Shown piece after piece: positions 1 through 64,000 of a DNA stretch of 64,000 nucleotides (within the stretch, counting starts at the first letter, position 1; each line of letters begins with the position of its first letter). Location: the NCBI GenBank assembly GCA_035578155.1, contig JAPWDM010000001.1, forward strand, positions 83,120,561 through 83,184,560, written 5' to 3'. The notes under the pieces are model-generated. The model saw only the letters and a list, made by a program, of their open reading frames with translations. It did not search any database and was not told the DNA's origin. A program made the position numbers and the translations under genes. Origin of the DNA: Brachynemurus nebulosus. Lineage: Eukaryota > Arthropoda > Insecta > Neuroptera > Myrmeleontidae.

Positions 1-342
1 AAACAGCCACAACGCGTTGTGGTTAACTCAAAAAGACCACAACGCGAAATTCGTGTCGTGGCTTTCATAAGATTTGACCACAACGCGACGTGGTCATTTA
101 AAAAAGCCACAACGCGTTTTAGACAGTTAGCTGATGCAATTGTGACACGACGGACAGATTGTTATTTGTCAACTAACGTATAGGATTCAGGATGTTAAAT
201 AATAAAAGCCTTTCATTAAATTTTTATTCATTTTGAATTCGTAATCTTTTATTAGTAAATATAACAAAATTATTTCTCATATAGGTACTAAATTGCAAAT
301 TAGTTATTTTTAAGCAATACATAGTCATGCATTAAAATCTGT

Positions 343-1425
343 TTAAGGGGGTATTCTAGTCTAGAAATTCGAAAAAATCAATTTTTCTTTTTTTCACATT
401 TTCAAAGTTTAGACCTTTAAGAATAAGCCTCTAAAAGGATTTACGGAAATTCGAATTATTTTCGGAGTTATGGTTATTTTTTCTTGTGTACTGTGTATCC
501 TTTCAATGTTAAATTCAAATTTTTAATATAAATTATTTGAAACTGCTTTTTTCGATACGGTTGACATGATATTTCAAGTTTTAATGCACCGATTTACTTG
601 AAATTTGGTACAGACCTTCTTAATACTATCAAAATTGGTCCGACGTAGGGGTTTTTAGAATTTCTTTTTTTTACTATTTTTAAAAAATTTTCGTAGTTGA
701 AAAAAAGGAGGCGAAAAATTGATTTTTTTTAAAAGGCCGCCATTTTGTGAAAAAATTTATTTTTTCTAATCGGCTACATCACATCAACTAGGAGACACTT
801 TTTTTTGAGTCCCCACTTTGCCGGCCCTACCGATTTCAGTTTTGAATTTTTTTTTAAATTTTTATACATTGTTATACTTTTCAAATATCAATAAAAACTG
901 TTAAAAAAATGGATACTAAAAATGTTTATTGTTTTTTTTTTTTTTTTTTTTAAATTAAAAATCACAAGATCGGCCGGGAATTGAACCCAGGATCTCCCGG
1001 TAACTAGCCAGGTATGCTCGCCATTACACAAACGATCCTGTGCTCGACAGCCGCCCGATACCGACAATCATTCAATCAGCTATGTGTATTGGTACTCTCT
1101 CTAATGCGAGAAACAGTTACAATTTTTCAATTTCAAATGTTATCGAGTGCTTGTGAAACATTACTACATATGACAAACTTTTGTTTGCATTTAAATACAC
1201 GCAGTATTCATATGTTCACCTATCGTTCAGCTAAACTGAAACTCTAACCACTCGATTTCCTTTGTTAGTATGACTAAAAACCACATGTAAGTTAAAAATC
1301 ACAAAGTGATTGAAAAAATTATCCGGATCGGCCGGGAATCGAACCCAGGATCTCCCCTTTTTTTATTACGCCCATAAAATCATCTCAAAATCGAGCTTTT
1401 AGTCTAGACTACAATACCCCTTTAA
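343..1425. mobile_element. Nested TTAA-flanked non-autonomous element
   Basis: TTAA at 343-346 and at 1422-1425 bracket inverted ends of the form GGGGTATTNTAGTCTAGA. TTAA target duplication is characteristic of piggyBac-like transposition. The interior is A/T-rich with no credible coding region, but holds two tRNA-like minus-strand stretches (966-1039 and the fragment 1323-1356). It sits inside the larger palindromic-end transposon, so it inserted later. Confidence 0.6.
966..1039 (-). pseudogene. tRNA-like sequence, probably a tRNA-derived pseudogene
   Basis: On the minus strand this folds towards a cloverleaf: seven-base acceptor arms (AGGATCG with CGATCTT, one G-U), a 4-bp D stem, an anticodon stem CCTGG/CCGGG with a loop that would present AGT, and a T arm with a good B box (GGTTCAATTCC). 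Defects: one extra C between T arm and acceptor, no base between D and anticodon stems, and T instead of a purine after the anticodon. The B-box half recurs at 1323-1356 without the remainder. This suggests a tRNA-derived module of the nested transposon rather than a working gene. Confidence 0.4.
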
Positions 1426-1809
1426 GCTGTAACAGACCAACAAACAACTACAAGCAACTTCACTTGACACCATCTTGATAACATCTTGATGTTATTACAA
1501 TGAGTTGGTTTTCGCGCCAAATTTTCATTTTAAAATTGTAGTTACGTATTTGATCTTTTTTTACAGAATTTATTCAAAATAAAAAGGCCACTTAGTTTAT
1601 ATACAAAAACAAAGCTTTTAGGATAGTTTTTTTTTCAATTTCAGTCAAGTACCCTATTTTATGAACTTCATCAGATTAACAAACAGTCGCGTTATAATTA
1701 AAATTTTTAAAATCAAACAATGGGCGATCCATTGTTTAATTTTATGAATTTCAGCATTGTAGTCATCAAAGAAAATGTAAATACAAAGTTCTGTTTTTAA
1801 AATTGCAAT

Positions 1810-2187
1810 TTAGAGCCACTGGGCAGTCTCAATAATTATTTTAAAAAATTTAAAAAGACAAAATGTCAAACAGTTCATCAGCCTTACAAAAATAACGAAT
1901 TTTTGAATCACAAATACTATTAGATCCATATAATCAATTTCCGTGTCACTTATTTTTAAAACATCATATCGTTTAAGATGACGATAATGTTTTGACGATA
2001 GGGGTTGATTACTTTTTTTGAGAAGCTGAGCCTCCTTTGTGTCTTGAAGTAACGTTTGGTACCGTTCGTTACTAATGAAAAAACTGCGATCGGTATTTAT
2101 CTTTATAAACTCATCCAATTCATCATAAAATACATTCTTTATATTAGCCATGATTAGAGTACTGATGTTTACATTTGGAAATAACAA
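1810..2187 (-). pseudogene. N-terminal fragment of a KRBA2/Ginger-like integrase-type transposase
   Basis: The 125-codon frame contains FFISNERYQTLLQD followed about 20 residues later by YRHLKRYDVLKI. That is the N-terminal signature of the KRAB-A-domain-containing-2-like (Ginger-type) transposase family, which precedes the zinc-binding and integrase domains. After this block the frame becomes hydrophobic and stops, so the HHCC finger and DDE core are missing. It reads as the remnant of the autonomous gene left in a deletion derivative. The likeliest start is the internal Met before ANIKNVFYDELDEF. Family assignment is from memory of the motif and was not searched. Confidence 0.5.
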
Positions 2188-2718
2188 TCAACAATGAATA
2201 CAAACTCAACGGTATTTGATTGCAATGCGCCAATTGACAAATAACAACCTGCCCGTTGTGTCACAATTGCATCAGCTAACGATCTAGAACGCGTTGTGGC
2301 TTTTTTAAATGACCACGTCGCGTTGTGGTCAAATCTTATAAAAGCCACGACGCGAATTTCGCGTTATGGTCTTTTTGAGTTAGCCACAACGCGTTGTGGC
2401 TGTTTTTATAAGTGCCACAACACGAATTTCGCGTTGTGACTGATTTTAAATAACCACAACGCGTTGTGGTCGATTTTTTCGCTCAATGAGCGATTTCGAT
2501 CTTTGAGCGTAACATACACATATCGAAAAAAAGATTTTAAGAACAATTATTTTAATTCATTAATTTTGCGACAAATAATATTTTGTAACTTAATTTTGGT
2601 AACATAATTAATAAATTATTTTTGGCTAGACTGACTTATTGACAATTGTAGCTAATCATTGTTATCCGTAAATTTGAAAATAATTGTATTCATTATAAAA
2701 GTGCAGTGACAAATATAT

Positions 2719-2725
2719 ACATAAC
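2719..2725 (+). repeat. Left target-site duplication of the 14-kb element (ACATAAC)
   Basis: ACATAAC directly precedes the terminal AGTGTCTAT, and the same 7 bases follow the inverted terminus at 16810-16816. A matching direct repeat outside inverted ends is evidence of integration as one unit. Polintons usually give 6 bp, so 7 bp is noteworthy. Confidence 0.75.
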
Positions 2726-2742
2726 AGTGTCTATGAAGCTAG

Positions 2743-4037
2743 CCCCGCCAAGTCATAACCCCGAGATCCCACTTAGGGTATATTTTTTTGCTATTTTTTT
2801 GCTAATTTTTTACCAATGAATTGATTTTTTTTGCCACAGCCGTTACTGAGATACAATGGCGGGGCTGACTTAAGTCTGAAGTCAGCCCCGCCACCCCTAT
2901 ATCTCCGGACCTGCTGCACCTATTCAAATGAAATTTACGGGATATTTTTTTGCTATTTTTTTACCACCGAATTGATTTTTTTGCCACAGCCGTTACCGCG
3001 ATACAATGGTGGGGCTGACTTATATCTGAAGTCAGCCCCGCCACCCCTATATCTCCGGACCTGCTGCACTTATTCAAATGAAATTTACGGGATAATTTTT
3101 TGCTATTTTTTTGCTAATTTTTTACCAACGAATTGATTTTTTTGCCACAGCCGTTACCGAGATACAATGGCGGGGCTGACTTAAGTCTGAAGTCAGCCCT
3201 GCCACCCCTATATCTCCGGACCTGCTGCACTTATTCAAATGAAATTTACGGGATATTTTTTTGCTATTTTTTTGCTATTTTGCTACCATTGAATTGATTT
3301 TTTTGCCACAGCCGTTACCGAGATACAATGGTGGGGCTGACTTATATCTGAAGTCAGCCTCGCCACCCCTATATCTCCGGACCTGCTGCACTTATTCAAA
3401 TGAAATTAAGGGGTATTTTTTTGCTATTTTTTTGCTATTTTTTTTACCACCGAATTGATTTTTTTGTCACAGCCATTACCGAGATACAATGGTGGGACTG
3501 ATTTATATCTGGAGTCAGCCCCGCCACTCCTATATCTCCGGACCTGCTGAACTTATTCAAATGAAATTTACGGGATATTTTTTTGCTATTTTTTTACCAA
3601 CTAATTAATTTTTTTGCCGCAGCCGTTACCGGGATACAATGACGAGGCTGACGTAAATCTGAAGTCAGCCCCGCCACTCCTATATCTCCGGATCTGTTGA
3701 ACTTATTCAAATGAAATTTACGGGATATTTTTTTGCTATTTGTTTACCAACGAACTGATTTTTTTGCCGCAGCCGTTACTGAGATACAATGGCGGGGCTG
3801 ACTTAACTGTGATGTCAGTCCCGCCACCAGTATATCTCCGAACCTGCTGCACTTCTTCAAATGAGATTTACCGGACATTTTTTTACTAATTTTTTTGCTA
3901 TTTTTTTGCCACAGTCGTTGCTGAGAAACAATGGTGCTGCTGACTTAAATCTGAAACCGGTGTAGCCACCACAATATCTCCTGATCTGTTGTACTATCTA
4001 AATGAAATTTGCGGGGTATTTTTTTACTAATTAGTTG
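2743..4037 (+). repeat. Subterminal tandem array, 150-161-bp units with an internal hairpin
   Basis: About eight units; the marker TTGCCACAGC recurs near 2831, 2981, 3142 and 3303, with variants near 3464 and 3616. Each unit has a strong dyad, GCGGGGCTGACTT facing AAGTCAGCCCCGC, then a block resembling ATATCTCCGGACCTGCTGCA and a T-rich spacer. Outer units (near 3900-4020) are the most diverged. Iterated hairpins at both ends of a linear element may serve as replication origin, packaging or end-protection signals. Apparent open frames here are translated repeats, not genes. Confidence 0.85.
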
Positions 4038-4049
4038 CTATTCTAAAAT

Positions 4050-4260
4050 AGTGAGTGTAATCATAATCTTAGGAATATCTTAAGAATATTTACAGCGTAG
4101 TAAGCGGATGAATATTTAAACACTTTTTTTAAACAGAAATAGGCAGGTTTATTACGTACGTAATAATCGTATTTCGACGCGTTCAATCAAAATTTAAAGT
4201 CTCTTTAGCTTCATCAGGCCAAAAAATTTGGTTCGTAACACAAACATGGATATGAATTAT
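4050..4260 (+). repeat. ~205-bp direct repeat, copy 1
   Basis: Starts near GTGAGTGTAATCATAATC and ends near ACAAACATGGATAT. It recurs in the same orientation at 4888-5095. The pair brackets the ubiquitin-protease-like frame and occurs only in the left arm. It could be a solo-LTR-like pair or the trace of a tandem duplication; no primer site or LTR termini were seen. Confidence 0.7.
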
Positions 4261-4277
4261 ACTAACGCATATTATAA

Positions 4278-4703
4278 ATGCATATATTACACAAACGCAT
4301 ATTATTAATGCTAATGACGTTAATGATTAAGTTTTACCTAGTTTTATTTGGTTTTATAGGTGATATGATCCTTTTCGAAATTTTTAACCAAAGTGAAGCA
4401 AATTTTGAATTTAAGCTATCAGAATTGCCAAAAACTTTGAGCAACCCGCTAAATGAGCAAGAAGAGTTGTTGCTCATTGGGGCAGTTGCATATCATGGTA
4501 TGGACGGTAGAAAACTGCCATGTGAAAATGAGAAATCATATGGAGCTTCTGGTCATTACACCGCTTTTGCATATCGAAGAGGTAACACCGGGTGGAAGGA
4601 ATTTGACGATAATGCCATCCATTTACTATATAGGTCTGAAATTCACCATATAGGTCTAAGAGCGTGCCTAGATTATTATTACATGTTAAAAATAGAAGAA
4701 TAA
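4278..4703 (+). CDS. USP/C19-type ubiquitin hydrolase-like fragment
   Basis: The 141-codon frame has the C-terminal half of a ubiquitin-specific protease fold: a beta-strand ending in VAYHG, then GASGHYTAFAYRR (the catalytic His box GHYTA) and GWKEFDDN, the usual W-x-x-FDD block with the supporting Asp/Asn. The N-terminal Cys box is absent, so it cannot be a complete USP; a C-terminal exon or a captured fragment is more likely. The first ~30 residues are hydrophobic and repeat-like, so the true start is uncertain. It lies only in the left arm, between two 205-bp direct repeats, and so was probably gained as cargo. If expressed it could bind ubiquitin, but this is inference. Confidence 0.5.
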   Translation: MHILHKRILLMLMTLMIKFYLVLFGFIGDMILFEIFNQSEANFEFKLSELPKTLSNPLNEQEELLLIGAVAYHGMDGRKLPCENEKSYGASGHYTAFAYRRGNTGWKEFDDNAIHLLYRSEIHHIGLRACLDYYYMLKIEE

Positions 4704-4887
4704 CTGTGTAACTTATAAGCTCTACCATTAAAATTTTTCTAAATTTATATGTATTTTTTTTTATTAAATAATTGAAATAAACCTCTTCCAATTCTCAATG
4801 AATTTAAAATTAATATATTTTACATCGCATTATATCAAATACGCAAGAAATAAATACTAATGCATTGTTTAAAAAATTGTTATAATA

Positions 4888-5095
4888 GTAAGTGTAATCA
4901 TAATCTTAGGAAGATCATAAGAACATTTACAGCATAATAAGCGGATGAATATTTGGAAACTTCTTTTTAACAGAAATAAGCAGGTTTATTATGTACGTGA
5001 TAAACGGATTTCGATGCGTTCAATCAAAATTTAAAGTCTCTTTAGCTTTATCTGGCTAAAAAATTTGGTTTGTAACACAAACATGGATATTAATT
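4888..5095 (+). repeat. ~205-bp direct repeat, copy 2
   Basis: Second copy of the 4050-4260 sequence, about 90% similar by eye. Downstream, 5096-5232 is left-arm-specific sequence with no recognised gene. Confidence 0.7.
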
Positions 5096-5639
5096 ACTTT
5101 AGAATGAATTCTACAGACTCAAGTTACGTTTCAAAGATATAGTTAATCCGCCATCTTCTGTTGCCCACCAAATTGAATTTAAAATGACGGCACATAAATA
5201 ATTGTATTCTACTTGTAACACCCTTTTATTTGATATCAGTAGATAGGCTATACGGGCACGAGCACACCGTAGAACCTCAATTTTCCGGACTACTTTTTTG
5301 ACCGTGTTAAGAACCGTGTAGTTTGGGGTCCTACTGTACCTAGTGTATGAATTGACCTTTGACCTGGCACGTACATGTATTAAAAAATTTGTTGTTGACA
5401 TTTGACCCCAACACTCGCTCATACTGTTAGCCTTGAAATTCGTAAGAGATGAGTCATCACCAGCAACAAAATTAATTTATGTTAACCCATTATGCACCAT
5501 CACAATTTACTTATAACAATTTCATTTTGTGTTAACCCATTATGCGCCGGCACTAATGTAATTTTTGAATGTGAACCTAACGCATGCGCAGATTGAATTT
5601 AAGTACACGACGCATGCGCAGACTAAATTTTAGGTTATA

Positions 5640-6160
5640 ACTTGATAGCTGGGGTACACTACCGCGTCAAAAATGTGGGGTTACCCTAACTCGGGGGTGG
5701 CCCCAAACTTTTGACACCGTACTGTACTTAAATTTTTGGTACACTGCCGTGTCAAAAGTGTGGCCCCCCAGGCCAAAAAGGTACCCTATCACTTTTTGAA
5801 GCGTACTGTACGTGCAAACCTTGACCCCAACACGCGCTTGCCTTAATTGCGCCATCTTAAACGAACTATCACGTCAAAAAATGTGGGGAATACCCTAACC
5901 CAGGAGTGGCCCCAAACTTTTGACGCCGTACTGTACTTAAATTTTTGGTACACTGCCGTGTCAAAAGTGCGGGCCCCCCTGAGTAAAAAGGTGTCCGATC
6001 ATTTGTTGAAGCGCACTGTACGTGCAAACCTTAACCCCAACACGCGCTTACCTTAATTGCGTCATTTTAAACGAACTACCAAGTCAAAAATGTGGGGAAT
6101 ACCCTAACCCAAGGGGAGGCCGCTAAATTTTGTGGGGGCACTGTACCAAGCGCTACCGCA
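5640..6160 (+). repeat. Inner tandem repeat, ~220-bp units (left arm)
   Basis: Roughly two and a half units containing GGTACACTGCCGTGTCAAAA, then CAAACCTTGACCCCAACACG, and CGAACTA(T/C)CA. The same array is inverted at 14240-14770. Just outside (5460-5630) are doublets ATTATGC(A/G)CC and GACGCATGCGCAGA. No coding sense; a repeat with possible regulatory or replication use. Confidence 0.7.
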
Positions 6161-7371
6161 AAACTAACTTTAGACTCCAGGGTCTAGATGTCTGACCGCT
6201 ACTGTACTGCCGGAAATTTGGGTGTCAACTGTAACTCAGGGGTTTTTTTGTATATTTAACCTTGGACAATTCCAGGAATTTTTATCAGTTTTAACATAAA
6301 CAAACAACCAATAATTAAATGTTTGTTTTAGCTGAATTATGATCGTAAGACTCATATAAGAAGTTTTTTTGGTATAAGAAAGATGACGTCATGGAATATT
6401 AATGAGTTAAAAAATTGTTTAGTAAAAAATATCACCCATTGTAGGCCTCAAGCAAGAAATTATTTTTATCAGTTTTAATACTTTAACATTTAACCTACAG
6501 TGACCAATTTTTTAGTTAACTAACAGAAGTTCTTGAAATTTTAACAAGTTACAAAAAATATTACTTCTTATGGTGCACAACATTTTTGAATTTGACTGTA
6601 GCACAAAACTGTTTCTATATCAAACGAAAATTATCTGAAATAATTCAGTATGTACATATGTATAGACTTTGTATATTAAAAATATTTTATGTATACACTC
6701 TGTATATTGAGAATAAGAAAGAAAATTTGTATATAATTTTAATTTTTATGAATACTAGTAAACGAATTGTATAGCCATTTATGAATAAGTATTAAATCTA
6801 ATTATAAAATATAAATATTGCAAAAAATTTGTTTAATCAGCAAAATCAATGTATATCATTTTAATACTGATACATATTCATATTAGGGTATAATAGTATT
6901 GTATTTAACATTTTTAAACAGAATAAAAGTTCAATTTTTGGTTTTAAATTACTATAAGTTAAACACGTCGCTTAATATAAAAAAGATAACAGCATTGAGT
7001 TTTACTAAATTTTTAAGTCTGTAAAATCAAAATTTTTTATTTACTAGACTAGAACATTTTGAATTTGCTACTCTATCATTAACATACAAATAATATCATG
7101 TATATATAACGGGTGTATATTTAGTATTTTTAGTAAATATTTTAGTATACAGGGTGTATCATGAAATATGCTTTTCAATTAGAACAATAAATTTCATAAG
7201 ATTTTTGTTAATACTCTTATAGGTTAACGAAAGAAACTTTTTGCTGTAAAAAATAGGGGAATGCATGGTAATAATTAAATAAAACGCACATATTTTTTTT
7301 TTTTTTTAATTTTATTTATAGAATATGTATACAAAAAATTAAATTGCTTAAATCTATATATTACTTAAAAT
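6161..7371. other. AT-rich gene-less stretch of the left arm
   Basis: Mirrored at 13197-14240. Holds poorly complex AT sequence with short repeats such as TGTATA and TTTTTATCAGTTTTA. A 62-codon frame (6586-6774) is identical in both arms, but this follows from arm identity; its composition (I/Y/K-rich) does not look like a gene. No RNA gene seen. Confidence 0.5.
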
Positions 7372-7857
7372 CTATTTATTTTCCATATAAAAATTTTTTA
7401 AAAGAATACAATTTTCTAATGAACAAATTTTATCTGAATGAAGCATACAGCGTCTTGAATAATATTCATCTCGCAGAATGAAAATCTTCGGTACATCAAA
7501 TATTTCTTCCAAATTCAAAATCCACGGCTGGTTTTCGGTACCATCAAACAAACTTGATATCCATTTCTTCTTTTCACCACCCTTGACGTATATAACATCA
7601 TACTTCTTTAATATAGGTTTCAATATGGTATGAAGTTTTTTGTATGGAATAAATCCATACGACCAAGGTATCCCATGCCAATTTCGGTAAAGCCAACTGG
7701 CTACTCGTTGATATTTCTTCGGCAACTCGTTGAAATCAAACGGTGCGTCGAATATAAGATGTAATATATCATCCGAATTTTCTGCAGCAATACCAACTTC
7801 TTTAAAATAAAATTCGTTGTTAGCTCCTTGATAGCCTTGTATGTCAAGAAACGCCAT
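7372..7857 (-). CDS. Exonuclease-like (RNase H-fold-related) protein, left-arm copy
   Basis: 161 aa. The N-terminus LDIQGYQGANNEFYFKEVG resembles the first strand and acidic motif of DnaQ-like/RNase H-fold exonuclease relatives. Mid-protein HGIPWSYGFIPY, then VIYVKGGEKKKW, and a C-terminal C-x4-H...C pair that may bind metal. A related, broken copy lies inside the Polinton at 45408-45690, with the same order of motifs (KEL(S/G)I, WL...H, YVKG.E). The start is set by an ATG preceded by a TATA box and a TCAGT initiator. The last ~12 codons differ from the right-arm copy because of a local indel near 7291-7408. The acidic motif is D-x-Q rather than D-x-E, so catalytic activity is doubtful. Confidence 0.65.
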   Translation of the reverse strand: MAFLDIQGYQGANNEFYFKEVGIAAENSDDILHLIFDAPFDFNELPKKYQRVASWLYRNWHGIPWSYGFIPYKKLHTILKPILKKYDVIYVKGGEKKKWISSLFDGTENQPWILNLEEIFDVPKIFILRDEYYSRRCMLHSDKICSLENCILLKNFYMENK

Positions 7858-8020
7858 TTTTTACCGCCACCGTAGAACTGAAATTATTCACACAATCCAC
7901 AACTTTATATAGAATAATTAAAAGTGGTGGGGGTAGTTAGTTAATTTGTGGAACGTATTCGAAAATGGCTATTAATAGCTATTGCTAGTTTATCATCAAA
8001 TTACAAACTGTTAATAATAT

Positions 8021-8197
8021 TTAGCACATTTGTGAGTACCAGGTTCTTTTCACTTTAAGACCTAATGATTTAAGGAATGCTAAATTTTCAGGTGAAATGT
8101 GTTGTTGCTCAAAAGTTTTACGTTTAATGATCTTAGGTTTCGAAAGTCCTTTGCTAGGTTCTCTAGCGGTGGACGGCGCTGAATTGTAAATTAACAT
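8021..8197 (-). CDS. 58-aa small basic protein, left-arm copy
   Basis: Unrecognised. Reads from the only ATG downstream of a TATA-like GGGTATAAAATAG (mirror of 12219-12231). Basic mid-section (KPKIIKRKTFEQQH) followed by a helix-like ISPENLAFLKSLGLKV. The right-arm copy at 12338-12514 differs only in the final residue (Cys here, Tyr there). Conservation of both copies is compatible with function, but arm identity alone could explain it. Position next to the exonuclease-like gene, same direction. Confidence 0.5.
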   Translation of the reverse strand: MLIYNSAPSTAREPSKGLSKPKIIKRKTFEQQHISPENLAFLKSLGLKVKRTWYSQMC

Positions 8198-8377
8198 GGT
8201 TCCAAAATGTAATTGTTTTACCACGAAAGTATAATTTTCAACGAAAGAGATGTTAACTCTTTGACAACCACCGGTAAATAGATAATATTTTATGTAAGTT
8301 CAACTATTTTATACCCTTCAACCATGATAAGGTGTATAAGCTTGAGTATAACTCAGCAAATTATATAGCGGTGGTGA

Positions 8378-8582
8378 CGTAACACACAAATGCGGTGGCT
8401 GTGTTGCGTTTGTGGCGGTGGCGGTGTTTGTGTGGCGGTTGTGTGGTGGTGGCGGTGGTGTTTGTGTGGCGGTGGCGGTGGTGTTTGTGTGGTGGCGGCG
8501 GTGGTGTTTGTGTGGCGGTGGTGGTATTTGTATGGTGGTTTCGTTGGTTGTGTGGTGGTTGTGGGGGTGGCGGGGTAGCAGC
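8378..8582 (+). repeat. GGT/GGC-type triplet tract, left arm
   Basis: Dense GGTGGCGGTGGTGTTTGTGT-type repeats, G-rich on the plus strand. Mirrored C-rich at 11951-12165. It lies upstream of the 58-aa gene (minus strand) and of the central Cys-rich genes (plus strand). Long open frames in all phases are repeat artefacts. G-quadruplex potential is inferred from the runs. Confidence 0.8.
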
Positions 8583-8797
8583 GGTGTTTGCGGCTGACGT
8601 GCACAACTTTATCATTAATTCAATCGAAGCAGCAATTTACTGTAGACAATAAATCGGTGGTGACATCTCGCGGTGTTTGTTGAACGCAATATCTAAATTA
8701 ATCAATCTGGTGACGTTCCTCTTCCCTGCTCTTATGCTGGAAGATTATTAGATATCGATTTTAGATAAAATATTGGAAAATTTCGGTTACAAAATAC

Positions 8798-8835
8798 TAT
8801 AAATACAACTGAAGTACTAACCGGATGTCACTTGT
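8798..8835 (+). promoter_or_regulatory. TATA promoter of Cys-rich gene 1
   Basis: ACTATAAATACAACTGAA (near 8798) followed about 26 bases on by CCGGATGTCACTTGTTGGTT, a possible initiator, then ATG at 8871. The same arrangement is repeated before the second copy near 9265-9305, so the promoter was duplicated with its gene. CCGGATGTCA also occurs near 10721, before the C2H2 gene. Confidence 0.55.
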
Positions 8836-8870
8836 TGGTTAAGTTCCAGAAGGTAAACAACAACAGCAAC

Positions 8871-9059
8871 ATGCCGATTTGTGGTATTTGTAAATTTCAA
8901 CCGTCACAGTGTAAGTGTGCCTTCTACGAGTACTGTGATAGGTGTCGAAATGAAAAACGAATTTGCATGTGTTGTAAACGATGTATGATGCCATTTCCAA
9001 ACTGTGTTTGCAATTATATAAACTGTGCCAAATGTAAAAGCCGCTGCAATTGCAAATAA
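8871..9059 (+). CDS. Small Cys-rich zinc-binding-like protein, copy 1
   Basis: 62 aa from ATG 8871. About 16 cysteines in C-x2-C, C-x-C and CC pairs (CGICKF, CKC, CDRC, CMCCKRC, CVC, CAKCKSRCNC), with basic residues between. This suggests a compact metal-binding module, perhaps nucleic-acid or protein binding; no family recognised. It has a TATA promoter and a duplicated neighbour at 9338. After the stop sits an inverted motif TTGACCAATTCCAC (9099) facing GTGGAATTGGTCAA (9193). Confidence 0.6.
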   Translation: MPICGICKFQPSQCKCAFYEYCDRCRNEKRICMCCKRCMMPFPNCVCNYINCAKCKSRCNCK

Positions 9060-9337
9060 TTTAGTAAAATCAATCATCTGATTGCCACATAATACATATT
9101 GACCAATTCCACGGTTGCTCAAACCAACGTAAACATTTATTTATAACGCAATGACCAGCGATGTAATGAGGCATAATGGATATTTTGTGTAACAGTGGAA
9201 TTGGTCAATATCGATTAAATATCGATTTTTTATAAAATATTGGATTATTTGGTTTCAGTCAAAATACTATAAATACAACTGAATTATTAACCGGATGTCA
9301 TTTGTTGGTTAAGTTCCAGAAAGTAAACAAAAACAAC

Positions 9338-9526
9338 ATGCCGATTTGTGGTATTTGTAAATTTCAACCACCACAGTGTAAGTGTTCCTTCCCCGAGTAT
9401 TGTGATAGGTGTCGAAACGAAAAACGAATTTGCATGTGTTGTAAACGATGTATGATGCCATTTCCAAACTGTGTTTGCAATTATGTAAACTGTACCACAT
9501 GTAAAAGCCGCTGCAATTGCGAATAA
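9338..9526 (+). CDS. Small Cys-rich zinc-binding-like protein, copy 2
   Basis: 62 aa; tandem duplicate of the gene at 8871 with all cysteines kept and a handful of changes elsewhere (for example CAFYEY to CSFPEY, CAKCK to CTTCK). Retention of the Cys pattern while other residues changed points to selection. Promoter (TATA near 9265) and 3' inverted motif (9565 and 9641) are duplicated too. Confidence 0.6.
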   Translation: MPICGICKFQPPQCKCSFPEYCDRCRNEKRICMCCKRCMMPFPNCVCNYVNCTTCKSRCNCE

Positions 9527-9844
9527 TTTAGTAAAATCAATCACCTGATTGCCACATCATAAGTATTGACCAATTCCACGGTTGTTAAAACAAACATTAT
9601 CATTTATTTAGTAATGAGGTATAACGTATATTTTGAGTAACAGTGGAATTGACCAATAGCTATTAATCAGTATTAAAGTTTTTGTTGAATACTCAAAATA
9701 TACATTATACCTCATTATTAAATAAATGTTAATGTTTATTTGATATTTTCCATTGGTTGTGGTGTATAAACACTGATCATATGAAGGTGTGGTTGCTTTA
9801 GAGTAACTTAATTTGTAGCTGTGTGGGAATACACATATCGGTGG

Positions 9845-9960
9845 GGTAAAATGAGCAACTCAAATTTTGTAGTTGTGTTGGGGTGGTGGTGGTGGTGGTG
9901 GTGGCGGTGGTGGTGGTGGTGGTTTTTGTGGTGGCAACTCATAATTTATTTAAGCGACGT
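9845..9960 (+). promoter_or_regulatory. Upstream control region of the OB-fold-like gene
   Basis: TAAAATGAGCAACTCA near 9847, then a pure GGT/GGC tract (about 9881-9932), then a weak TATA-like ATAATTTATTTAAG (9941), ATG at 9993. The same motif order (TAAAATGAGCAACTCA, triplet tract, TATA) precedes the C2H2 gene at 10747-10908. Confidence 0.5.
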
Positions 9961-9992
9961 GCTGTAACAGAAATTGGTAGTGTATTGGCAAA

Positions 9993-10355
9993 ATGTCTGA
10001 ACAACACGGTGTTGAGTTAAGTATAAGTGATCTGTGGACCACTTTTACTGCCACTGATACAACAATGGATCCGGTTTTGGAGAAGTTGAATAAACTTGGT
10101 GCTGGTAAACCATTCAAATCGCTATCTACACTCAAACCGTATGAAACGTGGAAAATTCTTGATGTACGACGCATGGAAACTCGATATGGGCCAGCGGTTG
10201 CGGTGGAACTTGCAGATGCTCAAGTGTTCCTTCCAAAACGATTCGCGGATTTGGATGAGCAGACCATTCAATGTTTACGTAGAGGACAATATTTTATTAC
10301 ATATAAAGGAACTGATTCTAGTGGTTTTTTACATATTGTGGAATTTAGTAAATAG
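9993..10355 (+). CDS. OB-fold-like ssDNA-binding protein candidate
   Basis: 120 aa. After a ~40-residue leader, the C-terminal 75 residues show the spacing of a five-stranded OB fold: WKILDVRRMETRYGPAVAVEL, then VFLPKRFADL, a short helix (DEQTIQCLRRG), and FITYKGTDSSGFLHIVEF. Similar small proteins (ILDV-x-x-x-x-T-x-YG, FLPKRF, Y-K-G-T, I-V-E-F) occur in insect mobile elements and viruses and are thought to bind single-stranded DNA; this is recollection, not a search. Next to Cys-rich and C2H2 genes in the unique centre. A polyadenylation-type AATAAA follows near 10462. Confidence 0.6.
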   Translation: MSEQHGVELSISDLWTTFTATDTTMDPVLEKLNKLGAGKPFKSLSTLKPYETWKILDVRRMETRYGPAVAVELADAQVFLPKRFADLDEQTIQCLRRGQYFITYKGTDSSGFLHIVEFSK

Positions 10356-10743
10356 CTATCACATGTATGATGTTAGATGTAAGATTAAGGTAACTGTCAG
10401 ATATGAAAATGAATTGATTTACTTTTTAATTTTAATGCTGTAAACGTATATTTCATTAAAAAATAAATTATTTTACGTATAAATTTTTATATTGTTCTTA
10501 TTTTACAACACACTAGAACCTCCCAAATTATATCTTGAATTATGATAAGACTCTCAGTAGGTATGGACGCAGTTGGCAACGCAATATAATTGCCTATATT
10601 CAGGAGAAAGTATTCTAATGTTGGTGTTGAGTCACCTGACACTTGCATATGGCTCTTCATTCATTTTTCTGAACTAATTTCCAAACCGAAAGAGCGTAAT
10701 GGGGGCAAAATGTGTAAGCCGGATGTCAACAGCTACTTCATGG
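10356..10743. other. Intergenic stretch between the OB-fold-like and C2H2 genes
   Basis: AT-rich, holds the putative poly(A) signal of the upstream gene (near 10462) and CCGGATGTCAACAGC near 10721, a motif shared with the Cys-rich promoters. No gene seen. Confidence 0.5.
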
Positions 10744-10908
10744 AGTAAAATGAGCAACTCAGATGTGGTGTTTGCGGCGGCGGCGGCGGTGGTGGCGGCG
10801 GCGGCGGTGGTGGTGGCGGCGGCGGTGGTGGCGGTGGCGACGGCGGTGGTGGTGGTGGCGGCGGTGGTGGTGGCGGTGGCGGCGGTGGTGGTGGTGGAGT
10901 ATATAAGT
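10744..10908 (+). promoter_or_regulatory. Upstream control region of the C2H2 gene with GGC/GGT tract
   Basis: TAAAATGAGCAACTCAGATG at 10746, then about 125 bases of GCG/GTG triplets, then GTATATAAGT (10899-10908), about 63 bases before ATG 10971. The frame across the tract (poly-Ala/Val) is a repeat artefact. Confidence 0.6.
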
Positions 10909-10970
10909 AATCGCTAACACAATTCTGAATTAATCTTGTAAGACTAGTTGAGCTTTACACATCTATTATA

Positions 10971-11837
10971 ATGTTCGAGTGTACGCGGTGCTATAAAAGC
11001 TTCTCGCGGAAAGATTCTCTTTCACGTCATATAAGAAATACACATATGCGGGAATTTTCACCAAAAAGGTTTGAAAATAGTTACTCTCTTGATCCGCTAA
11101 AAAGACAAACATTAGACACGGCTGATGACTTATCTAGTTATGATACCGGGAGGAATGATGTTGATGATGAATTTCTAAACAATAAAGTTGAAGAAAGGGT
11201 CAATCCACTTGAACAAAGAATTAAAGCTGCATCAAAAGCAATTCAAACTAAATTTAATAATTTAAGAAATCAAAATAATGTTTACACACCCAGCGATGAG
11301 TCTAATAACAGGGTTTTAACCACTTCTGATAGTGGAACTGTTATCATTCCCAAGTTAACTACAGCTTTGCAAACCCTTTTGGATATTTTATTAATCAAAG
11401 AAACTCAAAATAAAGTTGAGGATTCTAATGAACGAATAGCAATAAAACGTCCAGTCAATTCAACGGACCAAGAGCTGCTTGCTAAGCGTATCAAATACAA
11501 CGACTCGGAAAATGCTAATGGGCAATCGAAAAAAATAAAATACTGGCATAATCCTAATACTTTAATAAATGAATTACGACGTTTATACGAGACTTCAGAG
11601 ACTGGTGAAAAAATACTCAATATTATTCGGAGTATAGAGGAAAATAAAAACATATTGTTTAACGTTGACGATAGTGAAGCTTTAATCGAAGAGTTAGATG
11701 CTTTAAGAGAATCTACTGTCGGTCAAGAAATATTCTCTATACTTCGTGAACTCCAAAAGGCTGATGTTATTGAGCCACTAGGTGATTATCTGGATGAAAC
11801 TGATAAAGAAGATGCTAGCGATTATGATGATGATTAA
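10971..11837 (+). CDS. C2H2 zinc-finger protein with acidic, coiled-coil-like C-terminus
   Basis: 288 aa. Residues 3-26 are a canonical finger (C-x2-C, F-S-R-K-D-S-L, H-x4-H). The next ~100 residues are charged and Asn/Ser-rich; residues ~85-150 are likely helical. From ~175 a repeat-like pattern appears twice: INELRRLYETSETGEKILNI and IEELDALRESTVGQEIFSIL, each a ~28-residue Leu-rich module. The C-terminus is very acidic (ending DASDYDDD). Plausible as a DNA-binding regulator or structural core-like protein. Proteins with a single N-terminal finger of this kind occur in insect Polinton/adintovirus-type elements, but I cannot name this one. Its stop codon lies at the first bases of the right arm. 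Confidence 0.6.
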   Translation: MFECTRCYKSFSRKDSLSRHIRNTHMREFSPKRFENSYSLDPLKRQTLDTADDLSSYDTGRNDVDDEFLNNKVEERVNPLEQRIKAASKAIQTKFNNLRNQNNVYTPSDESNNRVLTTSDSGTVIIPKLTTALQTLLDILLIKETQNKVEDSNERIAIKRPVNSTDQELLAKRIKYNDSENANGQSKKIKYWHNPNTLINELRRLYETSETGEKILNIIRSIEENKNILFNVDDSEALIEELDALRESTVGQEIFSILRELQKADVIEPLGDYLDETDKEDASDYDDD

Positions 11838-11950
11838 TTTAGATATTGCGTTCAACAAACACCGCGAGATGTCACCACCGATTTATTGTCTACAGTAAAT
11901 TGCTGCTTCGATTGAATTAATGATAAAGTTGTGCACGTCAGCCGCAAACA

Positions 11951-12165
11951 CCGCTGCTACCCCGCCACCCCCACAACCACTACACAACCACCGAAACCAC
12001 CATACAAATACCACCACCGCCACACAAACACCACCGCCGCCACCACACAAACACCACCGCCACCGCCACACAAACACCACCGCCACCACCACACAACCGC
12101 CACACAAACACCGCCACCGCCACAAACGCAACACAGCCACCGCATTTGTGTGTTACGTCACCACC
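11951..12165 (-). repeat. CCACCG-type triplet tract, right arm
   Basis: Mirror of 8378-8582 (G-rich on the minus strand). It ends about 55 bases before the TATA-like element of the 58-aa gene. Confidence 0.8.
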
Positions 12166-12218
12166 GCTATATAATTTGCTGAGTTATACTCAAGCTTATA
12201 CACCTTATCATGGTTGAA

Positions 12219-12231
12219 GGGTATAAAATAG
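12219..12231 (+). promoter_or_regulatory. TATA box of the 58-aa gene, right arm
   Basis: GGGTATAAAATAG, about 107 bases before ATG 12338; mirrored in the left arm. A second TATA-like CTATATAATT lies near 12167. Confidence 0.45.
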
Positions 12232-12337
12232 TTGAACTTACATAAAATATTATCTATTTACCGGTGGTTGTCAAAGAGTTAACATCTCTTTCGTTGAAAA
12301 TTATACTTTCGTGGTAAAACAATTACATTTTGGAACC

Positions 12338-12514
12338 ATGTTAATTTACAATTCAGCGCCGTCCACCGCTAGAGAACCTAGCAAAGGACTTTCGAAACCT
12401 AAGATCATTAAACGTAAAACTTTTGAGCAACAACACATTTCACCTGAAAATTTAGCATTCCTTAAATCATTAGGTCTTAAAGTGAAAAGAACCTGGTACT
12501 CACAAATGTACTAA
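12338..12514 (+). CDS. 58-aa small basic protein, right-arm copy
   Basis: Same protein as 8021-8197 (minus) except that the last residue is Tyr instead of Cys. Function unknown. It precedes the exonuclease-like gene in the same direction by 163 bases. The two arms thus give the element two convergent copies of this gene pair, both transcribed away from the centre. Confidence 0.5.
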   Translation: MLIYNSAPSTAREPSKGLSKPKIIKRKTFEQQHISPENLAFLKSLGLKVKRTWYSQMY

Positions 12515-12621
12515 ATATTATTAACAGTTTGTAATTTGATGATAAACTAGCAATAGCTATTAATAGCCATTTTCGAATACGTTCCACAAATTAACTAACT
12601 ACCCCCACCACTTTTAATTAT

Positions 12622-12657
12622 TCTATATAAAGTTGTGGATTGTGTGAATAATTTCAG
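12622..12657 (+). promoter_or_regulatory. TATA plus TCAGT initiator of the exonuclease-like gene, right arm
   Basis: TCTATATAAAG (12622) and TTTCAGTTC (about 12651) are spaced ~29 bases, the arthropod core-promoter arrangement; ATG follows at 12678. Identical in the left arm on the minus strand. Confidence 0.65.
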
Positions 12658-12677
12658 TTCTACGGTGGCGGTAAAAA

Positions 12678-13196
12678 ATGGCGTTTCTTGACATACAAGG
12701 CTATCAAGGAGCTAACAACGAATTTTATTTTAAAGAAGTTGGTATTGCTGCAGAAAATTCGGATGATATATTACATCTTATATTCGACGCACCGTTTGAT
12801 TTCAACGAGTTGCCGAAGAAATATCAACGAGTAGCCAGTTGGCTTTACCGAAATTGGCATGGGATACCTTGGTCGTATGGATTTATTCCATACAAAAAAC
12901 TTCATACCATATTGAAACCTATATTAAAGAAGTATGATGTTATATACGTCAAGGGTGGTGAAAAGAAGAAATGGATATCAAGTTTGTTTGATGGTACCGA
13001 AAACCAGCCGTGGATTTTGAATTTGGAAGAAATATTTGATGTACCGAAGATTTCCATTCTGCGAGATGAATATTATTCAAGACGCTGTATGCTTCATTCA
13101 GATAAAATTTGTTCATTAGAAAATTGTATGTGCGTTTTATTTAATTATTACCCTGCATTCCCCTATTTTTTTACAGGAAAAAGTTTCTTTCGTTAA
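12678..13196 (+). CDS. Exonuclease-like (RNase H-fold-related) protein, right-arm copy
   Basis: 172 aa; residues 1-149 match the left-arm copy with one visible change (KIFIL to KISIL). After SLENC the reading frame continues into different sequence (MCVLFNYYPAFPY...), because the ~110-bp segment present at 7291-7408 in the left arm is missing here. The 23-residue tail therefore looks acquired by deletion, and the left-arm ending is probably ancestral. Other comments as for the left copy. Confidence 0.6.
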   Translation: MAFLDIQGYQGANNEFYFKEVGIAAENSDDILHLIFDAPFDFNELPKKYQRVASWLYRNWHGIPWSYGFIPYKKLHTILKPILKKYDVIYVKGGEKKKWISSLFDGTENQPWILNLEEIFDVPKISILRDEYYSRRCMLHSDKICSLENCMCVLFNYYPAFPYFFTGKSFFR

Positions 13197-14239
13197 CCTA
13201 TAAGAGTATTAACAAAAATCTTATGAAATTTATTGTTCTAATTGAAAAGTATATTTCATGATTACCCTGTATACTAAAATATTTACTAAAAATACTAAAT
13301 ATACACCCGTTATATATACATGATATTATTTGTATGTTAATGATAGAGTAGCAAATTCAAAATGTTCTAGTCTAGTAAATAAAAGATTTTGATTTTACAG
13401 ACTTAAAAATTTAGTAAAACTCAATGCTGTTATCTTTTTTATATTAAGCGACGTGTTTAACTTATAGTAATTTAAAACCAAAAATTGAACTTTTATTCTG
13501 TTTAAAAATGTTAAATACAATACTATTATACCCTAATATGAATATGTATCAGTATTAAAATGATATACATCGATTTTGCTGATTAAACAAATTTTTTGCA
13601 ATATTTATATTTTATAATTAGATTTAATACTTATTCATAAATGGCTATACAATTCGTTTACTAGTATTCATAAAAATTAAAATTATATACAAATTTTCTT
13701 TCTTATTCTCAATATACAGAGTGTATACATAAAATATTTTTAATATACAGAGTCTATACATATGTACATACTGAATTATTTCAGATAATTTTCGTTTGAT
13801 ATAGAAACAGTTTTGTGCTACAGTCAAATTCAAAAATGTTGTGCACCATAAGAAGTAATATTTTTTGTAACTTGTTAAAATTTCAAGAACTTCTGTTAGT
13901 TAACTAAAAAATTGGTCACTGTAGGTTAAATGTTAAAGTATTAAAACTGATAAAAATAATTTCTTGCTTGAGGCCTACAATGGGTGATATTTTTTACTAA
14001 ACAATTTTTTAACTCATTAATATTCCATGACGTCATCTTTCTTATACCAAAAAAACTCCTTATATGAGTCTTACGATCATAATCCAGCTAAAACAAACAT
14101 TTAATTATTGGTTGTTTGTTTATGTTAAAACTGATAAAAATTCCTGGAATTTTCCAAGGTTAAATATACAAAAAAACCCCTGAGTTACAGTTGACACCCA
14201 AATTTCCGGCAGTACAGTAGCGGTCAGACATCTGGACCC
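13197..14239. other. AT-rich gene-less stretch of the right arm
   Basis: Mirror of 6161-7290. No gene or RNA gene seen. Confidence 0.5.
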
Positions 14240-14770
14240 TGGAGTCTAAAGTTAGTTTTGCGGTAGCGCTTGGTACAGTGCCCCCACAAAATTTAGCGGC
14301 CTCCCCTTGGGTTAGGGTATTCCCCACATTTTTGACTTGGTAGTTCGTTTAAAATGACGCAATTAAGGTAAGCGCGTGTTGGGGTTAAGGTTTGCACGTA
14401 CAGTGCGCTTCAACAAATGATCGGACACCTTTTTACTCAGGGGGGCCCGCACTTTTGACACGGCAGTGTACCAAAAATTTAAGTACAGTACGGCGTCAAA
14501 AGTTTGGGGCCACTCCTGGGTTAGGGTATTCCCCACATTTTTTGACGTGATAGTTCGTTTAAGATGGCGCAATTAAGGCAAGCGCGTGTTGGGGTCAAGG
14601 TTTGCACGTACAGTACGCTTCAAAAAGTGATAGGGTACCTTTTTGGCCTGGGGGGGCCACACTTTTGACACGGCAGTGTACCAAAAATTTAAGTACAGTA
14701 CGGTGTCAAAAGTTTGGGGCCACCCCCGAGTTAGGGTAACCCCACATTTTTGACGCGGTAGTGTACCCCA
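14240..14770 (-). repeat. Inner tandem repeat, ~220-bp units (right arm)
   Basis: Reverse complement of 5640-6160, with the same number of units and almost the same bases. Between it and 15187 lies mirrored unique sequence containing the ATTATGCNCC and GCGCATGCGT doublets. Confidence 0.7.
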
Positions 14771-15187
14771 GCTATCAAGTTATAACCTAAAATTTAGTCT
14801 GCGCATGCGTCGTGTACTTAAATTCAATCTGCGCATGCGTTAGGTTCACATTCAAAAATTACATTAGTGCCGGCGCATAATGGGTTAACACAAAATGAAA
14901 TTGTTATAAGTAAATTGTGATGGTGCATAATGGGTTAACATAAATTAATTTTGTTGCTGGTGATGACTCATCTCTTACGAATTTCAAGGCTAACAGTATG
15001 AGCGAGTGTTGGGGTCAAATGTCAACAACAAATTTTTTAATACATGTACGTGCCAGGTCAAAGGTCAATTCATACACTAGGTACAGTAGGACCCCAAACT
15101 ACACGGTTCTTAACACGGTCAAAAAAGTAGTCCGGAAAATTGAGGTTCTACGGTGTGCTCGTGCCCGTATAGCCTATCTACTGATAT

Positions 15188-15460
15188 CCATATTAAGAGA
15201 GTTGCAAAAGAGGTAATCCGTCATTTGCCGTAATGGCCACCATGTTTGAATCCACCATAATACCGAAAGCACTACTTTGTACTGCCATTAAAATCAAAGG
15301 TTCGTGCAAAATTTCAGCATAACCAGATATCGGTAAGTATTCAAGAATCAATTTTCAGATTTAGGCCGGATAATTTTACTAAAAGCTTATAATAATACTT
15401 TACGGGAGTGGAGTATAGCATACAAGGGAATGAAATTTGCAATGTTAAATCAACTGTTAG
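15188..15460. other. Right-arm-specific patch
   Basis: Replaces the 1,195-bp left-arm segment 4038-5232. No repeats and no gene recognised. Which arm is ancestral is unknown. Confidence 0.5.
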
Positions 15461-16790
15461 AATAGCAACTAATTAGTAAAAAAATATCCCGCAAATTTCA
15501 TTTAGATAAGTGCAACAGATCCGGAAACATTGTGGTAGCTACACCGGTTTCAGATTTAAGTCAGCAGCACCATTGTTTCTCAGCAACGACTGTGGCAAAA
15601 AAATAAATTCGTTGGCAAAAAAATAGCAAAAAAATTAGTAAAAAAATATCCCGTAAATCTCATTTGAAGAAGTGCAGCAGGTTCGGAGATATACTGATGG
15701 CGGGGCTGACATCAGAGTTAAGTCAGTCCCGCCATTGTATCTCGGTAACGGCTGCGGCCAAAAAATCAGTTCGTTGGTAAACAAATAGCAAAAAAATATC
15801 CCGTAAATTTCATTTGAATAAGTTCAGCAGGTCCGGAGATATAGGAGTGGCGGGGCTGACTTCAGACTTAAGTAAGCTCCGCTATTGTATCTCGGTAACG
15901 ACTGTGGCAAAAAAATTAATTCGTAGGTAAAAAAATAGCAAAAAAACATCAAAAGAAGTATCCCGTAAATTTCATTTGAATAAGTAGAGCAGGTCCGCAG
16001 ATATAGGGGTGGCGGGGCTGGTTTCAGATTTAAGTTAGCTCCGCCATTGTATCTCGGTGACGACTGTGGCAAAAAAATCAATTCGGTGGTAAAAAAATAG
16101 CAAAAAAATTGCCAAAAAATATCCCGTAAATTTCATTTGAATAAGTGCAGCAGGTCCGGAGATAAAGGGGTGGCGTGGCTGACTTCAGATATAAGTCAGC
16201 CCCACCATTGTATCTCGGTAACGGCTGTGGCAAAAAAATCGATTCGTTGGTAAAAAAATGGCAAAAAAATAGCAAAAAAATATCCCGTAAATTTTATTTG
16301 AATAAGTACAGCAGGTCCGGAGATATAGGGGTGGCGGGGCTGACTTCAGATATAAGTCAGCCCCACCATTATATCTCGGTAATGGCTGTGGCAAAAAAAT
16401 CAATTCGGTGGTAAAAAAATAGCAAAAAAACATCAAAAAAAGTATCCCGTAAATTTCATTTGAATAAGTAGAGCAGGTCCGGAGATATAGGGGTGGCGGG
16501 GCTGACTTCAGATATAAGTCAGCCCCACCATTGTATCTCGGTAATGGCTGTGGCAAAAAAATCAATTCGTTGGTAAAAAAATGGCAAAACAATAGCAAAA
16601 AAATATCCCATAAATTTTATTTGAATAAGTACAGCAGGTCCGGAGATATAGGGATGGCGGGGCTGATTTCAGACTTAAGCCAGCCCCGCCATTGTATCTC
16701 GGTAACGGCTGTGGCAAAAAAATCAATTCGTTGTTAAAAAATAGCAAAAAAATATAGCCTAAGTGGGATCTCGGGGTTATGACTTGGCGG
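15461..16790 (-). repeat. Subterminal tandem array of the right arm
   Basis: Inverted version of 2743-4037 with the same hairpin-bearing 150-161-bp units. Several units here carry CATCAAAA(G/A)AAGTATCCC variants not seen at left, so the two arrays evolve separately. Confidence 0.85.
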
Positions 16791-16809
16791 GGCTAGCTTT
16801 ATAGACACT

Positions 16810-16816
16810 ACATAAC
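16810..16816 (+). repeat. Right target-site duplication (ACATAAC)
   Basis: Directly follows the terminus ATAGACACT and equals 2719-2725. Confidence 0.75.
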
Positions 16817-17353
16817 AATTGCCCACCTGTGGGTGAGCAGGACACAACATACAAATCAAGGTATTTAAACTACTTCTACTTCATTTATATATTTTATAGT
16901 CTTACCCAAACAATTTCTATCATAATGACATCACTCACACAAAAACAATACCCAAACAAATCCAACACAACAAAATAATTTAACTTTTTCTGAAACAATG
17001 AAACAAAATACACATTGTTACCTCCAAAAAATCAAGCAATACTAATTAATCCAATACCAAAAGCAAACTTAAAAAAATATATTATTGCATTAAGCAATAT
17101 TATAAATCCAAATAAAATAACGTACGCTTCAAAAATCTCAAATAACACAATCTGCGTATATCTAAGATCAGAAAGAAGATGACGTAACAGCTCTCTTGAA
17201 TAACCATCAAAACCTAAAGATAAATAATCAAACTACCAGTATGAGAAGTTTCCTAACTTCAAGTCACTCGTTAATGATTTGGGCTCTACCAACCAAACCA
17301 AACGAAGTAAAAATCACAGAATTAAATAAACTCAAAATTAGAACAACATCCGA

Positions 17354-19576
17354 AATCTACTGCAAAAAATTAAGAGAGCGAAAAAAAGTTAATTTTTTAG
17401 TTATTTTTGAAGGGCTGTATTTACGTGAAAAATGGGCGTCGTATCGAGATGATAAAAAAGGCATTTTGAAGCTTCAAGATTCTAGTTTTTAGATCTCTCA
17501 TTTAAAAATTTTTAGGAGTGACAGTTATCGAACCAATCTAAGGAATAGTACAAAAAAAAATTTTGCAAATTTTTTGCTCTTTTTTTTTTTGGTATATTCA
17601 GCTTCAATTTCCTTTTTAAAATTTTTCCCTACGTTGATTTGTTCCGGAGATATCCAATCTTGAATGCAAGAGGATCCTTTTTGCTTTAATCATTGATATC
17701 TCAGTAACCAGTGATCGGACAGAAAATTCGGACACAGGGCAGTTTTGGAATTTGGAATCAATTTCCTACAAGGTTGTGCTGCGTATTTTAGGAAAATTTT
17801 TTTTTTTTTTATAAACAATTTTTTTTTCATCCTTAATTTTAATATGAAAAATGTGAAAAAAGGACTTTTTTCCTTGTTGCAAAAAATTGTTCGCATCCTT
17901 GCGAATATTGATGGGGAATCTACTCTTTGTACGAATTTTTATATCTCACTGTACTCCCAATAATCCTGGAAATCGGCAGATTGATCTATCAAATGGTTTT
18001 CCTAAACCATTTGTTTAAAATTTCAGAAAAAAAAAATTAAAGGAGCAAAACTGAACGAGTAAAATTGAATGGAAAATTCAATTTTTTTCTTTAACTTTTT
18101 ACTTTTCTAATAGTCATCTTTTATCCATTTATTTCAAAAATTAAGAAAAAATCTTTTTTCAAAATTTTTAAAAAAATTAAAAATAAAAAAAAAAAATTAG
18201 AAAAAATTTAAAAAAATTCTTATCAATTTTTGAAAAAAGTTCTGAAAAAATTTTTTTTTTCTTAATTTTGTAAATTTAATGGATAAAAGATGCTTAACTG
18301 TGAAAAAAAGTTAAAAAATAGTATATTGTGCAATAAGTGCGGGAAATTGTCGATTGCCCACGAAAGCGAAGTTGAGCGCACGAACGTAGTGAGTGCGCTC
18401 ATTCGCTTGAGTAGGGCAATAGACAATCCCGCACGAGTTGCACATACTATTTTTTATTACGAATTTCACATACTTTTTTCTATTATTATCATTATTTTTG
18501 ACATTTATATTACTTTTTAAAATAATATTTTTGAGTGTTCGTCTTTTTTTTCTGAATTAATTATCGTTTAAATTACTTTGTTGGTGGTTTTTATAGAAAT
18601 AATTATGAAATATTTATTAAATGAAAAATTAAGAGGCGGCTTTGCGTGTTTTGATTAAATTTTGCGTGTTTTATTTGTCAATTTGCGTGTGGAAAGTTAC
18701 TTTCCACACGCAAAAAAGTATGCGGGAAGAGTACAGTTGGCAAACAGCCATTTTGCGTACAGAAATATATGCGCCAAGTTAGTACTTCTCCCGCATGAGT
18801 AATAAAAAAAGAATTTTTCATTCAATTTTACTCATTCAAATTTTGCTCCTTTAAATTTTTTACTGAAATTTTGAACAAACGGTTTAGGAAAACCATTTGA
18901 TCGATCAATCTGCTGATTTGCAGGGTTATTCTGGGTACAGTGTGGTATAAAAATTCTTACAAAGATTAGATTTCTCATCAATATTCGCAAGGATGCGGAC
19001 AATTTTTCGCAACAAGGAAAAAAGTCCCTTTTTTCACATTTTTAAGATTAAAATTAAGGATGAAAACAAAATTTTTTCCTAAAGTACGCAGCACGACCTT
19101 GTAGGAAATTTATTCCAAATTCCAAAACTTCTTTTTCTGGCCGATTTTCAATTTTCTGGCCGATCACTGGTTACTGCGATATTGACGGTTAAAGCAAAAA
19201 GGATCCTTTTGCATTCAAAGTTGGATATCTCCGGAACAAATCAACGTAGAGAAGAATTTAAAAAAAGGAAATTGAAGCTGAATAGATAGGCTATAAAACC
19301 AATACCATGGTTTTTTCTGTAAAAAAATTTTTCAAGCCCGTAGACCGAGAAAAAAAGCAAAAAATTTGCAAGAATTTTTTTTTGTGCTATTCCTTAGATT
19401 TACTCTATAACTGTCACTCCTAAAAATTTTTAGGCAAGAGATCTGAAAACCAGAACCTTGGAGCTTCAAAAGCCTTTTTTATCATCTCGATACCACCATT
19501 TTTCACGTAAATACAGCCCTTCAAAAATCACTAAAAAATAAAAAATTTTTCTTTGCTCCCTTAATTTTTTGTAGTA
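17354..19576. mobile_element. 2.2-kb palindromic (foldback) element
   Basis: CTACTGCAAAAAATTAAG at 17357 faces CTTAATTTTTTGTAGTAG at 19559. The arms pair for about 900 bases each (GGAGTGACAGTTAT at 17516 faces ATAACTGTCACTCC at 19409). The centre (about 18290-18800) is AT-rich and holds a smaller hairpin element. No transposase. It disrupted the Jockey-type ORF1. Confidence 0.75.
18313..18457. mobile_element. ~145-bp hairpin MITE in the centre of the foldback
   Basis: AATAGTATATTGTGCAATAA followed by GTGCGGGA faces TCCCGCACGAGTTGCAC and ATACTATT; inside, GAGCGCACGAA and TGAGTGCGCTC form a second stem. Surrounding sequence to 18800 repeats TTGCGTGT and GCGGGA motifs. Confidence 0.6.
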
Positions 19577-20923
19577 GTATATACAATATATCAACTGGCC
19601 TACACGAGGACAAATTTTGATACAAGGAGATCACCAACAACTTCCGGAATTCTTAAATATTAAATATGAGAGTGAAATATACAGAATATTCCTGACAGTT
19701 GATGACACTAGAAGCACACATTCCCAAAAATTCGGGCACCAAACTGAATAATGCAGAAACAACAGCATTACACTCGAAGGACAAATATCATCTCAAACTC
19801 AACACCAACATCCGTCATCTCACAAACAATTAATGTAACACAAGATATCAAAACATACCAGATTTCTCCACTAAACGAGAAATCCCATCCCCAAAAGTCC
19901 ACAACTAACCCTAAGTTCACAAATATACTTATTCCAGACAGAAGCATCGCAAAGTAGTACAACCGAAAACATCGTAGAACAACAAGTACAATCATATATG
20001 TCAGAAGAGGAAGAACCAAAAACCAACGAAGATACGGTCAATAAAAAAAGGAACCACTCTTCACTAAGTAACTCTCAATCTGATATAAAACTTCACTCAA
20101 AACAAAACAAAGCAATGAACACAGAAAAACAATCATTACAGAGAAAATAAAAATCGATAACAACAAACAAAAATTCACAACAAAATACTAACCCCAGCAC
20201 CTCAAAGACAGGAACTCCGCAAAACCAGAAAAGACACTCTTACCTTGATGTTAAAAACGCCAATAAATTGTTATAAAAAAAGACAATCTTATCTATTAGA
20301 AAAATTGGAAAGTGAAAATGACAAAATTCAACAACTACCACATCTTCCTATAAGTTTTGACAATCTAATACAACTTATAAGTGAAGCGTAAGGAAAAAAT
20401 GATATTACACTCATATTGGAGAAACACACAAAATCACCGGTGGACCTGATACAAGTATTAAACATTGTCTATTTCATGGTAAACGATCAGTTCGCTAAGG
20501 CATCACTAACCAAACTAACCAAGAAATTTATTGATAAAACGACAACTTCGAACTTCTCAGATATAGAATAATCCCCAAACCTAATAAAAATTTTTTTCTT
20601 TTTAGAAAAAAAAGGAAAGAAAAACAAACAAAAATACCCCTGTCGCAGCACCTGCATAACATAGCGAATTTCCAGAGATTGGACACTGACGGATTTCATA
20701 TAACAACCTGTATCTATCTACAATAGTTTAGCTATCTAACGGTGAAAATATTTTCAAAATCGGTTGAGTAGTTAATTTTTTAAAAATTTAAATTTTGCAA
20801 AAAGCCACTTAAAATGGCAAAAAATGGCAAAAAATTTCGCTTCTAAAAATCGAACGTATCTGGCTGACGAACTCATTCACGTTTTTTTGATTTTTGGGAC
20901 TATTGGGAAATTTTCTATCCCTT

Positions 20924-21358
20924 AAGGTGCGAATCCACCGAAAAAATATTTGCTTCAAATGTTTGTAGTTGTTTGCAAATGTTTGCAACTGTTTGCGAAC
21001 ACACTGTCTCCACTGAACAAACCGTTACAAACGATAATCCGTTTGCGAATGTTTGTAGTTGTTCCACGTATTCGTATTCGTATATAAATACATGTATATT
21101 ATATCGCAATATGTATAATGTACATACATATTATGATACTCGTTTGTTGTTCGTACTTCCGGTGTGTATTTCGTATTAACATACCGTCTCCACCAGAAAA
21201 ACACAAAACGTACCAAACAACAAATTCCCTTTGATGTACCGACTTTGGACGAAACACTACAAACATTAGCAAACATTCGTGACGATCGTATCCACCAAAC
21301 AAATTTTGTGTTCGCAAACATTTGCAAACAGGTTGCGCGCTTGGTGGATTCGTACCTT
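20924..21358. mobile_element. 435-bp MITE with 16-bp TIRs
   Basis: AAGGTGCGAATCCACC at the left faces GGTGGATTCGTACCTT at the right. The interior has many TTTGCAAA/GTTTGC repeats in both orientations. No gene. Confidence 0.65.
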
Positions 21359-21399
21359 CACTGGTTACGTATATCAGTGCTGGTTACACTGGTTCCAGT

Positions 21400-23620
21400 A
21401 GTATAGAGACAGGTATGTTATCTCTAGTGCTCTATGGTCGCCAATATAATTATTACATTTCGAATTTATTCTCTGATTATAGCGGTTAGTTTTCTTCTAA
21501 ATTCAAATTTCATTGTTTGTTACATGCGTTTAAATACAAGCTGTCAATATTTTTATTTTTATTAAATTTATTTTATAATTTAACCTAACTATAATATACA
21601 TAATATAACAAGTAAATATTAATTATCTATATGTATTTATAATCTATAATTATGTATTTTATATACTTTTCTCTTTAAATTTGATGTTTTTTTTTTCTAG
21701 ATACAAGGTTTAAGGAAAGTGAACGAAAATTATTGTGGTTTTTATAAAGGATCGGACAAAGATGAATAAAAAATTAATTTGATTTACGTTTGAAGACTAA
21801 AATTAAATGAATTTTTACTTAATGTAATTTTGATTTTGGTTTAATAGAAGTAAAAATTGCTGTTATATTTGCAACAGATTTTAAACTGGAAGTTTTATTT
21901 ATAAATTGAAAGAAAAGTTACGAAGCAAAAACAAAAAAATGAAGGAAATATTTGCCTTATGAAGAGAAAAAACCAGAAATCATAAAATAATTAATTAATG
22001 TATTTAAAAAAATAAATAAATAATAAAAACGTGTTTTCTTGTTTAATTTAACTAAATAATAGAATGTGTCAGTTTAACCAGCACTATTTTAAGCTAAATC
22101 TACTTTCCAATTTTAAATTATACTGTTCACGAGTTGAAATGACTGACAAAATATGTGGAAATTATAGTATTTTCGGTAATTGCTATGAACTTGAGTATAA
22201 AATGGAGAATTTATTTTGTTAAAAACTGCCGCAATACTTTGAGAAATAAAATATATTTTCTGTTAATAATACCAAAATAAATAAATAATAAAAACGTGTT
22301 TTCTTGTTTAATTTTACAAAATAGTAGAATATGTCAGCATGCCAGCACTATTTTAAGCTAAATATACTTTCCATTTTTAAATTATACTGTTCACGAGTTG
22401 AAATGACTGACAAAATATGTGGAAATTAAAGGATTTTCGTGTATTTTCGGTAACTGCTATGAACTTGAGTATAAAATGGAGAACTATTTTGTTCAAAACT
22501 GCCGCAATACTTTGAGAAATAAAATATATTTTCTGTTAATAACACCAAATTTTCAACTGCAGGTGCTGAAGTATACGAAATTTTACTAATTAACTTAAGA
22601 AATTAGCTTTTTGTGTTTCATTATTCTTAGTTATTTGTACAAGTTTTTATTATTTTCAAAAGAAATATATTATGAAAAAGAATATGTTAAAATTTTTATG
22701 CATTTCGTATGCTTGAATGCATCCACCTGAATTGTCAAATATATAAATTACGTATAATTCAAGAATTTTATGTTAGAAATTATAACAATTTGATATTTAT
22801 TTTGAATCTATTATTGGTAGAAAAAATCATTTGTAATCCTAGGTACTATCAAACGTTATTTTATTTTGAAATTTTTAAAAAAAATTATAAAAATTAGCTC
22901 TTATATACTTTTTCTGGGTTAATTATTGAAAAATATTCTATTTCCAGACATTTTTGATATAAAATGAGCAGATGTATGGATTTTATTAAACAAATTTCAG
23001 CGCTTTTAACTTTTCGATTTAAAATATGTCAAAATTTAAAATTATTTTTTTTGTTAAAAAAAAAAAAAAATTGAATGTGTAAAATTATTTACAAGTATAA
23101 TACTCTGTTTATGCGTATCTAATCATAACTGTATTGTGAATCGGATAGAAAATTACGTTAAAATATTATTGTACTATATGATTTAACGTAATTTTTATGC
23201 GATTGAAGCGAACTCTTATTAATTTTACTAAGGTGTAAACATAATCTAAATTCTGATCATATCACATATAAAATATTGCCGTGATTTTTCTTCTCAAAAA
23301 AAATGGAATAGAGAATATTATAAAAACATTTAACTGACAGAGAAATAGAATATAGCCGAATCGTTAAACTGGATTAAAAAAATCATGACACGCTACTTAT
23401 AAAGCGTTTTTTTTTCGAATTTAGCTCGTAAAAAATGAGACAGAAAAAAAAAGAGTGTGAGTGTGAGGGTGATGCAAAATGATTTCTTCCAACATATTTT
23501 CTAACTTTTCTCAAAAAGTAATTAACTTAGAGCAACGGTGTAAAAACATTTTTTACGCATATTTCCTTCTACTTTCAATTGGTGTAAAGAAAATTTTGAA
23601 AAATTGCTTAATTCTGGCAA
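21400..23620. other. AT-rich intergenic DNA with a ~270-bp tandem duplication
   Basis: A unit beginning near AATAAAAACGTGTTTTCTTG at 22023 and running to about 22272 is repeated at 22284-22548 with few changes. The remainder shows no gene; short frames lack any recognisable domain. Confidence 0.6.
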
Positions 23621-23624
23621 AACA

Positions 23625-23776
23625 CTCATTTTGTTGACAAAAAATGCCTGAAAAACCTACTTCTGGGCATCCGACGTGTCTGGCTAACGAACTTAGGCGA
23701 GCCAAACCAGATTCCAATACACACACCAAATTTCATGTGCATTAAACGTTTCGTTCGAGAGTTATCGTGGGAACAC

Positions 23777-23838
<62 letters not shown>

Positions 23839-23965
23839 TTTAGTGAATATCATTTTCATGTTCTAGGGACCTCAAAACATATTTCTGTTATGGTCCCGGA
23901 CTTAGGTCGCGTCATCACACCTGCTGTAATAGCTGAATTTCCAGTTTTGGAAATTCGCTAAAATG
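23625..23965. repeat. Dispersed repeat with a (TA)n core, copy 1
   Basis: A conserved block (TTTTTGTCAACAAA near one end, GTCTGGCTAACGAACT) precedes a (TA)n tract (about 23780-23836), followed by TTTTAGTGAATATCATTTTC and TTTCTGTTAT blocks. The same blocks recur in other arrangements at 27905-29330. The layout resembles microsatellite-associated mobile repeats. Confidence 0.6.
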
Positions 23966-24274
23966 TTCACTAAAAGCAATTATCCGTAACCGTAACCGTA
24001 TCCGAAACATTTTCCGATATTATTATATATCCGTAACCGAAACCGAAAAAAATGTTTCTTAATATCCGTATCCGTATTCGTATCCGAAATTTCATATCCG
24101 TAACATCTCTAGTATGTATTTAATTTATGTGACATGTCATTTAAATTAAATAAATTCATCTTTTTTATTGTTTTCAATTTTGAGAAATAGAAGTATAGTT
24201 GCTTATTAAAAATTTGTTTTTCAATAATAAAAAATCTTAGCAAATAGCTTAGCAAAATCTTAGCAGTACGTCTT

Positions 24275-26896
24275 ACAAGTAAAGGGCCCGAGGCCGGGCC
24301 TATCGATTTCGATGAAACTTAGATGTCTTGTAGAACACTAAAAAATAAGCGACACGTATTTTTTTTATCGGCGGAAAAACGGTTTGAAGGGTTGAAATCG
24401 CCCTCCAAAAATTGGGGTAAAAATTTAATTTTTTAATAATCTCGAAAACGGTAAGAGAAAGAGCAAAAGTTTAAGTTGGCGATATTGCTCTTTTTTAAAG
24501 AGCTATCTATTGATATTAAATTTATTCAAATTACATCAACAGAGGTGGTTGGGGGTTAAAATTTAGGGGTTAATTTTGCAAAAAGGGGGTGAAAATTAAA
24601 CAATATAAAAATTTTGTTTACAGATTTGAAATCTATGCCAAAAAATCTAATTGACCTGTTTTTGCTCAATGTTCTAATATTAAGTCTAGGGGTAGTTAAC
24701 TAGGGGGTGACTGTATCGAATAGTCGTACTACTTGGGTAGTTCAAGAAGTTTCTCTTCATGGAAAATAGTTTAAGACATTTAGAATAACGTAGAAATGAA
24801 ATTTTCGATTTCAAAATTCAGTTTGAGCAACATTGGAGAGAGGGTGAGTCACCCTCTTAAATTACATACTAGTTAACATACACTCATTTTTACACGGTAA
24901 AAAACATTTGTGTTTGTGTACAAAGAACCAGTGGTTAAAATCTTTGTGTTAAATAAGTAACAAAACCCTGTGTTAATATAACATTTCGTGTTTGTGTTAA
25001 ATTAAAATATTAACAAAAATTTTGATTTAACAGAATAAAAATGTTAATCTGTTTTAAACAGCAAATAATAACATCACATTTGTGTCAAATCAAAAATAAC
25101 ATCTTATTTGTGTAGTTTCAACACAAAAAAAACTGGTTTTGCGCGCTTGTTTCGTATGGTTGAGTAGTTATGACAATACCGACGTGGTGAACACATACAT
25201 TATAAATATTCTAATTCGAAGCATCAAATAAACAAGTTATTTTTGTTACCTATTAAATAATAAATGCGTTCATTTTGTTGTTCCTAACATTTCATCTAAT
25301 TGGAGTCAGATATCGCATTGCCAGTGTAGCAGTCAGCTAATTTCCATCAGTCACAACAATGAAACCGACAAAAATCATACAGATATTAAATATTCATTAT
25401 TAGGTAAGTTAATTAAAAATATTATAGATTGAATTTTTATAGACTAAATTTTTTTCTTTGTTTGCAGAATTTATTTCAATTAATTAAAAGATTATCGAAT
25501 ATTCGACGTTTAAGTGTTACGTTCCATTTTGTCTTCCACGTTAGGTTTGACAACGATCTTCACAATTTTTGGGTATTGCTTCAACATTATTTCCATCAAA
25601 TAGCAAGTGAAATTCACCAATATCATCGTCGAAATCTTTACAAAAATTGTAGAAATATTAAATAAAAAAGTTTAAGTACTGAAAAATTATTTTTTACTAT
25701 TTCCTTTCATTTACATAATAAATAAATAACAAAATACCTATACCAACACATTTATTGCGTAAACTTCTACATTCTAAATCAGTTAATTTTACATATCATT
25801 GTGTTAAAAAGATACACTAAATAATGGTAATATTAACATATTTACTGCTAAAATTATAACTAAGTAATTGTGTAAAATTAACACAAAATATATGTCCTCT
25901 TGTGTGTTAAATCATTGACACAAATCTTGTGTGTAGATTTGACACATATGCTTTGTGTTAAAATAACACAAAAAATTGAGTGGACCGTTCTGGACATGTG
26001 AAATGTGTTAATTCTAACACAAATTTTTTGACTGTGTAATATTAACACACTGACAGTGGGTAATAATCTCACAATAAGTGGTTCTGAAGTTGGACTATCG
26101 TATGTAAGGTTTTTATAAGGTTTGTTTTTTAATGGATGTTATAGTTTTCGTTATCGAAAATTATCTACCAAAAATAACGATATTTTCAAAATGAATGGAA
26201 ACCTAATAAAAACCTTACATACTATAGTCCAACTTCAGAACCACTTATTGTGACATTATTACTCACTGCCAGTGTGTTAATACTAAAACGAGTGTATGTT
26301 AACTAGTATGTAATTTAAGAGGGTGACTCACCCCCTCTCCAATGTTGCTCAAACTGAATTTTCAAATCGAAAATTTCATTTCTACGTTATTCTAAATGTC
26401 TTAAACTATTTTCCATGAAGAAGAACTTCTTGAACTACTCAAGTAGTACGACCATTCGACACAGCCACCCCCTAATTAACTACCCCTAGACTTAATATTA
26501 GTACATTGAGCAAAAACAGGTCAATTAGATTTTCTGACGTAGATTTCAAATCTGTAAACAGAATTTTTATATTGTTTAATTTTCATCCCCTTTTTGCAAA
26601 ATTAACCCCTAAATTTTAACCCCCAGCTACCCCTGTTGACACAATTTGAACGAATTGCATACCAATAGATAGCTCTTTAAAGAGGAGCAATACTGCTAAT
26701 TTAAACTTTTGCTCTATCTCTTACTGTTTTCGAGATATTTAAAAAATTATATTTTTACCCCAATTTTTGGAGGGCGATTTCACCCCTTCAAACCGTTTTT
26801 TCCGCCGATAAATAAAAATACGTGTCGCTTATTTTTTAGTGTTCTACAACATATCTTCATCAAAATCGATAGGTCCGGTCTCGGGCCCTTTACTTG
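24275..26896. mobile_element. 2.6-kb element with ~620-bp inverted arms
   Basis: Terminal CAAGTAAAGGGCCCGAGGCC faces TCGGGCCCTTTACTTG. Arms 24275-24895 and 26284-26896 match with scattered differences (for example CGACACGTATTTT near 24350 and AAAATACGTGTCG near 26815). A second inner pair (26040-26110 with 26210-26285) nests at the right. The centre carries TAACACAA repeats and a possible spliced unit at 25300-25690. The same terminus is found at 30785 and at 59733-61980. Confidence 0.75.
25300..25690 (+). ncRNA. Possible short spliced transcript with a 64-bp intron
   Basis: TTAG|GTAAGTTAA at 25404 and a polypyrimidine tract ending TTTGCAG|AAT at 25467 define a 64-bp intron of typical insect size. 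AATAAAAAAG near 25664 could be a poly(A) signal. An ATG at 25359 opens only 14 codons, ending TAG exactly at the donor, so the spliced product would be non-coding or a short uORF; exon 2 is open for 65 codons without its own ATG. Evidence is splice-site pattern only. Confidence 0.3.
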
Positions 26897-27904
26897 TTAG
26901 CTATTATGGTAGACCGTTTAAATATTCAACAACTTTTTAATATATTTTACAAAAATTTTTTCCGATTTTTGGAATTTTCTTACTTTCGTCAAATAAAAAA
27001 TGCTGTTAGTATTCTAAATGGTGAAAAAATGTAATTTTTGACCAATTATATTCATTCAAATGTGCACAATTTCAGGTAATTTAGTTGCAAAATTTTATTG
27101 CAATAAGTACGGTCCTGACCTGCCCGAAAAAACGCAGTACCTGATTATAACGAATAGCCTTAATTTTTTTCGTTTTTTTTAGACCTACATATACCGAGAT
27201 ATATTCATCTATATTTAGAAAGTACGACCAAAATTGTTGCTTTTTCACAAAATGGCCGATAACGTTCGTAGCGGTGGTTGCAAGTGGTAGAAAATGCTCA
27301 TTTTGTATAGTATTCGATGTAATTAACATGTTACAATAAAAAATTTTAGGCGGGAAACAATTCCTTATGCTTTGTTTATTTGACTCCCTTACATCAAATT
27401 CGTAAAAAGTTTTGTAATGAAATTCATATCATAATGTAACCTTGATTTCCTGCATTTACTGTCTCCGTTGATGCATTTATGATCTTCTACTTATACCTTC
27501 TTTCCAGAAAAACATTTTGTATTACATCACTTCAATGTTAAAAAAATTATAAACTAAAAAAAAAGGATATAAAAAATTATTTTCCATATAATTTTATTAA
27601 ATTAATTAAATAGGTACTTTAATGAAGTTTCCTTGTCCACAAATTTTCACCAATTCTATTCACTAAATTATTGATTTTCTAAATTTTTTACAAATATCAA
27701 ATAATTATGATAAACAATGAAATTTCGTATAAATTTAAAATATCACGTTCGCGGACAAATTCTGATTTTAAATTTAATTGTTATAATTGACAAAAAAAAT
27801 ATTAATATAATTATTTAATATTTAATGCAATCTAAATGTAACACTGATAAACATCCTGATATATTGAAGAAAATAAAGAATTATTAAATTTATAAAAATT
27901 TTCA
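26897..27904. other. Gene-less AT-rich DNA
   Basis: No repeat pair, RNA gene or protein domain recognised. Confidence 0.5.
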
Positions 27905-29330
<1,426 letters not shown>

Positions 29331-29529
29331 TACCGGGATTACCTCACTATACGCACTTCTGTATTCTGACCACTGACCCACAGTTCGCTCGATGAAACGA
29401 CTAAATAACTTAATTATATCTTACTTCTATTTTGTCTAAACTTTAAATAAAAATATTTCCTGTGTTTTTGAGAGGTGGACCTTACTAACCTTACTGTTAT
29501 AAATTTTTGATATTATATTCTACTAGCAG

Positions 29530-30528
29530 ACGAAAAGAGGGGTTGCGATAAGGCCCTTTATCGGCTTCCCTGAATAAAATGTTTTGAAGTTTATGATCGA
29601 GCTCATTTTTATATTTTTTTATAATGTCAAAGGTGTAAGGTTTTTAAATATATATAGGTATTTTTGTTGTGTTATCCGACTTTTGTGAAAATAACTGCTA
29701 ATGTTGGCTTGTTTTGCAGAAATACACAAAAATACGCTATTTGGTAGTTTTTGTGACATTTATTTATTTTTCATAGAGCACAACCAAGTAACAAAAAGAT
29801 TTTCATGTGTATTGTAGCTTGTGTATTTGTGCACCATATGCACAGACCGGCATAATTAATGGAACATAAAAAATATCTGTAAAAATCAAACAAACCATTT
29901 AATTTCAAGAAAATATTAGTCTTATTTAATTATTCACTTAAAATTACATGTTCACAAGTCGATATACCTTTATTTTCGGTAGCAAAAACAAGTAACCATA
30001 TAAAATAGCAAATTTTTGGAATCTTCTGTCGTCTAAAAATAATCTAAGTTAAAGATTATTTAACAAATAGAAAATAAAATACAGCGTTTTAACACCGCCT
30101 GGTTCCTCCCGTGCTCTTATCAAAGCTTCCATTCGTCTTTCTACACTCAGAATGATGTTATCTTTAGTCTCCTGGGACAGTCTTTGCCATTATTCAATTA
30201 CGGCATCTTGAAGCTCGACCACATTGAGAAAAAGCGGCATTTGAATTCGAAAGTGACAGACCTCTTGCCGGTGTGTGTATATGAAAATCTATTTGTTACT
30301 CCATTGCACTCTATGAAAAATAATTAAATAAATGTTTTCCAAAACAAGCTAAGTTTAACAATTATTTTCACAAAACCCGGATAACACAACAAAAATGTAT
30401 ACTTTTAAAAACCTTGCATCGTTAATATTATAAAAAAAAACTATAAAAATTAACTCGATCATAAACTTCACAAAATTACATTCAGGGGAGCCGATAAAGG
30501 GCCTTATCGCAAGCCCTCCTTTGATCGA
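29530..30528. mobile_element. Tc1-derived palindromic element, ~1 kb
   Basis: Arms start at GGGTTGCGATAAGGCCCTTT (left) and pair with AAAGGGCCTTATCGCAAGCC (right), extending about 250 bases inward (ATCCGACTTTTGTGAAAATA faces TATTTTCACAAAACCCGGAT). The middle retains the C-terminus of a Tc1-like transposase on the minus strand. Confidence 0.65.
30095..30230 (-). pseudogene. Tc1-like transposase C-terminal relic
   Basis: On the minus strand the frame reads VELQDAVIE, a stop, WQRLSQETKDNIILSVERR, then MEALIRARE. This is the C-terminal W-x-x-L...N-L-I-x-S-M-x-R-R-x-x-A-L-I-x-A-R-G block of Tc1-family transposases. The stop falls before WQRL, and the catalytic domain is absent. It documents the origin of the surrounding palindrome. 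Confidence 0.65.
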
Positions 30529-30784
30529 AATCAGCGAGGGGCATATTTGAACAAATCCTTGTCAGAGTTTTTTACCTACCTGAAAGCTTGGAGTAAAATG
30601 ACAATCACATAACCAACAATTATTTCCTAAAAATAATCTGGCAACATTTCCATTTTTTTCTAATGCATTATCTATTGCATATGTAGGCACCTGTAATATA
30701 ATTAGGTTAATAAATAAAAAATATGACTGTAGTTTATGCATTAATTGTTTTGGAAGATGAATATTTTTAAAATGACCTCTTTTC

Positions 30785-31075
30785 AAAATTATTAAGAGGA
30801 CTAACAAGGAAAGGTTTTGAACTGTCAATTCGCAATTTTGATGAAACTTGGTATATGTGTAGTACAAGCAAAAATAACAGGGTAAAATTTTAATTTTGCT
30901 TGATAACTTGAAAACGACGGCAGATAGAAAAAAACTTGAAATTGATAAAACACTTTATATTTAGAGAGCTTTCTATTGCTGATGTGTATAAATCCAGGGT
31001 CGAACCTACTGGAGGGGCTGTTCAGGTAAAATTGAGGGTAAATTTTGAAATAGGGTGGATCCCAGCTAGCAATAG
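30785..31075 (-). repeat. Single arm of the CAAGTAAAGG-terminated element family
   Basis: ACTAACAAGGAAAGGTTTTG and AATTTTGATGAAACTTGGTA match the ends at 24275 and 59733; only one arm is present. Confidence 0.6.
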
Positions 31076-31506
31076 GTCGCCTTAAAACTTTAAAAAGAAG
31101 TCTTTTTGAAAACCTCCTCACAAATTATGAATATGATCCCTTAATTACGTCATTTTCAAGAACTCTTGATTAAAAACTCTTTAAGAAATCTTTTTTTCGA
31201 ACTATAAACGAATTAGATTTGACGCATGCATTTTAAAATAATTTTTTCGATTATTTCTAAATTATAACCTAAAATTAATATAAGGTAAAAGACCCGGTAA
31301 TTGACCCTGGCCCAGTTTCTGAACTTTTCAACTTTGTTATAAATTAATAAAAAAACTATATTTTAAATAAGAAAAAACATAAATTTTTAATTTAAAGTAA
31401 TCTATTCTGTGTCTAATGAACAGCAATTTAAAAAGTTTAGAATATATTAACTAAATAAAAAAAATTCTTTAAGTTTAAAATGTGTGTAAAAACTATTTTT
31501 TTGGTA

Positions 31507-31715
31507 CAGTCGTGCCTCAACTTATTGACAATTTAAGTTATTGACGATGATCGTAGTTTACCTTAAGTTATAGGCAAATCATATGTATGTACCCAAGGTC
31601 ATACGTGCTGTGTCGTAGTGTGGCAATGCGTACATATAGATAATTTGTCTATAACTTGAGGTAAACTACGATCATTGTCAATAAGTTAAATTGTCAATAA
31701 GTTGAGGGACGACGG
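31507..31715. mobile_element. 209-bp mariner/pogo-type MITE in a TA site
   Basis: CAGTCGTGCCTCAACTTATT at the left faces AATAAGTTGAGGGACGACGG at the right, with TA on both sides. Inner stems (TAAACTACGATCATTGTCAA) make it almost a full hairpin. Confidence 0.75.
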
Positions 31716-32125
31716 TAGTTTCCTAACAGTTTATGTTACAAAGCACTCATTTTGATCTGTGCAATATTCATCATGTAAGTATGAAAACTTAATTAAAAAT
31801 ATATGAGCAGGTTAATATTTGTTTAAAATTTATTTTAAAATATTTATAAAATACCTTAGAATGATTTTTATTATTGAAATATGAGGGTCAATTACTAGGC
31901 TCACTTCTAAAGTGGTATGGCCCAATTAAATTCTAACCAGTTTTTGTTAGTTATTTTGTTGGGAAATAGTAAATTCCACACTGAGCCCACCCGCTGAGTT
32001 AAGGTTACAGGTATACTCCACATCAACCCCGCTAGGATGTCTTAATCCTATGTGTAAACTCCACAAAACAAATAAAATTAAAAATGATTATTTTGAAGAA
32101 AACGACAATAAAATAATGATGTACT

Positions 32126-32627
32126 CTATATTTTAATACTGAAAAGACAACTACATAATATTATGGTATATACACTTTTAGGTAGCGGCATTGGTAATAA
32201 TTTTCGCCGATAGTTACACATATTTTTTCTTATGTAATCTACATCTTGTTTACTTATTGTTTCAAGCAACTCTTTTGCTAATTCATGTCGAATTATTTTC
32301 AACGGTTTTTCCGATAGGTATATCTTCTTGTGCTTTTCTTTTACACGCACTTACAATAATTTTTCGATTTGTCTTCGTGTCGTTGCGTACATGGTTGTGT
32401 GAATGTTCGTTACGAGTTATAAGGTGGTCAGATCCGACGGTAAATACTTTCGAATGACATGCCTTTTTTGCGCACAACCAAAAGATTTCTCCACTATTTA
32501 AACGTTTTTGATTATAGTAAGTAAAACCATTCACTAACAATATATCGTTGTCTTTTTCATTTTTAATTCTAAGTTTCCATTTTGTACTTGAAACAAAAGG
32601 CAATATTTCCACAGTTGTTACTATCAC
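32126..32627 (-). pseudogene. FLYWCH zinc-finger protein fragment (MULE-associated type)
   Basis: The first frame (32627 downward) has LLVNGFTYYNQKRLNSGEIF, W-L-C...C and a HSHNH ending: a FLYWCH finger with its F-Y-W-C-C-H-H residues. A one-base slip near 32340 moves the frame to KIYLSEKPLKIIRHELAKEL and DVDYIRKNMCNYRRKLLPMP, the usual helical segment after the finger in FLYWCH/MULE-type insect proteins. No transposase core follows. Function when intact would be DNA binding; here broken. Confidence 0.6.
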
Positions 32628-33350
32628 TGTTACTGATTGTAACTAAATACTAAATGGCGAACCAGAACCATTTGTATATTTCTACATTTACAATTAACCC
32701 TTTAAATATAATTTGGAAATTCATTAATTACACACGTCATAAACCATAGGTCATAAAAATAGGTCAGTGTGGAGTTTACATATTAGATTATTTTTACCTG
32801 CATCAAAAAGAGGTATTAAATGGCCATCAGTGTGGAGTTTACATATGCCCATTTTGTTATTTATAGTTATCTTCGATTAGTTTTTGTTATTTTTCATAAC
32901 GTATATAACATTAAACATTCATTTTTATCAATAAAAAATTATTTATAAATTAAATTTTAAAAAACTGTATTTTAATTTAAGGATCAGAAACTAGGCCACT
33001 ATCAGGGTCAAAAACTGTCACATGAGAAATTTTGAAGGTCAGAAACTGGGTCCTTTTTGTCAATTTTTAAAACATTAATTTAAATTATTAATTCAATTCA
33101 AATAATTATTTTACTTGTATAACTTTATTTTGAAAGCCATAAACTAGTTGATAAAATTATTAATTGTCTCTTAAGTTTAAACTTATATTTATTACTGTCG
33201 TTTAACCTCAGCCGTCACTCTTAAAAGGTCAGAAACTAGGCCCGTTACCTTAGAAGTTGATGTTTTTATGAAATTGAAAACGTGCTTTATTGAAATTTGT
33301 TCTGTGCATCAGTTTATAAGATATAAATAGATAAGGTATATTGAATAGGT

Positions 33351-34383
33351 TTAACCCCTTATCGCATACAAAGCCATATATGGATATTACTATTACTATT
33401 TTTTTTCAACATATTAAAATATTTTTTTTTCGAAGCTGATGTTAAATCCTAACCTTATACTCTTTCGAGTAACGGAACGTAATTTTTGTTGTCTTTGGTA
33501 AGTGCGGGTTGTCAAATTATTTGAAGTTATGTTCAGAGTGTCCGATCGTTACAATGCAATTTATTGGTGCTAATTTTATTTCTGAAAACTAACCAATAAA
33601 ACGGTAAGTACTAAAATCAAAAATTTTCAAAACACATTCTTTATATATTCAAGAACATGGAATAGTTGCGATTCGTCTGTCTTTTCTTGTTTCCTTCGAT
33701 TTTTGGAGCTTACTTTGAAGTTGCCATATTTGGCTTCGTATGCGTTTAATCCAAATTATTATTGGGGATATATGACTTCGTATAACTTTTATAGTACATC
33801 CAAGCATGTTAATTCTATTCCTGGTGATGGCTTCGTGAGTGACGATGATTTTGCTTCTGATTCTCCAGTACTCCCACCAGCCAAGGCTGTCCATCAACTT
33901 CGGTGGCCAGAAAACGTACTGTAACAAGCCGAGAAGGTACTCCATCTAGCGTATCCGACTCACTTATACTCATTAAAAAAGCACGAAAAACTCCAATTAG
34001 GCATCAAAACCTCCCTCTGAATTCTGTGCGATCAGATAAGGTGACCATTTCCCCGAATGGACGAAATTGACAATTATGTCAAAACTGATCAAGACTCCGT
34101 TCATTCGCCAAATGTGAAAAGTGTCAAGTTTATTTATGTTACAATAGCAAACAATAGCAGCATAATTTTATTTTTTATTTAACGCATACAAAGTCATATA
34201 TAGATTTTATAATAATACTAGAATGCATACGAAACCATATATGGCTTCGTAAAGTAATTTCTAAACAATAAGACTTAATTTTATTTTCTTAATTTGACTA
34301 CTAAAATAAAGGAAGTGAAAGACATTTTCAGTAAAAAAAATTTTTTCTTCACCTCCTTCATAATTCATGCAATAAGGGGTTAA
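33351..34383. mobile_element. Internally deleted piggyBac-like element
   Basis: TTAA (33351) followed by CCCCTTATCGCAT, and ATGCAATAAGGGG followed by TTAA (34380): TTAA target duplication plus inverted ends. Just inside, CATATATGG motifs are repeated at both ends (33372, 34190, 34237). Confidence 0.75.
33690..34150 (+). pseudogene. piggyBac transposase relic (N- and C-terminal pieces)
   Basis: An open stretch ending near 33922 holds an acidic GDGFVSDDDFASDSPV motif typical of piggyBac N-termini. Shortly after, LPLNSVRSDKVTI and then KCEKCQVYLCYN correspond to the C-terminal basic segment and Cys-rich finger of piggyBac-family transposases. The DDD catalytic domain is deleted and stops occur near 34070, so it is dead; a full protein would be ~550-600 aa. 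Confidence 0.55.
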
Positions 34384-34479
34384 GGAATAAATTTGTGATC
34401 ATTACATTTTTTATAATTTTTAAAATACTTTTAACTAGGATATGTCTTCAAAAAAATATTTTGTGAATTATCAAAAAGC

Positions 34480-35295
34480 CAGAAGAACCGGCGTCTAAAA
34501 AGACATTGTGAAGAAAAAATTTTAAAACCACCTTCGTGTTTTACACCAAATTTCAAAACATACAGAATACAAACATCAATAAACATAAACCAATTACACA
34601 TGTTAATAGTAATACTTATAACATTCGTACACAAGCTAATCAAAGTCACGTAGGTGTTGTACCATTCGTACAACAAACGCAGTTTAGACCGCATTATCAA
34701 CAACAACCAACAACCATTTAATAAAATACAAACACAACAAACACCATACAGACCATTTCAGACAAAACCCGTAAATAATGCATTTCAACAATCCAGTTCA
34801 AAACCTAATACCCAACAAATAAAAAAATTTAGACCTGAACCTATAGAAATTGGAAGTAGTGAAATGAATATTAGACCTCAACCTTCTACTTCTCAACCTC
34901 ATAACATTAAGAACCGTATATTCACATCTTCATCTCGACCTACATTTACCAGTGAAGAACTATTTAATAACGAAAATTTAGATCAATACGAAATTATTGA
35001 ACCTATATCTGATGAAAATTTCATTTGTGACGAATATAACGAAAACGATACAAATTTAATTAGTGCACATGAATTTTACGATTCAAATTTTCAACTTGCT
35101 TGGAGCAACAATTCGGATACTTAAATCTTAATAGTCACGGTAACACACTTCTTTACCATTCATATTAAATTCCTTACAGGCAAAAATTTAAAGTTTTTGG
35201 TCGATACTGGTGCTTCAATTTCGTTTTTAAGTCCAAAACATGTTAACTTAAACCACATTAAAACAATTGAACCGATTGAAGTTAGATAAGAAAAT
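34480..35295 (+). pseudogene. Gypsy Gag C-terminus and aspartic protease
   Basis: A Gln/Asn/Pro-rich stretch (34536-35120) with one frame change ends in an acidic domain. After a stop at 35122, LKFLVDTGASISFLSPKH near 35190-35240 gives the retroviral-type protease active site DTGAS. The downstream flap and C-terminal part stop at 35288. Confidence 0.6.
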
Positions 35296-35464
35296 AACTA
35301 TATCAGTGTTTAAAAAATTTAATCCACCTAACGACACATTAGACTTTTTAATTTACGAAAAATTAAGGCCAACATAGATATTAGCAATAAATTATTAAAA
35401 ACAAAAAATTCTAAATTAAAACTTTTATCAAAAGCAAATTTTATGTCTGGCAAAGAGCATTACC

Positions 35465-36170
35465 GCATAAGAGGACATGAAAAGTGCCTAATCTTCATAT
35501 ATGACCCATTTTGATAAAAAATGACTACTTTTGACTAGAAACGGTAATATACCAAAAATCAGGTCGATTGAACGCACTGGTGGTGAAATACCGGGAAGAA
35601 AATTTTTTGGATTTTCCTTATTTTTTCAAACAGGAATAGTGGGATTGTTGTCCGGCTGGGGTATAATGAACTATATCATACACTTATAAATACATGCTTC
35701 TTTTGAGATTTTTCCTTCATTCTAAGCCTAAGAAATATGGCTTTGAAATTTTAGAATTAAAAATACAGGATCTTACAGTTGACGAAACAATTTGAGACTA
35801 TTTTTTTTTAAAAGCTTATAGTTTTTTACTCCCTTTTAGATACCTACTTTAAAAAAACAAAATTTCTAGGCTATATGAAAAAAAAATCATGAATGATTAA
35901 TTTTGTCATTCTAAAGGTCGACCGAGTTATTTATTGTAGACAGATGGGGTATATTGTACATAAAACACTGAGAGTAAGGGTGATGTGGGTGATGGTTATT
36001 GCTTTAAATCAAATGTTCGCTACAAAAGAAGGCTTGAGTAATTTAAATCATTCATAGTTACTTTCTACTAATGTAAGATACTTTGAATTATTTTATATTT
36101 TGTGCAGATTCGCTACCAATAAAACATAATAATAATAAACCTACACTGTTTTCTATTTCGTTTTATTAAA
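35465..36170. other. Unassigned 700-bp sequence replacing the reverse transcriptase
   Basis: Between protease and RNase H no RT motif is visible. The segment has no clear inverted ends; insertion with deletion is likely. Confidence 0.5.
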
Positions 36171-36178
36171 AGCTATTT

Positions 36179-36450
36179 TTGAAATATTATACCAATGTAG
36201 AGTCTACTAAAAGCGAACAAAATCATAGCACCATTGAAAAAGAGCTTTTGGTTACTGTTTGGGCTATTAAATATTTTCGTCCATATCCTTTCGGTCAAAA
36301 ATTCAAAATAATAACCGATCATAAACCTCTTGCGTTGTTAATGTCACTTAAAGATCCGAACTGCAAGTTAACCAGATGGAAAAAGTAATACATCTGGAAA
36401 AAGTAATACCAACGCAGACGCACTTTCCCGTGTCATAATTTCCAAAATTA
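36179..36450 (+). pseudogene. Gypsy RNase H domain
   Basis: NHSTIEKELLVTVWAIKYFR followed by FKIITDHKPLALL, the Ty3-type RNase H signature (E in EKELL, D in TDHKPL), then NADALSR after a short gap, the usual connection. Confidence 0.75.
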
Positions 36451-36889
36451 ACATAAAACGAAACCGAAAGTAATACATCTACTCATATAACTCAACATAC
36501 GATAGATTCGAACACTGTCCACAGCGCAGACGAAGACGATACTTCATACATTAGAATTTCTGAAAATCCATTAAATAATTTTGGACAACAAATTATTCTT
36601 GAAAAAATACTTAAAATGGCACATAGGAAATCAAAAATCCTTTTTAGAACGAAAAGACGACAAACATTCCAAATTCCTGACAAAAATGACCAAATCTTCA
36701 TTGAAACCTTTAGACAATTTATACCAACTAAAAAATTGGTTGCCGTGTACTGTACTGATAACGAACTATTTAATAATTTTCAAGAAATATATTATCAATA
36801 TTTCTTTCAGGGTCGTCAATTTAAAATTGTTAGGTGTACCAAACTTTTGGAAGACACTGAAGAGGACGAAGAACAAAATGGTATTATTA

Positions 36890-37545
36890 CTGACTATCAT
36901 AAATCCAGTAACCACCGAAATCGGAATCAACGAAACACTTGGACATCTTAAAAGAACATAATATTTTCCAAATCTAAAAATCGAAATTATTCATTACATA
37001 AATAATTCTAAAATTTGCCAAAAAAACCAGATCGTAGACCACTGAAAATTCCAACTAATACAGACTCCAAAAAAACCTCTCAAAATTGTTCACGCAGATA
37101 TATTCTTTATTGATAACTTAATGGTATTTACAATAATTGAAAAATTTGCAAAATTCGCTCAAAATTATATTAAATTATTAAATAGAAATACATAGTATTC
37201 ATCTGATAAAAGCTTTTTCAAAATTTATTGCTTCATACGGTAGACCCATGCTCACAGTTGATTCTAATAGAGGATTTGATTCAGTTAGGTTTAGATAATT
37301 TTGTGACCATTACAACATACCGTTCTGTCGTGACCGTTATATATGACATCTGTAAGAAGTTCAAATTCAAATTCCCCAATTGAACGATTCCATTTAACCT
37401 TATTAGAAATTTATAGGCTAATTCATAATGATCCTGAAAATAAAAATATGGGTTCAGAACAGAAATTAATAACAGCCATATTTACTTATAATATTTCCAT
37501 TCATTCAATCACAAAACATACACCTTTCCGAGCTATTATTTGGTC
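36890..37545 (+). pseudogene. Gypsy integrase relic
   Basis: A degraded zinc-finger region (GHLKRTYYFPNL then C-Q-K-N, one Cys lost), then KIVHADIFFIDNLMVFTIIE containing the first catalytic Asp, several stops near 37190-37330, then SNSPIERFHLTLLEIYRL with the catalytic Glu. The middle Asp region is scrambled. Confidence 0.65.
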
Positions 37546-37904
37546 ATAAATACGACGAGAACTATTTAACAATGTATACGACCATGTACAAAGGAAGAAA
37601 CACGAAAAAATGTATAAAACTAAATATTAATAGAGACGAGCCATTAGCTCACACACTCAGTACTAACGCTTACCTCACTAAAAATCCACATAATAACAAA
37701 ATTCATTCAAAATTTAAACAAATTAAAGTAACTAAATATAACAGAGTTACAATTTTAGACAATAAAAATAGAAAACAAAAATTAAAACGACCACTCAAAT
37801 TACAGGACGATGTTAACGATGACGATAGCGAAAATAAAAATCCTAGACCAGACGAACAACCCAGGAATCTTGATAATGACCCTAGGCCAGGCCCGAGTAA
37901 TCAA

Positions 37905-38255
37905 TAACTTCGACTATTATATTCATATCATCAACTTAGAAAATTATAAAGAAAATTTAACTAATATAGAGAAATCAATTAATATTATTTAACATAAATT
38001 TACAAATAAAGAATTTAAGGATGTACTTCGTTTAAAATTGCAAGAATTAACTAAAAATCTTGAAATCATTCTACCAAGAAAATTATTAAAAAGGTGCTTA
38101 ATCGACGGGTTAGGTACAGCTACTGAGGAAATTACAAACAATATACACATCGAATGAAATAAACACATCGAAACATTAAAATTAAATCAAAATAATATAG
38201 TTACTCAATTAAACACACAAGTTAGTAAAAATTCACAGATGATGATAGTAGCCTA
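37905..38255 (+). pseudogene. Errantivirus env remnant
   Basis: KFTNKEFKDVLRLKLQELTK, then a basic furin-like boundary LLKRCLIDGLGTA, which is the cleavage/fusion-peptide region of insect errantivirus envelope proteins. Stops near 37990 and 38155. The gene is cut off just before the Polinton's left end. Confidence 0.55.
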
Positions 38256-38270
38256 GCTATGCCGATTCCA

Positions 38271-38742
38271 GCACAAGCTTGTGGCGAGGGGGTAAAACGG
38301 TTGGGGAGGGGGGGTGTTGAGCGGGGTAGCGGTGAGGTAGATTTATGGGTGAAGTGTGGTGAGGTGTGCGAGGAGGTGCGGATAATTGGTGGGCGGAGTG
38401 TGCGGCAGATGTTGTGAGCGGTGTGCGTGTGTGTGTGTGTGTGTGTGTGGTGAGCGGTGAGCGGGCGGTAGGGAGGAAGGGTGGATGGCGGATGTGAGGT
38501 TACTGACTGTAGGTTATAATTAATGGCAGGTGTTTGAAGAAATGAGGACACCTGTTTGGTAGTTGTTTTTTTGGTGTTATGATGATGATGATGATGAGGT
38601 AAGTGGAGTGCGGTGTGTGTGCGGTGGGAAGAAGGAGAGTGGATGGCGGATGTGGAGGTTATTGACATCTGTTGCGTTGCTAAGTGGCTAGATACCTACT
38701 TGGACGGCAGATGTCCTTGATTGACGTGGGAAAAAATGTTCG
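38271..38742. repeat. Polinton left TIR
   Basis: Pairs with 49271-49731. Contains (GT)n, (ATG)n and two related internal blocks GGATGGCGGATGTG(G)AGGTTA. About 90% identical to the other TIR by eye. Confidence 0.85.
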
Positions 38743-38789
38743 CGTTTTTTTTTTATGTTATAAATATATTGAAAAATATTTGGTGTAGT

Positions 38790-38981
38790 ATGAATATAGA
38801 TCGCGTGGAGGAATTTTGTAAAAAATTAGCACTATTAAAGAAATGTATAGAAATGTATGAAAGTATGAGAGAATTAAACCATCGAATGAAATATTTAGAT
38901 ATTACCTATAATATTGTAAAAATGTACAACAATATGAATGTAAATCAGCATGAAATAGAAAAGTTAATTGTTAAAAAATAA
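38790..38981 (+). CDS. Small helical protein of the Polinton (63 aa)
   Basis: From ATG 38790: Met-rich, Lys/Glu-rich, fully alpha-helical by pattern (VEEFCKKLALLKKCIEMYES). No family recognised. It is the first frame inside the left TIR; intact. Confidence 0.35.
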   Translation: MNIDRVEEFCKKLALLKKCIEMYESMRELNHRMKYLDITYNIVKMYNNMNVNQHEIEKLIVKK

Positions 38982-39059
38982 AGGTGGTGGGGATAATTAA
39001 GTTTAAAAGGGGTGGGGGTAAGAATATTAATACTGACTGCTGTCAAAAATTGAAATAAT

Positions 39060-39512
39060 TTGTTCCCGATTAGTGAACAAAATGAAAATATTCTAAACAA
39101 ATTTTTACAAGAAGCAATTGAAGAAAATGATTCGTTTCAGATACAGGCGATTCTGGAACAGTATCCAAATATGCTTAACGACGACGAATTTAATATAATG
39201 GAAAAAATAATTAATGAATATGATTTCCACCCCGCGGAATTATTGAAAAAAATTTTTTCTTTAAAAGAACAAATTATGCAAAATCTTGACGAAGAGATCA
39301 GTATTTACCTTGCTTATTCACGTAACTCAATATTAGACAATGGTCTACGTAGTATGCTTATTGGTAGTTTTTTGATGGTGGTCGCAAATGTAAATCTAGT
39401 CCATGTTTATATGGTCTTAAATATAAACTTTTACCTAATGCAATTGCCTCCATTTGTTGATTGTGTCGCCGACTTTCCGCCAATTTATCTTTCGCAGTTT
39501 TTGCATCATTAA
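39060..39512 (+). CDS. Unknown helical protein, start codon missing
   Basis: Open from a stop at 39052; begins near FPISEQNENILNKFLQEAIE without an ATG (next Met is internal). Charged helices, including AILEQYPNMLNDDEF. The last ~50 codons overlap the opposite-strand PLA2 gene, so the real 3' end may have been lost in a deletion. Probably a relic. Confidence 0.35.
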   Translation: MFPISEQNENILNKFLQEAIEENDSFQIQAILEQYPNMLNDDEFNIMEKIINEYDFHPAELLKKIFSLKEQIMQNLDEEISIYLAYSRNSILDNGLRSMLIGSFLMVVANVNLVHVYMVLNINFYLMQLPPFVDCVADFPPIYLSQFLHH

Positions 39513-40149
39513 CGGCTTTTGCAATACCCGCCGCATGACCCGAAAGCGCTCTCAAAGCTGATTGTCCGGCGAACAATGGTATGAGAGGTAAAAAGCCGCC
39601 CGTTTTGGGTACTGGTAGTATGCGTTCTTTTTTAATCTTCCACAAATTTGACGTGCGAATTGCAGCTTTTGCTACTTTTATAGCATGTTTTAAATCAACC
39701 GGTTTGAAATTTTTCAATGCATGTCGTGCTTTTCGAATAGTACCACCCAATGTTATTGTTTTTCTTCTCTTCTTTTTAGATCGTAATCGCTTGCGATGTA
39801 GTTCTATGCCTAATTTTATTTTAGCTTTCATTGCGTTTGTGATTAAATAAGCCGCTGCTTTTTCACCTAAACTGATATTTTTTGCTTTTACCCGACCCCA
39901 AGCTGCCTCGGCTAATTGTCTATCAGCGCGATGTCTGTGTGTTAAATCGGAACTATGTGAATATTGAATATCGTGCACTTTACACGCCTCGTCGAGTTCG
40001 TTTATTCCCGGATCGTTACGTGCTAACTTTTTGGTTAATTTACTGCCGGGTTCGCAATATCTATAACCCGGTATATGTAATTCAACAGGTAAATTATTAC
40101 AATACCCGCACCACCCTTCGCTTTGACTGTTGAATGACGACTGTTTGCT
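39358..40149 (-). pseudogene. PLA2-domain minor capsid-like protein, no start codon
   Basis: Open on the minus strand from 40149 to the stop at 39358. The N-terminal part holds a parvovirus-VP1-like phospholipase A2 domain: a calcium-loop region PGYRYCEPGSKL and the catalytic ACKVHDIQYS with the His-Asp pair, then ADRQLAEAAWGRVKA. The rest is basic (RKRLRSKKKRRKT) and ends KNYQ. Such proteins are the minor capsid/endosomal-escape proteins of parvoviruses and adintoviruses/Polintons. Breaks: no ATG before the domain, in-frame stops at 40150, and a Glu at a calcium-loop position normally Gly. It is divergent from the ATPase gene. Confidence 0.7.
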
Positions 40150-40933
40150 CTATTGTTATAAGTGACCATTTTTGTACAGTTTCTTTAGGACAACTGTTAG
40201 TATTGATCGAATTGGGCTATTATTTATATACGAACAATGTATATCTATCATTAGCTTTCAGCATGAAATTGTATAAACAACATAATAAATTACCTGTACG
40301 TGATATAACACCGGCAGTCTTTTCAAAGCAAGTACCAAATAAACATAGTCCTTTGTTGCCAAACAGTATTTGTTGTATCATTACGGAGCCGTCAAATTGT
40401 GATAAAACAAACGCTATGATTTCATTATTACAAGACATAAATGGACTTTGTTTCGAAAATGTATATGTTTATAGGAAATCACTACAGCAACCTAAATATC
40501 AACTATTGGGTGAACTTTTAAACTCAATTAAAGGCATCGGCTATTACCCGTATAATAATAATGCGAAAATTATTCCACCACCACAAGCTAAGCACAATTC
40601 AATATTTATTTTTGATGATGTAGCATGTGATTCACAGGATGTAATGCAAGAATACTTTAGTATGGGACGTCATCAAGATACTGATTCATTTTACCTATGT
40701 CAAACGTACAGTCGTATCCCTAAACAGCTAATTCGTGATAACTGTAACCTATTGATACTTTTTAAACAGGATGATTTAAATTTACGTCATGTTTATGATG
40801 ACCATGTAAATACTGATATGAAATTTAATAAATTTCGTGATATGTGTACACTTTGCTGGAAAGATGATAAATATGGATTTTTACTAATAGATAAAGACAG
40901 CTCTCTAAACAATGGTCGCTACAGAAAGAACTT

Positions 40934-40937
<4 letters not shown>
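40134..40937 (+). pseudogene. FtsK/HerA-type genome-packaging ATPase
   Basis: Best start ATG 40263 (MKLYKQHNKL); the frame is open further upstream. Walker A region CIITEPSNCDKTN: two positions normally Gly are Glu and Asp. Walker B is SIFIFDDVACD, then MGRHQDTDSFYLCQTYSRIP, the sensor-like Q motif. The C-terminus RYRKNFD is close to the family's natural end, after which a (TA)n tract and a MITE begin. The family packages DNA into capsids in Polintons and related viruses. The changed P-loop makes activity unlikely. Confidence 0.75.
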
Positions 40938-41014
<77 letters not shown>

Positions 41015-41017
<3 letters not shown>

Positions 41018-41923
41018 CACGGAGCCTAAACAGGGAAAGGTAAACAACAGCTTTCCTTAAATAATGTCTTATATACAGGGTGTGTAAAAATATTAATTAC
41101 TGTAATTTTATGTGTATTTTTCTGAATAGGATTGTAGTCGACAAAAAGTATATTTTTAATGCGTAATCAATAAAGTACAAAATCTAATGAATTTGAAAGT
41201 ATTAAATTACTTCTTTAGTAATATTAAATATAATAAACATCTGTAATATGTACATATTTTGTGTATTTGTAACCCAAATTGTCTTATTTCTATTAAAAAA
41301 AAAAAAGTGTTTTGTCTTACTATTACGGACAGTTGTTGCATACGCAAGAGATACCTACAATGCACATAGATTGATGTTATCCTGTGATAGATTGACTATA
41401 TGTATAGCCATACATATTATGTATGTATGTACTTACTACCTATACGTGTGAGAAAATGGTTTACGTATGAAGAATACATGAGACAAGACAGTGTTCTGTG
41501 GTGGTTCTGTGGACAAGACCATACAAGCCACGCCGAACGTGCCACAGATAATAGCTACGTAATACATACGTATATCTGCAAATATAAGCGATTAAAATTT
41601 ACACAAAAATTGACAAAAGATATTTCAAATTACTTTATATAATACACATTATATCTAATTAAAATTAAATACATATTAATTAATTGATTTTTCGCCTGAA
41701 TATTAAAATTTTTTAGAAAGAATTCTCATTTAAAATAAATATATTAAAATATTAAATTTCTTTAATCTGTCACACCCTTTATATTACAAAAATGTTAAAT
41801 ATGTTGATTAAAAAATGTTTATTTTTGTTATGTTTTGTTTACATAAAGAATAAAAAGTTACGTATGTATTAATCTGTGTGAATACCTTTCCTTATATTAG
41901 GCTTTCCCTAAAGAGGCTCCGTG

Positions 41924-41926
<3 letters not shown>
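41015..41926. mobile_element. 912-bp mariner-type MITE in (TA)n, at the ATPase 3' end
   Basis: CAGCACGGAGCC at the left faces GGCTCCGTGCTG at the right; TA on both sides lies within (TA)n tracts (40934-41014 and 41927-41976). A second homologous block (AGGGAAAG) follows in each end. Interior non-coding. Confidence 0.75.
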
Positions 41927-41980
<54 letters not shown>

Positions 41981-41987
41981 CACTATC

Positions 41988-42434
41988 TTAACCCTTTGCG
42001 CTTATAAGACATGTACAGCATGACAAGGTGGTTTGTCCATTAACTCTACCATATTTAAAGGTGTTTTGTCTGTTGGATCATAAGACATGTACCACATGAC
42101 ACACTGAATGTTGAACTGTAATGACTGCTCACACTTCACATTACATGAATATTTTATTTAGTAACTGCAAACACATTCATTTATTAGAAAAATTGTAAAT
42201 AAAATAATACAAAATCACGTTGAATTATCTTTTTAAAATTAAAAACTAATAAAAACAGCATTGAGGACGTATTTAGCACATTTAGTATTCAACTTTGGGG
42301 AAACAAGGTTAGAACGTCAAAAGAATCCGTCAAAAGAATCCGTCAAAAAAAGAACGTCGGTCGTTGTCATGTGCTGCATGTCTTACCAGCCTATTTACAA
42401 CTTACTTTTTTTTTGCTTGAGTGCAAAGAGTTAA
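41988..42434. mobile_element. 447-bp TTAA-flanked MITE
   Basis: TTAA then CCCTTTGCGCT at the left, AGTGCAAAGAG then TTAA at the right. Interior direct repeats AAGACATGTAC(A/C). Ends are like those of 51267-51878, suggesting one piggyBac-type family. Confidence 0.7.
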
Positions 42435-42449
42435 TATGTCATTCAGTTA

Positions 42450-42689
42450 GTATTTATTATAAGAACCGTTGACAGAGAGACAGGTGTCTACTTAAAAGCT
42501 GTTATCATCAAACAGATAGTTTTTTAAAAGCTGTTAGTATCACGTAAATAACTGTTTAAAAGCTGTTTCTACCGTACAGGTAGCAGTTTTTTTATCAAAC
42601 AGGTAAGTGTTTTTCATCAAACAGGTAGTTGTTTTTTATCAAACAGGTAGCTGTCTAATTATTGTTTCAAACAATTAACTGTTTGAAAA
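42450..42689 (+). repeat. Short tandem repeats before the DUF8207-like gene
   Basis: AAAAGCTGTT and ATCAAACAGGTAG(C/T) recur at ~30-40-base spacing up to the ATG at 42690; possibly a promoter region. No TATA consensus stands out. Confidence 0.45.
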
Positions 42690-43715
42690 ATGGCTGCAAA
42701 AATTGATGAAAAGTTTAAAAAAGATATAACAAAATTAAGTGATGCAATACGTAAAAAATGTCGATCATTAATAATTGGTAAAAGGGCCGTAGAAGAGTTT
42801 CAACAAAAACAATTAAGTCCAATAACAAAACCATTACACGAATTGATTGATTTAACAGGATATAAAGATGAAAATGATAATGCTTACGATAAAAATAAGA
42901 AAAAATCTAAAACGCCAAAACATAGAAGTCTAAAGTTGAGTCATTCAAGGCTAAAAACACCAAAATTTAAAAAAGAAATAAGTACTCCATCTTGGAGACC
43001 ATATATTAGCACATTTAAAGAAGAACCACCTTTTAATATTTCACAACAACAACTAGAACAAGAATCATATTTTCTTGGTGATAGTGAAATATAGGAATCA
43101 GAACCGCAAGAATTACCTGAAAATAGATTGTCTGAAGTATTATCAAGTGATCAAGTTGATGAAGCTTTTTAGTATTTTGTAGATAAATATGGTGACATTG
43201 CCGGTCCTTATATATTTAATTATTTTGAAAATAAAAATCTATTTGACAAAGTCTATGGTATACGACTGAAAAAATGATCAATGGTTTATTGGTAATAAAC
43301 CTGTTGACATTAAACATAATGATATTTTTATTGAAGATAAACAACATGAAGGCACACCAGATTTGTATGATTTGCTTATGCTAAAAAATCCAACAAATAC
43401 AAATCCATCAGAAAACGATTTGAAAAATTATCAGGCAATATTAATGCAAACAAATGCATTAAAGCGAAAATATAATCCTCGAAAACAAATAGCCGGCAAT
43501 CGAGGGGCAAAATATATTTTAATTAAAGAATTATTAAATCAAATAAAAAGCGCTGCTGGTATAGAAATGACGGTCAATCGAAATCTCCCAACTACATTTT
43601 CTGGGATGATCCCAATGAACTAATAGAGAGATTAAGATTATTATTGTTTTCGCGGAATGCTGGTCATTCTAATCACAATAATGAAATAATATCGAAAGCT
43701 AATATAATACAGTGA
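42690..43715 (+). pseudogene. Polinton DUF8207-like protein, broken
   Basis: Starts MAAKIDEKFKKDITKL, a coiled-coil with a basic patch (RKKCRSLIIGKRA), then a Lys/Ser/Pro linker. In-frame stops at 43092 and 43170, and a frameshift near 43275 lead into HEGTPDLYDLLMLKNPT and LKNYQAILMQTNALKR, the Y-G-x-R...G-T-x-x-L-x-x-L-L core of the DUF8207 family that recurs in Polintons. A further frameshift near 43590 leads to WDDPNELIERLRLLL and AGHSNHNNEI, the family's C-terminal tail. Probably a virion or DNA-associated protein. Confidence 0.65.
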
Positions 43716-43749
43716 AGTGAACGCTTAATTATTAGTTTGTAAATAACCA

Positions 43750-44214
43750 TGGCAATGGTTAGTGGTATTGATAAATTTGGACGCCACGGACAAATTAAAC
43801 ATAGCGAATTAGCGTTATTATCTCGTGGAATTGGTTTTAAATTGACAGATGATGATAATTACGACATTGATAAAAAAAAGATTAACTAATGTTGCTCCTC
43901 CTGTGGATGAATTTGATGCTTGTAATAAGCAATACATCGATTCAAATACATTAAAGCTGAATAAAGATCAAACATGTTTTAATGCCGCTCAAAAACGTAT
44001 TTGTAATGTTGCGCATCCTGGAATGGAGAGCGATGTTGTAGATTATGTAACAATTAAAAAATTTAAATATGATTTCGAGTATGCAATGGAAGAATTGAAA
44101 ACAGAAGTAACATTAAATAAAAACAATTCGCTTTTATTGTCAACAGATAAACCATATTTTGATGCTAAAAATAAACGTTTATGTAATTTAAAGGATGCTC
44201 AAACTGTTAACTAA
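43750..44214 (+). pseudogene. Tail-fibre-like Polinton protein, frameshifted
   Basis: ATG 43750 starts MAMVSGIDKFGRHGQIKHSE; a frameshift near 43880 leads to LTNVAPPVDEFDACNKQYID and two related units, AQKRICNVAHP and AKNKRLCNLKDA. The repeated K-x-(I/L)-x-N-(V/L) turn is typical of trimeric fibre repeats in viruses. Exact role unknown. Ends at 44214. Confidence 0.45.
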
Positions 44215-44234
44215 TAAAGTATATTATTACTATT

Positions 44235-44540
44235 AACTAAAACCAACTGAAAACCTTGAACCAAATGAAAACCCATGGATTATTTTAGAAAATAATCTTA
44301 CATTTTACAAATATAAATTACCAGTTGAGGCAGAAATTTACCATTATATTGTTAATCCACCTGCAGCAGAATATCATATTAATGGTGTTCAACAACTAAA
44401 TTATGATAAACGTATAAATTATGATGATCAACTAGGATTTAAGTATAATTATTGGGACACTCAGGACCAATTGACACTACAACCGATACCACAATTGCGT
44501 GTTAATTTTATTATTAAGTATAAATTGTTCAACAATTAAA
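44235..44540 (+). pseudogene. Unassigned Polinton protein fragment
   Basis: A frame reading NPWIILENNLTFYKYKLPVE and QLTLQPIPQLRVNFIIKYKL; beta-rich, perhaps the C-terminus of a capsid/fibre gene continued from 43750. No motif allows a name. Confidence 0.35.
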
Positions 44541-44551
44541 ATTTTACTGGA

Positions 44552-45383
44552 ATGTTCTCATCGGAAAAGCGCGCCCTCGTTGATGAACTTCATCGCGATG
44601 CTAGAAAAAATTTTCCACGACGTCGAGTTATAGTCAAAGGACTTAATGATTTATTTCAATGTGATCTTGTTGAAATGATACTGTATGCCAAACAAAATAA
44701 AGGTTATAAGTATTTTCTAAGCTGAATTGAATGTTTTTCTAAGTATGGTTTTGCTATACCTATTAAAACTAAGCAAGGTAAAGATGTAGCTAATGCAATG
44801 CAAAAAATTCTCAATCAGCGAATAGTTAAAAACGTTCAAACCGACAGGGGGGCACAATTCTATAATGTAAATTTTAAGAAATTAATGGATAAATACAGTA
44901 TTAATCACTATTCAACGTATAGCACAAAAAAGGCTAGCATAATTGAACGTTTTAATAAAATAATTAAAAATAATATGTATAAACAGTTCAGTTTGAGGGG
45001 ACCGTATCGTTGGCTAGATATATTACCAATGCTAATTAAAATATATAACAATACTGTACACAGCAAAATTAAATGCAAACCAGTTGATGTTAATAAGAAA
45101 AATGAACAGCGAATATTGAATACCTATTATAACAACATTAAAATGGTGGGAGTGAAAAAATTTAAAATTAGAAATAAAGTGCGTATAAACAAATATCGTA
45201 CTACTTTTTCACCCAATTGTACTACAGAAATTTTTACTATAGATCAGGTACAAAAAAAAGAAAAATCCTAACGTTTACCTAGTCGAAAAAGTGCTTAGAA
45301 GAAAAGATAATCAGGTATTAGTGAAGTGGTTAGGTTTTGATTCCAAATTTAACTCGTGGGTGAATTCTCCGGATATATTGTGA
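44552..45383 (+). pseudogene. Polinton integrase with chromodomain, broken
   Basis: From ATG 44552. Retroviral-type integrase core: LFQCDLVEM (first Asp), NVQTDRGAQFYN (second Asp), KKASIIERFNKIIK (catalytic Glu). An in-frame TGA at 44723 interrupts the core just before IECFSKYGF. A frameshift near 45265 (run of A) leads into NVYLVEKVLRRKDNQVLVKW and FDSKFNSWVN, a chromodomain with its aromatic residues. The Polinton integrase normally inserts the element with a 6-bp duplication. Confidence 0.8.
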
Positions 45384-45407
45384 TGTTTCATTAAACGCAG
45401 TCTCATA

Positions 45408-45700
45408 ATGTTAGCAGATTTACAGGTGTTCAAAGTAAATAAAAAATTTATTGTTAAGGAATTATCTATTCTTAAACTTAGCAATAATGGTAATTTCGAA
45501 TTTGAGCATTTTTATTCAAACCACCGTTCCCATATAGTGAACTTAACGAAGCCGATAAGAGACAAGCATATTGGCTTAAAAAATTCTGTCATAAATTACA
45601 TTTTAACAGTGGTCATATTATATATAGCAAAGTAGCCGAAATAATGTCCACATTGAATGCTATCAGTACTGTGTATGTGAAAGGAACCGAATAAAAAACT
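45408..45700 (+). pseudogene. Exonuclease-like family member in the Polinton, frameshifted
   Basis: LADLQVFKVNKKFIVKELSI parallels the N-terminus of the proteins at 7372 and 12678. A frameshift near 45510 leads to PYSELNEADKRQAYWLKKF, HFNSGHIIYSK, and STVYVKGTE, matching in order the WL, H-x-x-(P/F)-x-S-G-x-I-x-Y and YVKGGE motifs of the giant-palindrome gene. A stop follows GTE. The family is widespread next to Polinton integrases, as I recall it. Confidence 0.6.
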
Positions 45701-47014
45701 GGGTTCAAGAATATGTGACTGTGAAAATTTTATATAAACAATTTTATTGTAATATAAATTGTTTAAATCATTATAAAAATTGGGCTATTTCCAACAGTTT
45801 TGTACTATTTAAGTGGTTTAATAAAAACATATTATCTTAAATTAACAAAAATGCTTTATTTATTTATTCACTTTTTGCATGTAATTACTACTATATTGCA
45901 AATAGATGGTCCTTAGTTTAGCTTGGCTATAATTCATCCAGACATTTTTTTATATTTCATTTAATTATAGGATTGTAACCATAAATAATATCTGTGAGAA
46001 TTGTCGTCGTTTTTGCAAAATGTATATGTGCATAATTTCGTATAATTGTTTTAATTATATAAATTACATTTGTTAAATAAAAAAATTCGTACAACATTCA
46101 ATCTGAATGCGTGTATGCATAATTTCGTATAAATATTTTGATTATATCAATTTTAAAAAGTATTATTTATGTTAAATAAAAAAATGCGCACAACGTATAT
46201 ATTCTAAATGTATGTATGCATAATTTTGTGTAAGTAATTATATCATTGTTGAAAAATGTATTACTTTTACACGGCATAAGTAATATTATATCCAAAACAG
46301 TTGTCTCACAAAGTTTTTAAGTAATTAGTAATAGTATTTAAGTAATTTATAAATTACGTAATAGTTAATTAAGTAATTTATAATTATAAGTAATTAAATT
46401 ACTTAATTACAGTAATTGAATTACTTAATAAGTAATTAAATTACTTAATTACTAAAAATAGTAATTAAGTAATTTATAAATTACTTAATTATAGCCTTAT
46501 AACGACAAACAATTTTTGTACAGAGAGAACTTTTTGCGGTTTTTATAATTATTTTAGCTAGATTAATTGCAACATTGTTGTTAGCGTATTATTTACTTAA
46601 GTAATTTTATATCCAAAAACAGATGTTTCACAAAGTAAAGTTTTTTGGTGATTATATTTCAGACAGAAAATTTTTATAATTTACTTGATTATAACTTTAT
46701 AACGACAAACAATTTCTGTATACAGAGGACTTTTGTGGTTTTATAATTATTTTAACTATATCAACTGCAACATTGTTGCAAAGGTATTATTTACTGAACA
46801 TAAGTAATTCTATATGCAAAACAGATGTTCCACAAAGTAGAGTTTTTAGTGATGATATTTCAGACAGAAAATTTTTATAATTTACTTAACGACAAACAAT
46901 TTCTGTATACAAAGGACTTTTGCGGCTTTTTATAATTATTTTAACTATATCAACTGCAACATTGTATGCAAAAGTATTATTTACTTAACATAAGTAATTC
47001 CGTATTCAAAACAG
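45701..47014. repeat. Non-coding spacer with ~200-bp tandem repeats and TAATT palindromes
   Basis: 46230-47030 has three to four imperfect units marked by CAACATTGT, ACGACAAACAATTT(C/T)TGTA and ACAAAGTA(A/G)A. 46320-46490 is a dense run of AGTAATTTATAAATTACT-type palindromes. No gene seen. Confidence 0.6.
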
Positions 47015-47140
47015 ATGCTCCACAAAGTAGATTTTAAAACAGACTCCCTTCAAATAAATTTTGCTTATAAAAGACAAACATGGTGCTTGGATCATTATTT
47101 TATTCTAAGTGGCATTTGGAAAAAAATCACCATATGGGAC

Positions 47141-47452
47141 ATGATCGAAATAGTAGCGAAACATGTGGAAAATAACGTTGGTGATTTTACTATCTTTGAA
47201 ATTGACGATGATGATGAACCGTTAGATCTTTCCATTCGCGGTCGGGAATGTCACCATCACCACCACTACCACCAACAACAACATCAACAACAACAACAAC
47301 AGCAACAACAACAACAACAACGACGACGACGAGAAGAACATCATCAGCAACAACAACAACAACAAGGATCGATAAGGATACTAGAGGAGATAATTTTCTC
47401 CCCAATGTCTCCAATAATGAGCGATGAGGAAATTTTTAGATTATTCGAATAA
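47141..47452 (+). CDS. Poly-His/Gln protein with a PLDLS motif
   Basis: From ATG 47141 (103 aa); the frame is open upstream through repeat sequence. MIEIVAKHVENNVGDFTIF, an acidic IDDDDEPLDLSIRG, then His and Gln runs, a basic RRRR patch and a C-terminal IIFSPMSPIMSDEEIF. PLDLS is the known CtBP-binding motif of adenovirus E1A and many repressors, so a small regulatory protein is plausible. Intact, unlike its neighbours. Note that the Gln runs come from CAA-repeat expansion. Confidence 0.45.
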   Translation: MIEIVAKHVENNVGDFTIFEIDDDDEPLDLSIRGRECHHHHHYHQQQHQQQQQQQQQQQQRRRREEHHQQQQQQQGSIRILEEIIFSPMSPIMSDEEIFRLFE

Positions 47453-47604
47453 TTTAATTTCTTGTATATATATGTATATATCGTGTATAAGAAAATAAGT
47501 AAATAAATAAATGTTTTATAGGAAATTTTTTTTATTGTTTTAATAATTTACAATGCCCCCATGGAAGTGTACGTGTAGAATTCTCAATAATATATCGTTT
47601 CTCA

Positions 47605-48279
47605 TCAAACGGCGATAAACCAATTTTTTGTTGAGTAATGGTAAAAAGTTCGTGTTTTTTTAGAACGTATACATTGTTGAATTCTATACGTATTACAATT
47701 CATTATTAAACATTTCAGATAATCATCAAATGTGAGTTTTTTAATAGTCGACATTTTTAATCTTTTTGATTTTTTGACTTCTTTATCTTGTACTCGCAAA
47801 CTATACATTTTACTACGTAACCCAACAAATTCCAAAAGCACCTTCCCTTCACAGTCATCTGACATGAGGCCCTTGACCCGATTTCGTAATGGGATGTTGT
47901 ACACATTCTGTTCCGGATAGGCAGATGTGTCAAACTTGTGAATATCACGTTTCATGACTTCATATACATCTTGATCGGTACGTATATCATAAATCAAACT
48001 GTCAGTGTCTGTGTATAAAAGAGAGACATTCTCATAACCATATGTAGGGTACATATAGTTATAATGAAAGTCATAAACAAATGTTTTTGAAATGTCCAAA
48101 ATACAAAAACCAATGTAAATTAGTTTATTAAAAAATATTTGTCTTTTATTCATTTCGATAATTGTGACATCTTTATCCATAACAAGCATGCTGTGAAAAA
48201 TTGGTTGTGCCACCAAATGTTTAATACCATTTTTTCCATTTACGATGTTTTCGTAAATTCTCCATTTTTTTACCAACAA
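47605..48279 (-). pseudogene. Polinton PolB, C-terminal (palm/thumb) part
   Basis: Contains YGYENVSLLYTDTDSLIYDI, motif C of family-B polymerases with the catalytic DTD, preceded by MNKRQIFFNKLIYIGFCILD and followed by KKLTFDDYLKCL. About 75 residues further on it ends normally. Motifs A and B and the exonuclease domain are missing. Confidence 0.8.
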
Positions 48280-48296
48280 TTGCTTTAATTATTAAT

Positions 48297-48927
48297 TTAT
48301 ACAAATTTTTCTCAAATTAATTAGCCACTTTCTTCGGATTCGTTGAGGATTACGATCGACTGGATAAAGTGCCGCCATAACTGACCACAAAAAGCAATGC
48401 CGATCATGATTTCTTATGTTGACGCAAGCTGCCTTATTTTAATTATTGCAGGTAATTCGCAATAAGTTCCCGCTGTTAACGAACAATACTTATTTATGTT
48501 AACACGTAAATTTATCACCATATCGATTTCCCATCCTGAGTCTCTTTCCTGAAACTCTTGTAATTTTCTCAATAAATTTTCCTTCACAAACTCATTATAA
48601 CATTCTTTTATGTCCGTCGTCATAAATAATTCTTTTGCCGGTGTAATAAATGTCAAAGTCCTCCTCACCCGTTTTTGGTTTAATAAAATTCCCCGAAAAT
48701 ACAACGTAAACTTTCAATGGATGCTTCATCAATTCCTTACGCACATGTCGGCGGAATATCAATTGAAAAAACATAATTGGATCTTTATAGTCAACGTTGG
48801 TAATAACACCTGTTTTTACTCTTCCTTCATGATGCACGTCCAGTTGCTCCCAATATAAGTGTCGACGTCTTTGCCGTGTATTTAACCCACTGCCCAATTT
48901 AACGATACTACGCTTTAATTGATACAA
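48297..48927 (-). pseudogene. Polinton PolB, N-terminal part
   Basis: Reads KTGVITNVDYKDPIMFFQ then HPLKVYVVFSGNFIKP, frameshift near 48660, FVKENLLRKLQEFQERDSGW, and, after another shift, HDRHCFLWSVMAALYP: the usual N-terminal domain of insect Polinton polymerases. It meets the C-terminal part directly near 48290, so roughly the middle of the protein is deleted. Confidence 0.65.
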
Positions 48928-48936
48928 TTTTCTCTG

Positions 48937-49209
48937 CTACAACTTAAGCAGTACAATATTTGCTTCCAAACGTAGACGATTCTCCAACTTTTCAACAAAC
49001 ATACGTTTAAACAAACGAATATTATTTTTATTATGCTTTAACCATTTTTCCACTTCTATATTTTTTATATTTTTTAAAGCTACCTCAATAATTTTCACCA
49101 TATCTGAACTACATGGTATATTATTAATTTCTCTAAACTTCTCCGCAATTGTTACTGCCATTAGTATCGTTGCACAATATACAAAGTTTACAATTAAACT
49201 ACCTTTCAC
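48937..49209 (-). CDS. Unknown 90-aa frame upstream of PolB
   Basis: Begins with a hydrophobic helix (MKGSLIVNFVYCATILMAV) then charged helices. It may be the extreme N-terminus of PolB or a separate small protein; no motif. It ends a few bases before the PolB N-terminal frame. Confidence 0.3.
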   Translation of the reverse strand: MKGSLIVNFVYCATILMAVTIAEKFREINNIPCSSDMVKIIEVALKNIKNIEVEKWLKHNKNNIRLFKRMFVEKLENRLRLEANIVLLKL

Positions 49210-49270
49210 TCATATTCAATAATACTATTTATATTTTCCTGTATACGCTATACGTAGCCGTCATAAATAA

Positions 49271-49731
49271 ACGCCAACATTTTTTACCACGCAAATCAAG
49301 GACATTTGAGTAGGTATGGAGCCACTTGGCAACAGATGTCAATAACCTCCACATCCGCCATCCACTCTCCTCTCCCCGCCGCAAACACACCGCACTCAAC
49401 TTACCTCATCATCATCATCATCATAACACCAAAAAAACAACTATCAAACAGGTGTCCTCATTTCTTCAAACACTTGCCATTAATTATAACCTACAGTCAA
49501 TAACCTCACATCCGCCATCCACCTTTCCTCCCTACCACCCGCTCACCGCTGACCCCGCACACACACACACACACACACACACACCGCTCACAACATCTGC
49601 CGCACATTCCGCCCACCAATGTCCTCACCTCCTCGCACATTTCACCACATTCTACCCATAAATCTACCTCGCCGCTACCCCGCTCACCCCCGCCACCCAA
49701 CCGTTTTACCCCCTCGCCGCCAAGCTTGTGC
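49271..49731. repeat. Polinton right TIR
   Basis: Inverse of 38271-38742, with (CA)n and (ATC)n tracts. Confidence 0.85.
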
Positions 49732-49735
49732 CAAG

Positions 49736-50465
49736 AACTACTTACTATGACACTATTACCCATTGTCAGTACGTTAATAGTAAAAATGAGTGTATGTAAA
49801 CCAGTATCTAATTTAAGGGGGACCATTAGTGTGTGAGAAATTTTTTTGCATATTTCGATAGTCGAAACCTCTAAAAATAACATACTAAAATTTCAAGTGC
49901 ATATCTCAAATAGTTTTTGAGTTACAGCCATCTGAAGAGCGGATTCTGGTTTTCATTGTTAACTTTGAGGTATTGAGAAATGTATGAAAATTGATAGTTC
50001 GGGAGTTTCTGGACGTGGCTGATAGTCACATGTTGTGGAGTAGTTAGACCCTAGTACATTTAAACAACTCATCTAGTTTTACTATGACCTTTATAGTGAG
50101 TATATCGTAAATAATTTTAGTAAAAATTCTCAGTGATTAAAACTAAAAGGTAAGGTAAAGAAAAACTACATTTTTCAAATTTGCTGCAGTTGTAACTCGA
50201 AGACAAATCATCCGAGATGTGTCGAATAGTCGTACTATTTGGGTAGTTCAAGAAGTTCTTCTTCATGAAAAATAGTTTAAGACAATTAGAATGATGTAGA
50301 AATAGAATTCTCGGATTCAAAATTCAGTTTTAGCAACATTGGAGGGAGGGTGAACCACCCTCTTAAATTACATACTAGTTTTCATATATTCATTTTTACT
50401 ATCAACACACTGACAGTGGGTAATAATGTTACAGTAAGTGGTTCTGAAGTTGGACTGTCGTACAA
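49736..50465. mobile_element. ~730-bp inverted-arm MITE, truncated by the Polinton
   Basis: 49740-49835 is the inverse of 50340-50445 (TTACCCATTGTCAGT faces CTGACAGTGGGTAA). The outer ~20 bases present at the right (GAAGTTGGACTGTCGTAC) are missing at the left, where the Polinton begins. Its inner 50215-50360 segment matches 24715-24870. Confidence 0.6.
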
Positions 50466-51266
50466 CTAATTGCAGAATTCTTGAGGTATCAAAGCCCAAC
50501 AAAAAGGAAAGATATATTTTTAGTAAGAGATATCCACATTTTATTATATTAAGAAGATAAAATACTTTTGCAATAAAGATGGATATAGAGTAATTATATC
50601 TAAACTCCCGCTATTAGTTTTTATATCTCTCACTCAGGTAATATTGGACTGTACATACAATGTATAAAAATACACTACGTTGTAAGAAGAAGTAATAGAC
50701 CTTGAAATAGTTTGCTTATTTATATGGTAAAATACAATGATATACCTACTTAAATAAGTAATTTTAAATTAAATAAATAATATTAAGAAATTACCTTTAC
50801 TAACTCTGAATACTTCAAAGTAAAAAAATGAAGTAGCATTATAAACTAAAACGCATCTATCACTAAAATTTACTCACACTGTCAACACATTACTTAAAAT
50901 TATTACACTGTAAATTACATTATCGAAAATTGTATCTCGCAGGTAAAGCACTTGACTAGCCAAAGCTAAGTAAAGTACTGATTCTAGAAATTACAAATTT
51001 ATTTGGAAACATACAAATTTTGTAAAATTAATAAACAGATTTTATTGCAAAATTCATAATAATAGCAACATTACAAAGGTAGGTTTTATGACTGCATCAG
51101 GTAGTTCAATAAAATTGAATACATTTCATTTAATTAACAACTGAAAAGTACAGATTTTAGAAAAGTGTATACCGTTTTATTGTTTGCAATATTTAGTAAA
51201 GTGCTCAGATAAGTATAAAATATTAAAAATGAAACGTTTCTAAACTACAAGAAATATGTAATATAA
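50466..51266. other. Gene-less AT-rich DNA
   Basis: No repeat pair, RNA gene or domain recognised. Confidence 0.5.
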
Positions 51267-51878
51267 CTAACCCTTTGCAGTCGATAGGCGCCGCTACGGC
51301 GCCACAATAAATATTAATTCCACTCGTTAGGCGCCGCAGCGGCGCCATCAACAATAGGTATGTATTTTATTATTTACAATACGCTAGGGGACCTAAGGCC
51401 CGATTTACATTAACGCTCCGCTCTCAGTACGATATCACTCCGCTCCCGGTTCGATAAAATATTCTTACATAATAAATAATGAGTGTATTCACATCATCGC
51501 TCTGATATCGGTCCGATATCAGTCATGTTCGCTCTCGCTTCAATACCGCTCCAATACCAATACCACTGAGATAATATTTTATCGGAGCGATATCAGACCC
51601 TATATCGATGAGAGTGAACACGTTTTTGATTCCACTTCGCTCCGTTTCTCAACCTTCTTCATTTATTTGAAAATTATTATATTAGGAAAACATGATACAA
51701 CACAACGACGCGACGTCTGGCTACAATACATTGTGATACATACTACTAAAATTAACTAATAGATATATTGTATTATGGATATTATGTTCTCCTAATACAA
51801 TAGTGTTTGCAGCGTTTTAAAATCCTGTCGAGTAGCTGAGTACCCATGCTAAAAAATGGTTCGAGTGCAAAGGGTTAA
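51267..51878. mobile_element. TTAA/CTAA-flanked MITE with GGCGCC repeats
   Basis: CTAACCCTTTGCAGTCG at the left, CGAGTGCAAAGGGTTAA at the right. Contains TAGGCGCCG...GGCGCC twice near the left end and CGATATCA(G/C)-type repeats in the middle. Confidence 0.6.
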
Positions 51879-52508
51879 AACTAGAAATACCTGTGATAGG
51901 AAAACTTAACGCTACCAGTTTTAAAATATTAAATACTAACAGGAAAAATATGAAAAATACCCTTACATAGTAATAATAACATATTTTGGTATTTATAAAT
52001 ACGATTTTTTTAATGGTGTAGACCCTTACTTTCATTTATTTAACGGAGTACTGTAAAGTGGACTTTGACCGCTCATAAACTTATTATTAAGTTTGTTTTT
52101 TAATCATACTTTTCGTTACCGTATCTCGGTGTTTCAATAATACATTCAATGTTTTACCGGTTTTTGGTTGAACGTATTAGTTGACATATTTTTTGTTACA
52201 ATACTCAACTAAAAATCGATCAATAATTGTAATTTGCAACCAAATTATCAAGATTCTTAACGTTTCTTTTCCTTTCAGTTATTTTATCTAATTCTTTTTT
52301 CTCTTCCAGATACTTAATTTTATTTTTTCTTTTAGGTATATAAATCTCTTATCTGGTTTTCCTTTCTATTTTAGGCACTTAATTTTATTCTTTTTTCTTT
52401 GTAGGTATTTAATTTTTTTTCTCTTTTCTTTTTTTTCTTTTTTAGGTACTTAATCTATTTTCTCTTCTTTTTTAGATACATAATCTATTTTCTCTTTTCT
52501 TTTGTTTT
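51879..52508. other. Gene-less, pyrimidine-rich DNA
   Basis: 52260-52505 is a degenerate repeat of TTTCTTTTTTAGGTACTTAAT type. No gene seen. Confidence 0.5.
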
Positions 52509-53401
52509 CCCTAAGAGCACAAAATATTGCTGCAATGTTGCTGGAATGTTGCCAAGTTGCAGATAATTACCAATGTTGCAGGAATATTGCCTGAATGTTA
52601 CTTGAGCATAGTTGCCAATATTACAGTAATATTGCAGTAATATTTTTTGTAATATTGCATTTGTAACATTGTTTCAATGTTATTGTCATGTTACAAAAAA
52701 AATATAAGAGCTGTCCAAAATTTTGGAATATGTAGTATATTATAGAAATGAAGGCATATCAATAGATGAAATAAAACAGTACAACTAAGGAATCATGAGG
52801 AAATAAATTATTTCAATCCTTAGATTAGTATTTCCATTATTTGGATTAAGGTTAAAAAAATAAATATTGTTATTTATGAAGGAGTTATACAAGATAAATA
52901 TTTTTACATATTTTTGTTATAAGTATGTATTATTATAATAACATATAATCCCATTCGGCATCAATGTCAAAAAAATGTAATGCTAAGTTGTTCCTGATGA
53001 ATATTTTTATTATAGGTTAGAAAATGCTTTCATTAGTTTGACTGATCAATTAAATCACGTATAGACTTCGATTATCTTATACTACATTTTGTGATTATTA
53101 ATATTTATTAGTGTTAAGTATTATATGTTTCACCAAACAATTTAAAGTGTATTAATCGTATTAATTTTTAATAATAAAGAATCAACTAAACTGTACTTTT
53201 ATTAACAATTTTATTTACAATTAACCTCAAATTTCTAACACATAATGATGTTAATTTTATAAAATTTATTAATGATTATAAATATTATTTCCATCCATCT
53301 AAATATTAGGTTGGCTATTAATTTTTTTAGCTCCGAAAAAAATTTATAGAATTAAATTTGGAGTAAAAAAAATTATTAGCGAACCTAACAAGTAATTAGT
53401 A

Positions 53402-55400
53402 CAGTCACTGAAAGACAAAATAATGTAAAAGCTCCCAATTTTTTTGGATTGAATGGATTTTCCTGAAAATTTGTATACCAGCTCATCTGACCCTACACTT
53501 CAAAAGTTATATTGTCTTGATGTGTGCTTTTTGATAATTAGGGGTAAAAACTACCCTTGTATGGCAAAAATACGAAAAGTCCAGATTTACGTATTTTAAA
53601 GATTCAATTTATGTTCAAATATGTTGGATAAAATTCCTTTCAAGTTTTTTAATATAATTTATGAAATTCAATTACTTTTCTAACCAAAAAATTCTTAAAA
53701 ACTACCCCTTTGTTTCCGAAAAAATAGGAAAAAAGTTTTAGCAGCCTAAAGTAACCTATTGGTGCATTCACAATGTATTATATCTCTTTTATTTTTCATT
53801 AGAAAACTTATCACTCATTAAAACTTATCACTCATTATCACTCGTTAAAAAATAAACCACCCCTTATAATAAAATAAAGAAGAAAACGATTATTAACAGC
53901 TTGAGATATTATAAATTATACTGGTGTACATATGATGAATTGTAACTTTTTAAAAGTTTTCAAATGTATGATTATATTGTAACTTTTTAATCTCCCAAAA
54001 ACCCTGATAGAAGAACTACCCCTTAGAAAAAATCCTACCCTTTATGGAAAAATAGCATAAAAATTATATGTATGGAAAAATAGCATGTGAATTATATATT
54101 ACATGTTGATATAATTAATTTTTTTTTCATTCTATTGAATTTATTTTTAAAATTTTTGACTAAATTATTAAAAAAATACAAAAAATACACAAAGATGATG
54201 GTAATTTAACTGCTCCAAAAATTTTACCGAAAAAATGCAACTGATTTTCTTACTATAACTTTTTTAATTTTTAAGTTATCAATTCGCTTAAAAAACCATT
54301 TGGTAGGAAATTTTAAGCACTATAAGTTTTATGATTTACAATTTTTTTGAGTTCTTCAATTTTTAGATTTGTAAGTTTAAAGGGCTTAGGAAAGGTAGTC
54401 TTCGCGTTCTGTTTTGAGTTTCTAACGATCATAACTCAGTTAAATTTGGACGTACGAAAATGAACAGAACGGCAAATTTTTCAGCAAGAAAAGACCTACA
54501 ATTTTCATTCTATAATTTTTTTTCATAAATTTGTTAGTTTTTTAAATATTTTGAGAAAAACTATGATTTTTTTAAAAATTAATTTTTTTTTTCAAGAGTA
54601 AATCAATCATTTTTTCGAATTTAAATTTCTAAATCCGTTCAAACTCCCAGAACCCATTGTTTATGTATGAATAAAGTAAACTGGCGACGGATTACACTTA
54701 GTTTCAATGTTTACCGTCAAGTAATTAATTTTGATACCAATTTTTTTTCTCAAAAATCAAGACAACCATTTTGCTTTGAATGTAACTCCGTTAATTTTTA
54801 TACTAATGGCTTTTACCACAGCTCAAAATAAAGGTCTATTCAAGTACTTTAAAAGGTGTAATATGAGTTTTTTTCGAAAAACCTCTCATTTTTCCTCCAA
54901 ATGACATTGAAAGTTTCGATTTTAGCTATCGTCAAAATCGATTCTAACTTCAAGGAGTCATAACTTGGGTTCTGTTCTACCTAAAAAAATAAAGAAGAAT
55001 GCAATCTCTTTGTTACTTAATTTTCTTTATTTTTGCTCATAACCATTTTTTGCGTAAAACTTGTAGTTTTTGAGATATTTGCGAAATATTCCTCAAAAAC
55101 ATGCATTTTTTGGGCTAAAAACGACTACATTTAGGCGCCAATATCTCAAAAAGTATTGATTGTACAAAAAATTCTTATAGAATATTTTTTGCTTAGAATT
55201 TGTCCCTCTATCGAACGGTGAGGTTATTTTTCATAAAAAAAATTTTCAACCCCTAGAAGGGGTGCCTTCCACCCCTAGGGCGAAAGCACACATCGGCATT
55301 ATATAACTTTTGTTTCTTGGGCTACTCCCTAGCTACAGTTCAAATTTCAAGCCAATCTATCCCATCCGAAAAAATTGGTAGCCAAATGCTTCAGTTACTG
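53402..55400. mobile_element. 2.0-kb TA-flanked element nested in the previous one
   Basis: CAGTCACTGAA at the left, TTCAGTTACTG at the right, TA on both sides: Tc1/mariner-type ends. No transposase frame; the interior is AT-rich. Confidence 0.55.
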
Positions 55401-55532
55401 TACTAAATATCAAACGTTTATTTGAATTTCGGACAGGATAGAAACAAGTACTAAACTTTCCAATTTTTTTGGTAAAAGTTAGTATTGTTTTTATTATCAA
55501 TTATAAGTAAATAAATATCTATTATATATATA

Positions 55533-55685
55533 TGGAGGGGTCAGTGTAAAAGTGAACCAAGTCCATAAAAATTTTTTTTTCTAAAAATGCGTTTAAAGTT
55601 TGAGAAATTACAACACTAACGAAAAAGGCATTTATAAAAAAAAAAATATTTTATGGACTTGGTTCACTTTTACACTGACCTCTCC
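55533..55685. mobile_element. ~153-bp hairpin MITE
   Basis: TGGAGGGGTCAGTGTAAAAG faces CTTTTACACTGACCTCTCCA; the stem is about 38 bp. A (TA)n tract (55689-55770) adjoins. Confidence 0.75.
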
Positions 55686-55775
<90 letters not shown>

Positions 55776-56194
55776 AAAAAAAATAGTATTATTGCTATAA
55801 TATTGCAAGGCAATATTTTCTCAATGTTGTGGTGCAATATTCCTTCAATCTTGCTAGCAATATAACAGGGCGATTATAGGAATATTGCTGGAATATTGCA
55901 AAAATATTGCCTGCAATATTTCAAACTTTCCAAATAATATTGCTGCAATATTGTAGCAATATTTTGTGCTCTATGGGTTTATAAATAATTTTTTTCTATA
56001 AATAAATTAGTTTTTATCTAAAAAGGAACAATCCATGGCCTCTGCTTTTGAATCTATATTTTTCCAATAAAGTCGTGTGTGATTAATCTACACGATATAC
56101 TGTACATAATCTGTATACTAATCGTGCATATAGTGTTGTATATGTATGCCCCTTACCTCATACTCCCGCAAAAATTGTTCCTTTTTAGAGAAAG

Positions 56195-56308
56195 TCAACT
56201 GTACTTAGGATCGTTAACGTATCCAGGAATGTCCATAGTACCCAGAAATAATGGTAGCACTGGAATTTGTAATCTTTCATGAAAAACAGTAACATTTGAC
56301 AATTTGCA
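56195..56308 (-). CDS. Candidate last exon of the LRR gene
   Basis: On the minus strand TTATTCTTAG|TGC gives a good acceptor at 56308, then 37 codons (CKLSNVTVFHERLQIP, then LPLFLGTMDIPGYVNDPKYS) and TGA at 56197-56195. Phase 0 at the acceptor fits the phase-0 donor of the exon at 57090. The link is inference; the composition looks coding but no domain is recognised. Confidence 0.35.
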   Translation of the reverse strand, partial: CKLSNVTVFHERLQIPVLPLFLGTMDIPGYVNDPKYS

Positions 56309-56340
56309 CTAAGAATAATACTGATACAGAAAGAACTTAC

Positions 56341-57066
56341 TTAAGGGAGGGGTAGTCAGCATTATGAAAAAATTGAGTATTTTAAATAATTTTTTTTGAA
56401 AGTAGTTCAAATTATTTTATAAAACAAATAAAATAGAAATGTTTGATGCCTCCGACTACTTATGTTTTAATTTTATTTTACAAATATTAAAAGAAAAAAA
56501 TATTCATTGTAAACCCTATATTTGCTGAACCCCGCCTTAATTTGCAGTGACCACCACAACATTTTATTGGTTCATCCAAAATCAATCAATCAAAAAAAAA
56601 GAGTTATTAGTTTAATAGTTAATCTAGTGCCCGATCGAAGGATTTTTTTAACTCAAAATTTGTATTTTTTATAAACAATAAACTATTGAATTTCTCCTTG
56701 AAAATCCAAAAATAAATTATCAGCAGCCGCCATTTTGTATATTTTCATAAGAAAATAAAAAGCCTCGATCGGGCCCTAGATTAACTATTGAACTAACGAT
56801 TTTTTTTGTTTGACTGATTTTAGATGAACCAATAAACTATTATGATGGTCACCGCAAAACACGACTTGTGGCACGGGGTGCAATAAACACGACGATAACT
56901 TGGTCTATAATAATTTTTTTTTTTAATTTTTGTCAAATAATGTTAAAACATAATTTAATAAGTCTGCATTATTTATTTTAGAAAATAAACTACTGTCAAA
57001 AAAAAAAAAAAAAAATTATTTAAAATACTCAATTTTTCACACTGCTGACTACCCCTAATCCCTTAA
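56341..57066. mobile_element. 726-bp foldback with TTAA flanks, in the LRR-gene intron
   Basis: TTAAGGGAGGGGTAGTCAGC faces GCTGACTACCCCTAATCCCT before TTAA. Arms pair over most of their length (CTAGTGCCCGATCGA faces TCGATCGGGCCCTAG). It ends 18 bases from the splice donor at 57084-57089. Confidence 0.75.
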
Positions 57067-57089
57067 TGAACAGTAGAAACCTTACTTAC

Positions 57090-57248
57090 GTGTTCCAGTT
57101 TATTTCCTCTTAAACTTAATATTCTAAAATGATTAAACCAGTAAGTCCCTTCTAGTTCAGCAATAGATGATATGCAGTTGTTGTCTAAGTATAAGTCTAC
57201 AAGTTTCAAATAATTTGTGTTTTCAGCAAGTGGTTGTAAATTAGCAAT
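57090..57248 (-). CDS. Leucine-rich-repeat exon (host gene)
   Basis: 159 bases, 53 codons, bounded on the minus strand by TTGTTTCAG|ATT (acceptor) and CAC|GTAAGT (donor), both phase 0. The translation has about two LRRs: LVDLYLDNNCISSIAELEG and FRILSLRGNKLEH, i.e. L-x-x-L-x-L-x-x-N-x-I/L. This suits an extracellular or membrane LRR protein of insects; which one cannot be told from one exon. Upstream exons are not visible in the remaining window to the right, so introns are long or the exons lie outside. Confidence 0.65.
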
Positions 57249-57562
57249 CTGAAACAAGTTTAAAAATTATAATTATACTATGTAGTCGTATACCCACCCG
57301 ATGGGGTTTACCATCGGCAACATTTCAGAATGTCAGTCGGTGTCAAAGATTTATTAAATAAGATATTATTATTTATTTTAATAGCCATAGTAAACATAAT
57401 AAATGTATTTTTATGTATTTCTAATTTAAAAGATGACGAATTTCCATACAAATTTTCATCACGTATTTAACCCACTTAGGGGACACTTTGTTCATTAATT
57501 AATTGCAGAAAATATCATTACGTCCCTATTTTTATTTATTTTTTGTATTATTTTAGTTTCAG

Positions 57563-59560
57563 AGAAAAGTATTGTAACTGATCCTGACGGCAACCAAGTT
57601 TCGTGCTCTCCTGTTCAAAATTTGTTAATAGAGGAAACATTTTCAACTGGCTCTGAAGATCTTCCTGTTTTGAAAGATATTATGCCTGCGTCAACAAGGG
57701 TATTTGACTATTGATGTATAGAGCAACCACAGACTCCCAAAACAGGTAAGCAAAACTAAGCAGAATAGAATAAATATTTCACTAATTTGAGCGTTACTTT
57801 GTAATAATCCATATTATAAATAAAACAAATATTATTACTTTGCATTTGCAAATATCACTTTTTTATTTTTACAAACTTCTTACAAAATTTGTAGAAATAA
57901 AATACTTAATGATATTTGCTAAGAAATGAAATTTGTTTTATTTAAAGAAATGAATAGCTGTTTTCGTAATTGATTTATTTTTTTTAAAATTTTATTACGG
58001 GCGTACGTCAGTTTTAGTAAGTTTTGGGGGTATAATAATTGCAAGATGTAGTATAGGTATAAGATCCGTCAAAAATACTTGTGTGTTTGATATTGATCTC
58101 GAATAACGTTGAAAATTTAGTATGTTATAGGCAATGTTAGGCTCGGAAAGCATATCTACACATAGTTTTTAAATGTTGAAGTTTTTAATAATTAGAGCAA
58201 CTATTCATCACAGTATTTCAGAGGATTGATGAATTTTCTCATCTAATGTTAGTTATGATGTATCTGGTTGAAATTGATCGTCTCTAAAAATAATAAATTA
58301 TTTTTAGATATTATTATTAGTATTCATGCGTTTTTATGTAATTCTGTTGTATTTATATTTTTCGTACCCACCAACTACAAATTTTTTTTTAAATAATAAA
58401 CAATACAGAATTGACTCATTTATTCAAATGTTTAAACATTAAAAACTATGGGCAAATTCGTATCGGTGTAAACCAAAGTCGCTTGCACTTATTTGTAATC
58501 ACATTACACTTGTTTTGAAGCGCACTTGGCTTGCGTATACTGAATACGATGTATATCAAAAGTTAATACTTGACCCTTCTTTCTAGAACATGGAAAGTGA
58601 GATAGGAATATACAAATATCTCAAAAGCAGGCCAAGTGCGCTACAAAACAAGTGTAATGTGATTAAAAATAAGAGCAAGCGACTTTGGCTTACACCGATA
58701 CGAATTGACCCTATGTGTAGTTATGTTTACCTTACAATAACCAAAATTGGTAGCAGTTTCGTTAATTTTCCAAATTAAAATTTTATTTTCGATGCTGTTC
58801 TCCAGTCTATTGATGTAGGATGGCAAAGTCAGTTAAGTCTCAGAAAGAAAACTTTGTATTCTAGGCTGAATAAATTGAAAAGAAAAGCATACATACTAAA
58901 CAAATCAAAATTAAATTTTTCACAACGTCTAGAAATGGCTAAAAAGTATTCAAAGAAAAACTTACTGGAAAAGATTTCCGAAAAACTCGATCCTATAACG
59001 ACTGATACTGACATTATGCAAGCAAAGTGCTAGCGCCTACAAATTATTATCGACAATATTTGCTTTACCATCAAAACAAACGTTAACAAAATTTTTAAAT
59101 AAAATACCATTATCGCCAGGAATTAACGAATCATTATTTTCCATTCTTAAAACTAAAGCAGCAAATTGCAAAAAAATGAAAGATAAATGTTGTGTTCTAA
59201 TGTTTGACCAAATGAGTTTAGGCCCACATCTAGACTACAACAGAAAAGTTCGAATTTTGAATTATTTTAACTTTTGGAACAAAGCTATCGGTATTTAAAA
59301 CTCTATACATTTTATAAATAAAGAAGGAAAAGTCCTTAATCCACCTACGGTAAGAAATACAATAAAAACAATTAAAAACCTTAAAGAATTATTTAAACTA
59401 TTGAAGAATTACGGTTTTGATAAAATGACAACGAGGATCTTTAATCAAGATCCCTTACAAAATATTTTTGGGAAGAAATGTGAATCCTACCTGTAGTGCT
59501 TTTACACCATTTCTAAAAAGTTCATTAGAAATGAACCTACAGTAATTAGAAGGAACCTTT
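57563..59560 (+). pseudogene. P-element/THAP9-type transposase relic
   Basis: A first exon-like block (57563-57745; acceptor TTTCAG, donor CAG|GTAAGC) encodes the Ser/Thr linker DPDGNQVSCSPVQNLLIEE with a stop at 57712. After a gap with a MITE, a coiled-coil LSLRKKTLYSRLNKLKRKAY near 58835, then, with frameshifts, FALPSKQTLTKFLNKI, KCCVLMFDQMSLGPHLDYN (catalytic Asp block) and FNQDPLQNIFGKK, the conserved C-terminal DP-x-E-x-x-FG block. The THAP finger and the GTP-binding insertion are not seen. Not functional. Confidence 0.7.
58450..58711. mobile_element. 262-bp hairpin MITE with a possible CTATG duplication
   Basis: GGCAAATTCGTATCGGTGTA faces TACACCGATACGAATTGACC; CTATG flanks both sides. 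Stem about 90 bp. It lies within the P-type relic. Confidence 0.7.
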
Positions 59561-59732
59561 AAGGACATATCTACATTTATAATTTACGACTCATCTGGAT
59601 ACTTTTGATTATATTTTTATTATAATATATAATTTAAAACGTTTAAAGCTCGAAGCAAAGAGCTTACATACATAGAGAAGAAAGATGAACTAAAATTATG
59701 AAAGTTTTTTGAGAGAGGAAAAATAATACGAA

Positions 59733-60553
59733 ACTTACAAATAAAGGTCTTGAAGTGATAATTCCCGATTTTGATGAAACTTGGTAGGTGTGTAGAACAC
59801 AAAAAATAATAGACACGTATTTTCCTTTAGCTGCCAAAAACGCCATTTAAGGGGTGAAATCCACCCCCAAAGTTGGGGTAAAAATTTAATTTTGCCAAAT
59901 TACTCGAAAACTACAACAGATAGAAAAAAAGTTTAAATTGACACAACCCTTCATTTTTAAAGGTCTTCCTATTGATGTACTCAAATCCAGGGTCGGACCT
60001 ACTGGAGGGGCCTTGACTATAAAATTGGGGGTAAAATTTGAAATAGGGTGAATATGGTTGGACCAATCAAAATATTGATATCAAATATGAAAACTACATC
60101 AAAAATACTAGTTTACCTATTTTTGCTAAAAGCCGTTACGTTCAAGTTAAAAGCTCAAATATTAATCTAAAATCTTACATGCGCACTCAATATTTTATTT
60201 ATAATATCTTTAAAAATAACTTTTTAAATCGTTTTTATTTATTGTATTTATACCTACAATTAATATTTAAACAAAAATATTGGATAAAATTTTATTATAA
60301 TGTTATTCGTGCAAAATTAAGGGCTCTATATAAGTTCCGGTAGCTCTAGTTAATATTGGAAATTATTGAAATATTTTAAATATTTTGAAATATTTTATCG
60401 GTAGAGGCAAAATTTAAATTGGCGTAGCATATAATTGTTTTAGAGCTTAAAAAAATATACAGGAATGTTAACCTATTGCCATATATGAATCCAGGATCCT
60501 AGTTATTAGCGAGTTTTCTATTATCAGTGTCGAATTTAATTATTTTATAAACA

Positions 60554-60612
<59 letters not shown>

Positions 60613-61980
60613 ATACATATTATACAATTTAATATATACATAGTACCTAACAAATTTCATTTTACAGTATAAATTATTCTTTTTCAGCATTGCTGTCCAG
60701 CATTTTTATTAACTAGTAAAATAGTACTCTAAAGGACATGTAATATTACACGATCACTATTAAAAATATAAAAGGCTTCATTCTAAAAGTATTACTCGCA
60801 TATCTGTGAAATAATTATGATCCGAACGGAATTCACCAATGCTGGGAAATCAAAAGTACGTTGTGCTAAAAATTAGATACAGCGCAAAAAAAATTAATTA
60901 AATATTAATTAAATAATTAATAATTAATGATTAGATTCAGAAATTAATTAAATATTTATTTTTTCAATAACCTTCTACACTTCGATATTTTAAGCGCATG
61001 AAAACGTACAGCACATCCGCTATACGTACTTGCCAACAAAAGAAGAAACACATATTTTAAAGGAGCTACTCAACCCATTTCCTTTTGTTGTCAAGTAAAT
61101 ATCGTTAGTATCAGCGTAAGAGACATATTTTTTCAAATAATAGAAGTTGTACTGATTAGTTATTTATCCCATTTGTTTTGCAACTGATGAAACTATATAT
61201 ATCGCAGTGCAAATTTTATCAAAAAATTTTACTGACGGCCCGCTAATAACTACGATCCTGGATTCATATATGGCAATAGGTTAATATTCCTGTATATTTT
61301 TTTAAGCTCTAAAACAATTATATGCTACGTCAATTTAAATTTTGCCTCTACCGATAAAATATTTCAAAATATTTAAAATATTTCAACAATTTCCAATATT
61401 AACTAGAGCTACCGGAACTTATATAGAGCCCTTAATTTTGCACGAATAACATTATAATAAAATTTTATCCAATATTTTTGTTTAAATATTAATTGTAATT
61501 TTTAAAGATATTATAAGTAAAATATTGAGTGCACATGTAAGATTTTAGATTAATATTTGGCTTTTAACTTGAACGTAACGGCTTTTAGCAAAAACAGGTA
61601 AACTAGTATTTTTGATGTAGTTTTCATATTTGATATCAATATTTTGATTGGTCCAACCATATTCACCCTATTTCAAATTTTACCCCCAATTTTATAGTCA
61701 AGGCCCCTCCAGTAGGTCCGACCCTGGATTTGAGTACATCAATAGGAAGACCTTTAAAAATGAAGGGTTGTGTCAATTTAAACTTTTTTCTATCTGTTAT
61801 AGTTTTCGAGTAATTTGACAAAATTAAATTTTTACCCCAACTTTGGGGGTGGATTTCACCCCTTAAATGACGTTTTTGGCAGATAAAGAAAAATACGTGT
61901 CTGTTATGTTTTTGTGTTCTACACACCTACCAAGTTTCATCAAAATCGGGAATTATCACTTCAAGACCTTTACTTGTTAG
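59733..61980. mobile_element. 2.25-kb element with ~750-bp inverted arms (CAAGTAAAGG family)
   Basis: TAAAGGTCTTGAAGTGATAA faces TTATCACTTCAAGACCTTTA. Arms 59733-60515 and 61237-61980. The left arm's inside end carries a (TA)n tract (60557-60610). Same family as 24275-26896 and 30785-31075. No gene. Confidence 0.75.
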
Positions 61981-63392
61981 TTAAACAATGTACGCATAAT
62001 TTGCGTTCTGTCAATATTGCCACTTATAGACTACACTGTTTGAATCAAAAAATTTAAAACTAAAAAGAAAACTAAAACAAATTATAATTGTAAATTATAT
62101 TAAAATGAAAAATTACTGCTCTAATTTAGAAAAATAAGAAAACATTAAAATTAAAATAAAAAAGAATTAACACTAAAAAATTGGAAAAAATTATTCAAAT
62201 AAGTCACTCAAAAATAACATTTCAGAATTTGATGGTAAAACTTTAAATACAAATTATTTAAATATTTTGTTCGTAATATCGTACTCCGATTAACTAAATC
62301 ATAGAATTTATTTGCACATGTTTTGTTAAAAAAATACATTTACCACTTAAAAAAGGAGATATGAAGTATGCTTTATTAGTTCAGGTACTGTTTTTCAAGA
62401 AACCTGTTTTCTTTTTTTTACTACATTTTATTTTAAAAGAATTTTCACGTGAATTTTTTCAAAAAGACATTGACCCAGTTTAATTTACAAATTGTAGGAA
62501 GGTATAGAATTTAAAGACCATAATTCAAAATTGCATAAATAATTCAAAAATTACTGTACTCTATAAAAGTATTGAGCAAATGTCAGCTGCAAGTCAGTCA
62601 GCCTTTAGAGCGACTTGAAATTATTATTTTTGAAAAATTATTTTGAAAAATGAATGCATAAGTAATTCAAAAAAAATTAAATTGAAAAAATGTTTTTTAC
62701 GAAAAAACATTTTTTTAATTTATTTTGTACTTTTCAGGCGATTTGGGCCTGATTACAATTAATTAAAAAAAAAAATTAAAGAAGTAATTTTTTTTACCTA
62801 TATTTTAATCGGTTAATTTACCCTAATCAGACATAACTATGGAAACAAGAAATTGCAGTGTAAAATCAATGGACAATATCTGACAATTCCAAATGTCAAA
62901 AAGTTGCACAGGACTAAAAATCAACAATTTTGGTTTGGGGCGATTTCGGACAAAACTAATTATACAATATTGCATTGTCATCAAGGTGAGACATGTATGC
63001 AAAATTTGAAACCTCTAGCTCAATTAGAACATGTCTAAATTTTGATTCCAAGATTTGATCTAAACCAACATACTAACATAGCAAGTTAAATAAAAGCTTT
63101 TAATTACTGTACTATATAAAAGTATTAAATAAAAAATAATAAAAATATATTAAATGTGTTTTAATTTTATTTCTGAAATCTCTTTAAGATCGATTAATTT
63201 TGCATTTTTCTGACTGATACTTGATTTAGTTGAATACATTGATTTTTTTTTGATTTAGTGTACTATTTTCAAATGTCTAATTTGCAGTACTTTCTTAAAG
63301 ATAATTTTTTTCAATATAACTAAATCAAATATCAGTCAGAAATATGCATACAAGAGTAAAAATTCATAAGGAAATTTGAATGTGGTGGCATT
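61981..63392. other. Gene-less AT-rich DNA
   Basis: One 61-codon frame (62853-63038) has balanced composition (GQYLTIPNVKKLHRTKNQQF) but no domain, promoter or splice pattern I can defend. ATATCAGTCAGAAA motifs at 63200 and 63330 form a loose inverted pair. Confidence 0.45.
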
Positions 63393-64000
63393 TCAAACGC
63401 GCGCTTCTAAAATTTTGTTTTCTTCCTGACCGAGAGATGCATGTAAATAATAGTGGTTTAGCAGCTTTGTACAGAGATAGTGATCTTTAGTGAATTTGTC
63501 TATGCGACACTTGTTTATGATCACTGCCTTTTTCATAGTAACATATGTATATTTTAGGAGATCCAACAGGCTTAAACTATCGTGAAGTGTGTATGGAATG
63601 ACCCCGGTGGCACCGAGCACTATTGAAACAATGTAGATATGTTCCATTCGCCATTGTTGTTTTATTTCAGCTGCGAGGTCAGTGTATATATTCAGTTTAA
63701 CTGCGTGTGTTTTCTGTAAGTTGTGTGTATTGGAAATACACAAAACTTTGGGAAGTATCGATCAGATAGTCTACAGGAGTCATTTTCCGCTACTACTTTT
63801 GGTGTGAGCTTGTAGTAAGGGGTTTTATCGGTTATAAGGTGGTGCTTAACCGTCAGTTTCTGGTATATAATTTTGCCAACCTGATCGTGATGGTATTTGT
63901 ATTCGAACTAAACAAGCTGAGCACAGGCAGCCGTGATATGTTGGACAGTTTCGGGTTTAGAATGGCATCTTCGGCATAGGTCAGATGTTATTGACGAGTC
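63393..64000 (-). pseudogene. 3' end of a non-LTR retrotransposon reverse transcriptase (R2/R4-like)
   Basis: At the right edge, on the minus strand: DLCRRCHSKPETVQHITAAC, a C-x2-C...H-x4-C knuckle, stop near 63908, then KHHLITDKTPYYKL; one frameshift near 63720 leads to NIYTDLAAEIKQQWRMEHIY and VLGATGVIPYTLHDSLSLLD. This is the C-terminal region after RT of R2/R4-like elements. The remainder lies beyond the window. Confidence 0.55.

What the first reader, a model, noticed from the sequence alone, without database searches (positions are those of the whole stretch)
2726..16809. A 14-kb giant palindromic, virus-like element with gene-bearing arms
Seen: two long near-identical inverted arms around a 3.1-kb unique centre, exact 7-bp flanking duplication ACATAAC, iterated hairpin arrays at both ends, pol II promoters, and small genes for an OB-fold-like, an exonuclease-like, Cys-rich and C2H2 proteins. 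No polymerase, integrase, transposase or capsid. Known: gene-bearing inverted termini are found in linear dsDNA viruses; Polintons have TIRs of 0.1-1 kb. Inference: an undescribed class of virus-derived element or a satellite that relies on Polinton/adintovirus enzymes.
Basis: partly seen in the sequence, partly recalled or inferred. Interest (0 to 1): 0.9.

Follow-up and report, generated by a model that had tools for sequence, protein, structure and literature searches.

The report
Polinton-like satellite inside a foldback transposon
The 14-kb palindrome is two nested mobile elements, and the inner one looks like an abundant, virus-like element that copies and inserts itself with borrowed Polinton virus enzymes while carrying its own genes in unusually long mirrored ends.

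Summary
The inverted structure is real, but it is two nested elements. The outer one (2727-16808) is a foldback transposon with tandem-hairpin ends GTGTC...GACAC and a 9-bp duplication, TACATAACA. Nine-base duplications flank 18 of 18 copies with both ends recognised, and 19 of 20 fetched relatives show the inner element's site empty. The UCH-like ORF belongs to it.

Inside sits a separate 9.9-kb element (5238-15182). It begins AGTAGATAGGCTA, has exact 6-bp duplications (5 of 5 copies read at both ends), and inverted arms of 3.2-3.9 kb carrying a gene, around OB-like, C2H2 and two Cys-rich genes. No polymerase or integrase was found in it. The OB-like gene has 150 scored places, the C2H2 gene 135, at 97-100% identity. 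Arms within a copy are 99.55-100% identical, between copies 94.8-96.8%, so arms are homogenised. Polinton-type integrases abound in the genome (150 scored of 1807 candidates).

Best reading: a non-autonomous, gene-bearing Polinton satellite. Not shown: that its ends match an autonomous Polinton (search unanswered), and any protein function.

The parts
2718..2726 (+). Left 9-bp target-site duplication TACATAACA of the outer foldback element
   Evidence: 9/9 match with 16809-16817; 18 of 18 copies with both ends recognised have it, 16 exact and 2 with 8/9
2727..4040 (+). Left terminal hairpin array of the outer foldback element (about 161-bp units)
4041..5231 (+). Middle domain of the outer foldback element, left of the insertion
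   Evidence: present in relatives without the inner element
4278..4703 (+). 141-aa UCH-like ORF, belongs to the outer element
   Evidence: PF00443 E 0.012, below the curated cut-off; related ORFs in L012, L013, L023
5232..5237 (+). Left 6-bp target-site duplication GATATC of the inner element
5238..8704 (+). Left inverted arm of the inner element
5238..5250 (+). Terminal core AGTAGATAGGCTA, the same in the inner-element ends listed and at C1:46.1 Mb
   Evidence: the ends were looked for by their first 10 bases
5658..6111 (+). About 209-bp repeat, 2.2 copies, in the arm (mirrored at 14287-14762)
7372..7857 (-).
8021..8197 (-). 58-aa ORF in the arm (mirrored at 12338-12514)
8871..9059 (+). Cys-rich 62-aa gene 1
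9338..9526 (+). Cys-rich 62-aa gene 2, tandem duplicate of gene 1
9846..9862 (+). 17-bp motif GTAAAATGAGCAACTCA upstream of the OB-like gene; identical copy at 10745-10761 upstream of the C2H2 gene
   Evidence: 6 of 100 shuffles have two or more matches at up to 3 mismatches; motif picked by eye
9993..10355 (+). 120-aa OB-like gene, 150 places scored in the genome
10971..11837 (+). 288-aa gene with one N-terminal C2H2 finger, 135 places scored in the genome
11831..15182 (-). Right inverted arm of the inner element (lacks 116 bp at the 3' end of its gene)
12678..13196 (+). Right-arm copy of the 161-aa gene; its 3' end is changed by the 116-bp difference (172-aa frame)
15183..15188 (+). Right 6-bp target-site duplication GATATC of the inner element
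15189..15460 (+). Middle domain of the outer foldback element, right of the insertion
15461..16808 (-). Right terminal hairpin array of the outer foldback element, ending GACAC
16809..16817 (+). Right 9-bp target-site duplication TACATAACA

Best explanation
The locus is a nest. First, a foldback transposon (Mutator-like by its 9-bp duplication) inserted in the host. Later a second element of 9.9 kb inserted into its middle. The inner element is a non-autonomous satellite of Polintons: Polinton integrase recognises its AGTAGATAGG ends and inserts the linear DNA with a 6-bp duplication, and Polinton protein-primed PolB copies it from those ends. Its very long arms are kept identical during this replication, because a displaced strand can fold on its arms (panhandle) and one arm is recopied from the other. 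Snap-back copying occasionally extends the arms to take in central genes. Its own small genes (OB-like, C2H2, Cys-rich, arm gene) would help it exploit or compete with the helper. Shown: nesting, both duplications, copy number, homogenised arms, no polymerase or integrase recognised in it, Polinton-type integrases in the genome. Inferred: the use of Polinton integrase and PolB, the panhandle and snap-back steps, and the roles of the proteins.
For: Outer element: 9-bp duplication in 18 of 18 copies with both ends recognised, 16 exact and 2 with 8/9; L012 and L013 may be one insertion seen twice. Empty inner site in 19 of 20 fetched relatives, no inner match over 200 bp in 20 of 20. Inner element: exact 6-bp duplications in 5 of 5 copies read at both ends, GATATC, TATGTA, CATGTA, TATTTG, CTGAGC (with the right flank of the fifth), ends AGT...ACT with the same 13-base core. 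Vertebrate Mavericks have 6-bp duplications and AGT or AG terminal motifs (PMC8097293, passages). Copy number: OB-like gene 150 scored of 1660 candidates, C2H2 gene 135 scored of 2966. Arms within a copy 99.55, 99.78, 99.95 and 100% identical, between copies 94.8-96.8%; left and right arm of each copy pair in 4 of 4. Helpers: integrase 150 scored of 1807 candidates, many with open frames of about 310-317 aa; the query ORF matches retroviral-type integrases (best E 0.00029; PFV integrase 0.00077). One of those integrase places (C1:46118607) lies about 1.4 kb from an open 1332-aa PolB-like frame beside an inner copy. Comparing the two lists by eye, one of 150 OB places lies within 15 kb of one of 150 integrase places, so the two genes sit in different elements. 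Five loci show inverted pairs of central genes (by eye; one seen in sequence, L043/L044), as snap-back copying would give.
Against: The Polinton in the window (about 38.2-49.8 kb) has a left end AGTAGCCTAGCTATG that ranks only 43 of 5433 AG positions, and no clear duplication. Most integrase places were not looked at in context; only the window's and the one at C1:46.1 Mb were seen beside other Polinton-like genes. The PolB-like label of L055 rests on a recalled motif: Pfam gave no polymerase domain at E 0.01 and the 60 PDB matches shown of 119 are zinc-finger proteins. Arm identity could also come from gene conversion or another replication route. Protein roles are guesses: apart from the C2H2 finger the inner element's proteins tested have no significant Pfam, PHROG or PDB match, and the structure models are poor.
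Confidence: 0.7

Rival explanations
1. One undescribed 14-kb virus-like element with gene-bearing arms, as first read.
For: The whole 14 kb is an inverted structure with a direct duplication at its ends.
Against: 19 of 20 relatives with the same ends have an empty site where the inner element sits and 0 of 20 hold an inner match over 200 bp; the inner element has its own duplication here and four other copies lie elsewhere with their own duplications.
Confidence: 0.02
2. The inner element is an autonomous virus or transposon of an unknown kind whose polymerase and integrase are among its small unrecognised proteins, or in spliced genes that were not read.
For: The arm gene, the OB-like and the Cys-rich proteins match no Pfam or PHROG family (arm gene and OB-like, Cys-rich), frames were read without introns, so an unknown enzyme cannot be excluded.
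Against: The largest frame is 288 aa, small for a polymerase; ends and 6-bp duplications look like those of Polintons, whose integrases abound here.
Confidence: 0.11
3. The inner element is a plain internal-deletion derivative of an autonomous Polinton, and its genes are ordinary accessory genes of that Polinton.
For: The C2H2 finger resembles the two N-terminal fingers of the PolB-like frame in L055 (11/24 and 10/25 identities, E 5e-5 and 6e-5), and both match phrog_6283 (E 5e-4 and 0.011).
Against: One of 150 OB-like places lies within 15 kb of one of 150 integrase places (by eye); the C2H2 match covers one finger only. The scored places are the best candidates only, so a rare or diverged autonomous relative could be missing.
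Confidence: 0.14

Closest known systems
Polinton/Maverick (adintovirus-like) elements
   Same: 6-bp duplications, AGT...ACT type ends, inverted terminal repeats; Polinton-type integrases abundant in the same genome
   Different: No polymerase or integrase found in the inner element, capsid, protease and ATPase not recognised; 9.9 kb against 12.7-24.6 kb, and arms of 3.2-3.9 kb against 46-1447 bp, in intact vertebrate Mavericks (PMC8097293, passages); arms carry a gene
Foldback transposons (Tetris, Tm1, Galileo)
   Same: The outer element: long composite inverted ends with tandem repeats; 9-bp duplication as in Tm1 (most commonly 9 bp, PMC3169594, passages) and Tetris (8-10 bp, PMC4079207, passages)
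   Different: No Mutator-type transposase was recognised in the six ORFs tested; Galileo makes 7-bp duplications (PMC2775673, passages), so it is not Galileo
Virophages and satellite viruses
   Same: In how it would work: uses a helper's enzymes and carries its own small gene set (recalled)
   Different: No recognised capsid or own polymerase; the helper would be a genomic Polinton; dependence not tested
Adenovirus, poxvirus and other linear viral genomes with inverted terminal repeats
   Same: Identical inverted ends, possible panhandle and terminal copying (recalled)
   Different: No shared genes found; an entomopoxvirus has 8.4-kb inverted ends on a 219.9-kb genome (PMC8363768, passage)

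Membership tests
Polinton/Maverick | 6-bp target-site duplication | tested here: met
   5 of 5 inner copies read at both ends, all exact
Polinton/Maverick | AG/AGT...CT/ACT termini | tested here: met
   AGTAGATAGG...CCTATCTACT in the same 5 copies; the (AGT)2 or (AG)3 motif of vertebrate Mavericks is not present
[quoted passage not shown]
   No such frame in 5238-15182; largest frame 288 aa, read without introns
Polinton/Maverick | Retroviral-like integrase | tested here: not met
   None recognised among the frames of 5238-15182 that were sent to Pfam
Polinton/Maverick | Capsid, protease and ATPase genes | tested here: inconclusive
   None recognised, but small unrecognised proteins cannot be ruled out
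Non-autonomous satellite of a resident Polinton | Same termini as an autonomous Polinton of the genome | tested here: inconclusive
   Window Polinton left end ranks 43 of 5433; genome-wide end search unanswered (last)
Non-autonomous satellite of a resident Polinton | Mobilised in trans | not testable with these tools
   Needs an experiment
Foldback / Mutator-like (outer element) | 8-10 bp duplication | tested here: met
   9 bp in 18 of 18 copies with both ends recognised, 16 exact
Foldback / Mutator-like (outer element) | Long inverted ends with inner tandem repeats | tested here: met
Foldback / Mutator-like (outer element) | Mutator-type transposase in autonomous copies | tested here: inconclusive
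   Six ORFs from L020, L024, L025 gave no transposase family; one has a Znf_SCAND3 zinc finger, E 9e-8
Galileo (P superfamily) | 7-bp duplication | tested here: not met
   9 bp

The most novel reading that the evidence does not exclude
A class of animal genomic 'virophage-like' satellites of Polintons: high-copy linear DNA parasites with no replication, integration or capsid genes, conserved small genes of their own, and giant gene-bearing inverted ends that are recopied from each other in every replication cycle and grow by snap-back copying.
Probability: 0.48. Interest if true: 0.85.

Novelty: new variant of a known kind. Interest (0 to 1): 0.7.

Why it matters
If right, Polintons in an animal-like genome support a family of gene-carrying satellites, giving them an ecology of helper and parasite known (as I recall) mainly from virophages and giant viruses. 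The homogenised arms are a trace, readable from genome sequence alone, of how such linear DNAs replicate, and extra-long or dimeric copies make the origin of long inverted viral termini testable. It also warns that nested palindromes can be mistaken for one new element: the empty site settles it.

Tried and rejected
One 14-kb element: rejected by empty sites in 19 of 20 relatives. Galileo-like element with 7-bp duplication: rejected, the duplication is 9 bp. Assembly artefact: unlikely, other loci have other duplications and the window's arms differ. Right arm having lost the left segment by recombination between the direct repeats 4044-4259 and 4881-5096: rejected, the right segment is unrelated and belongs to the foldback middle. 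Shared AGTGTC ends of outer element and window Polinton: dropped, the outer element starts at GTGTC and the A before it is target. No second copy within the window at E 1e-3. Structure prediction without an alignment: arm protein mean pLDDT 33.5, useless; OB-like 51.7, six strands; no PDB match at E 0.001 or better, best E 0.11 (PilP), best single-stranded-DNA-binding protein E 0.17.

Selection test: one search mixed the two Cys-rich paralogues; one search sorted them. The OB-like value (pN/pS 0.036, 1 against 8 changes) is biased, because the loci were picked by OB protein similarity. In the same loci: C2H2 0.37 (37 against 26; 1 gapped and 10 partial stretches dropped), Cys-rich 1 0.40 (12 against 6), Cys-rich 2 0.70 (10 against 3, one stretch with a stop), arm gene 0.70 (6 against 2). 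So constraint is suggested for C2H2 and hardly testable for the rest. Promoter scan tool not run; TATA-like and polyadenylation-like sites were only seen by eye. Rfam on window 1-20000: one tRNA at 966-1038, outside the element.
Full report
WHAT IS THERE. The window lies in a 960-Mb assembly of 138 contigs. The reported 2726-16809 structure is inverted at most points, but self-comparison shows three unlike layers: terminal arrays of about 161-bp hairpin units at both ends, unlike segments just inside them (4041-5231 and 15189-15460), and near-identical inner arms (5238-8704 and 11831-15182) around a 3126-bp centre.

OUTER ELEMENT. A genome search with 2726-4000 gave 101 matches, with only the best candidates scored, many as facing pairs. 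Twenty stretches around them were fetched. In 18 places with both ends recognised (17 of the 20 fetched, plus the window) the element runs from GTGTC to GACAC and is flanked by 9-bp duplications, 16 exact and 2 with 8 of 9 bases; L012 and L013 share the same duplication and flank and may be one insertion seen twice. The three left out of that count (L016, L021, L025) had one recognised end only. In the window the duplication is TACATAACA, so the reported 7-bp ACATAAC is part of it. The 17 other copies measure 2852 to 6467 bp; the window's is 14082 bp because of the insertion. In 19 of 20 fetched stretches the sequences matching window 5237 and 15182 meet directly, and 0 of 20 have an inner-element match over 200 bp, simple-repeat matches around 8.4-8.6 kb set aside. 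The exception, L018, lacks the left middle part. The UCH-like ORF (PF00443 E 0.012, below its cut-off) has relatives in L012, L013 and L023 and so belongs here. The structure and the 9-bp duplication fit foldback elements such as Tm1 and Tetris (PMC3169594 and PMC4079207, passages read), which those papers place in or near the Mutator superfamily; no transposase was recognised by Pfam in six ORFs of L020, L024 and L025, one of which has a Znf_SCAND3 finger.

INNER ELEMENT. It spans 5238-15182 (9945 bp), begins AGTAGATAGGCTA and ends with its reverse complement, and is flanked by GATATC on both sides. Four other copies were read at both ends: TATGTA (C106), CATGTA (C58), TATTTG (C116) and CTGAGC (C1:46.1 Mb), all exact. 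The first 13 bases are the same in the ends seen, the following bases differ by subfamily; ends were looked for by their first 10 bases, but in C106, C58 and C116 the same borders, within a few bases, also come from comparing left with right arm. No foldback-array match is listed in the flanks read of C106, C58 and C116 or in L055. The C106 copy is flanked by other repeats that face each other.

COPY NUMBER AND STATE. The OB-like protein finds 150 scored places out of 1660 first-look candidates, 97-100% identical, 148 of 150 without a stop. The C2H2 protein finds 135 scored of 2966 candidates, 97-100% identical; by my reading five carry a stop. Only the best candidates were scored, so the numbers are lower bounds and the identities are biased upward; not every place was shown to be a complete element. 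In fetched loci other than the window the OB-like gene showed 8 synonymous and 1 non-synonymous distinct changes (24 stretches, some in overlapping loci, 8 distinct), but these loci had been picked by OB protein similarity; the C2H2 gene gave 26 and 37 (pN/pS 0.37, 13 stretches, 1 gapped and 10 partial dropped), the Cys-rich genes 6 and 12 (0.40) and 3 and 10 (0.70), the arm gene 2 and 6 (0.70). One search had mixed the two Cys-rich paralogues; the values given are those. Shortened forms exist: L030 lacks the Cys-rich region and L048 has the OB-like gene alone between arms, with the arm gene cut short.

ARMS. Aligned arms of four copies: within a copy 99.55 (window), 99.78 (C106), 99.95 (C58) and 100% (C116); between copies 94.8-96.8%; the two arms of each copy pair together in 4 of 4. 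The arms were therefore made identical to each other not long before, or at, insertion, or later by conversion. Gaps were set aside in these figures; the window's right arm lacks 116 bp, including the end of its gene. Inverted pairs of central genes at five loci (C58:23.74, C106:25.91, C17:6.19, C95:11.74 and C109:0.29 Mb), read by eye and seen in sequence for the first (L043/L044), show that arms can extend into the centre.

HELPERS. An integrase-like ORF of the window's decayed Polinton (44798-45271) matches retroviral-type integrases (best E 0.00029, PFV integrase 0.00077) and finds 150 scored places of 1807 candidates in this genome; many are open frames of 310-317 aa at 50-52% identity to the query. 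Most of these places were not looked at further. One, C1:46118607, lies about 1.4 kb from an open 1332-aa frame next to the inner copy at C1:46.1 Mb. That frame has YMDTDS (polymerase motif, recalled), two N-terminal C2H2 fingers and an endonuclease VII-like patch; Pfam gave no polymerase domain at E 0.01 and the 60 PDB matches shown of 119 were zinc-finger proteins. The finger of the inner element's C2H2 protein resembles those fingers (E 5e-5), which could be only the general C2H2 pattern.

MECHANISM. Shown: insertion with a 6-bp duplication, conserved ends, no polymerase or integrase recognised, homogenised arms, many near-identical copies, many Polinton-type integrases. Inferred: integration by a Polinton integrase, replication by Polinton PolB from the ends, homogenisation through panhandle intermediates, arm growth by snap-back copying. 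These inferred steps follow from recalled knowledge of protein-primed linear genomes. Two of the central genes share an exact 17-bp motif upstream (9846-9862 and 10745-10761; mean 0.38 matches expected at up to 3 mismatches, 6 of 100 shuffles with two or more), beside G-rich repeats, which hints at joint regulation; the motif was picked by eye.

WHAT IS MISSING. The link to one autonomous Polinton. The window's Polinton has AGTAGCCTAGCTATG at 38247, similar to the inner end but only rank 43 of 5433 AG positions, and its duplication is not clear. The genome search for the end core was sent many times and never answered (last). The protein database was off.

LITERATURE. In the listings seen (30 of 464 papers, 15 of 21, 15 of 39, 15 of 59, 20 of 605, 15 of 81, 0 found in 117, 3 of 3) no title or abstract start describes a gene-bearing non-autonomous Polinton; the six exact phrases gave 0 papers. 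Subscription papers and preprints are not in that library, and non-autonomous Polintons may be listed in repeat databases (recalled, not checked). Vertebrate Mavericks: terminal repeats 46-1447 bp, 6-bp duplications (PMC8097293, passages). Of the papers cited only passages were read.

The Cys-rich values were recomputed, the integrase E-values and the PolB label were put more exactly, and confidence was lowered slightly because the polymerase label and the Polinton context of most integrases are less firm than first written.

Noticed in passing
window about 38247-49760: Decayed Polinton/adintovirus-like element: about 480-bp inverted ends 89% alike, Pox_A32-like frame (E 0.0037, below cut-off), integrase-like frame, frame with YTDTDS, in pieces.
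   Followed up: partly
G000 genome: 150 Polinton-type integrase places scored of 1807 candidates, in several subfamilies with near-identical scores: apparently a very Polinton-rich genome.
   Followed up: partly
window 24272-26900, 59732-61982, 17357-19577: Three more elements with inverted ends of 0.6-0.8 kb; the first two share parts about 70-75% identical, and a relative of the first flanks the inner copy on C106 on both sides.
   Followed up: no
L055:3733-7731: Open 1332-aa PolB-like frame with two N-terminal C2H2 fingers and an endonuclease VII-like patch.
   Followed up: partly
window 8411-8570, 9882-9934, 10774-10897: GGT/GCG-rich repeat tracts upstream of the arm, OB-like and C2H2 genes.
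   Followed up: no
L012 and L013 (contig C93, about 288 kb apart): Foldback insertion with the same duplication and flank twice on one contig: duplication or assembly redundancy.
   Followed up: no
window 8747-9666: The two Cys-rich genes come from a tandem duplication, 86% identical over 475 bp.
   Followed up: partly
window 966-1038, - strand: tRNA match (Rfam RF00005, 36.7 bits).
   Followed up: no
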